Shown piece after piece: positions 1 through 64,000 of a DNA stretch of 64,000 nt. A program made the translations under genes and the position numbers. Below the pieces are notes generated by a model, which saw only the letters and a program-made list of their open reading frames with translations, had not been told where the DNA came from and did not search any database. Origin of the DNA: Vigna angularis (lineage: Eukaryota; Streptophyta; Magnoliopsida; Fabales; Fabaceae); contig NC_068973.1 of the NCBI RefSeq assembly GCF_016808095.1, positions 29,630,077-29,694,076 on the forward strand. Reading direction: 5' to 3'. The number at the start of each line of letters is the position of its first letter. The stretch's first letter is position 1.

Positions 1-176
1 GTTTGGGGGGTTTCTTTTTTTTTTTTTTTAGTTTTGAGAATGAAAATTATTAAAATACCCTTAACCTTAAAACTTAGCATCCATGATATATAAGGGTATT
101 TTTGTCTACTAAAACCCGGTACACATTGCTAAAATGTACCAACTGAAAAACAGGCGTACGCGCGTTAACAAACCCC

Positions 177-584
177 ATATATATATATATATATATTCGA
201 TATATGTATAACAGTGGTCAACACAATACAAAGGAAAAATGTGTTTAATAAAGTTTCAGTATGAGGAAATAAAGAATGAAAACGCACTAAGCAACAAATC
301 ACCAGGCCACGTGCAATCCAAAATCAACCTGAAGTAGAGAATGACATAAGTATGAATAGAGAGTGACAAAGTAGAGAAGTTTGGAGCAGAATTTTCAGGA
401 AGAGGAATCTTACCCACACCATGCCTTCTCTCACAGTTGAAAATCCTTTAAAAGCATATTTGGTTTTCGGTGCCTCATGCTTTTTCTTCCTTCTTTAATT
501 TCCTTATCACCCTCCACGTGTCTCTTGTCCATCTCCACGTGTCTCTTCTCCATAACCAACTTTCTCACATTTTTATCTGTTACA
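177..584 (-). repeat. 3' LTR of the degenerate gypsy element
   Basis: This block is nearly the same as 4804-5273, with scattered substitutions and a much shorter (TA)n tract (about 20 bp against about 75 bp). It ends TGTTACA on the plus strand, which is the TGTAACA start of the minus-strand LTR. The outer TG/CA end is not clear, because the sequence before the TA tract does not match the other LTR. Confidence 0.75.
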
Positions 585-600
585 TTACCCTTCCCTTCCA
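585..600 (-). promoter_or_regulatory. Polypurine tract of the gypsy element
   Basis: Read on the minus strand this is GGAAGGGAAGGGTAA, directly before the TGTAACA start of the 3' LTR. That is the expected place and composition for the plus-strand primer of reverse transcription. Confidence 0.7.
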
Positions 601-3600
601 AATCAACCTTGTTCTCAAGGTTGAACTAAGGATAGTGCTGCTTAATGAAGATGAAATCTTCCTACGTAGCTTCATTAGAGTCTGATAGTTCCCATTAAAT
701 AACAATTGTTGCACTTCTATACCATTCCAGAGGATGGTTCTGGCATCTAGAACCTGTTGAGGCTGAACAATAGGGCCAATCTCAGTTGTGGTAAGAGGTA
801 ATGGGAAATATGGTTTCTGTTGGTTACCGTAAAACTTCTTGAGCAATGAAATATGGAAAATGGAATGTATACAAGCTGATTCCGGTAATTCCAACTTGTA
901 AGCCACCGGACCAATACGCTGCACCACCTTAAAAGGGCCCAAAAATCGCATTTCCAACTTCTGATTCTTTTGAAGGGCAATAGAGTGTTGCCTATAAGGT
1001 TGTAATTTCACTAATGATAAATCTCCCACTACTAGTTGAACGTCTCTCCTCTTCTTATCAGCTTAGAACTTCATATAGTTCTGGGCTTTGAATAAGTTAT
1101 CCTTAAGTTGCTGCAAAAGTTTGTCTCTCTTGATTAAGGTTTCTTGCAGAGATGTAGTATCCTTAGAATGAATCTGATAAGGGATAACCGAAGGGGCTTA
1201 TCGACCAAACACAGCCTTGAAAGGGCTCATTGTATTACTGTGATGAAATGAGGAATTATACCAATATTTTGCCTAAGATAACATTGGATACCATGACTTA
1301 GGATTCTCATAAACAAAGCATCGTAAATACATCTCAAGAGTCTTGTTAAGGACCTCCGTCTGACCATCACTTTGTGGGTGATAAGAAGAACTCATAGCTA
1401 AGGTGGTGCCCTGCGCTTTGAACAATTGTTGCCAGAAAGAGCTAATAAAAACTCTGTCTCTATCAGACACAATAGATTTAGGAAAGCCATGGATTTTTGC
1501 AACATTGTTGATGAATGCATCTGTTATTGTTTTACTGTTAAACTTAGCTTTCAAAGCAAAAAATTGACCAAATTTGGAGAGACGATCTACCACCACCGTA
1601 ATTGTAGCATAGCCATGAGAAGAAGGTAGATGAGTAATGAAGTCCATTACAATGTCTTCCCAAATCTGTGTAGGGACAGGTAACGGTTGTAGTAAACCAG
1701 CAAGCAAAGCCTGATCACTCTTCGCTTGCTGACATATGCTACAATTTTTTATGTAGATTTTAATATCCTCCTTCATTTTAGGCCAATAAAACTGAGTGCA
1801 AATTCTCGCAACAGTTTTAGTCATACCTGCATGACCCCCGGTCTTGGTATCTTGAAATTCTTGAAATATTTGTTGTCGCAAGGAAGAGCCTTCAGAAATC
1901 ATCAGCTTCCCTTTCCTAAATACCTACCCATCCTTTATTTCATACTTAGGATCAATTTTAACCCCTTGAGCATGCTGATTAAGTAACTCAAAGAGTGTGT
2001 TATCCTTCTTTATTTCCTCTGCAACTTTGATCAACCAGTTACTGGTAGGTTCTGACCAAGCCATAAACAAGCTCCTAGATAAAGCATCAGCATGAACATT
2101 TTATTTTCCAAGCTTATACTGAATAGTAAAGTCATAACCTAGAAATTTAGGTAACCATTGTTGTTGTTCAGGAGTTTGTAATGTTTGTTCTAATAATTCT
2201 TTAAGGCTATTTTGGTCCGTCCTTATAATGAATTTGTGGCCAAGTAAGTAATGCCGAAATTTAGCTAGTGCTTCTGTAATTGCATAGAATTCCCTTGCAT
2301 AGGTAGATTGTTTTTGCATTCTAGGAGATAGCTTCTTGGAGAAATAGGCCACTGGATGGTGTGCTTGACTCAAAACAGCCCCGATACCGGAACCTGAAGC
2401 ATCAGTCTCCAAAATAAAGGGTTCCTTGAAATTAGGAATGGCCAATACTGGTGTTGACGTCATAACTTGTTTGAGCTGCAGAAAAGCTTGCTAAGCTAAT
2501 TCAGACCAATGAAAAAAAAATTTCTTCAACAAATCCGTGAGTGGACCAGCCATAGATGCATAGTTCCTTATGAATCTTTTGTAGTAACCCGTGAGGCCTA
2601 GAAACCCTCTGAGTTGTTTGAGAGACGTAGGTTGTGGCCAACTATTAATAGCTTCCAATTTTGAAGTCTCCATAGCAACTCCTGCTCCAAATAACACATG
2701 ACCCAAATAATCAATTTGGAGAACTCCAAAAGAACATTTAGAGAGCCGAGCATATAGTTTCTGTTGTTGGAGAGTTTGCAACACAAACTCTAAATGCAAT
2801 AAATGATCATGCCATGTAGGACTATACACCAATATATCATCAAAAAACACAAACAAATTTCCTCAAAACTCCTTTAAAAACCTCATTCATAAGGCTCTGA
2901 AATGTAGCTGGAGCATTAGTGAGTCCAAATGGCATAACCAGACATTCATAATGCCCATGATGTGTTCTAAAAGTTATTTTGCACCTATCCTCATGCTTTA
3001 ACAAAATCTGGTGATAACCAGATTTCAAGTCTAACTTAGAAAAAAACTGGGCTCCAAATAACTCATCAATTAATTCATCAATTGTTGGGAAGAGGGTGTC
3101 TTAGAGACAGATTGATACTTGTGCAATAGTAAGGCCAAGTCAGGTGCTACCTCAGCTGTCAACTCATCTAATGGAGATTGAAGATCAGGAGATTCCAAAA
3201 GTTGCATGCTGAAAGCTTCAACAATAGAATGAGTAAAAACCATTCTTTTGAGATGGTGTAATTGAGCCTGAGTAGGGGAATGATCCTTCTCGCCCTGTAG
3301 GGTTATAAATCGTCCATTGTGCAAGAATTTAAGTTGCAATGAGTCATAATCTGCATTGTGAGATCCTAGTATTTTTAACCAATTAGCTCCTAGTATGAGA
3401 TCAGCTCCTGATATAGGTAATAAAATGACAGGTAGTTGAAATTTGTTGCCCTAAGCTTGAATATTAAGATCTCGAATCATTCCTTCAACAGTCATGTAAT
3501 TGCCATTGCCAACCATAACCTTAAAAAGGGTGTTGGTTCCACAGGTAATGTCAGAAAATTGGCCACCCTAGGTTGCAGAAAATTATCTGAGCTTCCACCA

Positions 3601-4782
3601 TCAACCAAGACTATTACTGGCAAGGTATTAATATGGGCAATAAACCGGATAGTCCCCACACCAGGACCACCTTTCAGAGCATTCAAAGACAAATGAGGAG
3701 GACTATCAATGCCACTTTCAGAGTTAGTATTAGTATCGCCAGTAGGAGCATAAAAAATGGTCTCAGATTCAACTTCATCCTCATCAAATTGTAGCATAAG
3801 CATTTGGCGGTTGGGGCAGCGATGGTTAAAAGTGAACTTATCATCACAAAAGTAGCACAACCATTTTTCATGCCTCATATTGCATTTCAGCAGGAGAAAT
3901 TTTCTTAATAGCCCCATTTTTTAGAGGAGGGGTAGTAGGAGTAGGTAATAAGGGAGGCAAGGGAGACTTATTGTTATGTAAAATAGCAGTAGCAGACACT
4001 GAAGTGGAAGGAGAAGCAGTAGCATGAAGGGGGGTATATTTGCGAACATAATTGTTAGGACGAGAGGTAACTTTTGGTCCATATTTTTCTTCATACAATT
4101 TAGCCAATGACACAGCTCTAATCAAGGTTGTAGGACTCTGAGCCACAACATCTCGCTGAATATCAGAATTCAAGCCACTCACAAAAAAATTTAAAATAGC
4201 CTCATTAGAAAGGCCGTCAGATCTGTTAGCTAAACTTGTGAATTTCAAGTAATAATATGAAACGGAACCAATTTGTTGGAGTTTGAACAACTCATCCATA
4301 GGACAATCAAAAGGAGAGGGCCCAAACTGAGATTCCAATGCACGAGTAAGATCTGACCAAGAATGCATCGAATCTATGCGTTGCAGCATTTGAAACCACG
4401 AAATGACGTCTTTCTCAAAATGAATAGCAACAATTTCTACTCTATCCTCGTCCGGTGTATGATGATAGCTGAAGAACTTTTCAGCTTTAAAAATCCACTC
4501 CAAAACTAGAGTATGACCACCAAAATATGGAAAACCGAGGGAAATATCTCGAACAAAAGAAGTAATAGAAGCAACCGAAGAGCTCGAAGTGCCTCCATCT
4601 GAGTTCGTACCACCGACGGCGCGACCGTGATTTTGAAGTAACAGCTCCATCGTTTTCCTGATTTTCTCAAAGCGATCTTGATTTTCTTGTTGATACTTGT
4701 GTTGTTCTTCCATCCAAGTTGTCAGAGTATTAATCTGAATCTGCATAGTTTGAAGCCGCGTACGGTCGTTGTTGTCCGCCAT
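586..4782 (-). pseudogene. Broken gag-pol of a Ty3/gypsy chromovirus-like element
   Basis: The domains run in normal order on the minus strand. Gag starts at the ATG at 4780-4782 just inside the LTR and has a retrotransposon gag core. A zinc-knuckle-like CYFCDDKFTFNHRC and a protease with VLVDGGSSDNFL follow (about 3490-3917, in a different frame from gag). The reverse transcriptase is in pieces (about 2490-3340) with [19 protein letters not shown] and FFDDILVYS. RNase H (about 2101-2463) has ETDASGSGIGAVL. Integrase (about 1273-1902) has a CSIC zinc pair, MDFITHLP, SDRDRVF and SDGQTE. The tail at 586-1029 has a GPF/Y-like module and a shortened chromodomain-like end. Near 3060 the protease-RT linker is joined straight to the TIDEL segment of RT, so the N-terminal RT block is deleted. 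Several stops and frameshifts break the rest. Confidence 0.85.
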
Positions 4783-4803
4783 TGATGTCAATGAAAGCAC
4801 CAA
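4783..4803 (-). promoter_or_regulatory. Primer-binding-site region of the gypsy element
   Basis: On the minus strand TTGGTGCTTTCATTG follows the LTR end TGTTACA and runs up to the gag ATG. The position is right for a tRNA primer site. It is not the common initiator-Met type TGGTATCAGAGC, and I cannot name the tRNA. Confidence 0.45.
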
Positions 4804-4806
4804 TGT

Positions 4807-4886
<80 letters not shown>

Positions 4887-5273
4887 GATATATGTATAAC
4901 AGTGGCCAACACAATACAAAGGAAAAGTGTGTTTAATAAAGTTTCAGTATGAGGAAATAAAGAATGAAAATGCCACTAAGCAGCAAATCACCAGGCCACG
5001 TGCAATCCATAATCAACCTGAAGCAGAGAATGACAGAGGTATGAATAGAGAGTGACAAAGTAGAGAAGTTTGGAGCAGAATTTTCAGGAAGAGGAATCTT
5101 ACCTACACCATGCCTTCTCTCACGGTTGAAAATCCTTTAAAAACATATTTGGTTTTCGGTGTCTCATGCTTTTTCTTCCTTCTTTAATTTCCTTATCACC
5201 CTCCACGTGTCTCTTGCCCATCTCCACGTGTCTCTTCTCCATAACCAACTTTCTCACGTTTTTATCTATTACA
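4804..5273 (-). repeat. 5' LTR of the degenerate gypsy element, with (TA)n tract
   Basis: This 470-bp LTR has inverted ends TGTAACA and TATTACA. A (TA)n microsatellite of about 75 bp lies just inside its plus-strand start (about 4811-4884) and accounts for the apparent Ile-Tyr repeat ORFs there. The rest aligns with 196-584. Confidence 0.8.
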
Positions 5274-5489
5274 GAATGGAACGTGTGCCGAAGGAGAGAT
5301 TGACTCAAATGAGAAAAACCACATGCATTAACACTTGTGTCATAACTTGCCACAATCTCTTTAACTAAGGAATGACAGGACACTTGAGAATGGAAAGTTG
5401 AAGATAATGACTTCTATTCGATTCAAAATGATTATAAGAAGTTGTATAACAAGAGCAGTGGGGAAGAAAGGTCATTTTTTATGAAATTA

Positions 5490-5960
5490 TGGGTTATGAA
5501 GACTTTACCATTAACCTACTATTTGGCATGAAGTGTTTTGCTAAATAGAATACCTACTAAGGAGCAGTAAAAACATATGGGATATAAGTTAGAGAATGAC
5601 CTATGCATTACATGTGAGGAAAGTGAGGAAACAATTAGTAATCTGTTTTTCAGGTGTAAGATAACTACTAAAGTGTGATATTTGTGTGATCTCTGGTAGG
5701 TATTCACAATGCACAACATAATTAGACAACAACCTCCTTCTACCATACATAATTAAACAAAAAAGGAAACATTGGAGGAATGTGGATTACTATCATATAG
5801 AGTATATGGAAACAAAGAAATGCGATTTTGTTTAGAAAAGCCAAGGTTGATGGAGAGGAAATCCTATACATGCCCTAAAGGAGATTATGGACATGGATAA
5901 AGGACAAATACCAAAAAGTGACTTTCTCCTACTAAAATTGATATTTATTGCAGTTCATTG
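5490..5960 (+). pseudogene. LINE ORF2 C-terminal relic (zf-RVT-like)
   Basis: With stops ignored, the plus strand reads LLNRIPTKEQ, then DLCITCEESEETISNLFFRC, then WITIIWSIWKQRNAILFRKA and WTWIKDKYQ. This matches the C-terminal zinc-binding region of plant LINE reverse transcriptases, where a CxxC is followed by E-T-x-x-H-L-F-F-x-C and then IW-x-IW-x-x-RN. Several stop codons and no upstream RT domain mean that only an old 3' fragment survives. It lies just outside the gypsy element and is not part of it. Confidence 0.65.
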
Positions 5961-7781
5961 CATTAAGACACTATTATGAGTTGTGTGGATCACAAAAGTA
6001 AATAAGAAAATAAATCTAAATAATAAGGCATAAAACTATCTAAATAGACACAAATGTAATGAAATGGCTAGACTACCTAGAGCTTTATGTCTTTTTGCAG
6101 GAAAATGAAAGCGGACATGACATATTAATAAAATCATAACAATAGGGTAGAATATATAACAATGATAAAATATTATCACAAGGGAAGGTAGAATTGTGAA
6201 AAATAACCTACCAACCACGTACCAATGTACTACTAGGTGGTGAAATGTGCAAGGCAACTCACTGTAAAACAGATCTAGACTCTATAAAGGAATAACAAGA
6301 AATGGGATGAATAAGATATAAACATTGAATAAACCAAAAAGAATTTAATGAAGGAATGTAAAAATGACTAACACTACTTGTCAATAATTATATCTTATAT
6401 GTGCTAGTACGTAAAGTTTTGGAATGACTTTTAAATCTGTCAGTAATGTATGGAAGAGTATACAATGGGAATGTTTTGATTATGTATATGGGCACTTCTG
6501 TGACGAGAATCTAAGTTTAAAGAAACATTGTACATAACTTTTTGTATATGGGTTGTAGTACCCCAACTGCCTCGATATTTATATACAAAGTACTTTTCCA
6601 ATAAAAAAATACAATTCTTCGATCTTGAGTGGTAAGATTTTGATTAAAGAATGTTACAATCATACTCATCAATACACAATAATAAGCCTTGAATGATAAT
6701 ACTTGCTTAAGATAAATCATAATCATGCATATCATTACACAATTCCTTTGTCTTGCTATAAGACTTGCTTAAAATAAGTTGAACTTACTTATCATTACTG
6801 CTAGAAATGGACAAATCATGTATGAACAAGCTTAAAATTTTGTATCACACCATATTTTTATTTTTGTCTTAAACTTACCAAGTCTTTTTAATATTATCAT
6901 GACTTTGACATATATTGCGATTTGCATAGATTTATAAATTTTTTACACTTAATTCATTCTTTCACCGAGAAAGTTGTTTGTGCATAATATCTGCATCTTA
7001 AATCATTTTTTGATTGAATAATGTAAGATTATAATATTTTCACACATTACTCGTCCCTTCGATTGAGACAAAATCTTTGTGAAAGATCTTTAGTTCATTA
7101 TATTATTTTCTACCTAGAGATCGATGTAGGGGATCTTATGTCTAGGTGGCTTGGTTAAAGTTCTTACTAACTAATCGTTTTAGGATTCTTACATCTGAAT
7201 GGAATAGTTTAGAACACTTATCAATTAGTTGTAGGACTCTTATATCTAAGTGGCTAGGTTAGAGATTTTACTTATGACTGCTTGTTATAAGGCTAATTAA
7301 GTTTAAATGGCACAATTAAAGTTCTGAATTTGGTTATAACTCTGGTTAACTAATCATTATAGGACTCTTATGTTTAAATTACTGAGTGTTTGTTGTACAC
7401 ATATAAACATGTCAAATGAACTTTTATTGTTTGGTTTTAATTTTTTACCATAATGATATATATTTTTTTGATAAAAAAATAAACTTTATAACTATTTTTT
7501 TACCATAATAAACTAGTGAAAATATTTTTATTTTATGATTTTCAATTGTATTTTGTAACAAATGCCTATATTTAAAAAGTTAATTATTGAGTGAAGAAAA
7601 CCAACATAAACAATTAAGAGAGGAAAAATAATTTATTCTGAAATTTGAGAGAAAAAAACTCTTCTCAAAACAATTTTTTTACTAGAATGCTAACTATTTG
7701 CAATAACAATAGAATACGCAAAGGAATTTAGTCCGAATTGATTGACTAAAATTTATACAATTATATTTAATAAGTAAGATC
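5961..7781. other. AT-rich intergenic DNA with a weak degenerate repeat
   Basis: I see no supportable gene; the small ORFs have no recognisable domains. Within about 7126-7385 a loosely repeated segment containing variants of GGACTCTTATATCTAAGTGG and TGGCTAGGTTA recurs four or five times. It looks like the wreck of a short tandem repeat. Confidence 0.4.
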
Positions 7782-8141
7782 TATTAGACTTGGGGTTAAA
7801 AACGTAAAAGCCACCCAAACAGATACCCTTTACCCTTAAAAATGTAATATGCACGTGACAAGAGAGAGAAAATGAGAAACCGAGAATTTGAGAGAAAGGG
7901 TAGAGCGAGACGCTCTGCTAGGGTTTTCCCCTCCTACCAGCGTCAGCCACAACCACCACACACCGGGAATCAGCCAAGTAACCAGAGTCAGAAACAGAAA
8001 GCAACCGAGAACACACACAGGTACTGAATAATACTTCTTCAATTTTTCATTAACCAGAATAGTATGGGATTACAGCTTTTATACATGAAAATGAAATGAA
8101 ACTAACTGAAAACTGAAAATATTGTTTTGTTTATTCTAACA
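7782..8141 (-). repeat. 3' LTR of the copia element
   Basis: This 360-bp LTR runs from TATTAGAC to TCTAACA on the plus strand, which gives TGTTAGA...TCTAATA on the minus strand. It matches 27994-28365 along its whole length with few substitutions. Confidence 0.9.
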
Positions 8142-8153
8142 CTCCTCCTAAAC
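8142..8153 (-). promoter_or_regulatory. Polypurine tract of the copia element
   Basis: The minus strand reads TTTAGGAGGAG immediately before the TGTTAGA start of the 3' LTR. That is the expected plus-strand primer site. Confidence 0.65.
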
Positions 8154-8370
8154 AAAACATGATTTTCGAAGAAAAACCCCTTTTCACCGATTGAATCGGT
8201 AAAACTTTTGCCTCTACTGATTCTAAGTGTTTTCCACCGATTAATAATCGGTATAGATGCTTCCTTTGACCTTGGAAACGATTTTCATCGATTAAACTCG
8301 TGAAAACACTTTCCTCTAGGCATATCTCCTCTCTGAGATGAAAATCGTAGGTTTTCATAGCTCTTTTCTG

Positions 8371-10048
8371 TTAATCTACATTGATCTCCACTTTTTTTAC
8401 TCCAATATGCTTTCTAAGTATTAGAAAGTGTTCACCTTTCAGCGACTTAGTGAGTATGTCTGCAATCTGGTCCTCGGATCTGCAGAATACCAATTCGAGC
8501 TTTGCTTTGCTAACTTGTTCCCTGATGTAGTGGAATCGAGTTTCAATATGTTTGCTCCTGCCATGAGATGTAGGATGTTTGGTCAGATCTATGGCTGACT
8601 TGTTGTCCACAAGTAGTCTGACCTTCCCCTCTACTCCAATCTTCAATTCACTCATCAATGAACTCAGCCAAGCCGCCTAACACGTGGCTTCACAGGCAAC
8701 AATATATTCTGCCTCGCACGATGAAAGAGCCACTACTGGTTCTTTTGTAGAGCTCCATGAAATTGGTGCTCCATTTAAGAAAAATACGTACCCAACAATA
8801 CTCTTCCTTTCACTTTTGTCTCCACACCAATCTAAGTCAGAGTAAGCATTAATTCGTACCTCTCCTCCTGATTCTCCTCTTGGCATCAAAATTCCAAAGG
8901 TATATGTACCTTTTAGATATCTCAGAATTCGTTTAATAGCATTCAAATGAGAAATTCTAGGATTCTGCATATATCTACTAATCAGACTCACACTGTAACT
9001 GATGTCTGGCCTAGTATTACACAAGTATCTTAGGCTTTCAACCATCTTCTTGTATTCGATAGGGTCAACACCTTCCTCTTCAGGATCCTTCTCATGTTTC
9101 AAACCTACCTCTGCTGGAGTATTAGCAGAGTTGCAATGAAGCATGTTAAACTTGTTTAACATGTCCAATGCATATATGGACTGATGGATCACCAATCCCT
9201 CATCGGTTTTGGTGAATTCAATCCCAAGAAAGTAGTTTAACTTCCCCAAATCACTCATTTCAAATTCTTGTAACATTTGGACTTTGAAAATAGTAATTTT
9301 TTCAACACTGCTTCCTGTGATTAGCATATCATCCACATACAAACATACTATCAACATCTCTTCTCTCCCATTGTGCTGATAACACTGAACATACACTCCA
9401 TGTTCAGATGCACACTTCTCAAACCCGATGTTACTCATGAACCCGTCTATTCTCTGGTTCCAGGCCCTTGGAGCCTGCTTGAGCCCATACAGAGCCTTCT
9501 TCAATCTGTATACTTTGTCAAAATGCTTCTTGACTTCAAATCCTTGAGACTAGACCACATACACTTCTTCCTCCAGATTACCATTTAGAAATGCAGACTT
9601 TACATCTAAGTGATGTAAGGTCCAGTTGAGTTGTGTTGCCACAGAGACCACCTGTCTAATTGTCTCCATTTTGGCCACAGGTGCAAATACTTCTCCATAG
9701 TCTATTCCTACCTGCTGCAAGAACCCTTTTGCCACTAATCTAGCCTTGTACCTAGTCACCACACCTTGTGGATTTATTTTAGACTTATAAATCCACTTAA
9801 GTGCTATTGGTTTCTTGTTGGGAGGCAACTCTGTTAATTCCCAGGTCTGGTTCTTCTCAATTGAACCTAGTTCTTCTAACATAGCCTTGTACCACCTTTT
9901 ATCTTTCACAGCTTGTTCAAACTCCACTGGTTCAGCTTCTACTATCAAGGCATAGTGAACAAAATTTCCCTCTGATGAAACAGTTGCATCACATGCTAGA
10001 TCATAATCTCTCAGATGTGTTGGTAGTTGAGTAATTCTAGATGACCTT
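8371..10048 (-). pseudogene. Ty1/copia pol, reverse transcriptase and RNase H part
   Basis: The minus strand encodes a copia-type reverse transcriptase with EALKDKRW-like linker features, ALKWIYKSK, RYKARLVAKGF, GIDYGEVFAPVAK, HLDVKSAFLNG, ALYGLKQAPRAW and the catalytic LYVDDMLITG. RNase H follows with SDLDWCGDK, ALSSCEAEYI, VDNKSAIDL and ADILTKSL. Two in-frame TAG codons break it: one just after EEEVYVV (about 9550) and one just after CEATC (about 8680). Both sit where related elements usually have Gln, so they look like CAG-to-TAG changes. The N-terminal end is cut by the nested Athila-like LTR at 10049, within the integrase-RT linker (RITQLPTHLRDYDL). Confidence 0.88.
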
Positions 10049-11345
10049 TGATGTGTGAGTAAATGTAATTGCATTCATGTCTTAGTTTAGGTCATTTGCA
10101 TGCATAATTGCATTCATTGAAGGATTTAGTCATGGATTATCTTTGTTTCGGATCATACATTGGCATTTTGTGTTTTTATTGTAGATTGATGATTCTAAGT
10201 GCCAAAATCACAATTTGGGAAGAATTGATGTACAAGATACCAAGATGAAACCAGAGAGTTCAACAACCAAGCTGTGAACAGTCTCACAACCTGTGGAGTT
10301 ACATGTGGATGTTGCTTCTAAATGGAGTTGCAAAACAAAAAGTTCAACAACCAAGCTGTGAACAGTTTCACAACCTGTGGAGTAATCTGTGGATTCACGT
10401 AAGAAAACAGAATTAAAGCAGAGAAGAACACAGGTAGAGTGGGGAGTTTTCCATGGGCTGTGAAAGTTTCCAGGAGCAGTTATTGAGCAGTTATTGATCT
10501 CTTTTATGACTGATTTAAAGAGATTAAATTAAAGGAAAATTGGAGGAAGTTAGGGAAAAGGAAAATCACTCTCCTAAAAAGGAGGAATTTGTGGAAATGA
10601 TGGGGGAGGAATGAAAACACGTGGAAGGGGGATACAAAAAGGGTATTCACGCACAACAAAGGGTCTCTTCTTCTTCATCTTCTTCTTGGAGCTTTTGGCT
10701 GCAACTTTTTGCTTTTTGATTTTTCTTTTCCATTATGCAGAACTAATTTTCCTTTTGTTAGTGGATTGATGTAGTGCTTTGGATTATATTTTCTGAACCT
10801 TTTTCAATTGATGTTAAGTTCATTTTAATTATCCCAGTGTTCTATTTATGTTTTAATGTCTATTCTATGAGCAGTTTCACAGTTGGGAGATTGGGAATTG
10901 CTTGCGTTTATAAATAGAACATATTAGATGTTGTCACAATTGGGAAATTGGGCAGGACTAGTTAGTTTGAATTGAGATATGATTGTTCTTCATGATCTTG
11001 TTGAATTTGTAATTGGCCTAAGGGATTGGGGATTCAAATTCAAGGGATACGTTTGCCTACTAAGGGATTAGGGGTAAACAAGCTCTAAATAAACTCAAGT
11101 GGATAATTATAATTTACACATCGATTGAAAATGGGAGGAAATTATATGAAAAGGTATGAAATCAATTCTCTAACATTGTTTATATCATTTGAATTTCCAT
11201 CACTTGTTTATGTTCATCATTCACTGGATAAATTTCATCACTCAAAATTAAGTAAGTTAGTAAACTGGTACTCAACTCATTCAATCCCAGAGGACGATAT
11301 TTTGTTACTACAATTACGATTGGTACACTTGCCAAACGTACATCA
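10049..11345 (+). repeat. Athila-like LTR, copy 1
   Basis: This 1297-bp LTR begins TGATGTGTGAG and ends ACATCA, seven bases before the primer site. It holds an internal duplication of about 80 bp built around CAACCAAGCTGTGAACAGT (about 10258-10390). A TATA-like TTTATAAATAG lies at about 10908-10918. Its outer junction with copia sequence is exact, so this is a true integration end. Confidence 0.88.
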
Positions 11346-11351
11346 AGTTTC

Positions 11352-11369
11352 TGGCGCCGTTGCCGGGGA
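11352..11369 (+). promoter_or_regulatory. Athila-type primer binding site, unit 1
   Basis: TGGCGCCGTTGCCGGGGA is the primer site typical of plant Athila-lineage elements and is usually assigned to tRNA-Asp. The same 18 bases recur at 17329-17346 and 23298-23315. Confidence 0.85.
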
Positions 11370-11514
11370 TTGATTACTGTTGATATTAGTGATCTAATTG
11401 GCTTAAGATTTGAGTTGTAGATGTTAGGGAATTTTTGTTCTTATTTTTGAGTTTTTTTTTTCAATTTTATTGTCACCTAATTTCTGTTGCAGTATTGTGT
11501 GTTTTTTGTTTTAG

Positions 11515-14500
11515 TTGTTTATGCGAGGTACTGTTGGCCCAGAAGAATTGCTTTTCGATTCAGAAATTGAACGCACTGCTAGAAGAAATAGAAGTAGTGC
11601 AAGAAGAAGAAAGAGAGAAAGAAGACAAGAACAAAGATTAATTGAACAAGAAAGGGAGGCATTAACAATGGCAGACCAAGAACCTGTTAGAAAGACTCTT
11701 CGTGACTATTCAATGCCAAATCCTAATAGTTATCATGGAAGCATTGTGAGACCTCCTATTCAAGCCAATAATTTTGAAATCAAGCCTGCCTTGTTACAAG
11801 TCATTCAACAGAATCAATTTGGAGGTGCAAATTCAGAAGATCCTAATTCTCACTTGGAGAATTTTCTGGCAATATGTGATACCTTGAAAATTAATGGAGT
11901 TTCAGATGATGCAATTCGTTTGAGGCTTTTTCCCTTTTCTCTACGGGATAAAGCTAAAAACTGGCTACAATCACAACCTCAAGGAAGTATTTCTACATGG
12001 GAGGATATGGCTACAAAATTTGTAATCAAATACTTCCCTCCTTCCAAATCAGCGAAAATGAGGAATGAGATCACCTCCTTCGTGCAGCAAGACAATGAAT
12101 CCTTATATGAGGCGTGGGAAAGATATAAGGAGCTAATGAGGAAATGTCCACATCATGCTTTACCTGAATGGTTGCAAGTGCAGACTTTCTATAATGGTCT
12201 TTCACCCACTTTTAAGGCAATGTTGGATGCAGCAAGTGGAGGATCATTCATTTTGAAAACACCAGAGGAAGCTTTGGAGACTCTTGAATTAATGGCAAAC
12301 AACACAGTGAATATGCAGTTTGACCGTCAAAATAGAAAAGCTGGTGTGTTGGAGGTTAATACATTGGATGCTATCTTAGCCCAAAACAAGTTGTTAACAC
12401 AGCAGATTACAGATTTGACTCAGAAGATGGGAATTATGCAAGCGAATAATGTGAATACTAGATCTCCAGGGTGTGATTTTTGTGGAGGAATGCATCAGAA
12501 TGGTGAATGTCAGGCAACTCACCAAGAGGTACACGTGAATGCAGTAGAACAACAACAAAACCAGTTCTCTACCAACTTTAATGCAAATTGGAGGCCCCAA
12601 CAAACGAGACCTTGGAGTAATCCAATCCAATCTAACCCGCCAAGGCCTCCATATCAATATCAAGCTCAACCCAGCAATCAAGGGAACAAGATGTCTACGT
12701 TGGAAAATGCATTAGAGAAGTTAACAATGCAAACTTCTACCTTTGTGGACCAGACTTCAAATTTCATGAATGAGACAAGGACTAATTTCAAGAACCAGGA
12801 AGCTTCAATCAGAAATTTAGAGAACCAGATTGGTCAGCTTTCAAGACAACTCTCTGAGAGATCTCCTGGCACATTCCCTAGTGACACTATACCAAACCCA
12901 AGAGAGCAATGCAAGGCAATTCAATTGAGGAATGGAAGAGTGATAGAGAATGAAAAAAAGAGTGAGATGGAGGGAGAGAAAAAGAAAAGAGTGGAAGAAA
13001 TAGTAGAAGAAAGTGCTGAAAAAGAAGTTGAGAGAAAATGTGAGGAGAAGGAAGAGGGACAGAAAAATCAAAAGAGTGAGAAAAAGATGCGTGAGTATGT
13101 CCCTACCATTCCATTCCCTCAAAGGTTGAAGAAGCAAGAACAGGCGAAGCAATTTGCAAGATTTCTTGATGTTTTTAAGAAGCTCCACATTAATATTCCA
13201 TTTGCTGAAGCATTGGAACAAATGCCAAGTTATGCTAAATTTATGAAAGACTTGTTGTCAAAGAAGAGGAAGCTTCAAGATGATGAAACAATTATGCTCA
13301 CAGAGGAGTGCAGTGCAATAATTCAGCAAAAATTACCTCCCAAGTTGAAGGATCCAGGGAGCTTTGTCATTCCATGTGAGATTGGAAATATAATGGTGGG
13401 TAAGGCATTGTGTGACCTTGGAGCAAGTATCAACTTGATGCCTTTGTCCATTTTTAAAAGGCTGGGTATTGGAGACGTGAAGCCCACTATGATCACTCTA
13501 CAATTGGCAGACCGATCGATGACTTATCCTTATGGAATTGTGGAAGATGTTCTAGTAAAGGTGGACAAATTTATTTTCCCAGCTGATTTTGTGGTTCTTG
13601 ACATGGAAGAAGATGCTAAAGTCCCAATCATTTTGGGAAGACCATTTTTAGCAACAGGGAGAGCATTGATAGATGTTGAACAAGGACAACTGATGTTAAG
13701 AGTGGCAGATGAGAAAGTCACATTTTCTATGACTGAAGCAGTGAAGCACAAACTTGACAAAGAAGACTGTTTCAAAGCTGAAATAATTGAGTCTCTTTTG
13801 TTGGAAGAAATAAAATTCCAGGTTAGGCAGAGTCCATTAGAGAAAGCTCTATTGTCAGGAAGGGAAGCAAAGGAGTTGAAAAGAGGAAGTAATGAGGAAG
13901 AGGTATTGAACTGCGCTCAAAAATTAGAAGTGCTGAAGCCAATATTCAATTCCACAAGAGGAATAGAAGATCTACACAAGGGTGAAAGTGGAGAAGTAGA
14001 AATGCCCAAGGTAGAATTAAAACAACTTCCTTCTCACCCAGAACAGCGGAAGAGGTACGCCACATTACTCAAGCGGGTGATTGTGCCTACGCGTTATTGT
14101 GATGAAAATACACTGAGCACTTTAGGCATGTCGGATGAATTAAATTGGATGCTTGAGAATATTGGCTGGAGTTCTTTTGTCACTTTGAAATACTCTGCTT
14201 ACGAGAAAATCACAAGGGAGTTCTTTAGTTCTGTGGAAGCAGAGATATTGCAGGGAAAGGATTGTGAAGAAGGGCTGATAGCATTTAGGTTGCATAATGT
14301 GTCTTATAGACTCACTTTAGCTGAGTTCAATGCAATCTTTGGTTTCCCAACTGGAGGTGAAAGGAACTATCCTAGAAGTTTTGATGCTTGGTCTTTTTGG
14401 TATCAATTGTCTCAATCAAGCTCTTTTGTCTCATCTGATTCCAAGGAGGCTAATATCCAACACCCCTGTTTTAGATATGCCCACCGCCTCATGGCTCATA

Positions 14501-15132
14501 CACTATTTGCTAGGGGTGATAGTCATTCTGCGGTTCGAAAGTCAGAATTATTATTCTTGTGGGGTATGGTTAACGATGTTCCATTGGACTCAGAAGCTTG
14601 GTTGGCAAGGCAGTTTCTCAAGGTAGGAAAAGCATCATCTGGGCAAATAGCAATTGGTGGACTGATCACCATTATTGCTTTGCATCTCAACATTTCTTTG
14701 GAGAATGACAAGGCAATCTCAGGAAATTCCCAAATTGATTTGGAAATGTTAATCCATAATGAGATGCTGGTGAAAAGGGAAGATCACTATTGCTTAGTCA
14801 TGAGTGCTATCACAGGATTGCAACCTCAACGTCTTCCAAATCCGGAGTTCACATCAGTGCGGGGTAAAGATAGATGGACCTTCTCTGCTTCTCAATGCCA
14901 AAATTCCCATCCTCATGATCCAGAACCGTCATCTCACATACCTCCAGTTCCTCGGCCTTCTACGGCTGACACTCTTGCTCATATCCAGCAGTCCCTTACT
15001 GAACTCAAAGCACAACAACTCCTACATTATCAGGAGTTCATCCAATTTAGGGACAATCAAATTCTTCATCAGCAGAAGGTGGAACAACTCTTACAAGAAG
15101 TTCTCACCAAGCTCAACTCTAGTCATCACTAA
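11515..15132 (+). CDS. Chimeric Athila-like Gag-protease-ORF1 polyprotein, copy 1
   Basis: The 1205-residue ORF is uninterrupted. Residues 1-50 are Arg/Glu-rich. A gag core follows at about 60-265 (TLRDYSMPNPNSYHG, FPFSLRDKAKNWLQ, FYNGLSP). A zinc knuckle C-X2-C-X3-H-X4-C lies at 320-332, then a Lys/Glu-rich low-complexity stretch and an aspartic protease with CDLGASINLMPLS (catalytic Asp at about 634) and IILGRPFLATG. The pre-RT linker ends at about 840 with VELKQLPSH. In Athila elements reverse transcriptase normally starts there. Instead the frame passes directly into a domain like ATHILA ORF-1 (about 845-1110: RYCDENTLSTLGM, FRLHNVSYRLTLAEFNAIFG), then a Gln-rich helical tail. There is no RT, RNase H or integrase, so the element must depend on trans-acting enzymes. 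ATG codons at 11521 and 11668 (MADQE) are alternative starts. Confidence 0.85.
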   Translation: MFMRGTVGPEELLFDSEIERTARRNRSSARRRKRERRQEQRLIEQEREALTMADQEPVRKTLRDYSMPNPNSYHGSIVRPPIQANNFEIKPALLQVIQQNQFGGANSEDPNSHLENFLAICDTLKINGVSDDAIRLRLFPFSLRDKAKNWLQSQPQGSISTWEDMATKFVIKYFPPSKSAKMRNEITSFVQQDNESLYEAWERYKELMRKCPHHALPEWLQVQTFYNGLSPTFKAMLDAASGGSFILKTPEEALETLELMANNTVNMQFDRQNRKAGVLEVNTLDAILAQNKLLTQQITDLTQKMGIMQANNVNTRSPGCDFCGGMHQNGECQATHQEVHVNAVEQQQNQFSTNFNANWRPQQTRPWSNPIQSNPPRPPYQYQAQPSNQGNKMSTLENALEKLTMQTSTFVDQTSNFMNETRTNFKNQEASIRNLENQIGQLSRQLSERSPGTFPSDTIPNPREQCKAIQLRNGRVIENEKKSEMEGEKKKRVEEIVEESAEKEVERKCEEKEEGQKNQKSEKKMREYVPTIPFPQRLKKQEQAKQFARFLDVFKKLHINIPFAEALEQMPSYAKFMKDLLSKKRKLQDDETIMLTEECSAIIQQKLPPKLKDPGSFVIPCEIGNIMVGKALCDLGASINLMPLSIFKRLGIGDVKPTMITLQLADRSMTYPYGIVEDVLVKVDKFIFPADFVVLDMEEDAKVPIILGRPFLATGRALIDVEQGQLMLRVADEKVTFSMTEAVKHKLDKEDCFKAEIIESLLLEEIKFQVRQSPLEKALLSGREAKELKRGSNEEEVLNCAQKLEVLKPIFNSTRGIEDLHKGESGEVEMPKVELKQLPSHPEQRKRYATLLKRVIVPTRYCDENTLSTLGMSDELNWMLENIGWSSFVTLKYSAYEKITREFFSSVEAEILQGKDCEEGLIAFRLHNVSYRLTLAEFNAIFGFPTGGERNYPRSFDAWSFWYQLSQSSSFVSSDSKEANIQHPCFRYAHRLMAHTLFARGDSHSAVRKSELLFLWGMVNDVPLDSEAWLARQFLKVGKASSGQIAIGGLITIIALHLNISLENDKAISGNSQIDLEMLIHNEMLVKREDHYCLVMSAITGLQPQRLPNPEFTSVRGKDRWTFSASQCQNSHPHDPEPSSHIPPVPRPSTADTLAHIQQSLTELKAQQLLHYQEFIQFRDNQILHQQKVEQLLQEVLTKLNSSHH

Positions 15133-15498
15133 TCTTGTGAGTTCTAACCCCCTGTATTTTTTTTTTTTACTTTCCATACATTGGGGACTTTGTAAATATG
15201 TAGGCTTAGGGTGTTTGTATGTATGACATCTTACATTTTGCATTTGCATGTGCATTTAACGTTTATATGGAAATGTATCATTTTAGCTTTGCGTTCTATG
15301 TTTTGAACAATGATATTTTCTAAGCACATTGTGAATAGATTTCTGATTGCTTGTTGGGAAACTTCACACACTACACAGTGAGATTTGACACTAAGATACT
15401 AATGGAAGATAATATTTGGGGAAAAGATAGAAAATATTTTCTGTTAGGTTTCTATGGTGACACTCACTGCACTTGGTTACTGGAGAATTGTCTGTCAA

Positions 15499-15575
<77 letters not shown>

Positions 15576-16025
15576 AAAAAAACAAAAACAAAAACAAAAA
15601 CAAAACAATAAATTGAGGGAATAAATTGACACCCCTTTGAGACTATATGTTACTGGGGAAGAGACACTCCTTTGAGACTGAGTGTGGCAAGTGGAAGACC
15701 CATGCTTAGTTGGCAGGTAAGTGTTTTCTAAGTGAGGAACCTAATAGAAAATCTTTTTCAGGACACTTCAATGTCAAATATTATCTGCCTTAATGTCTTA
15801 TGTCATACCTCAATTCAGTAATTACACTTAGGGTCCCAATAAGTTAGTCATTATGCTTGAAATTTTGTGAAGTATGGGCTTGAGGAATATCATTGTTTGA
15901 ACTGAACTTGAAATGAGATGGTATGTTTCCATTTAGGTTTTATATCCTTCTGTGTGCATAATCATTCTGTGTTAGTTGAATTCTCTTTGCTTGAGGACAA
16001 GCCAACGTCTAAGCATGGGGTATTT
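15133..16025 (+). other. 3' non-coding region and polypurine tract, unit 1
   Basis: The 0.9-kb stretch after the stop codon holds no gene. It contains a (TA)n tract of about 70 bp (about 15500-15570), a run of AAAAAC units directly after it, and, at the 3' edge, TTGCTTGAGGACAAGCCAAC followed by a G-rich tract up to the next LTR at 16026. The GAGGACAAGC block before the purine tract is typical of Athila and Tat elements. Confidence 0.75.
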
Positions 16026-17322
16026 TGATGTGTGAGTAAATGTAATTGCATTCATGTCTTAGTTTAGGTCATTTGCATGCATAATTGCATTCATTGAAGG
16101 ATTTAGTCATGGATTATCTTTGTTTCGGATCATACATTGGCATTTTGTGTTTTTATTGTAGATTGATGATTCTAAGTGCCAAAATCACAATTTGGGAAGA
16201 ATTGATGTACAAGATACCAAGATGAAACCAGAGAGTTCAACAACCAAGCTGTGAACAGTCTCACAACCTGTGGAGTTACATGTGGATGTTGCTTCTAAAT
16301 GGAGTTGCAAAACAAAAAGTTCAACAACCAAGCTGTGAACAGTTTCACAACCTGTGGAGTAATCTGTGGATTCACGTAAGAAAACAGAATTAAAGCAGAG
16401 AAGAACACAGGTAGAGTGGGGAGTTTTCCATGGGCTGTGAAAGTTTCCAGGAGCAGTTATTGAGCAGTTATTGATCTCTTTTATGACTGATTTAAAGAGA
16501 TTAAATTAAAGGAAAATTGGAGGAAGTTAGGGAAAAGGAAAATCACTCTCCTAAAAAGGAGGAATTTGTGGAAATGATGGGGGAGGAATGAAAACACGTG
16601 GAAGGGGGATACAAAAAGGGTATTCACGCACAACAAAGGGTCTCTTCTTCTTCATCTTCTTCTTGGAGCTTTTGGCTGCAACTTTTTGCTTTTTGATTTT
16701 TCTTTTCCATTATGCAGAACTAATTTTCCTTTTGTTAGTGGATTGATGTAGTGCTTTGGATTATATTTTCTGAACCTTTTTCAATTGATGTTAAGTTCAT
16801 TTTAATTATCCCAGTGTTCTATTTATGTTTTAATGTCTATTCTATGAGCAGTTTCACAGTTGGGAGATTGGGAATTGCTTGCGTTTATAAATAGAACATA
16901 TTAGATGTTGTCACAATTGGGAAATTGGGCAGGACTAGTTAGTTTGAATTGAGATATGATTGTTCTTCATGATCTTGTTGAATTTGTAATTGGCCTAAGG
17001 GATTGGGGATTCAAATTCAAGGGATACGTTTGCCTACTAAGGGATTAGGGGTAAACAAGCTCTAAATAAACTCAAGTGGATAATTATAATTTACACATCG
17101 ATTGAAAATGGGAGGAAATTATATGAAAAGGTATGAAATCAATTCTCTAACATTGTTTATATCATTTGAATTTCCATCACTTGTTTATGTTCATCATTCA
17201 CTGGATAAATTTCATCACTCAAAATTAAGTAAGTTAGTAAACTGGTACTCAACTCATTCAATCCCAGAGGACGATATTTTGTTACTACAATTACGATTGG
17301 TACACTTGCCAAACGTACATCA
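16026..17322 (+). repeat. Athila-like LTR, copy 2 (shared between units 1 and 2)
   Basis: This 1297-bp LTR appears identical or almost identical to 10049-11345. It acts as the 3' LTR of unit 1 and the 5' LTR of unit 2, the arrangement expected from LTR-LTR unequal exchange or integration of a circular concatemer. Confidence 0.88.
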
Positions 17323-17491
17323 AGTTTCTGGCGCCGTTGCCGGGGATTGATTACTGTTGATATTAGTGATCTAATTGGCTTAAGATTTGAGTTGTAGATG
17401 TTAGGGAATTTTTGTTCTTATTTTTGAGTTTTTTTTTTCAATTTTATTGTCACCTAATTTCTGTTGCAGTATTGTGTGTTTTTTGTTTTAG

Positions 17492-20400
17492 TTGTTTATG
17501 CGAGGTACTGTTGGCCCAGAAGAATTGCTTTTCGATTCAGAAATTGAACGCACTGCTAGAAGAAATAGAAGTAGTGCAAGAAGAAGAAAGAGAGAAAGAA
17601 GACAAGAACAAAGATTAATTGAACAAGAAAGGGAGGCATTAACAATGGCAGACCAAGAACCTGTTAGAAAGACTCTTCGTGACTATTCAATGCCAAATCC
17701 TAATAGTTATCATGGAAGCATTGTGAGACCTCCTATTCAAGCCAATAATTTTGAAATCAAGCCTGCCTTGTTACAAGTCATTCAACAGAATCAATTTGGA
17801 GGTGCAAATTCAGAAGATCCTAATTCTCACTTGGAGAATTTTCTGGCAATATGTGATACCTTGAAAATTAATGGAGTTTCAGATGATGCAATTCGTTTGA
17901 GGCTTTTTCCCTTTTCTCTACGGGATAAAGCTAAAAACTGGCTACAATCACAACCTCAAGGAAGTATTTCTACATGGGAGGATATGGCTACAAAATTTGT
18001 AATCAAATACTTCCCTCCTTCCAAATCAGCGAAAATGAGGAATGAGATCACCTCCTTCGTGCAGCAAGACAATGAATCCTTATATGAGGCGTGGGAAAGA
18101 TATAAGGAGCTAATGAGGAAATGTCCACATCATGCTTTACCTGAATGGTTGCAAGTGCAGACTTTCTATAATGGTCTTTCACCCACTTTTAAGGCAATGT
18201 TGGATGCAGCAAGTGGAGGATCATTCATTTTGAAAACACCAGAGGAAGCTTTGGAGACTCTTGAATTAATGGTAAACAACACAGTGAATATGCAGTTTGA
18301 CCGTCAAAATAGAAAAGCTGGTGTGTTGGAGGTTAATACATTGGATGCTATCTTAGCCCAAAACAAGTTGTTAACACAGCAGATTACAGATTTGACTCAG
18401 AAGATGGGAATTATGCAAGCGAATAATGTGAATACTAGATCTCCAGGGTGTGATTTTTGTGGAGGAATGCATCAGAATGGTGAATGTCAGGCAACTCACC
18501 AAGAGGTACACGTGAATGCAGTAGAACAACAACAAAATCAGTTCTCTACCAACTTTAATGCAAATTGGAGGCCCCAACAAACGAGACCTTGGAGTAATCC
18601 AATCCAATCTAACCCGCCAAGGCCTCCATATCAATATCAAGCTCAACCCAGCAATCAAGGGAACAAGATGTCTACGTTGGAAAATGCATTAGAGAAGTTA
18701 ACAATGCAAACTTCTACCTTTGTGGACCAGACTTCAAATTTCATGAATGAGACAAGGACTAATTTCAAGAACCAGGAAGCTTCAATCAGAAATTTAGAGA
18801 ACCAGATTGGTCAGCTTTCAAGACAACTCTCTGAGAGATCTCCTGGCACATTCCCTAGTGACACTATACCAAACCCAAGAGAGCAATGCAAGGCAATTCA
18901 ATTGAGGAATGGAAGAGTGATAGAGAATGAAAAAAAGAGTGAGATGGAGGGAGAGAAAAAGAAAAGAGTGGAAGAAATAGTAGAAGAAAGTGCTGAAAAA
19001 GAAGTTGAGAGAAAATGTGAGGAGAAGGAAGAGGGACAGAAAAATCAAAAGAGTGAGAAAAAGATGCGTGAGTATGTCCCTACCATTCCATTCCCTCAAA
19101 GGTTGAAGAAGCAAGAACAGGCGAAGCAATTTGCAAGATTTCTTGATGTTTTTAAGAAGCTCCACATTAATATTCCATTTGCTGAAGCATTGGAACAAAT
19201 GCCAAGTTATGCTAAATTTATGAAAGACTTGTTGTCAAAGAAGAGGAAGCTTCAAGATGATGAAACAATTATGCTCACAGAGGAGTGCAGTGCAATAATT
19301 CAGCAAAAATTACCTCCCAAGTTGAAGGATCCAGGGAGCTTTGTCATTCCATGTGAGATTGGAAATATAATGGTGGGTAAGGCATTGTGTGACCTTGGAG
19401 CAAGTATCAACTTGATGCCTTTGTCCATTTTTAAAAGGCTGGGTATTGGAGACGTGAAGCCCACTATGATCACTCTACAATTGGCAGACCGATCGATGAC
19501 TTATCCTTATGGAATTGTGGAAGATGTTCTAGTAAAGGTGGACAAATTTATTTTCCCAGCTGATTTTGTGGTTCTTGACATGGAAGAAGATGCTAAAGTC
19601 CCAATCATTTTGGGAAGACCATTTTTAGCAACAGGGAGAGCATTGATAGATGTTGAACAAGGACAACTGATGTTAAGAGTGGCAGATGAGAAAGTCACAT
19701 TTTCTATGACTGAAGCAGTGAAGCACAAACTTGACAAAGAAGACTGTTTCAAAGCTGAAATAATTGAGTCTCTTTTGTTGGAAGAAATAAAATTCCAGGT
19801 TAGGCAGAGTCCATTAGAGAAAGCTCTATTGTCAGGAAGGGAAGCAAAGGAGTTGAAAAGAGGAAGTAATGAGGAAGAGGTATTGAACTGCGCTCAAAAA
19901 TTAGAAGTGCTGAAGCCAATATTCAATTCCACAAGAGGAATAGAAGATCTACACAAGGGTGAAAGTGGAGAAGTAGAAATGCCCAAGGTAGAATTAAAAC
20001 AACTTCCTTCTCACCCAGAACAGCGGAAGAGGTACGCCACATTACTCAAGCGGGTGATTGTGCCTACGCGTTATTGTGATGAAAATACACTGAGCACTTT
20101 AGGCATGTCGGATGAATTAAATTGGATGCTTGAGAATATTGGCTGGAGTTCTTTTGTCACTTTGAAATACTCTGCTTACGAGAAAATCACAAGGGAGTTC
20201 TTTAGTTCTGTGGAAGCAGAGATATTGCAGGGAAAGGATTGTGAAGAAGGGCTGATAGCATTTAGGTTGCATAATGTGTCTTATAGACTCACTTTAGCTG
20301 AGTTCAATGCAATCTTTGGTTTCCCAACTGGAGGTGAAAGGAACTATCCTAGAAGTTTTGATGCTTGGTCTTTTTGGTATCAATTGTCTCAATCAAGCTC

Positions 20401-21109
20401 TTTTGTCTCATCTGATTCCAAGGAGGCTAATATCCAACACCCCTGTTTTAGATATGCCCACCGCCTCATGGCTCATACACTATTTGCTAGGGGTGATAGT
20501 CATTCTGCGGTTCGAAAGTCAGAATTATTATTCTTGTGGGGTATGGTTAACGATGTTCCATTGGACTCAGAAGCTTGGTTGGCAAGGCAGTTTCTCAAGG
20601 TAGGAAAAGCATCATCTGGGCAAATAGCAATTGGTGGACTGATCACCATTATTGCTTTGCATCTCAACATTTCTTTGGAGAATGACAAGGCAATCTCAGG
20701 AAATTCCCAAATTGATTTGGAAATGTTAATCCATAATGAGATGCTGGTGAAAAGGGAAGATCACTATTGCTTAGTCATGAGTGCTATCACAGGATTGCAA
20801 CCTCAACGTCTTCCAAATCCGGAGTTCACATCAGTGCGGGGTAAAGATAGATGGACCTTCTCTGCTTCTCAATGCCAAAATTCCCATCCTCATGATCCAG
20901 AACCGTCATCTCACATACCTCCAGTTCCTCGGCCTTCTACGGCTGACACTCTTGCTCATATCCAGCAGTCCCTTACTGAACTCAAAGCACAACAACTCCT
21001 ACATTATCAGGAGTTCATCCAATTTAGGGACAATCAAATTCTTCATCAGCAGAAGGTGGAACAACTCTTACAAGAAGTTCTCACCAAGCTCAACTCTAGT
21101 CATCACTAA
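17492..21109 (+). CDS. Chimeric Athila-like Gag-protease-ORF1 polyprotein, copy 2
   Basis: This is the same 1205-residue open frame as at 11515. The only protein difference I found is Ala261 to Val (GCA to GTA at about 18272), which copy 3 shares. A silent change at about 18538 (CAG context, AACCAG to AATCAG) is also shared with copy 3. The primer site sits at 17329-17346. The domain order and the absence of RT and integrase are as in copy 1. An unbroken 3.6-kb frame in two copies indicates very recent duplication, or selection before it. Confidence 0.85.
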   Translation: MFMRGTVGPEELLFDSEIERTARRNRSSARRRKRERRQEQRLIEQEREALTMADQEPVRKTLRDYSMPNPNSYHGSIVRPPIQANNFEIKPALLQVIQQNQFGGANSEDPNSHLENFLAICDTLKINGVSDDAIRLRLFPFSLRDKAKNWLQSQPQGSISTWEDMATKFVIKYFPPSKSAKMRNEITSFVQQDNESLYEAWERYKELMRKCPHHALPEWLQVQTFYNGLSPTFKAMLDAASGGSFILKTPEEALETLELMVNNTVNMQFDRQNRKAGVLEVNTLDAILAQNKLLTQQITDLTQKMGIMQANNVNTRSPGCDFCGGMHQNGECQATHQEVHVNAVEQQQNQFSTNFNANWRPQQTRPWSNPIQSNPPRPPYQYQAQPSNQGNKMSTLENALEKLTMQTSTFVDQTSNFMNETRTNFKNQEASIRNLENQIGQLSRQLSERSPGTFPSDTIPNPREQCKAIQLRNGRVIENEKKSEMEGEKKKRVEEIVEESAEKEVERKCEEKEEGQKNQKSEKKMREYVPTIPFPQRLKKQEQAKQFARFLDVFKKLHINIPFAEALEQMPSYAKFMKDLLSKKRKLQDDETIMLTEECSAIIQQKLPPKLKDPGSFVIPCEIGNIMVGKALCDLGASINLMPLSIFKRLGIGDVKPTMITLQLADRSMTYPYGIVEDVLVKVDKFIFPADFVVLDMEEDAKVPIILGRPFLATGRALIDVEQGQLMLRVADEKVTFSMTEAVKHKLDKEDCFKAEIIESLLLEEIKFQVRQSPLEKALLSGREAKELKRGSNEEEVLNCAQKLEVLKPIFNSTRGIEDLHKGESGEVEMPKVELKQLPSHPEQRKRYATLLKRVIVPTRYCDENTLSTLGMSDELNWMLENIGWSSFVTLKYSAYEKITREFFSSVEAEILQGKDCEEGLIAFRLHNVSYRLTLAEFNAIFGFPTGGERNYPRSFDAWSFWYQLSQSSSFVSSDSKEANIQHPCFRYAHRLMAHTLFARGDSHSAVRKSELLFLWGMVNDVPLDSEAWLARQFLKVGKASSGQIAIGGLITIIALHLNISLENDKAISGNSQIDLEMLIHNEMLVKREDHYCLVMSAITGLQPQRLPNPEFTSVRGKDRWTFSASQCQNSHPHDPEPSSHIPPVPRPSTADTLAHIQQSLTELKAQQLLHYQEFIQFRDNQILHQQKVEQLLQEVLTKLNSSHH

Positions 21110-21475
21110 TCTTGTGAGTTCTAACCCCCTGTATTTTTTTTTTTTACTTTCCATACATTGGGGACTTTGTAAATATGTAGGCTTAGGGTGTTTGTATGTA
21201 TGACATCTTACATTTTGCATTTGCATGTGCATTTAACGTTTATATGGAAATGTATCATTTTAGCTTTGCGTTCTATGTTTTGAACAATGATATTTTCTAA
21301 GCACATTGTGAATAGATTTCTGATTGCTTGTTGGGAAACTTCACACACTACACAGTGAGATTTGACACTAAGATACTAATGGAAGATAATATTTGGGGAA
21401 AAGATAGAAAATATTTTCTGTTAGGTTTCTATGGTGACACTCACTGCACTTGGTTACTGGAGAATTGTCTGTCAA

Positions 21476-21544
<69 letters not shown>

Positions 21545-21994
21545 AAAAAAACAAAAACAAAAACAAAAACAAAACAATAAATTGAGGGAATAAATTGACA
21601 CCCCTTTGAGACTATATGTTACTGGGGAAGAGACACTCCTTTGAGACTGAGTGTGGCAAGTGGAAGACCCATGCTTAGTTGGCAGGTAAGTGTTTTCTAA
21701 GTGAGGAACCTAATAGAAAATCTTTTTCAGGACACTTCAATGTCAAATATTATCTGCCTTAATGTCTTATGTCATACCTCAATTCAGTAATTACACTTAG
21801 GGTCCCAATAAGTTAGTCATTATGCTTGAAATTTTGTGAAGTATGGGCTTGAGGAATATCATTGTTTGAACTGAACTTGAAATGAGATGGTATGTTTCCA
21901 TTTAGGTTTTATATCCTTCTGTGTGCATAATCATTCTGTGTTAGTTGAATTCTCTTTGCTTGAGGACAAGCCAACGTCTAAGCATGGGGTATTT
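21110..21994 (+). other. 3' non-coding region and polypurine tract, unit 2
   Basis: Same content as 15133-16025. The (TA)n tract here is about 60 bp (about 21480-21539), shorter than in unit 1, which accounts for most of the 8-bp difference in unit length. No gene is present. Confidence 0.7.
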
Positions 21995-23291
21995 TGATGT
22001 GTGAGTAAATGTAATTGCATTCATGTCTTAGTTTAGGTCATTTGCATGCATAATTGCATTCATTGAAGGATTTAGTCATGGATTATCTTTGTTTCGGATC
22101 ATACATTGGCATTTTGTGTTTTTATTGTAGATTGATGATTCTAAGTGCCAAAATCACAATTTGGGAAGAATTGATGTACAAGATACCAAGATGAAACCAG
22201 AGAGTTCAACAACCAAGCTGTGAACAGTCTCACAACCTGTGGAGTTACATGTGGATGTTGCTTCTAAATGGAGTTGCAAAACAAAAAGTTCAACAACCAA
22301 GCTGTGAACAGTTTCACAACCTGTGGAGTAATCTGTGGATTCACGTAAGAAAACAGAATTAAAGCAGAGAAGAACACAGGTAGAGTGGGGAGTTTTCCAT
22401 GGGCTGTGAAAGTTTCCAGGAGCAGTTATTGAGCAGTTATTGATCTCTTTTATGACTGATTTAAAGAGATTAAATTAAAGGAAAATTGGAGGAAGTTAGG
22501 GAAAAGGAAAATCACTCTCCTAAAAAGGAGGAATTTGTGGAAATGATGGGGGAGGAATGAAAACACGTGGAAGGGGGATACAAAAAGGGTATTCACGCAC
22601 AACAAAGGGTCTCTTCTTCTTCATCTTCTTCTTGGAGCTTTTGGCTGCAACTTTTTGCTTTTTGATTTTTCTTTTCCATTATGCAGAACTAATTTTCCTT
22701 TTGTTAGTGGATTGATGTAGTGCTTTGGATTATATTTTCTGAACCTTTTTCAATTGATGTTAAGTTCATTTTAATTATCCCAGTGTTCTATTTATGTTTT
22801 AATGTCTATTCTATGAGCAGTTTCACAGTTGGGAGATTGGGAATTGCTTGCGTTTATAAATAGAACATATTAGATGTTGTCACAATTGGGAAATTGGGCA
22901 GGACTAGTTAGTTTGAATTGAGATATGATTGTTCTTCATGATCTTGTTGAATTTGTAATTGGCCTAAGGGATTGGGGATTCAAATTCAAGGGATACGTTT
23001 GCCTACTAAGGGATTAGGGGTAAACAAGCTCTAAATAAACTCAAGTGGATAATTATAATTTACACATCGATTGAAAATGGGAGGAAATTATATGAAAAGG
23101 TATGAAATCAATTCTCTAACATTGTTTATATCATTTGAATTTCCATCACTTGTTTATGTTCATCATTCACTGGATAAATTTCATCACTCAAAATTAAGTA
23201 AGTTAGTAAACTGGTACTCAACTCATTCAATCCCAGAGGACGATATTTTGTTACTACAATTACGATTGGTACACTTGCCAAACGTACATCA
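21995..23291 (+). repeat. Athila-like LTR, copy 3
   Basis: A 1297-bp LTR with the same limits as the other two, from TGATGTGTGAG to ACATCA. The primer site follows at 23298-23315. Confidence 0.88.
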
Positions 23292-23460
23292 AGTTTCTGG
23301 CGCCGTTGCCGGGGATTGATTACTGTTGATATTAGTGATCTAATTGGCTTAAGATTTGAGTTGTAGATGTTAGGGAATTTTTGTTCTTATTTTTGAGTTT
23401 TTTTTTTCAATTTTATTGTCACCTAATTTCTGTTGCAGTATTGTGTGTTTTTTGTTTTAG

Positions 23461-26400
23461 TTGTTTATGCGAGGTACTGTTGGCCCAGAAGAATTGCTTT
23501 TCGATTCAGAAATTGAACGCACTGCTAGAAGAAATAGAAGTAGTGCAAGAAGAAGAAAGAGAGAAAGAAGACAAGAACAAAGATTAATTGAACAAGAAAG
23601 GGAGGCATTAACAATGGCAGACCAAGAACCTGTTAGAAAGACTCTTCGTGACTATTCAATGCCAAATCCTAATAGTTATCATGGAAGCATTGTGAGACCT
23701 CCTATTCAAGCCAATAATTTTGAAATCAAGCCTGCCTTGTTACAAGTCATTCAACAGAATCAATTTGGAGGTGCAAATTCAGAAGATCCTAATTCTCACT
23801 TGGAGAATTTTCTGGCAATATGTGATACCTTGAAAATTAATGGAGTTTCAGATGATGCAATTCGTTTGAGGCTTTTTCCCTTTTCTCTACGGGATAAAGC
23901 TAAAAACTGGCTACAATCACAACCTCAAGGAAGTATTTCTACATGGGAGGATATGGCTACAGAATTTGTAATCAAATACTTCCCTCCTTCCAAATCAGCG
24001 AAAATGAGGAATGAGATCACCTCCTTCGTGCAGCAAGACAATGAATCCTTATATGAGGCGTGGGAAAGATATAAGGAGCTAATGAGGAAATGTCCACATC
24101 ATGCTTTACCTGAATGGTTGCAAGTGCAGACTTTCTATAATGGTCTTTCACCCACTTTTAAGGCAATGTTGGATGCAGCAAGTGGAGGATCATTCATTTT
24201 GAAAACACCAGAGGAAGCTTTGGAGACTCTTGAATTAATGGTAAACAACACAGTGAATATGCAGTTTGACCGTCAAAATAGAAAAGCTGGTGTGTTGGAG
24301 GTTAATACATTGGATGCTATCTTAGCCCAAAACAAGTTGTTAACACAGCAGATTACAGATTTGACTCAGAAGATGGGAATTATGCAAGCGAATAATGTGA
24401 ATACTAGATCTCCAGGGTGTGATTTTTGTGGAGGAATGCATCAGAATGGTGAATGTCAGGCAACTCACCAAGAGGTACACGTGAATGCAGTAGAACAACA
24501 ACAAAATCAGTTCTCTACCAACTTTAATGCAAATTGGAGGCCCCAACAAACGAGACCTTGGAGTAATCCAATCCAATCTAACCCGCCAAGGCCTCCATAT
24601 CAATATCAAGCTCAACCCAGCAATCAAGGGAACAAGATGTCTACGTTGGAAAATGCATTAGAGAAGTTAACAATGCAAACTTCTACCTTTGTGGACCAGA
24701 CTTCAAATTTCATGAATGAGACAAGGACTAATTTCAAGAACCAGGAAGCTTCAATCAGAAATTTAGAGAACCAGATTGGTCAGCTTTCAAGACAACTCTC
24801 TGAGAGATCTCCTGGCACATTCCCTAGTGACACTATACCAAACCCAAGAGAGCAATGCAAGGCAATTCAATTGAGGAATGGAAGAGTGATAGAGAATGAA
24901 AAAAAGAGTGAGATGGAGGGAGAGAAAAAGAAAAGAGTGGAAGAAATAGTAGAAGAAAGTGCTGAAAAAGAAGTTGAGAGAAAATGTGAGGAGAAGGAAG
25001 AGGGACAGAAAAATCAAAAGAGTGAGAAAAAGATGCGTGAGTATGTCCCTACCATTCCATTCCCTCAAAGGTTGAAGAAGCAAGAACAGGCGAAGCAATT
25101 TGCAAGATTTCTTGATGTTTTTAAGAAGCTCCACATTAATATTCCATTTGCTGAAGCATTGGAACAAATGCCAAGTTATGCTAAATTTATGAAAGACTTG
25201 TTGTCAAAGAAGAGGAAGCTTCAAGATGATGAAACAATTATGCTCACAGAGGAGTGCAGTGCAATAATTCAGCAAAAATTACCTCCCAAGTTGAAGGATC
25301 CAGGGAGCTTTGTCATTCCATGTGAGATTGGAAATATAATGGTGGGTAAGGCATTGTGTGACCTTGGAGCAAGTATCAACTTGATGCCTTTGTCCATTTT
25401 TAAAAGGCTGGGTATTGGAGACGTGAAGCCCACTATGATCACTCTACAATTGGCAGACTGATCGATGACTTATCCTTATGGAATTGTGGAAGATGTTCTA
25501 GTAAAGGTGGACAAATTTATTTTCCCAGCTGATTTTGTGGTTCTTGACATGGAAGAAGATGCTAAAGTCCCAATCATTTTGGGAAGACCATTTTTAGCAA
25601 CAGGGAGAGCATTGATAGATGTTGAACAAGGACAGCTGATGTTAAGAGTGGCAGATGAGAAAGTCACATTTTCTATGACTGAAGCAGTGAAGCACAAACT
25701 TGACAAAGAAGACTGTTTCAAAGCTGAAATAATTGAGTCTCTTTTGTTGGAAGAAATAAAATTCCAGGTTAGGCAGAGTCCATTAGAGAAAGCTCTATTG
25801 TCAGGAAGGGAAGCAAAGGAGTTGAAAAGAGGAAGTAATGAGGAAGAGGTATTGAACTGCGCTCAAAAATTAGAAGTGCTGAAGCCAATATTCAATTCCA
25901 CAAGAGGAATAGAAGATCTACACAAGGGTGAAAGTGGAGAAGTAGAAATGCCCAAGGTAGAATTAAAACAACTTCCTTCTCACCCAGAACAGCGGAAGAG
26001 GTACGCCACATTACTCAAGCGGGTGATTGTGCCTACGCGTTATTGTGATGAAAATACACTGAGCACTTTAGGCATGTCGGATGAATTAAATTGGATGCTT
26101 GAGAATATTGGCTGGAGTTCTTTTGTCACTTTGAAATACTCTGCTTACGAGAAAATCACAAGGGAGTTCTTTAGTTCTGTGGAAGCAGAGATATTGCAGG
26201 GAAAGGATTGTGAAGAAGGGCTGATAGCATTTAGGTTGCATAATGTGTCTTATAGACTCACTTTAGCTGAGTTCAATGCAATCTTTGGTTTCCCAACTGG
26301 AGGTGAAAGGAACTATCTTAGAAGTTTTGATGCTTGGTCTTTTTGGTATCAATTGTCTCAATCAAGCTCTTTTGTCTCATCTGATTCCAAGGAGGCTAAT

Positions 26401-26462
26401 ATCCAACACCCTTGTTTTAGATATGCCCACCGCCTCATGGCTCATACACCTCATACACTATT
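23461..26462 (+). pseudogene. Athila-like Gag-protease-ORF1 polyprotein, copy 3, truncated
   Basis: This copy carries an in-frame TGA at 25459-25461 where copies 1 and 2 have CGA, just after the protease segment TLQLAD. It also differs by Lys168 to Glu, a Pro-to-Leu change in the ORF1-like domain, and a few silent changes, several of them C to T. The frame then continues to about residue 1000, where a 9-bp duplication (CTCATACAC twice) precedes a join to copia sequence at 26462/26463. The last 200 residues, the 3' non-coding part and the closing LTR are missing. Confidence 0.85.
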
Positions 26463-27850
26463 CTGAGGTGCCACATCCATTCCTCCTTACTCTCTGTTGC
26501 AGTAAAACATTTGTGATATACTGCCTCCATTACTACTTTGAAAGTTCTATTCTGTGACAGCTGAGCTTGCACAACCACTCTCCCATTCTGATTGAAGATG
26601 CTAAGGCAATTATCCTCCATCTTCATCATGTAACCCTTCTACAAAAGTTGTCCCAGACTGAGCAGATTAGTCTTCAAACCAGGTACATACAATACCTTTT
26701 CTATTATTACTTCTCTGCCATCTTCACCTCTCAACACCACTCTGCTAGACCCCTCAGCCTCCAAATTGTTGTTGTCAGCAAATCTAATTTTCTCATGTTC
26801 AACCCCCTGCATTCTCACAAACCAATCCTTTCTCCCGGTCATATGAGTGGAGCATCCCGAGTCTAGGTACCATATTGTGCTTTCTGGTTGTTTTTCATCA
26901 TCTTGGGCCATCAATATCACTGCTTCAGAGTCTGAGTCTTCCTCCTGTGCCAAATTGGCCAATTTCTTGGGTTTATTTTTCGCCCCTTCTCCTTTCCAGC
27001 TCTCTTCGGCATAATGACCCAGTTTCTGGTAGTTGTAGCATTTTACATTCTTCTTGTCAAATTTCCACTCAGCATCTGAATTCTTTGAATTTTTCATCTT
27101 TCCTGACCCACTAGACTCTAGTCCTTGCTGATCCTGTGAGTCTTTCCCTTTCTTGAACATTTTTCCTCCTTTCTTGAACCCTTTCCAGCCTTTCAACTGT
27201 GATCTGGCCTGTAGGGCTTGCTCGTGACACTGCTTGTGCTCATTGATGCGAAATTCATGAGCCTCTAATGAGTGAAACAACTCTTCAATTTCCATGGTTT
27301 CCTTCCTTCGGGTCTCCTTAATAGCAACCACAACATTGTCAAATCTGGATGACAGAGTTCTCAGAATTTTGTCAACAATGTACTCATCAGATATCCCATC
27401 TTTACAAGCCCTCATTTTATTCACCAATTCTTGTACCTTATCAAAGTAATCAACCACAGTTTCACTCTCATCCATGACTAAAATCTCAAACTGTCTTCTC
27501 AACGCCTGCAATTTCACCTTTGTGTTTCTGTCTCCATCACCATAGGTCTTCACTAGGATGTCCCATACCTCCTTAGCAGTAGCAGCCTTGGAGATCTTGT
27601 TAAAGATCTTTGGGCTGACACACTGGTATAGTAAGAATCTTTGCCTTGTTGTCCAGTTTCACTTGCAACTTGTAATTTTTTTTCTCTTCTTCAGTAGCCC
27701 TGTCACTCAACTCAGGCAATCCGTCTTCTATCACCTCTGAAACATCCTAGAAATCGAAGATGGCTTGCATCTTGATGCGCCAATCATCAAACTGCTTCCC
27801 ATCAAACACTAGTAATGGTCCCTGTATTCCTCAAAATCCCGCCATCCTTT
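26463..27850 (-). pseudogene. Ty1/copia gag and protease part
   Basis: The minus strand has the gag region of a copia element (UBN2-type, SRFDNVVVAIKETR). A knuckle reads CYNYQKLGHYAEESW, in which the second and last Cys of the usual C-X2-C-X4-H-X4-C have been lost. The protease reads WYLDSGCSTHMTG, followed by VLYVPGLKTNLLSLGQLL. The first part of the GAG-pre-integrase segment (EEWMWHLR) ends at the nested array. Upstream of 27553 the gag N-terminus can still be read (DDWRIKMQAIFDF, ELSDRATEEEKK), but with at least one frameshift and stops. Together with 8371-10048 this is the remaining coding part of one element. Confidence 0.85.
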
Positions 27851-27976
27851 CTTGTTGAATTCTTGTGGTTTCTTTGATTTTCACACAGCCAAAGACTCCT
27901 ACTTCTTTTCTCTTCTGAATACACACACTACCAGATAAAGATTACACACCCACTTCACAATTTCACCAGGAAACAG

Positions 27977-27993
27977 CCACAGCTCTGATACCA
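27977..27993 (-). promoter_or_regulatory. Primer binding site of the copia element (initiator tRNA-Met type)
   Basis: The minus strand reads TGGTATCAGAGCTGTGG directly after the LTR end TCTAATA. TGGTATCAGAGC is the standard complement of plant initiator tRNA-Met. Confidence 0.88.
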
Positions 27994-28365
27994 TATTAGA
28001 CTTGGGGTTAAAAATGTAAAAGCCAACCAAACAGATACCCTTTACCCTTAAAAACGTATTATGCACGTGACAAGAGAGAGAAAATGAGAAACCGAGAATT
28101 TGAGAGAAAGGGTAGAGCGAGACGCTCTGCTAGGGTTTTCCCCTCCTACCAGCGTCAGCCACAACCACCACACACCGGAGCACACACCGGGAATTAGCCA
28201 AGTAACCAGAGTCAGAAACAGCAAGCAACCGAGAACACACACAGGTACTGAATAATACTTCTTCGATTTTTCATTAACCAGAATAGTATGGGATTACAAC
28301 TTTTATACATGAAAATGAACTGAAACTAACTGAAAAGTGAAAATATTGTTTTGTTTATTCTAACA
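27994..28365 (-). repeat. 5' LTR of the copia element
   Basis: This 372-bp copy differs from 7782-8141 mainly by a 12-bp tandem duplication (ACACACCGGAGC type, near 28170-28190) and about ten substitutions. The following bases AGATG pair with AGATC before the left LTR. Confidence 0.88.
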
Positions 28366-28733
28366 AGATGAATAACAAGTGAAAGAAATGAAAAAAAAAA
28401 AATATTATGATGATGGAAAGTTATTGGAAAAAAATATGTGTATATGTGTATATATATTTAATCACCTTATGTCAATATCCGTAGAATAAATGTATATGAA
28501 TTAAAACGAATAAAAAGTGAACCACATATATGTGTCATCAAGTGATATAGTAATAACTACTCCATCTCTATTATATGCTTCCATGATAATTATAGTTAAA
28601 AAGGGGCATCGGAAAACTACGTGGTTGAAGTCAAAAGAAATGCTGAGAACAACTTAAGTTTGAACCCAAAATATGTATCACATATGACATATATTCGATA
28701 CATATTTATTTTAAAATAATAAAATATAATAAA

Positions 28734-28779
<46 letters not shown>

Positions 28780-29272
28780 AAATACATTACTTTTTAAAAA
28801 CATAATAAATATATGATTGTTATTGTATAAATCTAAATTAAAATCATATATATTAAAATTGTTAACTTAAAATAAATGTAAACTATTGTTATCATAAAAA
28901 TATTACTGTTTTATTAATTAGACATTAATAAATATTAATAAAGTATCTTAAAACATCAAACATTAATACATGATGATACGTTATCTAAATTAATGTACAG
29001 GTAGGTTTCATCCCTCAAAATTATCTTACGCTAAATCTAATAGTCTTGTTTATAACCAATTATTTATTGAATATTGTCCAAGAATTAAAGTCTAATAATT
29101 GGTTGAGTATCGGTAATCATCTTATTTAATTATTTATTGAATATTGTCCAAGAATTAAAGTCTAACAACGGGTTGAGTACCGGTAATCATTACGTGTCTT
29201 GTATAAAGAAAATATGTTCGCTATCTGTTTTTTCTTTGTTATTTTTGAAAAATATTTATAGTTTTTATATTT
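28366..29272. other. AT-rich intergenic DNA with simple repeats
   Basis: No gene is visible. There is a (TA)n tract at about 28736-28775. A 70-bp unit containing TATTTATTGAATATTGTCCA is duplicated in tandem at about 29056-29192. Confidence 0.55.
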
Positions 29273-30268
29273 ATTAATGTCATAACCCATTTAAAACGCA
29301 CCCAAAACCCCTTAAGCGGACGCCAGGTGTCAAGTAAAGGAAGTCTGAGATTCAGAAAGTGGAAGACAGGTGTGTGTCGCAGATTGGACAAACGTTTTGA
29401 CGGTAGAGTAAAACTGAAATTTTCTAAGTTTTGTGCCACTTCTCTGCATGCACCAGCCATCTTCAACCTTCCGAAATCTCCTCCTTCTCTCTAAAAACTC
29501 TTCCTTCTCTCTACAAAATCTCACCCTTTCTCTTCTCCGATCACTACTCAGGCACCGCTGAAGCACTCCCGACGTCAAGAGCTTCCGTGTAAACCGATTG
29601 ATTTATGATTCTGAGCCGGTGAGTCTCTTTTTCTCTAGTACGTTCAGTTACATCTTGCATGCAACTATTTGGTTCTGGTCGTCTGAGTGGGTAGTAGTAG
29701 TCTGAGTGTTTCTGGTTTTTCTCTGTAGTTCAATATCCCTAACAACGTGATCGTCGAACGTTAGTTCTGTGGTAGAGGGAAGTTTTATTCTGATTCGTTT
29801 GAGCGTTCGTTTACGTGTCGAGGTAAGGGAAACTTATATAATTTGATTGTATGTTAGTTTATACGTTCGTTTTAATGGATGCATGTTTGTTGAGTTGCGG
29901 AATGTATATGAAGTATGATTGTTGATATGTTTTGACTATATGAAGTATGATTATTTACTATGATATGGATGTTCGATTTTATGAAAATAGATGTTGAGAA
30001 ATGAAATGATATAAAGAGTTTTAGTATGAAATTTCCCTATGAAAGTGTACGTTCATCACTGAACGGTCCTTGACCATTTGGTTTTTCTAGTGAACTTGGT
30101 TGGAATTGGATTCTTTCATTTGGGAAGAATCCTAGTTGAGGACGAGCGTCTTCGTTTTATAATACTGTACATGAGCGTTTGGCCAAGGGTAGTCGTTCCT
30201 TGGTATTCGGTTATAAACTTAAGTATATCTATATGTATTTGTATATTTTCGTTTGTTCTTAAACACTA

Positions 30269-30625
30269 CACTAGCGGAAAAATGACATTTTATAACGTAC
30301 AAAAATGATCTTTTATAACGTAGTTACTGGGGACATAGTTCTGGGCGATATAGTAAGTCTGTGCATTTTATAACGTAGCAGAAATTTACGTTATAATATG
30401 TTGAACATATTATAACGTAGTTTCTAAAATCCGTCATAATATGCGTAGTTTATTATGACAAATTTTCGTTTGTCCATTATAATAGGTGGAAGATAACATG
30501 ACGTAGAAATTTTTGTACGTTATAATATGTGATCTATTATTACGTATATATTTTTGTACGTTATAATATGTGATCAACGTATACATGGTTTAGTACGTTA
30601 TAATATATGTTTTTTTTTAAAAAAA
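30269..30625. repeat. Left subterminal repeat array of the CACTA element
   Basis: About ten copies of TTATAACGTA or its reverse TACGTTATAA occur within 350 bp. They include a 29-bp palindrome at 30389-30417 (two 14-bp arms, CGTTATAATATGTT and its complement, around one G). Such arrays bind the element's own transposition protein in known CACTA systems; here that role is inferred. Confidence 0.75.
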
Positions 30626-30874
30626 AAATTAATTATTACATTTGAAAATTATAATAATATACTTGTATTATCATCTTATTCCATCAATTTATAATCAATA
30701 TAGTTTCAAATACAAATATTTAATGAAACTAACAAAATAAAATTCATTTCAAACATTAAATAGTGTAATATTTAATACATCATTTATATTATACATATTT
30801 AAATGATTCATATACACTTGTGTTAAATGATGCAGTAGTAGTTGATTCACATCGTCTACCCATGAACAAATCTC

Positions 30875-31871
30875 TACTCATTGACAACAATTTGCATCCC
30901 CAAGCAAATGCCCAAAAATGGAACACTATGTTCTCCAGCATACTTAGTTGCAAGAATTTTCCCTTGCACTCCATCACCAAAACCTCTTGGAACTAGAACG
31001 CCCTGTAGAATAAGTCCAATTACAGAAAACCAATAAATAATATATCACTATATGAGATTTTAACATATATATCAATATTAAAGATCTGAAAATGGAATAA
31101 ATATGTTTAGTCTAAATAGTAGGAATACCTTTAAAATATTCCATGCAAACTTTATATGCCTCAGATCCTGCAGCAATATATTTTAATCAATCGTCAGAGG
31201 GTTGCATAAAAGCAAAACCAAAACCAAAAGGTCAACTAACATAAGTAATGCAGTAGGTAGATCAGTAATCACCTCTTTATATTTCAGTATGCATATTGAA
31301 TAAAAAAGAAGTTGTAGAGAATCCAAAAGGAGGAAATTATTATGTAAAAAATAGAAGGATTCAGTTACTAATTTAGGAGTAAGTTACCTTCAGATCAGAA
31401 AGATATGCATATGAAAGGCCTGTGTATTTTCCCACCATTGGAATTCTAACCTGAGGCACGTAACAATTGTTGTAAGCTCCACATTGGCCACTATTAAGAT
31501 AAATAAATATCTATGCACATGTTTTTTCTTTTTCTTTAGATGATGCATATTTGAGATGTCTGCCACTCACAGTTTCATCACATCTGTCATAAATTTTTTT
31601 CCTTGCAGTCGACTCCTTCAAATTAGGCTCTGCTGCAACACTGTAAATGATAAAGGAATTAGTTTGAAGACCCAAACACTTTAGGATAAATTCAAAGGAA
31701 AAGGTTTAGGATATTGCATGAACTTAAACCACTTAAAATGCAAAAGTATGAAATTCAATTTTAAAAGAAAAAAGAAAAAAAGAAAACCATCAAAACCATG
31801 AAATTAACAAATTAAACTGCATAAATACGGTTCCAGCAGTGCTTCAATAAAAGGCATGGACTCAATATCCC
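30875..31871 (-). pseudogene. Captured CTP synthase exons, C-terminal set
   Basis: CTP synthase makes CTP from UTP using glutamine. On the minus strand, exon-sized blocks bounded by AG and GT sites read, in order: GDIESMPFIEALLEP (31829-31871), VAAEPNLKESTARKKIYDRC (31571-31640), VRIPMVGKYTGLSYAYLSDL (31388-31450), SEAYKVCMEYFK (31129-31167), and [11 protein letters not shown] with FLGICLGMQ (from 31002 down). These follow the order of CTP synthase from the late synthetase domain to the glutamine amidotransferase domain, whose nucleophile motif GICLGMQ is intact. The last block runs into a stop just after it (VVNE then TAG), and the family's remaining C-terminal domain is absent. This is a captured, rearranged fragment and not the working gene. 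Confidence 0.85.
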
Positions 31872-32311
31872 CTGCATGAAAGAAAAGTCATTGTAAATTA
31901 GTTGCTTTAAAATATAGCCGATCCCACCACCAAGTGAGAAGAAACTTGGTGGTTGCCTTAGAATATAGTACTAAAAATATGGATATGAATATTATTTTCT
32001 CCCACTGTTTGCTAAGTATAAATCATTTTCAATTTTTAGTTTTCAACTTCCATCTAACCCATAATCTTTAGAATTAAATATGGGAAAAAATTGAATGGAT
32101 ATAGAAATATAATATTGAAAAAGTTCTATCTTAATATTGATTGAAATAAAAGTAGCATTACTCAACAGAAATAAAAGTCAACATTATCACAGCAATAATT
32201 TATAATCAAACTTCAACTTGAAATTAACAGTAGACAGGACATAATTATTAAAAAGGAATAATATATTTGTTTCGCATGTAAAATGAAAAAGACTGTCAAA
32301 GAAAAAGATAC

Positions 32312-32378
32312 CTCTCTCATGTAAAATATCTGCTGAGTTGGTTTCAAACTCTAAAGCCTTAGTCAAATCTTCAATAGC
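32312..32378 (-). pseudogene. Captured exon of a TPR-repeat protein
   Basis: A 67-bp block between an AG acceptor and a GTATCT donor reads AIEDLTKALEFETNSADIL on the minus strand. This has the residue pattern of a tetratricopeptide repeat (AI-x-D-x-x-KALE-x-x-P-x-x-A-x-x-L-x-x-RG). It is not part of CTP synthase, so a second gene was captured between two CTP synthase blocks. It may come from an SRFR1-like TPR protein, but that is a guess. Confidence 0.55.
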
Positions 32379-33006
32379 CTGAGATGTCCAGAAGCAATAG
32401 TCAATGTCACATTATGAATTGTTATGTGTGCAAGAAAATCATTTATAATAAAAAGTGATTCAAGTGAGATCTTACTTAAGTAACTAAAAATTTCAATCAC
32501 CTTCTTTTCAACTATATATATAATAAGATCACTAGTCAAACAGTTCCTTAACATGGCTCTACATAAGTCTTGACAACTGCACTAGTTTTTCTTAAACAAT
32601 ACATATTTGACCCAAGTGTTAATGCCTAAACCAAATCAAGTTTCTACTCCTTATAAGTCAAATCAAACATAAGTAAAAACCAGATTTCAAGATCATTTCA
32701 TTTTCTGTACCAGAAGAGATCAATTTCATTAAGGGTGGGTGTCAATGGGACATACCTAACATGAAGCATTGATTAACTAAAATACCGAGGTTAAAAAATA
32801 AATAAATAAATTCCAATCAGCAATGCGAATTGGGTAAACTTCAAAAAAATTTACAAATACTAAGATCGAGTAAGCCACCCCACCTCAACAAACTCCCCCA
32901 AGGCTGCCCGAGCTTGACCTCTCCTCTTCCATAATCTCCTCTTCTCTCCTTCTCAATAACAAACTATAAACATCCAAAACAAAACAATTAGAAACATCTG
33001 GCTCAC

Positions 33007-33416
33007 CTGATACATTTTTCTAGTAGTGATGTTATTGTCGCTAGTTAATTTAATGTCCAAAAATCGTTCGTAGTTCCCAAGATCAAGTTCAAGCTTCCAC
33101 AAACAAAAAAAATAATGAAAATGGCAATCTAAAACTTCAGAGGAAAACAAACTGCAGATATCCTCTTTTACTACGACTCAGAAAGTTTTAGCTTGCACTT
33201 ATGAAGTAAAATGAGAAAATGAAAAGAGCAGGGGAAAGTATAACATAACATACAACCTCAACCTTCCATTGAATTTAGAAGGAAATAAAAAATCTAATGA
33301 CTGTCATCTTGTTGTAGAAAATTTTCATTTGCTTACCTCTCCGCTATCATCTAAGACGAAAACCTCCGCATGCTCGAAAGGAGACATTGTCCCCGCATCA
33401 GTGTTCAAGTAGGGGT
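33007..33416 (-). pseudogene. Captured CTP synthase exons, N-terminal set
   Basis: Two exons with intact splice sites and compatible phase read [20 protein letters not shown] (33337-33416, 80 bp) and [20 protein letters not shown] (33007-33093, 87 bp). Both are highly conserved parts of the synthetase domain of CTP synthase. In the family the next exons lead on to the GDIESMPFIEAL block. Here that block is about 1.1 kb further along, beyond the TPR-type exon, and the intervening synthetase exons are missing. Confidence 0.87.
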
Positions 33417-33419
33417 CTG

Positions 33420-34254
33420 CAAATGATGGAAAAATTAAAACAAAGATAAAAACAGTGAAAATAGCATTCATTACTTTACATAATATGATAATAAAAGCAA
33501 ACATGTTTTATTAAAATTTCTATAAATATGAAAACTAAATTAACAGGATAAAGAGGGGAAAAGTGTTACAGAGAAGAATGTGAACTATAACTACGGTTGG
33601 AAGAGCAGCTCTGAGAAGATGACTGTAGGCGCGACGCGAATCCTCGAAGCTTCTTCCAAAGAGAAGACGTAGCGAAAATATGACAAAAACTCGAAGAAGA
33701 ACAAGAAACAAAGGATTAAACTTGATAGAAACCCTAGAAGAAGAAGGAAACCTATTCTGGACCGATTGATCGGTGTAAATCAAAGTTGAATCGGTGGAAA
33801 ATGTTTCTAATGGTGAAAACAAGGTTTTAATCGGTGGAATCGAAGGGAAATGGTGAAAAGGAGAAGAAACCCCAACAGAGGGTTTAGCTCTATGAATGAT
33901 TCGGTGAAAAATGAAGGATAAAGGAAATAGAGATGATTCTCTGAGTGAAGAAGCCTTGCCGTGATGATGAACGACGTGCGACGAGGAGATGTCTCTCGAG
34001 AAGGAAGACGCCAGGAAACCGAAAGTGCTTTCTCGAATGCGCGAGAGGAAATGAAATGAGACCTCCAAGCGTGACAGCGAGCGAAGGAATACGCTCCACA
34101 ACGTGGCTGAAGTTCTGAAAATGATGTGGCTGATGACGGAGATGCCGAGAAATGCAAGTGAGAGGGATGAGACGAAGAGCGGAAGAAAAGAATGAGACTG
34201 AGAGTGAACTTGAAATGAAATCTAGCGAGAGGGAAATGTGAAAAATTAGAGAGA
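33420..34254 (-). other. CACTA interior segment of unknown origin, possibly a captured 5' leader
   Basis: On the minus strand this segment is rich in CT runs and Ser/Leu-coding low-complexity sequence. It lies directly upstream of the first CTP synthase exon. Three overlapping open frames exist (33535-34101 is the longest, 188 codons), but none has a recognisable domain. It resembles a promoter or 5' untranslated leader more than a protein gene. Confidence 0.35.
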
Positions 34255-34552
34255 AAGAGATATTATAACTGATTTCTAAAACTCCGTTATAATACATCAA
34301 TAATAGGTTTTAAACTTATTTACAAGTTTACCACCGCATTTTATATTATAACTGATTTTTATAACTACGTTATAATATGTCTTATATTTATTTACAAGTT
34401 TGCCATCGCGTTTCATATAATAACTGATTTACAAAACTACGTTATAATATGTCCTATTTTTATTACCATCTTGCCACCGGTCAATCTAGTATGACGGATA
34501 ATTTTTATACGTTATAATAGCTTTGTTATAGAAAGGTATTTTTCCACTAGTG
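34255..34552. repeat. Right subterminal repeat array of the CACTA element
   Basis: Three or four copies of a unit of about 80-90 bp contain TATTATAACTGATTT followed by ACGTTATAATATGTC. They end with the terminal inverted repeat. The motif is the same as at the left end. Confidence 0.75.
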
Positions 34553-34797
34553 CTACTTAAAATGGTATCTATTACATTCATCAACCCTTTTTCTCTATAA
34601 GTTTAGTAGTGTTTGGTCTTATACCAAGTGCTCGTACTAAGCAAGTGCTTGGTCTTACATCAAGTACTCGTTCTAGTTTCCGAAGCTAACTTCATAATAA
34701 AAGCGTTCGTCCAAGCCTAATAGGGTTCGCTCATCATGGTGTTCAGTCTTTGACTGACATTCTGACTTTCTTGATGTTCAACTCATTCAAAAGTTAC

Positions 34798-34889
<92 letters not shown>

Positions 34890-36089
34890 GTTCGTCTCTT
34901 CACCAGATCCAGTTATGTACCCTTATTTGATATCCCTCAGTGTCTGTCTAAATTGGTTCCGACCTAGAGTTTTAGTACTCGGCCTAGGCTTGTTGGTGTT
35001 CGGTCTAACTCGTGAGTCAGTTCATCCAATTGGCTCACTTAGTATATAAACGTTTGGTTCTAATCATCCTCGAGAAATATTATGTTAATCACTTCCTTTC
35101 TTAAACCAATGATTCTCTCTCTCTCGTTTTTTATCCGCTTGGAACTGGAGACCTTTGGTCTCACTCCAAGCGTTCGGTCTTGTTCAGAGTCGAAGTTAAC
35201 GTTCGGCATTTGGTATCTTCATAGACGTTTATTCAAATTGATCTCATTGAGGTCTTATTAATGAAAGATGATGAAATATGATGTGTACGAAATGAATTGG
35301 ATTATGAACGAGCGTTCCGGGAAGGAATAGCTCATGAATGAATAGTGGAAATTTGGTAAAGTATGAATGTGGGCATGCTAAGCTGGCGGTTCATCCTGAT
35401 ATTTCGTGATTACTTGTTCTCACGTAGAGAAGGGTAAGTCATAAGTGGGAATGGCAGGAGGACTAACATCGGGTGGCAACTGTTGAGGGTATCCCAGTTA
35501 ATACATCACCCGGGTGCACGAACGTCGTAGCTACACAAAATTCATACAGTCCGAACAGTCAGAGTCTAATATTAGGCTTTGCATGTAAGAGTGAATGAAA
35601 TGATCTTGTTTATGTGAATTGTGTGAAATACATGTTGATGATTAAATTGAATTACATAAGCTTACCCTATGTTTCCTGTCTTGTCCGTTTTGTACGTTCG
35701 GTATGTGTCCTTCTGTTGCAATGATCATCCGTGTGAATGTGAGCAGAAGGAGAAGCGTTGCTGGAAGAAGCGCTGGAAGAAGAAGAAAATTTGATAGAAG
35801 TGGAAGTTAAGGCCGAACAGTAGAACCGTTCGATCAGTTATTGATTTTCTTGGTATGACCATTTAGTCATCTTTTGCCCTTTTCTTTTGTAGGACCGTTC
35901 GGTATAGGTCTGTTGTAAACCGTTCGGCCTAGTTGTATCTAGGGTGCTGTTTTAACTTAGTTATGTTGTAAGGCCGTTCGGCCACAACTGTACGTTCTAC
36001 TTTTATGGAAGGACTGATTTGTAATATTATTAAAAGTGATAATTCTCTTATATGATTTTGGTACTGTATTTTTGGGATGTTACAATTAA

Positions 36090-37200
36090 TATATGAAGAT
36101 ATTATTAAATATTTTTACATTTTATTTTTCAAACTTTAAATGAAAATAATTACTCATGATAATATTAATGCAAATAAATTTGTCTTTTAGAAAATTAATT
36201 TAAATAAATTATGTTAAAATATAAATTTTAAAAAATTAAACTTTCGTATTAAGTCAATTTTTTAAAAACTTCAATGATTAATACATTTTTTACTAAAAAT
36301 TTTGTTTTGATCCCTTAAATTTTTATTAAAATATTTAAATAAAATTTACTAATAACTAGGTGATATTTATAAGTTAAAAATACTTGTATTTGATGAGTAA
36401 CTATTTGTATTCATTATTTATGGGTATTCATTAAAGATATTTATAAAATATTTATTAAGTATCCATCATGTTAAAATCTATGCCCCTTGCTTATATGTCC
36501 CCTTGTGAATTAACACCACAATTAAACGATATTTATGCTGATTAGTCGTATTTAGATGTAGGCTTCCAAATATGTTTCCAGATTTATGTATACTTTTATT
36601 AATTGTTTATAAAATCCTTATATAATTATGAGTAGATTATGTATTTACTTTTTATTAATTATTTATAATCATGAGAGATGAATATTTTATTTTTTATGTG
36701 TCGATATTCTTATTTCCATAATATTCCTTATCACGCGATAATAAATATGTCAGAATCCAAGTTAATTTACATATGATTACACAATTTTAACAACGAAGAG
36801 ATGCGAAATGAAAATTAAAGAAATCCTGTGAAATCTATATTTAATTACATTTTCTTTTGGGTGACATAAATAATGGATAGAAAAAAGAAAGGAGAATGAT
36901 TTTCTAACAACTTTTTTTTGATAATTTTTTTACATGATAATTTTTTTACAATGTTTATGTGGTGGTTTGTGATTAGTCTCTTTTAAATATTTTTTTAAAA
37001 TCAATTCAAACATAGTAACACATTATCTTTGTCAAAAAAAAATTGTCATGAAATTTTTTTATCACATCATAATAAAAAATAAAAAAAAGACGTAGAGAGG
37101 ATATGGGTATATGAAGAGAATTTCGATAAACCAATGGCATAAATGAAGTGCAAGGGACTTCATATATTTTGGTAGATTTTTCTTCTATCTTTGGGTAAGT
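36090..37200. other. AT-rich upstream intergenic DNA
   Basis: No gene or mobile element could be recognised between the solo LTR and the promoter of the polyketide synthase gene. Confidence 0.5.
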
Positions 37201-37210
37201 GTATTACATG

Positions 37211-37229
37211 CACGTGGCGGGCACCAACC
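37211..37229 (+). promoter_or_regulatory. G-box plus MYB-recognition-like pair upstream of the CHS-family gene
   Basis: CACGTGGC (37211-37218) is followed four bases later by ACCAACC (37223-37229). An ACGT element next to an ACC-type MYB element is the layout of the light-responsive unit in many chalcone synthase promoters. It lies about 60 bp upstream of the TATA box. Binding by bZIP and MYB factors is inferred. Confidence 0.6.
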
Positions 37230-37271
37230 CCATGCATGGATATTACTGAGAAAACGTTATGAAAATCTCAC

Positions 37272-37279
37272 TATAAATA
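37272..37279 (+). promoter_or_regulatory. TATA box of the CHS-family gene
   Basis: TATAAATA lies about 65-70 bp before the start codon, which would give a short 5' leader of about 35-40 bases. Confidence 0.65.
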
Positions 37280-37342
37280 GATGACAAGGAAGTTGTGGTA
37301 ATCATCTTATACACTGTAATCGTATAAACCTTCTGCAACCAA

Positions 37343-39161
37343 ATGGCACATTTGGATGAAATCCGAGAGAAACAAAGAGCTCGTGGCCCAGCCACCATAC
37401 TCGCCATTGCCAGTGCAAATCCATCCAACTGCATTTACCAATCTGACTTCACTGATTATTACTTTCGAGTCACCAAGAGCGATCACATGACCGATCTCAA
37501 GGCCAAGTTAAAGCGCATATGTAAGATCACCGTTATTTATTATCTATAAATTCATTCATGCACCCTCTCATTATCATCATACTCTCACTGTCTTTGCATC
37601 TTCTACTTTTATACTTCTTCTATTTTACATTATCAACCCACCGTTTCATGCAGACGTGAAAAAGTCTATAAGTGTTTGTATACGTTAAAAAAGAGAGGAG
37701 TAATCATCTTTTCATGATTATCCAAACATGTTATTTTATTATTTAATATTTAATAAAAGAAAATCTTACAAAATGTTAGTGAGTATTGGATTGTTTGTAA
37801 TTTTAAAGGGTGTCTCTGTCCTTTTTTTTCTTCTTATAGATATCTCTTTATAAATGGATAGATAGGCGTCCTCTAAACGCACATATCTATTCAAATATTC
37901 TTCTTTACTGCTTTATATTTCATTAAATATTAAATAACATAAATAGTATATTGTAAGTGATATTATTATATAGTTTTATGGTGCCTTTTTTTTACTATTT
38001 TGAAGTATTTATATGTATCAGTGCTCTATCTGTTTTTCTAACTCTCTCGTCTCTCCCTTCCTATCACTGATCATATGTTATTCTCTTTAAATTCGGATAG
38101 TAAAATTGATTTTAATTTGAATTAAAATTGAGATAAGAATTTTGGTGACAACAACAGGTGAGAAGTCTATGATAGAGAAACGGTACATACACCTGACTGA
38201 AAAAATGCTGAAAGAAAACCCCAACATAAGCACGTACGAGGAACCATCGTTGGATGCACGACAAGACATACTGGTTGAGGAGGTTCCTAAGCTTGGTGAG
38301 AAGGCAGCATCTAAAGCCTTAAAGGAATGGGGCAGGGCAAGATCAGATATTACTCATCTCATATTTTGCTCCACCTCGGGCGTAGACATGCCTGGTGCTG
38401 ATTACCAACTTGTCAGGCTCTTAGGCCTCAAACCATCCACCAAAAGGTTCATGTTATACCATCAAGGTTGTTTTGCTGGTGGCACCGTGCTTCGTCTCGC
38501 TAAAGACCTTGCTGAAAATAATGTTGGAGCACGCGTTCTCGTGGTGTGTTCTGAGATCACAGTTGTCACCTTTCGTGGACCCTGTGAAACACACTTGGAC
38601 TCGTTGGTGGGACAAGCACTCTTCGGAGATGGAGCTTCATCAGTGATCGTGGGATCTGATCCTGACACAGCCATCGAACGGCCACTGTTTCACCTTGTCT
38701 CGGCATCGGAGACGATTCTTCCCAACTCTGAGGGGGCAATTGAAGGACACCTGCGTGAGGTGGGGCTAACTTTCCATCTTAAGGACAACGTTCCTCAGTT
38801 GATCGGAGATAACATAGAGAAAAGCCTTGAAGAAGCATTTCAGCCACTCGGGATCAGTGACTGGAACTCGTTGTTCTGGGTAGCGCACCCTGGTGGCCCT
38901 GCAATCTTGAAGCAGATAGAAGCGATGCTTGGCTTGAACCCTGATAAATTGAGAGCGACGAAAGAGGTTCTGAAAGAGTATGGGAACATGTCGAGTGCAT
39001 GTGTGTTGTTTATACTGGATGAGATGAGAAGATGGTCCTTGGAGGAAGGGAAATCAAGTACTGGTGAAGGACTGAAGTGGGGTGTTCTGTATGGGTTTGG
39101 CCCTGGCTTGACCATGGAGACCATTGTTTTGCATAGCGCCGCCATAGACCCAAAGAACTAG
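37343..39161 (+). CDS. CHS: Chalcone synthase-family type III polyketide synthase
   Basis: Chalcone synthase condenses p-coumaroyl-CoA with three malonyl-CoA to give naringenin chalcone, the entry to flavonoids; legumes use it for anthocyanins, isoflavonoid phytoalexins and nodulation signals. Exon 1 is 37343-37520 and exon 2 is 38158-39161. The 637-bp GT-AG intron splits Cys60, the conserved intron position of this family. The 393-residue product has catalytic Cys164 ([12 protein letters not shown]), Phe215 (ALFGDG), His303 ([10 protein letters not shown]) and Asn336 ([11 protein letters not shown]). Thr132, Ser133, Met137, Thr194, Thr197, Gly256, Phe265 and Ser338 are also in place, as is GFGPG at 372-376. 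Differences from typical chalcone synthases are Ser at 131, MLYHQGC rather than MMYQQGC, and SDWNSLFW. These also occur in stilbene synthases, so product specificity is not certain. No frame damage is seen. It stands alone among transposons. Confidence 0.93.
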
Positions 39162-39210
39162 AACCTATCGTTCTGTGTGTGAATATACACTTATACATCA
39201 ACTATCATAG

Positions 39211-39216
39211 AATAAA
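39211..39216 (+). terminator. Polyadenylation signal of the CHS-family gene
   Basis: AATAAA occurs 50 bp after the stop codon, repeated with overlap as AATAAAATAAAA. Confidence 0.5.
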
Positions 39217-39239
39217 ATAAAATCACGTAGACGTGAACA

Positions 39240-39927
39240 ACATATACAACCTACTTTATTACTTATGTTTTTCGTTATTATCTGCTATAGCTTCGGCTAA
39301 CCCTAGCCCCTGTGATATAATAAAGAAGTTTGGTATTTGAATATAGTTAAATTGTTTTTCTATAGATTAATCTGTGTCTTTCTTTTTACACAACCAAAAA
39401 AGATAGTATTTTGTATTGAATTTCTGTTTTCAACCTTTTACATATAAGTTTCGTAATATCAATTGTTTAAATTCTTAACGGATGGGAGAAGGGATTGTTC
39501 TACTAACCAAACAAGGTACTCCCTGAATCACTTAAAATATATAAACTTTAATTCGTAATTTAGTTTCCATAGTTAGATTATAATTTACTTTGATTATTAT
39601 AATTTGTTTTATTAAATTGAGTTACAAGATTTTTTTTTTAATTGGCGTTATTACGTTTTGCTCTTTTGAGGTATCAGGAGGAGTAGAAAATGTACGTGGA
39701 AAATCGTTTCGAATGTGCACTAGTACATTTTTCAGTTTTAGTAACATTTTATTAGTTAAAATTATTAAATATGTTACTGTAGATTATATTAATAGGTATA
39801 GTCTAACATTTTTTAAATAAAAATTACTATAATTAATATAATTTATTCTCTGATGCCTCTAAGTTTTTTAACGGGTTAATTTGTTTTTAAAATTATCAAT
39901 CTGAATTCTTTTTAAAAAAATTTTTAA
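39240..39927. other. AT-rich intergenic DNA
   Basis: No gene is recognisable between the CHS-family gene and the truncated chromovirus LTR. Confidence 0.5.
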
Positions 39928-42777
39928 AACAATACCGAACGACTTACAACATTACAGAACGGACGCGCAAGGCCGCACGTCCCACAAGAAATACAAAATA
40001 AAGTCGAACGTACAAGAAACCTGACCGAACGGCTTACACAGGAAACAATACCGAACGGTCTTAACAGAAATGAAAACAAGAGGTGGTCGAACGACCACTC
40101 AAACCAACAACTAATAGCCGAGCGTCTCATTGCTCGGTCTTCACTTCAACTTCTATCAAGTTCTCTTCGTTCAGCGCCTCTTCCAAACGCTCGTCTCCCT
40201 CTGCTCACATCCACACGGATGATCATTGCAATGACAAGACGGACGTACAAAAACGAGACAACACAAGGAAAAGCGCAGGGTAAGCTTATGTAATTTAACT
40301 CATGCATCAACATACAAATTCAAGTAAACAATCCATCACACATCAACACAATTTAACATACGTTCAAGATAATACTCAACACTAGACTGACCGTCCGGAC
40401 TGTATGAATTCTGTGTAGTTTCGGTGTTCGTGCACCCGGGTGATGTAGTAAGTGGAACTCTCATCAGCTGCCACCCGAGGTTAGCCCTATCTGTCCAAAT
40501 AACCACCAGGACTAGGACCTCCTACCGTTCCCACGCATGACGTACCCCCTCTACGTGAGGACGAGTACTCACGGAACATCAGGATGAACGACCGGCTAAG
40601 CTTACCACATCCATACTTTACAATTTCAATAATCAAATCCTGAGTCATTCCTCCCCAGAACGCTCGTTCAAAAGTCAAAACTTTCCATTCATCTCATATA
40701 CTTTTCATCATTTACTATTCATCATTTACTATGAAATACCGAACGTTCTATCCCAAGGAGACCGAGGACGAACGTTGTGAGCGAGACCAAAAGACGTACG
40801 TTCAGATCAGAATGCCAGAGTCACAACTACGTTCGGGAATAATCAAGTAATGTACTGTTTTATTGGACGAACGTTTTCTACCATGAAGATCAGCTGAATG
40901 AACAAACTCTCGGGAATTTGGACCGGTACCTCAAGAATAATTTAAGTGAGAAAGGCTCTAGGCCGAACACATCAAATGCGAACGTCTCAGTAATGACCGA
41001 GCGTAGAAATCTAAAGTTGAGCGTACGCTAATTTGCGAGAAAAGAGTACGAACGCTCAAAATAATACCGAGCATCATTTAGGTCGAGCGCTCAGTATAAG
41101 ACCGAGCCTCATTTAGAGCGAGCGCTCAGTATAAGGCCGAGCCTCATTTAGAGCGAGCGCTCAGTATAAGGCCGAACACTCCTCAGTACGAGCGCTGGTG
41201 TGAGACCGAACGTTATTCTGGACGAACGTCAGGTGTGAGATCGAACGTTTAATAACTTAAAGTAACCGAACATGATAAATTTACTAAGGGACTTTTGAAG
41301 AAGTGGTTACGAACGGGGAATCTACTATTTCATATATATGTATATACAATTACAAAAGAAGGAAGTTTATAAAAAATATCAGATTCAACAAAACTTGGCC
41401 GAACGCTCAAGCGGAGTATTTCAACAGGAGGACGCTCGTCCTCAACTAGGATTCCATTCGGATGATAGAATCCCATTCCCATTTTGTTCACCAAGAAAAC
41501 CGAACAGTCGGTGACCATTCAATCACGAACGTACAGGCAAAGTATTTTAGAACGAGGACGCTCGTCCTCAACAAGAGTTTTATTCGAGAGGACAGGAGTA
41601 ACATTTCAACTACGTTACAAGAGAAACACCGAACGGTTAATGACCGTCCAGTACGAACGTACATTTTCATGGGAAATTCTTTTACCATTCATTTTCATTC
41701 CAGTTCTCATAGTTTCATACATTCATATCAACATCAACTTCCATATTTCATACGATCCATATCATGTAAATTCACATATTTCATTTCACCAAAACAACGA
41801 ACGTTCATGCATTTAAATCACATCCAAATTATCATGTATTATTCTCATGCAGCAAATAACGAATGTTCACATCATCCAATTTCATCAAACATCGTACATT
41901 ATACTCATACGAACGTTCATACAGCATACATCAAACGAGTTAAATTAAATAAGCTTCCCTTACCTCTTAGATGACCGAACGTCCACAGACGCACAAAGAC
42001 ACTTCTCCACTCACAGATTCTACTCGTCAACGCTCGTTAGTCCACTACACGAACGAACCCCAATACCAAAATTCAGAACTACTCCACTTTAAGAAAGATG
42101 ACGAACGCACAACTCAGAATTGAGTTTGCATGCATGGAAAACGAACGTCAGAGAGGAAGGAAGGACTTACCAGCTTCACTAACCGAACGTTCTTCTCTGG
42201 AAGTCCTTACGCCGAGCGTCCTTCAACGGTGTTGGAATTCTGGTCGAAGAAGATGGAACGGTGGTTTCCTTTGAGAGAAGGTGCAGAGAGCTTTGAGAGA
42301 AGGTTCAGAGAATGCAAAGAGAAGGAAGAGAGAAAGAACTCTCAGAAATAGCACAGGGATGGTGCGGCCAGAGGGAGTGGGGAATATTTCAGAACTCAGC
42401 TTTTGCTTCCCACTCCCGCCGAACGCACGTTCACTCTGGCAGGCACATGTTCGGTCTCTGACTGCCCATGCCGGACGGTCGTCCAATCTAAGGTTGCCAC
42501 GTGTTTTCCACCATTGTCGAACGCACGTTCTTACGCTGGCAGCACGTTCTTCACTGACGTTTCTGACTGCCATGCTGGACGGACGTCCACTCCCGGGCGG
42601 ACACGTGTATCCCACTACCAATTTCCACTACCGGTTCTGACTCAGCTTGGCGTGCGGCAGCTGGCGTCCGTCAGTGGGGCGTCAGACGCTACAGTCTCCA
42701 CGTGCGCTGCCGAGGTGGCTCGTTCTGCGCTCGCCACGTGGACTCCACCGAGCGGACGTCATTTCCGAGGCCTGACA
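39928..42777 (-). repeat. 3' LTR of the Tekay/Del-like chromovirus
   Basis: About 2.85 kb remain. The minus-strand start is TGTCAGGCC at 42777; the far end near 39928 is truncated. The LTR is packed with CGAACG-type decamers (ACCGAACG, GAACGCTC and their complements). A 36-bp unit containing GAGCCTCATTTAGAGCGAGC is repeated about three times at 41066-41175. A duplicated segment around GACGCTCGTCCTCAAC lies at about 41430-41640. Confidence 0.82.
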
Positions 42778-42792
42778 TTCCCCCCAACTACA
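42778..42792 (-). promoter_or_regulatory. Polypurine tract of the Tekay/Del-like chromovirus
   Basis: The minus strand reads GTAGTTGGGGGGAA directly before the LTR start TGTCAGG. Confidence 0.75.
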
Positions 42793-42812
42793 AAAATTTT
42801 CGTCCTCGAAAA

Positions 42813-45800
42813 TTAAGACTGAGGATCGAACAGATGGGGATACAAATCCTTCATGGCATCCTCCACTTCCCAAGTAGCGTCGCCAGTCTTCTCGTCCCAC
42901 ACTATTTTTACCATTCTGACAGCTTTTCTTTTGTAGTATTTGGTGTCACTGTCTTCAATGCGTATCGGCCGCATCTCCAGCGTACGGTCTTGACAAAGAC
43001 GAACATCTTCTAACTCCAATATGTGAGAAGGGTCGGCTACGTACTTCCGGAGTTGAGAAACGTGAAAAACTGGATGCAAGTTGGATAACTGAGGCGGCAA
43101 CGACAACTCGTACGCGACTGGTCCGATCTTCCTCAAGATCTGATAAGGTCCGACGAACTTGGGAGACAACTTCTTGGGTCGAACAGCTCTCCCTACACCA
43201 GTGGTCGGATGTAGTCTAAGGAAAACATGATCTCCTGCATTGAACTCCAAGGGTCTTCTCCTCTTATCAGCGTAGGACTTCTGTCGACTCCTGGACGTCT
43301 TCAACCTTTCTTGAATCAACTTCACCTTCTCAGTCGTCTGCTGAATAAGCTCTGGTCCTGTTAATACCTTTTCCCCTTCCTGAAACCAACACAAGGGCGT
43401 TCGGCACTTTCTCCAGTACAGAGCTTCAAAAGGAGCCATTCCTATGCTGGCTTGAAAGCTGTTGTTGTAGGTGAATTCCACTAAAGGCAAGACCTCATCC
43501 CAGACGCCCATGTGATCTAGGACGCACGTCCTCAGTAAGTCTTCAAGCGTCTGGATGGTTCTCTCGGACTGACCGTCCGTCTGAGGATGATAAGCCGAAC
43601 TCATTTGGAGTTTACTACCGAGCTCGCTTTGTAACGATCGCCAGAACCGAGAAGTAAACCGTGTGTCTCGGTCTGAAACGATGCTGGATGGAACTCCATG
43701 TAGACGAACAATTTCCTTGATGTAAAGCTTAGCAAGGTTCGTCATAGACATCTTCAGGTTGATCGCTAGGAAATGAGCACTCTTCGTTAGTCGATCCACT
43801 ATTACCCATATGGAATCGTGATTCCTGACCGTTCGAGGTAAGTGGGTCACGAAGTCCATTGTAATGTCGTCCCACTTCCATTCCGGAATCTCTAACTGCT
43901 GAAGTAGACCGCCTGGCCTTTGATGTTCAGCCTTGGCTCGCTGACACGTTAAACATGATGCCACAAAACATGAAACATCACTCTTCATTCCCGGCCACCA
44001 AAACGACTTCCTGAGGTCTTGATACATCTTAGTCATACCAGGGTGTATGCTAAGACGACTGTGATGTCCTTCCTCAAGGATAATTCTTTTCAGCTCGCCA
44101 TCATTCGGAACGCACGTCCTATCCATGTAACGTAGAAGACCGTCCGTTCCAGTGTTAAAATGTTTAGCTTGATCTGTACCGAGTGAGCTTAAGATCTTCA
44201 CCAACTCTTCATCTTCTCGCTGCTTCACTCTGATCCGGTCGAATACGTCACTGGAGATTCTAAGATTACAGCATCTAATGACATTTGGTTCCAAGTCGAA
44301 CTGTAACCTTAGGTCTCTAAAGCTCTCCACTAGACTTAACTCTCGGACCATCATGGAGGAGACGTGAACTACCTTTCTGCTTAAAGCGTCCGCTACAACA
44401 TTCGCTTTTCCCGGATGGTAGAGTAGTTCAAAGTCATAGTCCTTCAAGAATTCCAACCAACGCCTCTGCCTCATATTCAATTCTTTTTGATCAAAGAGAT
44501 ACTTGAGACTCTTGTGATCACTGAATACTTGGAATGTCGATCCATACAAGTAGTGCCTCCAAATCTTCAACGCGAAGACGACCGCTGCTAATTCCAGGTC
44601 GTGCGTCGGATAGTTCTTCTCGTGAACCTTCAGTTGCCGAGTAGCATACGCAACTGCCCGCTTCTCTTGCATGAGCACACAGCCCAAACCCTGATGAGAC
44701 GCGTCACAATACACTACGAATGGTTTGGCCGTGTCAGGAATAACCAGCACTGGGGCGCTCGTTAACTTATCCTTCAATTCCTGGAAACTTGCTTCACACC
44801 GATCGGTCCAAGCGAACGGTTGATCATTTCTGGTCAGTTGAGTCAGCGGAGCTACTATCTTGGAAAATCCTTCAATGAACCGTCTATAGTAGCCCGCGAG
44901 TCCCATAAAACTACGAACCTCAGTTACCGAGCGTGGACTCTCCCATTCCAGTACCGCTCGTACTTTGGCCGGATCTACTGAGATTCCTCCAGCTGAAACC
45001 ACGTGCCCCAAGAATTGCACTTCCTTCATCCAAAATTCACATTTAGAGAACTTGGCGTATAACTCCTTTTCTCTTAAGACGCCTCGAACGACCCTCAAGT
45101 GATCCTCGTGCTCGTCGTAGCTCTTGGAGTAGACAAGAATATCATCAATGAAAACTACCACGAATTTGTCTAGGTACGGCCTGAAGATACGATTCATGTA
45201 GTCCATGAATATTGCTGGGGCGTTCGTCACACCAAACGGCATCACTACATACTCGTAGTGTCCGTAACGAGACCTAAAAGCAGTCTTCTGGATGTCTTCT
45301 TCCTTCACCCGAATTTGATGATATCCCGATCGCAAATCAATCTTTGAGAATACGGTCGCACCATGTAGTTGATCCAGCAAGTCGTCAATCCGAGGCAAGG
45401 GATACTTGTTCTTGATAGTCAGCTTGTTTAACTGCCTGTAATCAATGCAAAGACGAGAGCTGTCATCCTTCTTTTTCACTAAGAGTACAGGTGCTCCCCA
45501 AGGTGATGCGCTTGGCCTGATAAACTTCTTATCCATCAACTCTTCAATCTGCTCCTTGAGTTCAGTTAGCTCTGCTGGCGACATCCGATAGGGCGCAATA
45601 GAGATGGGTCCAGCGGTCGACACCAAGTCGATCGTGAATTCTACCTCGCGTGGAGGAGGTAGTCCAGGCACTTCATCCGGAAATACGTCCGGGAAGTCAT
45701 CCACGACCGATCGTCCTCCATTCAGTTTACTGGTCGATCGCTCATGACTTAAACCTTCAAACCGTTCGTCCGAATGCGTCATGATCAGAAAACAACTAGC

Positions 45801-47348
45801 GCCATCCACAATGTCTTCCTTTAGCTGACCGAGCGTCACGGATAGCTCTACTTCATACTCGTCCGGAAACACCAATTCCTTTGCACCACAGTCAATGAGA
45901 ATGCGATTGGCAGCCAACCAATCCATTCCTAGGATTACTTCTAAATCCTTTAAGGGTAAACAGATGAGATTCACTTTATAACTACGCCCCTCAACTTCTA
46001 TAGGACATCTGACGCACATAGTAGACGTCCTAACCTCACCAGCCGCTGGGGTTGACACTACCAAGTCGAACTGCATCTCGCGTTCGGCTATACCCAATTT
46101 CTCAACGCACGCCTTCGAAATAAAGGAGTGTGTTTCCCCCGAATCATACAATAGACAACATGACTTTCCAAACAATAAACAGGTACTGGTGACGAGCGTA
46201 CCTGAACTGGCAGCTTCCGCGCCCATTATTGCGTAGACTCGGCCAACAGCTTGCGCTCGTCCACCCCGATCTTGTTGCATTCTCCCGGCATTTGGCGGCC
46301 TCATTGCCGCTCGTCCTCCCATATTACACTCGTGCTCCAGGTGACCGTTTCTTCTACAGCGAGTGCAATATTTTGCTCCCCCCAATTGAGGACACGACGA
46401 TCGGTAGTGTGGTCCTCCACACTTAAAACATCTGACCATCCCATACTGCCCAGACTGTCCGGCAATAACCATAGCTTGAGACCCATTTGAATTCGATGGT
46501 TGTGCTGGACGAGGGTACGGCATCCTGCCCCGATTCAGATTTGGCCTAGACATGATCGGCCCTCTAGTTGCTTGTTGTTGCCTCTTCTGTTGCTCAGCTT
46601 CGGCCACATTCTTTTCCAATACTTTGGCCCTCTCAACCATTGCAGGAAATGACCTAATGCATAGGCTGGATAGCAGCACTTTCAGATTACTCCTCAGCCC
46701 GTTCTCAAATTTCCTACACTGTCATTCTTCACTGGTAGCCATACTGTTGAAACGAACCAGATGCTTGAACTTGTTGGTGTACTCAGAAACGGTCATGCCA
46801 CCTTGTACCAACTGGAGAAATTCCACTTCCTTGGCGTAACGAACGTTGTCAGGGAAATACTCCTCATAAAACTTAGCCCTGAAGACTTCCCAGGAAATGG
46901 AACTGTGAGCGTCCGTCAGTAACATCTTCGCACTCGACCACTAATGACTGGCCTCTCCAGTCAACAAATACTCAGTGAATGCCAGCCTACGATCGTTCGG
47001 ACATTCCTTGACGTCGTAGACACGCTCCATATCACGCAGCCACTGATCTACCTCGTCAGGAAGACACTTCCCATCAAACTTCGCTGGTCGATGCTGTAGA
47101 AAGTTCTCCAAACTCCACTCGGCCTGATGAGTAGTGTTTGAAGCAGATGCTCCCGGCGTACCCCTAGTAGTCGCAAGGATCTCCATCAGTTTCCTTTGGG
47201 TCGCTTCTGAATTTGCGCGAGCAAGTTCTAGACTTTGTAAAGCAGCCGCGTTCTGCTGCTGCAGTCCTTCAATCACTGCTTCCAACAGCCTAGTATTATC
47301 AGGTACATCCCGTTCGGTGGATGGTGGGGGAGGAAGTCTTGGTGCCAT
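42813..47348 (-). pseudogene. Chromovirus gag-pol polyprotein with two in-frame stops
   Basis: The frame is continuous for 1512 codons except for TAG after GEASH (46941-46943) and TGA after MATSEE. Both fall where a Trp is expected, so both look like TGG mutated by one G-to-A change. The domains in order are gag; two zinc knuckles ([27 protein letters not shown]); protease [11 protein letters not shown]; reverse transcriptase with [27 protein letters not shown] and [10 protein letters not shown]; RNase H with [11 protein letters not shown] and [10 protein letters not shown]; integrase with an HHCC zinc domain (CLTCQRAKA) and catalytic [15 protein letters not shown] and DGQSERTIQ; a GPY/F module ([17 protein letters not shown]); and a C-terminal chromodomain-like tail ([18 protein letters not shown]). 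The tail and domain order place it with the Tekay/Del chromoviruses. The pol part alone is an intact 1288-codon frame. Confidence 0.92.
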
Positions 47349-47484
47349 TAGTTCTCTGAGAAGTAGGGAAAACGATCGTTAGTCAAGTTCAAAGAGTCTA
47401 AAATACTCAATAAACGAACGTCGAGCACACAGCAAAACATGCATGGTGCACTCACAACCTACAATGTCCTTAAAAGAACAAAAC

Positions 47485-47498
47485 TGCTCTGATACCAC
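47485..47498 (-). promoter_or_regulatory. Primer binding site of the chromovirus (initiator tRNA-Met type)
   Basis: The minus strand reads TGGTATCAGAGCAG, four bases after the LTR end GATGTCACA. Confidence 0.85.
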
Positions 47499-47502
47499 TA
47501 AT

Positions 47503-47986
47503 GTGACATCCCAAAAATACAGGTATAAACCATATAATTAGAAAATCACTTTTAATAATAATTCGAAACAATTTTTCCAACTAAAAACAAGAATCAAAAA
47601 CGAGAACGAACGAACGCTCAAGGACGAACGTCCTTGAGCACTGTCTTACAACATTACAGAACGGACGCGCAAGGCCGCACGTCCCACAAGAAATACAAAA
47701 TAAAGTCGAACATACAAGAAACCTGACCGAACGGCTTACACAGGGAACAATACCGAACGGTCTTAACAGAAATGAAAACAAGAGGTGGTCGAACGACCAC
47801 TCAAACCAACAACTAATAGCCGAGCGTCTCATTGCTCGGTCTTCACTTCAACTTCTATCAGGTTCTCTTCGTTCAGCGCCTCTTCCAAACGCTCGTCTCC
47901 CTCTGCTCACATCCACACGGATGATCATTGCAATGACAAGACGGACGTACAAAAACGAGACAACACAAGGAAAAACGCAGGGTAAG
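47503..47986 (-). repeat. 5' LTR remnant of the chromovirus
   Basis: Only 484 bp of the LTR end remain. It starts TGTGACATCCC on the plus strand and matches the left LTR up to GCAGGGTAAG. There the left LTR continues CTTATGTAATTT, whereas this one gives way to the TGTCGCAACC end of the Tat-like LTR. Confidence 0.85.
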
Positions 47987-48625
47987 TGTCGCAACCGGAA
48001 AAAATCACGACGGGACGACGATCCGTAAAAAATAAGATAACGATTTTGAAAAAGAGATTTTGGAGTCGCCACCATAGTTTATTCTGGAAAACTACGGAAA
48101 AACCATAAAATGATAAGGCATGGTCAATTAGAACCAGATTCTTGGTTCGGGAGTCGGTTACGTGTAGGGAAGGTATTAGCACCCTACAACGCCTGACCTA
48201 AGGCAGTACCTTTAACTAAATGCGCGAATATGGATGTGGTTTTCAAAATGTTTAACTTTCCCTTAAAATAAAACTCTAAAGAAACAAACAATATTTTTTA
48301 GTTTTTTGGGCCCGACAAGGATTGACCTTGCTCCTACGTATTCTCATTCAGAATGAGAAATCAGGGTTCCGTAGTTCATTTAGAAACTGTTTGAGAAATT
48401 TGATTGGAAAATTGTTTGAGAATTTGTTATGGATAATTTGGATTTTTGGGAGAGTGAGCCTGACAAGGTCTAGCCTTGCTCCTACGTATCTCCACTTTTG
48501 ATGGAGAATCAAGGATCACGTAGTTCTGGCAAGGCGATATTTTTGTAGTTTTGAAAAAGTGAATGTTTTTTAGTTTTTGATGATTTTATATTTTTTGGTA
48601 TTTTTGTTGTAATATTTATATTTTT

Positions 48626-48958
48626 TGCGTAATGAGTACTAGGCTGATGCATACGATCGCACGAGCACTCACACGGCTTTTACCTTTTATTGTTTTGCGT
48701 AATGAGTACTAGGCTGATGCGTACGATCGCACGAGCACTCACACGGCTTTTTCCTCTTATTGTTTTGCGTAATGAGTACTAGGCTGATGCGTACGATCGC
48801 ACGAGCACTCACACGGCTTTTTCCTTTTATTGTTTTGCGTAATGAGTACTAGGCTGATGCGTACGATCACACGAGCACTCACACGGCTTTTTCATTTATT
48901 TTATATTTTGGGCAATAAGTACTAGGCCGATGCGTACGATCGCACGAGTACTCATACC
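48626..48958. repeat. 70-bp minisatellite, about five copies
   Basis: Units beginning TGCGTAATGAGTACTAGGCT start at 48626, 48696, 48766 and 48836, with a diverged fifth copy after about 48908. Each unit contains GATGCGTACGATCGCACGAG. Confidence 0.9.
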
Positions 48959-49033
48959 AATATTTTTATCATTAAATGTTTTTTAAGTTTTATATTATTT
49001 TTATTATTTTTTATTCATTTTTTTGTAATTTTT

Positions 49034-49290
49034 GAAGAAAGAGAAAAGGTTTTTGGCACAACGACGATGCGTGCGATCACACATGTGCCTAAACCTTTAA
49101 AAATATTTTTGGGATTTTGAAGAAAGAGAAAAGGTTTTTGGCACAAGGACGATGCGTGCGATCACACATGTGCCTAAACCTTTAAAACGTATTTTTGTAA
49201 TTTTGAAGAAAGGGAAAAGGTTTTTAGCACAAGGACGATGCGTGCGATCACACATGTGTCTAAACCTTTAAAACATATTTTTGGGATTTT
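49034..49290. repeat. 85-bp minisatellite, three copies
   Basis: Units start at 49034, 49119 and 49205 with GAAGAAAGAGAAAAGG and contain GACGATGCGTGCGATCACAC. That core is nearly the same as the core of the neighbouring 70-bp repeat. Confidence 0.88.
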
Positions 49291-51934
49291 GTCAAATTCA
49301 TTATTATTATTATTTTATTTATTTATTTTTGTGATTTTTGTTCATTATATAAAAAAAAGTGAGTGTGTGCAGTGTTTGATAAATAAATAAGACAAACACA
49401 GTACAGAGGGATGGGGGTTATCATACAAGGGGATTACATAATAAAAACCAACTAAAAAGAAAACAAGAGCAAAAGAAAAGCCAGGAATAGAGGTACAGAG
49501 ATAAAACCATGGGTGCGTGCTGGGGTTCCTTTAATTGGGCCAAAAATCCTTCTCTTCAACCACTTTGTATCCGTCCAGGTGTAAGGATGAAATTTGGAGG
49601 TGTTGCCTGAAATGTGCCTTTGAGGTCCCATTCTTTTCTTCTCTTCTTTTTTTTTTAATTGTTTGCACCGAATGGGCTTAGAACACTCCAGAATTCTTCC
49701 CTTCTTCATTCTAGAGTCCAGCCAAAGGAGAGACCTCCTTCCACTCGCGCATTCGACCGTCGCCAGCTACAAACCAAGACGTTGCCCAGCCAGTGCCGTC
49801 GCTCTCGGTCCATCCGGCCACTGCAAACCTCCCTCGACCGTTCTCAGCATCGTCGGCGACCTCAGGCACCACCGCAACCGCTGCCGACAGCGGGTCACTG
49901 CCTTCTCTCTTTCTCGTCTCCTCGCCGTGGGTGATGGTATGAGGGGAGCATGGTTGGGAATAATGAGCTGAGGGGTGGAGGAGAATGGATGGAGATGGTG
50001 GAAGGGAGTTCACGGGTGTTGGAGATGATTGAAGAAAAATGGTAGGGATGGTTACGGACGGATGATAAATTCAGATGAATAAAAATGGTCAAGGTTATTT
50101 AAGGTTATGTGTGTGGGAGAGTAGATACGGGTTATTGGTGAGATGATCAGAGGAGTTCGGTAGGGAGTTTGCCAGTGGGGTATATCGATGCATATGTGGG
50201 TGATGAGCAGAGAGGGATCAGTGGATGGATGGAAATGAAGTTTGAGGTTAGGCCGTGATATCTGGTGAATGAAGATTAAGATGATGGGTTGATGAACAGG
50301 GAGGGATATAGCAGTGAGTCTGGGCGGAGATGAAGGTCAGAGGTGTTAGGTGTTAAGGATTAAGTGTGGAAGTGAAGCCCGTGAAGTTAGGATGTTGAAG
50401 ATGGTGTTGGAGGTGATCGGGATGAAGTTGAAGATGCTGGCCGCAGGGTAAGGATGAAGATGGTGGGTTGAATATGGGCGCTAGAGATGGTTGTGAGGTA
50501 ATAATGGGTATATACAAACGTCCACAGCACTAGGAATGTGTTCAACAACAATCATATGCAAACATAACGATAGCCAAACAGAGATATGATGAAAAGCCAG
50601 CAACCAATGCAAACATAACAATAGCCAAACAAAGATATCATGGAGAGCCAGCAACCAATTCACTAAAACATGGAGTGCAAGACATCACTTACCTTTTGAA
50701 GCTTGGTTCGCTCTTTTGATGACTCGTCAGATGGATTCTCTCTCCTTTTGGCTGACTCTCCTTTTCCAGTATCACCTTCTTTTTGTCTTTGTCTGAGTCT
50801 CCCTTCCTCTTAGTCTTGCTGAGGGGAGTGTTTTTCTTGATGTGTGGCTGACTCTTCAGAGTGTCCTGTCTCTGTATCTCGGATGGTCTCCCTGTCTGCC
50901 TCTCCTTGGTGAGAATGGAGTTTAGAGTTCGACCATGGTATATGGATAAAGATGATGGTTGACGGGAGATGTGGTGGAGGTAGCGAGTGTGTTGGGAAGA
51001 AGAAAAAGTGGTTTGGATGGTTACGGGTGTTGATGATGAAAAGGGAGAGGGATGAAAATGAATGAAGAATGGTCAGAGGTGTACCGATGATTTGGTGAGG
51101 GAGTGGGGATGAAAATGATGGTGAGGTCCCGTTGGTATGAGGTGTTGGTAGTGGTGTTCGAAATGAATATGCAGAGGTGATGAAGTTGGAGCTTTTGTCT
51201 GGTTTTTTTTTAGGATGATAGGTGTAGTGAGTGATGGTCCTGTAGTTATGAGGTGTTCGAGGGTGGCTGTCACAGTGGGTGAATATGGATGGAGATGATA
51301 ACTGAGTGAGGGAATAAGGATGGAAATGATGGTGAGGTCCCCCCCGTGTGAGGTGTTGGAGATGAGAGGTTATTGATGATATGTGTTGAGAGGGAAGGCC
51401 CCCACATCCATGAAGGACCGAGATTTTTTCTGATCAAGAAGCCAGGGCTAAAGATGATCGGTTGGCCGTTCTTTTCGATCCCCCCTCCAGCTCTTGAGTA
51501 TTGTAGTGGTGTAGCAGGCTTTACAGAAGTGCAAGGTGGGCACCGTACAGAGGTGCCAGATGGGCGCTTGTGGAAGACAAAACCCGGTGGAAGTCTGTTG
51601 ATGATCCACTAATAAACCTGTCCACCATAGTAGACCTCCACTACCTTGTCCACTGATTCATAAAAATATATCTTCTGGTGGCTTGGTTGGTGATGAGTGG
51701 AGCACTCATTGAAGTGGGATGGTGGAAGTTGTTACGGTGGGGAATCATTAGTGAAAGATTGGAAGTGGGATGGTGGAAATCCAGCAAATTGATTCTCCTC
51801 TTCTCTTTTAAATGCCAGAAACCCATACTGTGAGTAGCTTTTCAGATGGTTAATGGCAGACAGCGGCAGCTGAAGGTGGGAATCTTCGCTGTAATGCTCA
51901 GACGAATTTTAAAATGCAGCCACCACTACTTTTT

Positions 51935-52400
51935 GGACGCTCGGTCAAATACGGGAGCCTGCTACCAAAACGAACGACCGTTCACGAAGATGAACGAACG
52001 CTCAGGCCAAACGTTCACAAGGTAAAACAAACTGGTCCAGGTCGAATGCTAACAGTCACCAAAACCCCAAACGCTATACTGGACCGATCGCTCAAAACCG
52101 AACGCTATACTGGACCGATCGCTCAAAACCGAACGCTATCACAATGAGACCGAATGTTCAAACACACATAACTAAGACCGAACGTCCAGACGAAGAGCGA
52201 ACGCTCATTAAAACAAACGCTTAAACACCTGGGGCCAAGGATGACCGAACGGTTGAACATAAGAATTGCCGAACGTCCAAAAAGCATGAATGGCGGTCGA
52301 GTAAGATACTTGAGTATGACCGAACGGCTGAGCACGAGCGGCTGAGCATCATTGAGGTCGAATGGGCGAGCGTTATGGGACGAACGGTCGAGTGCGAACG
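51935..52400. repeat. CGAACG-motif cluster within the Tat-like LTR
   Basis: Many irregularly spaced copies of ACCGAACG, GAACGCTC, ACGAACGG and related decamers occur, including a 27-bp near-repeat around GGACCGATCGCTCAAAACCG (about 52080-52137). The same motif family fills the chromovirus LTRs in this window. Confidence 0.7.
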
Positions 52401-52522
52401 TTTTTCCTCTTCTCTCCTTTTTTTTTTGTTATTATATATTTTTTTTGTATTTTTTGATATTTATTTCTTTTTTATGAAAATAAATTTTATTTAATCAACC
52501 CGGACGAAATTGAGTGTTGACA

Positions 52523-52538
52523 GCTGCCCCTCTTTACT
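52523..52538 (-). promoter_or_regulatory. Polypurine tract of the Tat-like element
   Basis: The minus strand reads GTAAAGAGGGGCAGC immediately before the TGTCAACACT start of the LTR. Confidence 0.65.
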
Positions 52539-52837
52539 TAGATTTTACTAGATCATATGACAAACAATGTTTTCATATTATCAAAGTAAAAAATAAGTAA
52601 AGATAGAAATATTAATTTCGTCTGGGTTTCAAGATAAACAAGAAACAAACAGAGAATAAAACAAATGAACAAAACTGAGAGAATTGAAGTGTGACAACCT
52701 CGCGGAGGGTGTACCAACGCTATGGATGAAGTGAACCAGGAACAAATTTTTGTTTTGTTTTTTTCTTTTTTTTTTTTGAGTGCATAAATAAGATGAACAA
52801 GATTAAGTGAATGAGAAATTTGAATTTGATTGGGTTC

Positions 52838-53221
52838 GACCACTGCCATGCAGAGGGTCATTTGAAAAAATTAAAATCTGGATTTGACCATTGTCATGCA
52901 GAGGGTCGTCTGAAAAAAATAACATCTGGACCTGACCATTGCCATGCCGAGGGTCGTTTGAAAAAATTAACATCTGGACCTGACCATTGCCATGTAGAGG
53001 GTCGTTTGAAAAAATTAAAATCTGGACCTGACCATTGCCATGCAGAGGGTCGTTTGAAAAAATTAACATCTGGACTTGACCATTGCCATGCAGAGGGTCG
53101 TTTGAAAAAATTAACATCTGGACTTGACCATTGCCATGCAGAGGGTCGTTTGAAAAAATTAACATCTCGACTTGACCATTGCCATGCAGAGGGTCGTTTG
53201 AAAAAAATAAAAATTGGGCTC
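52838..53221. repeat. 48-bp minisatellite, eight copies
   Basis: Eight exact-length units start every 48 bases with GACCATTGCCATGCAGAGGG. Because 48 is a multiple of three, both strands show long repeat-encoded open frames (16-residue periods), which I do not regard as genes. Confidence 0.92.
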
Positions 53222-54149
53222 GACCATTGTCTTACAGAGGGCCGAGATACCAATGGCAGAAAGTAAAATTGGGCTCAACCATTGTCTTACAGAGGGCCGA
53301 GATACCAATGGCAGAAAGTAAAATTGGGCTCGACCATTGTCTTACAGAGGGTCGAGACACCAATGACAGAAAGTAAAATTGGGCTCGACCATTGTCTTAC
53401 AGAGGGCCGAGACACCAATGGCAGAAAGTAAAATTGGGCTCGACCATTGTCTTACAAAGGGCCGAGACACCAATGGCAGAAAGTAAAATTGGTCTCGACC
53501 ATTGTCTTACAGAGGGCCGAGACACCAATGGCAGAAAGTAAAATTGGGCTCGACCATTGTCTTACAGAGGGCCGAGACACCAATGGCAGAAAGTAAAATT
53601 GGGCTCCACCATTGTCTTACAGAGGGCCGAGACACCAATGGCAGAAAGTAAAATTGGGCTCGACCATTGTCTTACAGAGGGCCGAGACACCAATGGCAGA
53701 AAGTAAAATTGGGCTCGACCATTGTCTTACAGAGGGCCGAGATACCAATGGCAGAAAGTAAAATTGGGCTCGACCATTGTCTTCAGAGGGCCGAGACACC
53801 AATGGCAGAAAGTAAAATTGGGCTCGACCATTGTCTTACAGAGGGCCGAGATACCAATGGCAGAAAGTAAAATTGGGCTCGACCATTGTCTTACAGAGGG
53901 CCGAGATACCAATGGCAGAAAGTAAAATTGGGCTCGACCATTGTCTTACAGAGGGCCGAGACACCAATGGCAGAAAGTAAAATTGGGCTCGACCATTGTC
54001 TTACAGAGGGCCGAGACACCAATGGCAAAAAGTAAAATTGGGCTCGACCATTGTCTTACAGAGGGCCGAGATACCAATGGCAAAAAGTAAAATTGGGCTC
54101 GACCATTGTCTTACAGAGGGCCGAGACACCAATGGCAGAAAGTAAAATT
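53222..54149. repeat. 55-bp minisatellite, about 17 copies
   Basis: Units start with GACCATTGTCTTACAGAGGG and continue with CCGAGACACCAATGGCAG. The spacing is 55 bp except for one 54-bp unit. The array follows the 48-bp array with no gap and in the same register; the first 23 bases of the two units are clearly homologous and the rest differs. Confidence 0.92.
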
Positions 54150-55008
54150 GTTGGATTGTTTTGAAACTGAAATTTTGGAATTTGTTGAAATTTTGAGAAA
54201 TTTTTTTGATTTTGATTTTGATTTTGATTTTTTTTGAAAATTTTGCATAAGGTTGAAATTAAGAAACAAGGTGTTGCATTTTTGTACAAGGATTTTGATT
54301 TTGAAACCTCGATGTGCAAGAGAAACATGGTTGATGTAAATTTTGATATTTGGAGAAGAAAACTTTGATGCATGTTGATTTTTTTTTTGTCTTTTTGAAG
54401 GAAGAAAATTTGATGAAATTTTGAAATTGGAGAGGAAAACTTTGATGCATTTTTTTTTGTCTTTTTGAAGGAAGAAAATTTGATGAATATACATGGAGGC
54501 AAATTCAAAGTTGATGAAAATATGTACATGATGTGATTTTGTGCAATGGAAAACTATGGTATATTTTTTTTTGAGTCAATTTGCTTTCTTTGAAATCATC
54601 AAATTTATGACGATTTAGACTTCCAATTTCCTTTTAAATGGATGTCCAATTCTGAAGTCAACTGTTCAAAATGAAGCTTGTGTGCTACACATTTCTTGAT
54701 GAGATACCAGTGTGTATATATGTTTGATACCAGGGGTTGGTTAAAATGAAGGGTTTAAGGGAGACTGAGACGGCCTCTTTTTTTGGGCATTCCATTCCTA
54801 ATACAATCATCCATGATTGATATAATATGTGAATGTGAATGTCAATGTGAAATATGATATACCCAAAGGTTACCCCAGTTTGGTGTTTGGGAAAAAGTGT
54901 GAGGGAGTAAGTTATGAATCAAGGTGTGAGAATGTCATGTGAGATTTGCAAAAAATTGCCCCAATTTTGGTTGTAATGGATTTATGAAATTTGGGGCGAA
55001 TCAGGATC
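54150..55008. other. Non-coding 3' region of the Tat-like element
   Basis: T/G-rich DNA without a gene. A unit of about 85 bp containing TTTTTGAAGGAAGAAAATTT is repeated twice at about 54340-54490. The text around 54945-55008 (TTTGGGGCGAATCAGGATCA) continues on the far side of the nested element at 59604 and has a close copy there. Confidence 0.5.
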
Positions 55009-55013
55009 ATGCG

Positions 55014-58000
55014 TGTAACATCCCAAAAAAAAAAATTTGCCCTTTTAAAATTCAAAAATTAAAATATACAATTACGGTAACACCCCGAACCTCAAGCTCA
55101 AATCTATACAAAAGTTTACAGCTCAGACTTAACAGTAAAGATAACATTGAATCCTTCTAATACATTCTTCCATCTCTTCCTGCACTTGCACCAGATCACG
55201 CGACATTCCTTCATCTGCTCCCGTATAACAAAAACGTTATACGATCATCGCAAAAATATGATTTTCCGATACATGCACAAATAAGTAAGGGTGAGCTAAC
55301 ATGCAATAAAACATTTATAAAATATGCATAAATGCTTTGATATAAACATCATATAATACTTAGGTTAGACATCCCCATATACCAACCTACCAAAATTCCT
55401 ACTAGACACACATACGGATGATATATTGATGAGCTACTGGACAAAGCTATTCCCCAAACATTCTAAATGGATACTATTTGGACGGACGCTATCTGCCGAA
55501 CACTATCTGCCGAGCGCTATCCGCCGAATGCTATCTAATGAATATTATTAGACTGAATCCCATTTGAACGAACGCTAGGTGATCATGCACAATTGAGCCG
55601 AACGCTAAACTCTGAAAACCATAATGACCGAACACACTCATAATGAACACTGAGATCAAACACTAGGCCGAACGCTAGAAACCGAACGCCAGATCGAATA
55701 CTGATTGCACGATCGTTAAGATTGATCACTTAGGCTCGACACTAGACACCAAACGCTATTAGACCGGATACCATTAGGTCGCACACCAAGAGACTGAATG
55801 CTTAGTAAGATCAAACACTTAGACTTCACGCTGAGACAGCGCACTCTACTAGAACAATTACTATTATTTCGAACACTAATCAAACGATCGCTCAAAGATC
55901 AAATCTCGCGCGCCACAGATTAAGTACCATTCGGACGAACACTTAATTGATCACTTTACTGGATTTAACACTATCTGAGGGTAACCTCATCGAGACCGGA
56001 TGTTCCCTACGTACGACCACTAACCGTTAACAATCCTTGTCTGAGACAAGCGTCATCCAAACCGAACACTACCTATGAATGATCACTGCCTGAATCATGC
56101 ATCATCACGACTAATCACTATTTATTAATCTATCGCTACCTCAACGAATATCAAGGCCGGTCACTCCTCATAAATGATTGCAACCTCAGAGCAACATCAT
56201 CAATAAAGATCATTCTCTAAGAACCATCGCTACAAGACAGAACACTAGAATAAAGAACGCTTGAGTATGGATTAAACGCCTAGAGTACTCTACTGAACAC
56301 CTCAGTACTGACCGAACGTAATCAAACTAAACCACAGGGTACCAAATTAAGATCAGACGCTAGCTACCCCAGAACAACTAACCTCAAGATCAACTGTTAC
56401 ATATTAACGCTTGCTACCTGAAAATAAATAATACCAAGACCGAACGTCACTAATAATAACGCACGCTACTACCTATAGACCCAACAAGTTTTACTTCCCG
56501 TCTCTCTCGAAGAATTATTCCAAATCCAGCTTTATCTGCTCTACCATTTCTCCCGTACCAGCACGATTATCACGGGTGGAAACCACAGCCACAACATGCA
56601 AGATGAATAACCAGAAGTATCACATCATAACCCATTACATATAAACTATAACAATTCCCATGATAAATCGACCCACATGACGATGCAAACTAGTCTATCA
56701 TAAACTAATGTCGTTTACTTGTAATTCGTCGTCATAACTTGCTCTCAATAACAGGCGACCCGAGCCGTCTTCCATCGCGACTTCAGACCTATCTCCCCGA
56801 CTCCTCAAGGACTAACGAGTAAAAACATCGATACTACGCGTAACGATGCACTATACTCAACACGAGCCGAAGTCATTGGGCGAGACATTCACCTCCTCGC
56901 GCAGAAGAAGGTGACACTCGAATCTCAGTCTCACGCGTGAGACTAGCAAAAATACTCAAAAGTCGAACGAAGTTACAAGTAAATAACAAAAAACATAGTG
57001 TATGTACCACCTCCAACAGAATAAACGTGCTCAATCACAAATTCATACATATTCTCAATAACATGTATAAATAAACCAATATTGGATCAAGGAAATAACC
57101 ACAATTCTCAATAATTGTTTCAAAATACTCCCACAGATTCATACATTATTGCCGAACGCTATTTCCAACTCTGATGTTGTCTGAACGAACGTTCTGGAAT
57201 CAATCATCAACAAAGGCCGAACGCTGCCGATGAACACCAAACCTTATTAACCGAGCTCCAAGGACGAACGCTCGAGATCAAGTCTAATCGTACTTTACCT
57301 CTGACAAGTACTTCCTGAGGATTAACATCATCGAGAACGGACGCTCACAAACACAATTAAACCAAGGTCGAACGCCCAAGATCCAAACCGAACACTTAAA
57401 GCCGAACGCTCAAGATTGCTACCCAAGAATTCCAAGTTAAGAACGAACGCTTATACCCACTAATATCTCAATACCGAACACTCAATTCAAACACCATTAA
57501 TCCGGACACGATAAGGACGAACGTTTTGATACTTAGTCGAACCCCTAGGTCACTTTGTCGAACGGCATTAAAAGAAGCCTGACCGAACGACATAAATCAA
57601 CAGCTAACCGAACGGTGCTAAAATCAAAACTTAACCGATCAGCAGAAACTAACGACCGAACGCTCATTAGTTGCTAATACCCCAAGGCCGATCGTTCAAG
57701 ATTCAAAACTTAAGAATAAGCAACTTAAAAACCGAACGCTCACTTATACCCAAAAACTGAACGCTCACTTATACCCAAAACCGAACGCTCACTTATACCC
57801 AAAACCGAACGCTCACTTATACCCAAAACCGAACGCTCACTTATACCCAACAACCGAACGTTCAGGATTCAAACCTAAGATTCTATTTTTAAGAACGAAC
57901 GACTGCAATCACTAATACTCAATATCGAACGCCCAAGATTTCTTCTTGTGGATGCCAATTTAGGGACGGACGCTCAAGTTGAAACCTGGATTAGCAATTG

Positions 58001-59079
58001 CTAACGAACACTCACAATCTGAACAACAAGAATACTAAACTAAGTGCGGACGCTTAACATCTCTAATACCGAACCCTCAAAATAAATACTATTAATCCAG
58101 ATACCATTTGGACGAACGTTTTGAATCTTGATCGAACCCCTAGTTCACTTTGCCAAACACCTAAAGTATTGGACGATCGTCTAGAATCCTGGCCGAACGA
58201 TTTAATCGAACAGTGTTAAATTCACACTTAATCGGACACTATCAATTTAGATTTCAACCGAACGGTATTAAAATAAGCCCTGACCGAACGCTAATATCAC
58301 TATTTCAAACCAAGGACGAACGCTAATGCTTGCTAGCTTTAAATGACCGAACGTTCCAAAACTGGCTGACCTTGGTCGAGCACTATACGGACGAACGTTC
58401 TAAGTTGGCTGATTCGGGCGGACGCTCAGAACAATTACCGAACGTTCAGAAATTGGTCGACCACTATTTGTTCGAGCACTGCTGGAATGAACGTCCAATT
58501 TTGACTCATCAAAATTGGACGTACGCGCATTCTGGAGAATTCTGCAGAATCGTGCAGATTCTAGAGAAAACCCAGAAACCCCTATCTTCATCCCCTTCTT
58601 CCCAAATTTTACCCAGATTTGCAGCAACACAAAATATCTCAAAAATCAAGGAAATAAATCAAACTCCCCTTACCTCTTGAAGACTTCCTTGTAAATTTTG
58701 GGATCTATCTCCTCCCAGATGTGCAGATCAAGATCTCCTTGCAACCTCAACAATTCTTCACTTCCTCTCCCAGATCTTGCTGCAAGGACTCCACTCTCAC
58801 CAGATGCCCAACCCAGATCATCCTCTCAGTCCTTCTGAAGTTGGTATAGCTTCCCATGGGTGCTCTTTGGGCGGCTGGAAACGGGAGAAAGGGTTCCCTC
58901 CCTCTGGCTACGCTCTCTCTCTCTCCCTCTCCCTCTCATGCCAAAATGAATCCCTCCCCTTTTGCAAAGCTTCCCCCGTAACAAAGTACCTCCAATAATT
59001 GCTTCCAATAATGAAAAAGGTGGGTAACCACCATGTCCCCACCATGTCCCCACCACTCCTAAAAATACAGGTTCTTACA
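55014..59079 (-). repeat. Long CGAACG-rich LTR of the nested chromovirus
   Basis: The ends are TGTAACATCCC and GGTTCTTACA on the plus strand. It has no supportable gene but dozens of CGAACG-type motifs between about 55480 and 58520. A 24-bp unit (CCGAACGCTCACTTATACCC) is repeated five times at 57729-57855. The CT-rich stretch near 58900-58940 is simple sequence. Confidence 0.8.
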
Positions 59080-59603
59080 TTCTCCCCAACAACAAAAATT
59101 TTCGTCCCCGAAAATTAAGCCTATCGAAACTAGTCAAGATAAGTTTCTCTCATCTCATCCTTAAAATTTTTCACTTAACTTAAAGATCCTAACAGTATTT
59201 CATTCTGCTTTAAAGAACTTATGTTCTGTCTTATCTAACTGCCTCTCGAAATCCTCTCAAACCTTGCTACAACCATGCTTGACTAAAACTTCTCCTAATC
59301 TAACCTCTGAACTTCTTGCAAACATACGATATATAATTTTCTGACCTTATTTCTTGAAAATTTCTTCACCCAAAACATTACTTCTAAGCTCCAATACCTT
59401 CACCCGTCCATGAATCTGCATCCCTCTACTACTATAGAGCATAATACACCACCACAAAAGCAAGAGCGAAACAGGAATTACTACAAGAAACAACACTGGA
59501 ATTCTAACTCTCTCTTATCTCAAACCTTCAGAATTAAGAAAGGAAAATCATCTATGGTAAAAGTCATGAGTGTGCACCACTCCTAAAAATACAGGTTCTT
59601 ACA
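55014..59603 (-). mobile_element. Nested chromovirus-type LTR element, nearly all body and one LTR deleted
   Basis: The 5-bp target duplication ATGCG (55009-55013 and 59604-59608) is exact. A full LTR of 4066 bp (55014-59079) is followed by a purine tract (minus strand GTTGGGGAGAA) and TTTTCGGGGACGAAAATTTT, as at the 3' end of the chromovirus at 42778. After about 500 bp of non-coding internal sequence only the last 29 bp of a second LTR remain (59575-59603, the same sequence that ends the full LTR) before the target copy. Pol, primer site and most of the 5' LTR are gone. The element is therefore between an intact element and a solo LTR. Confidence 0.82.
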
Positions 59604-59608
59604 ATGCG

Positions 59609-61194
59609 AGGCCCAACGAGGGATGCTCCAGCCTTGGTAGTTATAGATTTTTGAAGTTCGGGGCGAACCAAGATCATGCAAGGCCCAACAAGGGATGCCC
59701 CAATCTTTGTATGAGCTTTGAATATTCAAATAAAAAAATTTGAGATTTAACAAAGTTGCTCAATACTCTGAATGGGCCGAAACATATGAAAGTCACAAAG
59801 TTGCCTTGGTTTTGGGTATGAGTCAATTAAGCGAGGTTCAAAAAGAGGTTGCCCCCCACTTTGGGTTTACGAATGATAAGATGGACTCGAAATCATACGA
59901 AGCCCCAAAGTGTCTGCCCCTATTTTGAGGGTGGATCTATGAATTTCAGTGCGCACAAATCTGAGAGGCTCAACAAGGGATGCCCCGGTCTTGGTACGAA
60001 CTTTGAATATACAGATGAAACAAATGTGAGACTAACAAAGTTGCCCCATATTTTGAATGGGCCAAAACATATGAAATAAAGTTGCCCAAAATTGCCCCCT
60101 AGTTTGGGAATCGGGGGAAGAGTTTGAATGGGATTTGAATGTGTTCAGGAAATTGTGATGGATATGGAAAGGATTGGCTTGAAAAGATTGCCCCAATTGG
60201 CTTGATTCTCCTTCATATAATTTTGATCAATAGGGAGTTCCCTTCATCCGAGGACATTTATTCTTCATCATCATTTTTTTTTACAACTGCATTGTTGGTC
60301 ATTTTTGTCCTGTCTCAAAATTAAGCTTTATGAAAATTTAAGCAACTAGTATTCAATCCGTGTGGACTTTTATTGGGCTTGTAATGTGGCTTGGGCTAAA
60401 GGGTGTTGAAAGAAAGGATATAAAGGCTCAAATACATGTTTTTGGGTTATTTGAAACAATAGTTACCATATACACCTTGTATCAGCTACTCTTCAAATAT
60501 GTTTTGACTATTTTGTCCTTTCTCAAATTTCATTCTTTGTTTGCCATCACTTTGTGATTTTTCCATTTTTGCTTCACTTTTGAGGAATTCTCTTCATTTG
60601 ATCAACTAAGTGTGTTCCTTTGCAATTTGAGTTGGCTTCTACTGTGATATCAAAGGATATATTTTGTTTTTTTTTCGGATGAAGAAAGATGGCCACACAT
60701 CATTTCAAATTTTGGTTGTTTCATTTTCAAAAGATTAATTAGGAGACAAGACAAAAATGATTTCAACAAGAGTCATTTTTCATCCTTTTTCTTCTTCTTT
60801 TTTTTTTTTGTCATAACGGATTCCAGGATCTCCCAAATGAAAGCCAGTGGAGGTAACGGAAAATCTGTCCCAGTGTAAAACTTTGTGTCAATTATTTGGG
60901 CTCAAGAACATGATTGGGTCAATCTTTGGTTTGGTGAAGGTTGAAGGATGATGTTTTCAAGCAATGCACGCACATATATCTCTTAAGAATATGTGGTTTG
61001 ATCATTTGACTCCAGGAGATTATGACATCCATTACATTTTTTGAAATCTCATTAAAATGGATGATTTGCATCGAAAATAATTGACTCAAATTTTGCGTAT
61101 TTTTTTTTATTCTATGCATGAAGAAAAGTAATATGAAATGAACATGATGATACTAGTTGAAAAACAGATTTTTTTTGTTTTTTTTTTTTTGAGA
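59609..61194. other. Non-coding 3' region of the Tat-like element with diverged long repeats
   Basis: Variants of AGGCCCAACAAGGGATGCCC and of AACAAAGTTGCCCC with TGAATGGGCCGAAACATATG recur near 59604-59810 and 59960-60090, marking a repeat of roughly 290-320 bp. No gene is supported; the open frames of 60-76 codons here show nothing recognisable. Confidence 0.5.
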
Positions 61195-61535
61195 AAATTG
61201 GGCTTTGTGGACCAGCCTGGAAATTGGACCTTGCGGGCCGGTGTAGAAAATGGGCTTTGTGAGCCATTGTGGAAATTGGGATTTCTCGGCCAACGGAAAC
61301 TGTGCCTTGCGGGCCAGCATGGAAACTGAGCTTTGCAGGCTAGTATGAAAAATGAGCTTTCTGGGCCAATGTGGAAATTGATATTTTTCGGCCAATGTGG
61401 AAACTGGGCCTTGCGGACCAGCATGGAAACTGGGCTTTGCAGGCTAGTATGGAAAATGAGCATTTCTGGGCTAAAATGGAAACATGGGCTTGGGGACCAG
61501 TGCAGAAACTAGGCTTGGTGAGCAATGCAAAAATT
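61195..61535. repeat. About 30-bp degenerate minisatellite, roughly 11-12 copies
   Basis: Units resemble TGGAAATTGGGCTTTGCGGG followed by CCAGCA and are about 29-31 bp long. The near-30-bp period keeps frames open on both strands (for example repeated KAQFPCW on the minus strand), which I treat as a by-product. Confidence 0.75.
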
Positions 61536-61799
61536 GATATGAGAAAACTTGATTTAGAAAAACGTTTAAAAAATAAAATGTTTTTTTTCATTCATTTTTT
61601 ATTTATTTACATAATGTGAAAAATATTAAACATATTAGAAAATTTTTTATGTTTTTATCTTTTAGAAATAGAAATTAATGAGAAATATGCATGTAATGGG
61701 CCGAGTTGGGCCAAAAAAAAAAGTTTGAACATTTTCAAAAAAATTTATTTCGATTTGATTTTTTTTTTTTTAAAAAAAATATCAGTACCGATACCAGAC

Positions 61800-62559
61800 G
61801 GTTGCAGCGACCGGAACTGTAGCTACAGTGGATTTGCTCGACTATTAAACGGGTATCCCTTCGGCGTCCGAGCGACATTTCCCGATCTCACTCTCTCTCT
61901 ATCCCTCTCTCTTTCTCTTGAGCGTCTGAGTTCTGCGAGGCTCCTCCGTCCCCGCCTTCAACAACGTCTGAGTCTTCCGAGGAACTTCTCCCTGTGTGCC
62001 TTCCACTTCCGGGTAAGTCTTCTGAGCTCTTAATCTCTCTTCTCTCTTTCTTTCCTTCCCGTTTCCTTTTCTTAAGTTTTCCGCTCTTCCTCTTCCCTTC
62101 CCTTTATGCTTTCCCACTTTCCTTTTCTTTCTTGCTTCCCCTCTGTTGTTCTTTCTTGAGTCCTCTTTCTTCTCATCTTTTTCAATTTTTTCATTTTTCT
62201 AAACTTAAAACACTTAAAACACAACTGCCTTAAAACTTAAGGGGTATATAGGCTGGAAACCAGACGTTAATCTCCCTTCGATTGAAGGTATGGCAGAGAC
62301 AATCGGGTAGAACAACGCCACGTACCCCATTTAAAACTAAATAAACACAGAAACTTAATTTACATTAACAACAAGGACAAGGACAACTGGACATAGATCC
62401 GTTTAGGACCCTTTTGCAAGGACCGTGAAACAGATCTGAGACAAGACACTGAAATATCAAAGACTGATTGGACAAAATAAGCCTAAAAGGAAACAAAAAC
62501 AAATAAAGAAAACACTGAATATTTTTTTTTTGTTTTATTTTTTTTTTTTTATGTTTTAG
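61800..62559 (+). promoter_or_regulatory. Putative leader exon and 5' UTR intron of the homeobox ORF
   Basis: A GC-richer stretch (about 61790-61870) is followed by a CT-rich leader, CTCTCTCTATCCCTCTCTC and onward, to a consensus donor CCGG/GTAAGTCT at 62013. A long T-rich tract and ATGTTTTAG/A form a good acceptor at 62558-62559, 18 bases before the ATG at 62578. This gives an intron of about 547 bp in the 5' leader. No clear TATA box stands out; ATTAAA at about 61845 is only a weak candidate. The leader and intron are predicted from splice signals alone. Confidence 0.45.
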
Positions 62560-62577
62560 AATACTTCGAGAGGAAGG

Positions 62578-63114
62578 ATGAGTGAGATGGAAATAGAGAG
62601 ATCCACCTGTCAGCGGTGGCGTCCTACTGATGATCAGATCAAGATAATGACCAACATATACAATTATGGGGTCACACACCCAAGCAGAGCCCAAGTCTTC
62701 GAGATCGCGTCTCGACTAAGGACCTTCGGAGAAGCCAGCGAATATAACGTGCAATGCTGGTTCAACAACCATGGCAATCGGGTCAGGCGCCTGCAAGCGG
62801 AGATCGACCCCACTGGCACTATCTTTTCCCTGCTGCCGCGATACATGTATGGTAAGAACTCTGATCATATCTCTTTTTTTATTGAAATTTTCTCTTCCTC
62901 TTCTATTATTGACAACAAATTTTTGTTGAAAGAATATGACTGGGTAGTTATGAGGGCACCGAGGCTGCTGGATCTGTTCCCCATTCCGATCATCATCGAC
63001 GACGAAAGAGATGAACGACAAATCCCTCCACCTATGCCTCCTGCATTCTGTACCAGAGCTCCCTCGACGGAGCTTACCTTAAGATCGCCACCCAGTAACC
63101 ATTTTCCATTTTAA
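62578..63114 (+). CDS. Divergent WUSCHEL-type (WOX) homeodomain protein
   Basis: WOX proteins are plant transcription factors that maintain stem-cell and meristem identity. This 178-residue frame has a homeodomain at about 11-73: RWRPTDDQIKIM matches helix 1 of WOX proteins, ASRLRTFGE the stretch before helix 3, and NVQCWFNNHGNRVRR helix 3, where typical members have NVFYWFQNHKAR. LLDLFPI (130-136) resembles the WUS box and ELTLRS (165-170) an EAR-like repressor end, so it fits the WUS clade by layout though not by close identity. A possible 81-bp intron (62852-62932, GTAAGA to AG) lies in frame, so spliced (151 aa) and unspliced products are both open. It is short for the family and lies antisense to the Tat-like element, with minisatellite DNA upstream. 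It may be a captured gene, an element-encoded antisense ORF, or a host gene engulfed by repeats. Confidence 0.75.
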   Translation: MSEMEIERSTCQRWRPTDDQIKIMTNIYNYGVTHPSRAQVFEIASRLRTFGEASEYNVQCWFNNHGNRVRRLQAEIDPTGTIFSLLPRYMYGKNSDHISFFIEIFSSSSIIDNKFLLKEYDWVVMRAPRLLDLFPIPIIIDDERDERQIPPPMPPAFCTRAPSTELTLRSPPSNHFPF

Positions 63115-64000
63115 AGTTTTATATTTTTAGTTTTTTTTTATTACGGTCTGTAATATTAACGATCAGCATTGATCGAACCCCGAACATCTTTATTATGTTT
63201 TGATTTTTTTTTTGTGTTTTATTTGAATTCCAGGTGTGGTGAGGTAACTTTGTATCCTATCTGTTAGATATATTTGTTTTTTTATTGCATTTTTATTTTA
63301 ATTATCATAATACCAAGATCGTATGAGTGTATTCAAATTGGTAACCTTGTTCAAAATCAACTCTCTGTCCTTGCTGTAATTTTCTGCTCTGATGATGAAA
63401 TAAAATAGATCTTATGTTTTTTTTTTATTCATTCAGTCTAAACAAAATTTCTAATCTAAACGAAAAAATGGAAAAATGGGTCCAAAAGAAAATAATTTAT
63501 TTACAAAGAAAATAAGGAAAAATGACTTCGAATAAAATGAGATCCGAAGTGAACGTCATGAGCAAAATTTTGAACCATTATGCATATGAGACAATGCAGA
63601 AATGGGAAGAGAGGAACAATGAACTCCTAAAACAATTTTGAACAATTTGAAATTTCGATGACCCCCTTTTTTTTTGAAAATTTTTTTTTTATCCTCTTTT
63701 TGGTGTAATGAAATCGGACTCAAGCAAAAGCTTTATAAAAAAAACGATTTCAGCCCTTTTTTTTCGAGTTAATTGTCTTACTTGCAGTCATCAAACTGGT
63801 CATTATTTCCAATGCTTAGAAAAGTGAGGAATGTCACACATCCGAGGTCTAACTTTGGGATTATTACATTTTGACTTTTTCTCCTGAGACATCAACGTAC
63901 ATATGCTTGAACAGACTCGCAAGTGAAAAATGGGAGTTGTTTAGAATGGTTTGGAAGATAATGGGATAGCCATGCTAACATGTCACCTCATACGCTCTGT
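63115..64000. other. AT-rich sequence after the homeobox ORF
   Basis: No further gene, LTR or clear repeat is visible up to the window end. T-runs and AAAATTT-type simple sequence are common, as in the region left of the homeobox ORF. Confidence 0.45.

What the first reader, a model, noticed from the sequence alone, without database searches (positions are those of the whole stretch)
61800..63114. A WUSCHEL-type homeobox gene lies antisense within the apparent 3' region of a Tat/Ogre-like retrotransposon
Seen: an open frame with a WOX-pattern homeodomain (RWRPTDDQIKIM, NVQCWFNNHGNRVRR), a WUS-box-like LLDLFPI and an EAR-like ELTLRS, preceded by good splice signals for a leader intron. It lies on the strand opposite to the flanking LTR element, past its purine tract and minisatellite-rich 3' region. 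Known: Tat-lineage elements have been reported to carry extra ORFs between pol and the 3' LTR, some antisense. Inference: a developmental transcription factor domain may have been taken up and spread by this element, or may act as an element-encoded regulator.
Basis: partly seen in the sequence, partly recalled or inferred. Interest (0 to 1): 0.88.

Follow-up and report, generated by a model that had tools for sequence, protein, structure and literature searches.

The report
Retrotransposons carrying a WUSCHEL-like gene
In adzuki bean, jumping elements carry, in reverse orientation, an intact gene that looks like a plant stem-cell master regulator, and the gene looks preserved by natural selection, so the elements may use it.

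Summary
Window 62578-63114 (+) encodes a 151-aa WOX protein after one splice: WUS-type homeodomain, WUS-box-like LLDLFPIP, EAR-like tail. The genome is Vigna angularis. In three protein searches 58 of 58, 66 of 67 and 38 of 42 hits are V. angularis (the rest other Vigna); gene names place the family on 10 chromosomes.

The window gene lies antisense inside an LTR element whose left end (47987), 3' LTR (52522-47987, minus) and purine tract are in the window. A second copy on C9 is colinear from the LTR to past the gene and has a tRNA-Arg-type primer site. A third sits antisense in a complete 10.6-kb Athila-like element (LTRs 99.88% identical, target duplication GTTAG, gag, no pol). Between window and third-copy genes dN/dS is 0.20 (bootstrap 0.11-0.33). 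The second copy's gene is far more diverged than its flanks, suggesting exchange of the gene cassette.

So the gene is most likely selected accessory cargo of LTR retrotransposons. Not shown: a Tat pol, expression, function, genome-wide copy number. The genome search tool did not complete; the two C9 copies come from limited sampling.

The parts
47987..52522 (-). 3' LTR of the WOX-carrying element (family T); starts TGTCAACACTCAATTTCG at 52522, outer end at 47987 (..CGACA)
   Evidence: Ends homologous to the C9 copy-1 5' LTR (52420-52522 and 47987-49033). Outer junction: a gypsy LTR repeat (47645-47986, 98.8% to 39943-40284) breaks off exactly here, while its sister continues; predicted TSD GTAAG.
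52523..52535 (-). Polypurine tract AAAGAGGGGCAGC
   Evidence: Identical tract and LTR junction at C9 copy 1
52536..61194 (-). Long 3' region of the element with 48- and 55-bp minisatellites (52838-54150)
   Evidence: Colinear with C9 copy 1 at 70-84% identity; tandem repeats
55014..59603 (+). Nested LTR-type insertion TGTAACATCC...TTCTTACA with TSD ATGCG; not part of the WOX cassette
   Evidence: TSD seen; empty site in C9 copy 1
61195..61533 (.). 26-bp minisatellite upstream of the gene
   Evidence: its translation appears upstream of WOX exons in four V. angularis gene models, P0022, P0047, P0057, P0058
61811..61849 (+). Promoter core: palindrome ACTGTAGCTACAGT (61816), then TATA-like TATTAAA (61843; TATAAAAG in C9 copy 2)
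   Evidence: Palindrome region found in all three copies, 3 mismatches allowed; positions; sequences
61850..62012 (+). Leader exon (start approximate), donor GT at 62013
   Evidence: Leader spliced to coding exons in gene model P0058; leader also matched in P0047
62252..62287 (+). Optional second leader exon
   Evidence: AGNQTLISLRLK in gene model P0032, by reading
62560..62851 (+). Exon 2; ATG at 62578; homeodomain codons 62614-62805
62852..62932 (+). Intron, 81 bp, GTAAGA...GAAAG
   Evidence: Spliced exactly so in 13 of 22 aligned family models
62933..63114 (+). Exon 3 coding part: WUS-box-like LLDLFPIP and EAR-like ELTLRS, stop at 63112-63114
63117..63606 (.). 3' flank of the gene shared with C9 copy 1 (72.8%): the element continues past the gene

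Best explanation
A WUSCHEL-type homeobox gene has become accessory cargo of LTR retrotransposons in Vigna. Shown: the cassette (promoter core, leader, two coding exons, 3' flank) sits antisense upstream of the 3' LTR in two LTR families, and its protein shows purifying selection in the one pair that could be tested. Inferred: being antisense, its introns survive passage through the element's genomic RNA; it is transcribed from its own promoter and makes a small nuclear WUS-like repressor (homeodomain + WUS-box + EAR-like tail). I think this protein acts in trans for the elements, either binding element sequences to time or limit expression, or acting on host programmes in meristem cells that found the germline. 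My estimates: cargo 0.93; protein maintained by selection 0.85; meristem/germline regulator 0.35.
For: Complete C9 element, C9:14,994,026-15,004,663: LTRs 2,438 bp with 3 mismatches, TSD GTTAG on both sides, tRNA-Asp-type primer site, gag ORF (PF03732, E 3e-5, just above the curated cut-off), open-frame WOX on the opposite strand before the 3' LTR. Window element: LTR, purine tract and gene colinear with C9 copy 1. Minisatellite plus gene in four further gene models. Dispersed family. dN/dS 0.20 over 148 codons, bootstrap 0.11-0.33, maximum 0.41 of 1000 resamples; mismatches by codon position 23, 17, 45. Homeodomain, WUS-box and EAR-like regions less variable than the linkers in 23 proteins.
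Against: Only one complete WOX-bearing element was seen; the window element runs off the window and copy 1 is heavily nested. No expression data. No pol in any of the three copies, so these are non-autonomous copies whose helper is unknown (the window copy's unseen part excepted). Copy 1's gene is broken by a solo LTR. Copy 2's protein has D (NNHDNR) at a homeodomain position that is G in all 22 aligned family-A proteins, so that young copy may be impaired. The selection estimate rests on one pair. EAR is only EAR-like in the window copy (ELTLRS, not LxLxL).
Confidence: 0.8

Rival explanations
1. Passive hitchhiker: an LTR element once captured a WOX gene and copies it without using it.
For: Many gene models are truncated or fused; C9 copy 1 is broken; copy 2 has a change at an otherwise invariant homeodomain position.
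Against: dN/dS 0.20 between genes in two different element families; conserved motifs and splice sites; open frames in the window and in a young element.
Confidence: 0.12
2. Ordinary host WOX family, expanded by duplication in repeat-rich DNA with elements inserted around it.
For: Gene-like structure with introns and own promoter core; several copies annotated as WUSCHEL-related in Vigna.
Against: A gene inside an LTR/TSD-bounded element; shared LTR, minisatellite and leader flanks at dispersed loci; hits only in Vigna in three searches, within their word-based sensitivity.
Confidence: 0.04
3. The gene cassette is itself a small mobile unit that inserts into LTR elements.
For: The same cassette occurs in two unrelated LTR contexts, and gene types do not follow the flanks.
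Against: No terminal inverted repeats around it: the 14 shared 11-mers on the two sides of copy 2 are low-complexity or isolated; in family T the homology continues on both sides.
Confidence: 0.08
4. The antisense RNA, not the protein, is what matters: it tunes silencing or reverse transcription of the element.
For: Antisense transcripts and dsRNA roles are discussed for such ORFs in PMC7264820 (passages read).
Against: Excess of third-position changes and low dN/dS point to selection on the protein.
Confidence: 0.06

Closest known systems
Antisense additional ORFs between pol and 3' LTR (maize Grande gene23, rice RIRE2, Silene Retand, bean PvRetro13); review PMC7264820, passages read
   Same: Antisense orientation, position before the 3' LTR, own promoter reported for Grande; Retand also has tandem repeats (title in the reference list)
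   Different: The review states no clear similarity to known proteins for these ORFs (it mentions an SMC domain in PvRetro13); here the product is a recognisable WUSCHEL-type transcription factor with introns, and no pol was seen in the three copies
Orchid Ogre-related Gypsy_Pa_2799 with an AlkB RNA demethylase ORF; PMC9289625, passages read
   Same: LTR element that fixed a host-like regulatory gene; tRNA-Arg primer site
   Different: Enzyme in a gag-pol element; here a DNA-binding repressor-type protein, antisense, in elements without visible pol. The words homeobox and homeodomain do not occur in that paper's main text
WUSCHEL / WOX family (WUS clade)
   Same: WOX homeodomain, WUS-box-like motif, EAR-like tail
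Ogre/Tat and Athila lineages
   Same: Family T: tRNA-Arg-type primer site, long minisatellite-rich LTR. Copy 2: tRNA-Asp-type primer site, Athila-like gag
   Different: No pol seen, so lineage by reverse transcriptase could not be tested

Membership tests
LTR retrotransposon (C9 copy 2) | Two LTRs with TG..CA ends and a target-site duplication | tested here: met
   2,438 bp, 3 mismatches, TGATGAG..GTATCA, GTTAG both sides
LTR retrotransposon (C9 copy 2) | Primer binding site after the 5' LTR | tested here: met
   TGGCGCCGCTGCCGGGGA, tRNA-Asp type (tRNA identity recalled)
LTR retrotransposon (C9 copy 2) | Polypurine tract before the 3' LTR | tested here: inconclusive
   No classical tract seen in the sequence before the 3' LTR
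LTR retrotransposon (window element) | Both LTRs and TSD | tested here: inconclusive
   3' LTR, purine tract and left end found; 5' LTR would lie beyond 64000
Tat/Ogre lineage (family T) | Reverse transcriptase placement, dual RNase H | not testable with these tools
   No pol found in the window 52-64 kb nor between primer site and gene in copy 1
Tat/Ogre lineage (family T) | tRNA-Arg primer site | tested here: met
   TGGCGACTCCGCTGGGGAC right after the copy-1 5' LTR; Ogre use of tRNA-Arg from PMC9289625; tRNA sequence recalled
Athila lineage (copy 2) | Athila-type gag and pol | tested here: inconclusive
   Gag 44% over 75 aa to the window's ATHILA-bearing ORF; no pol
Antisense additional ORF before 3' LTR | Intact ORF antisense to gag-pol, upstream of the 3' LTR, in several copies | tested here: inconclusive
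   Met for copy 2, antisense to gag; the window by its LTR orientation only; in copy 1 same place but the gene is broken; position after pol untestable, no pol
WOX (WUS clade) | WOX-type homeodomain | tested here: met
   WUS and STF best matches by sequence and fold
WOX (WUS clade) | WUS-box TLxLFPxx (recalled) | tested here: inconclusive
   C-type TLDLFPIP meets it; window type LLDLFPIP differs in the first residue
WOX (WUS clade) | EAR motif LxLxL (recalled) | tested here: inconclusive
   Most B and C types LSLRL; window ELTLRS only EAR-like
WOX (WUS clade) | Developmental function | not testable with these tools
   No expression or phenotype data

The most novel reading that the evidence does not exclude
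Vigna LTR retrotransposons encode their own WUSCHEL-like transcription factor, with changed DNA-contact residues, exchange it between LTR families like a viral accessory gene, and use it to act in shoot stem cells that found the germline, or to blunt WUSCHEL-linked exclusion and silencing there.
Probability: 0.3. Interest if true: 0.96.

Novelty: new variant of a known kind. Interest (0 to 1): 0.87.

Why it matters
Antisense extra ORFs of plant LTR retrotransposons are known from several families, but the 2020 review says no clear similarity to known proteins has been described for any of their products. Here the product is a stem-cell type transcription factor with signs of selection, so the question of what such ORFs do becomes directly testable. 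It also warns that a 'WUSCHEL-related' family expansion reported for Vigna reflexo-pilosa (PMC10357499, passage read) may be transposon copies rather than host genes; that is my inference.

Tried and rejected
Tat pol in the 52-64 kb region: tblastn with five of the window's own Ty3 and copia ORFs gave nothing at E up to 1; three further ORFs there had no Pfam match. The 103-bp match of 52420-52522 at c9x 2432-2342 looked like T-rich chance, then was recognised as the LTR start when c9x self-comparison gave a 323-bp direct repeat at 97%. Donor gene: homeodomain identities to nine recalled Arabidopsis WOX gave no clear winner. Viral and prokaryote contig scans found no relative. First codon comparison of exon 2 with copy 1 failed by a script error and was redone. 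One search ended in a script error after printing its sequences. Rows dropped: for the conservation count 22 full-length family-A proteins plus the window were used out of 58 hits; the tree used 31 rows. At-type LTR pieces in L015 and L019 have no family-A WOX within their 10-kb pieces: solo LTRs or elements without the gene, not resolved; this counts mildly against the gene being fixed in that LTR family. The one extra 10-kb piece left of copy 1 (L028) held an unrelated Ty3 element.

Full report
What is there. The window's right end carries a gene-like unit on the + strand. The coding part is ATG 62578 to 62851, an 81-bp intron, then 62933 to the stop at 63114: 151 aa. It has a homeodomain (PF00046, E 3.8e-7) whose best solved relatives are WUSCHEL and STENOFOLIA. 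An AlphaFold model of a sister protein, P0002 with 28 relatives, gives the homeodomain blocks a pLDDT of 70 to 88 (whole chain 61), and its ten best Foldseek hits are WUS or STF homeodomains, none at E 0.001 or less. After the homeodomain come LLDLFPIP (WUS-box-like) and ELTLRS (EAR-like). Of 22 aligned family models 13 splice exactly at the window's intron, and models P0058 and P0032 carry an untranslated leader that fits the window's donor at 62013 and an optional leader exon.

A dispersed family. A protein search gave 58 hits, all 58 Vigna angularis, in clusters holding 257 member sequences; several assemblies of the species are pooled, so this is not a locus count. Profile searches gave 67 hits (66 V. 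angularis, 1 V. radiata; only the 7992 best candidates were scored) and 42 hits (38 V. angularis, 2 V. umbellata, 1 V. radiata, 1 V. mungo). Of 70 named representatives tabulated, 53 are loci of the LR48 assembly, on 10 chromosomes and 16 scaffolds by their names. Three types differ deeply: A (window), B and C; C is nearest to a textbook WOX (TLDLFPIP, LSLRL). Hits outside Vigna are missing only within the limits of a word-based search.

The window's host. Of the 11 chromosome lengths of the held genome G000, 8 equal contig lengths listed for V. angularis proteins, for instance C1 65,407,200 for P0051 of the HKW66 assembly. The genome search tool did not complete. About 190 kb of arbitrary pieces was fetched; one piece on C9 matched the leader block, and its surroundings were fetched in three small requests.

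Copy 2, a complete element. At C9:14,994,026-15,004,663 two LTRs of 2,438 bp differ at 3 sites, flanked by GTTAG on both sides. The 5' LTR is followed by TGGCGCCGCTGCCGGGGA, a tRNA-Asp-type primer site. Then come a 482-aa gag ORF (44% over 75 aa to the window's Athila-type ORF) and, on the opposite strand, an A-type WOX with an open frame of 151 aa before the 3' LTR. No pol similarity was found in it. At 1.3e-8 substitutions per site per year (a recalled rate) the insertion is about 47,000 years old. Nearly identical proteins (P0024, P0025, P0015: exon 2 98-99%, exon 3 93-100%) are annotated on contigs of different lengths, hence different chromosomes. One result against: copy 2 has D at a homeodomain position that is G in all 22 aligned family-A proteins.

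Copy 1 and the window: family T. Window 52420-61918 and 63117-63606 are colinear with C9 copy 1 at 70-84% identity. Both have AAAGAGGGGCAGC|TGTCAA, a purine tract and LTR start, reading opposite to the WOX gene. In copy 1 the other LTR starts at c9x 2342 and ends at 4857, followed by TGGCGACTCCGCTGGGGAC, a tRNA-Arg-type site as reported for Ogre (PMC9289625, passage). No gag or pol similarity was found between this site and the gene. In the window the outer LTR end is at 47987, where a gypsy LTR repeat breaks off while its sister copy continues, so the element inserted there. The 4,590-bp block 55014-59603 is a later insertion: TSD ATGCG, and copy 1 shows the empty site. Four V. angularis gene models also carry the window's minisatellite, two of them (P0047, P0058) with the leader matched as well, joined to WOX exons.

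Selection. Window and copy-2 genes sit in different LTR families, yet dN is 0.13 and dS 0.65 over 148 codons, ratio 0.20; 1000 codon resamples give 0.11-0.33. Mismatches fall 23, 17, 45 on codon positions 1, 2, 3. Over 23 A-type proteins the mean entropy is 0.31 bits in the homeodomain, 0.19 around the WUS-box and 0.24 in the EAR region, against 0.42-0.76 in linkers, N-tail and C-end. Annotated models are biased to open frames, but that bias alone would not give this pattern.

Exchange of the cassette. Copy 1's gene is C-type (with P0076; split from the A and B types at 100/100), and dS to the window gene is saturated, although the flanks on both sides are about 70-84% identical. The A-type gene is shared with copy 2, whose LTRs and outer flanks do not match the window. 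The simplest reading is that the cassette moved between elements by recombination, for example template switching; this is inference. Copy 1's gene is now broken by a solo LTR with TSD GAGGG in exon 2, and a further LTR element with a tRNA-Asp-type primer site lies between its exons.

How it probably works. Shown: antisense cargo in two LTR families, open frames in two of three copies, purifying selection in the one testable pair. Inferred: the gene's own promoter drives it (a palindrome ACTGTAGCTACAGT, or near-palindrome, before a TATA-like box in the window and copy 2); antisense introns are invisible to splicing of the element's genomic RNA and so persist; the protein enters the nucleus and represses targets. 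Helix 3 reads CWFNNHGNR against YWFQNHKAR in WUS (alignment); from general homeodomain knowledge (recalled) this keeps W48, F49 and N51 but changes contact positions 47, 50 and 54, so its targets may differ. A role in meristems is suggested by the descent of germ cells from shoot stem cells, where LTR elements are transiently expressed (PMC7560203, abstract and passages), and by WUSCHEL's role in excluding RNA viruses there (PMC10589665, passage). That is a hypothesis.

Known or new. Antisense extra ORFs before the 3' LTR are known from Grande, RIRE2, Retand and PvRetro13; the review says no clear similarity to database proteins has been described for their products (PMC7264820, passages). Host-gene uptake into an Ogre-related element is known for an orchid RNA demethylase (PMC9289625, passages). 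I found no report of a WOX or homeobox gene as LTR cargo in the listings of nine searches of the open-access library (a tenth was on another point); subscription papers are mostly missing there. A genome paper on Vigna reflexo-pilosa reports expansion of WUSCHEL-related proteins without linking it to transposons in the passages I read (PMC10357499).

Limits. Copy number, the autonomous partner, expression and the capture event are open. One complete element and one codon pair carry much weight. Two other At-type LTR pieces sampled had no family-A WOX in their 10-kb pieces.

Noticed in passing
window 10047-26449: Three near-identical units (99.8%, spacing 5,977 and 5,969) each with a tRNA-Asp-type primer site; the first unit's 1,205-aa ORF has gag and ATHILA domains, the third is interrupted by a stop. 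Looks like a tandem of pol-less Athila-like elements sharing LTRs.
   Followed up: partly
window 38121-39161: Open frame of 346 aa with both chalcone/stilbene synthase domains (PF00195, PF02797) among retrotransposons.
   Followed up: no
window 61811-61831; L018 581 (-); L026 9890 (-): Conserved promoter element near CCGGAACTGTWGCTACAGTGG, a perfect palindrome ACTGTAGCTACAGT in the window: candidate autoregulatory site.
   Followed up: partly
P0070 (V. umbellata), P0081 (V. mungo): WOX exons fused in gene models to what reads as an arabinogalactan-peptide (my reading) and to a SUI1 domain (Pfam): chimeric transcripts or annotation artefacts.
   Followed up: no
PMC10357499 (Vigna reflexo-pilosa genome): Reported expansion of WUSCHEL-related homeobox proteins may be these element-borne copies (inference).
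   Followed up: no
L028 2163-6668 (-): Single open frame of 1,502 aa, 34% identical to the window's Ty3 polyprotein, at C9:14,952,163-14,956,668.
   Followed up: no
L023 7877-9886 (+): tnp2 (PF02992) transposase ORF of 670 aa between the two C9 WOX copies.
   Followed up: no
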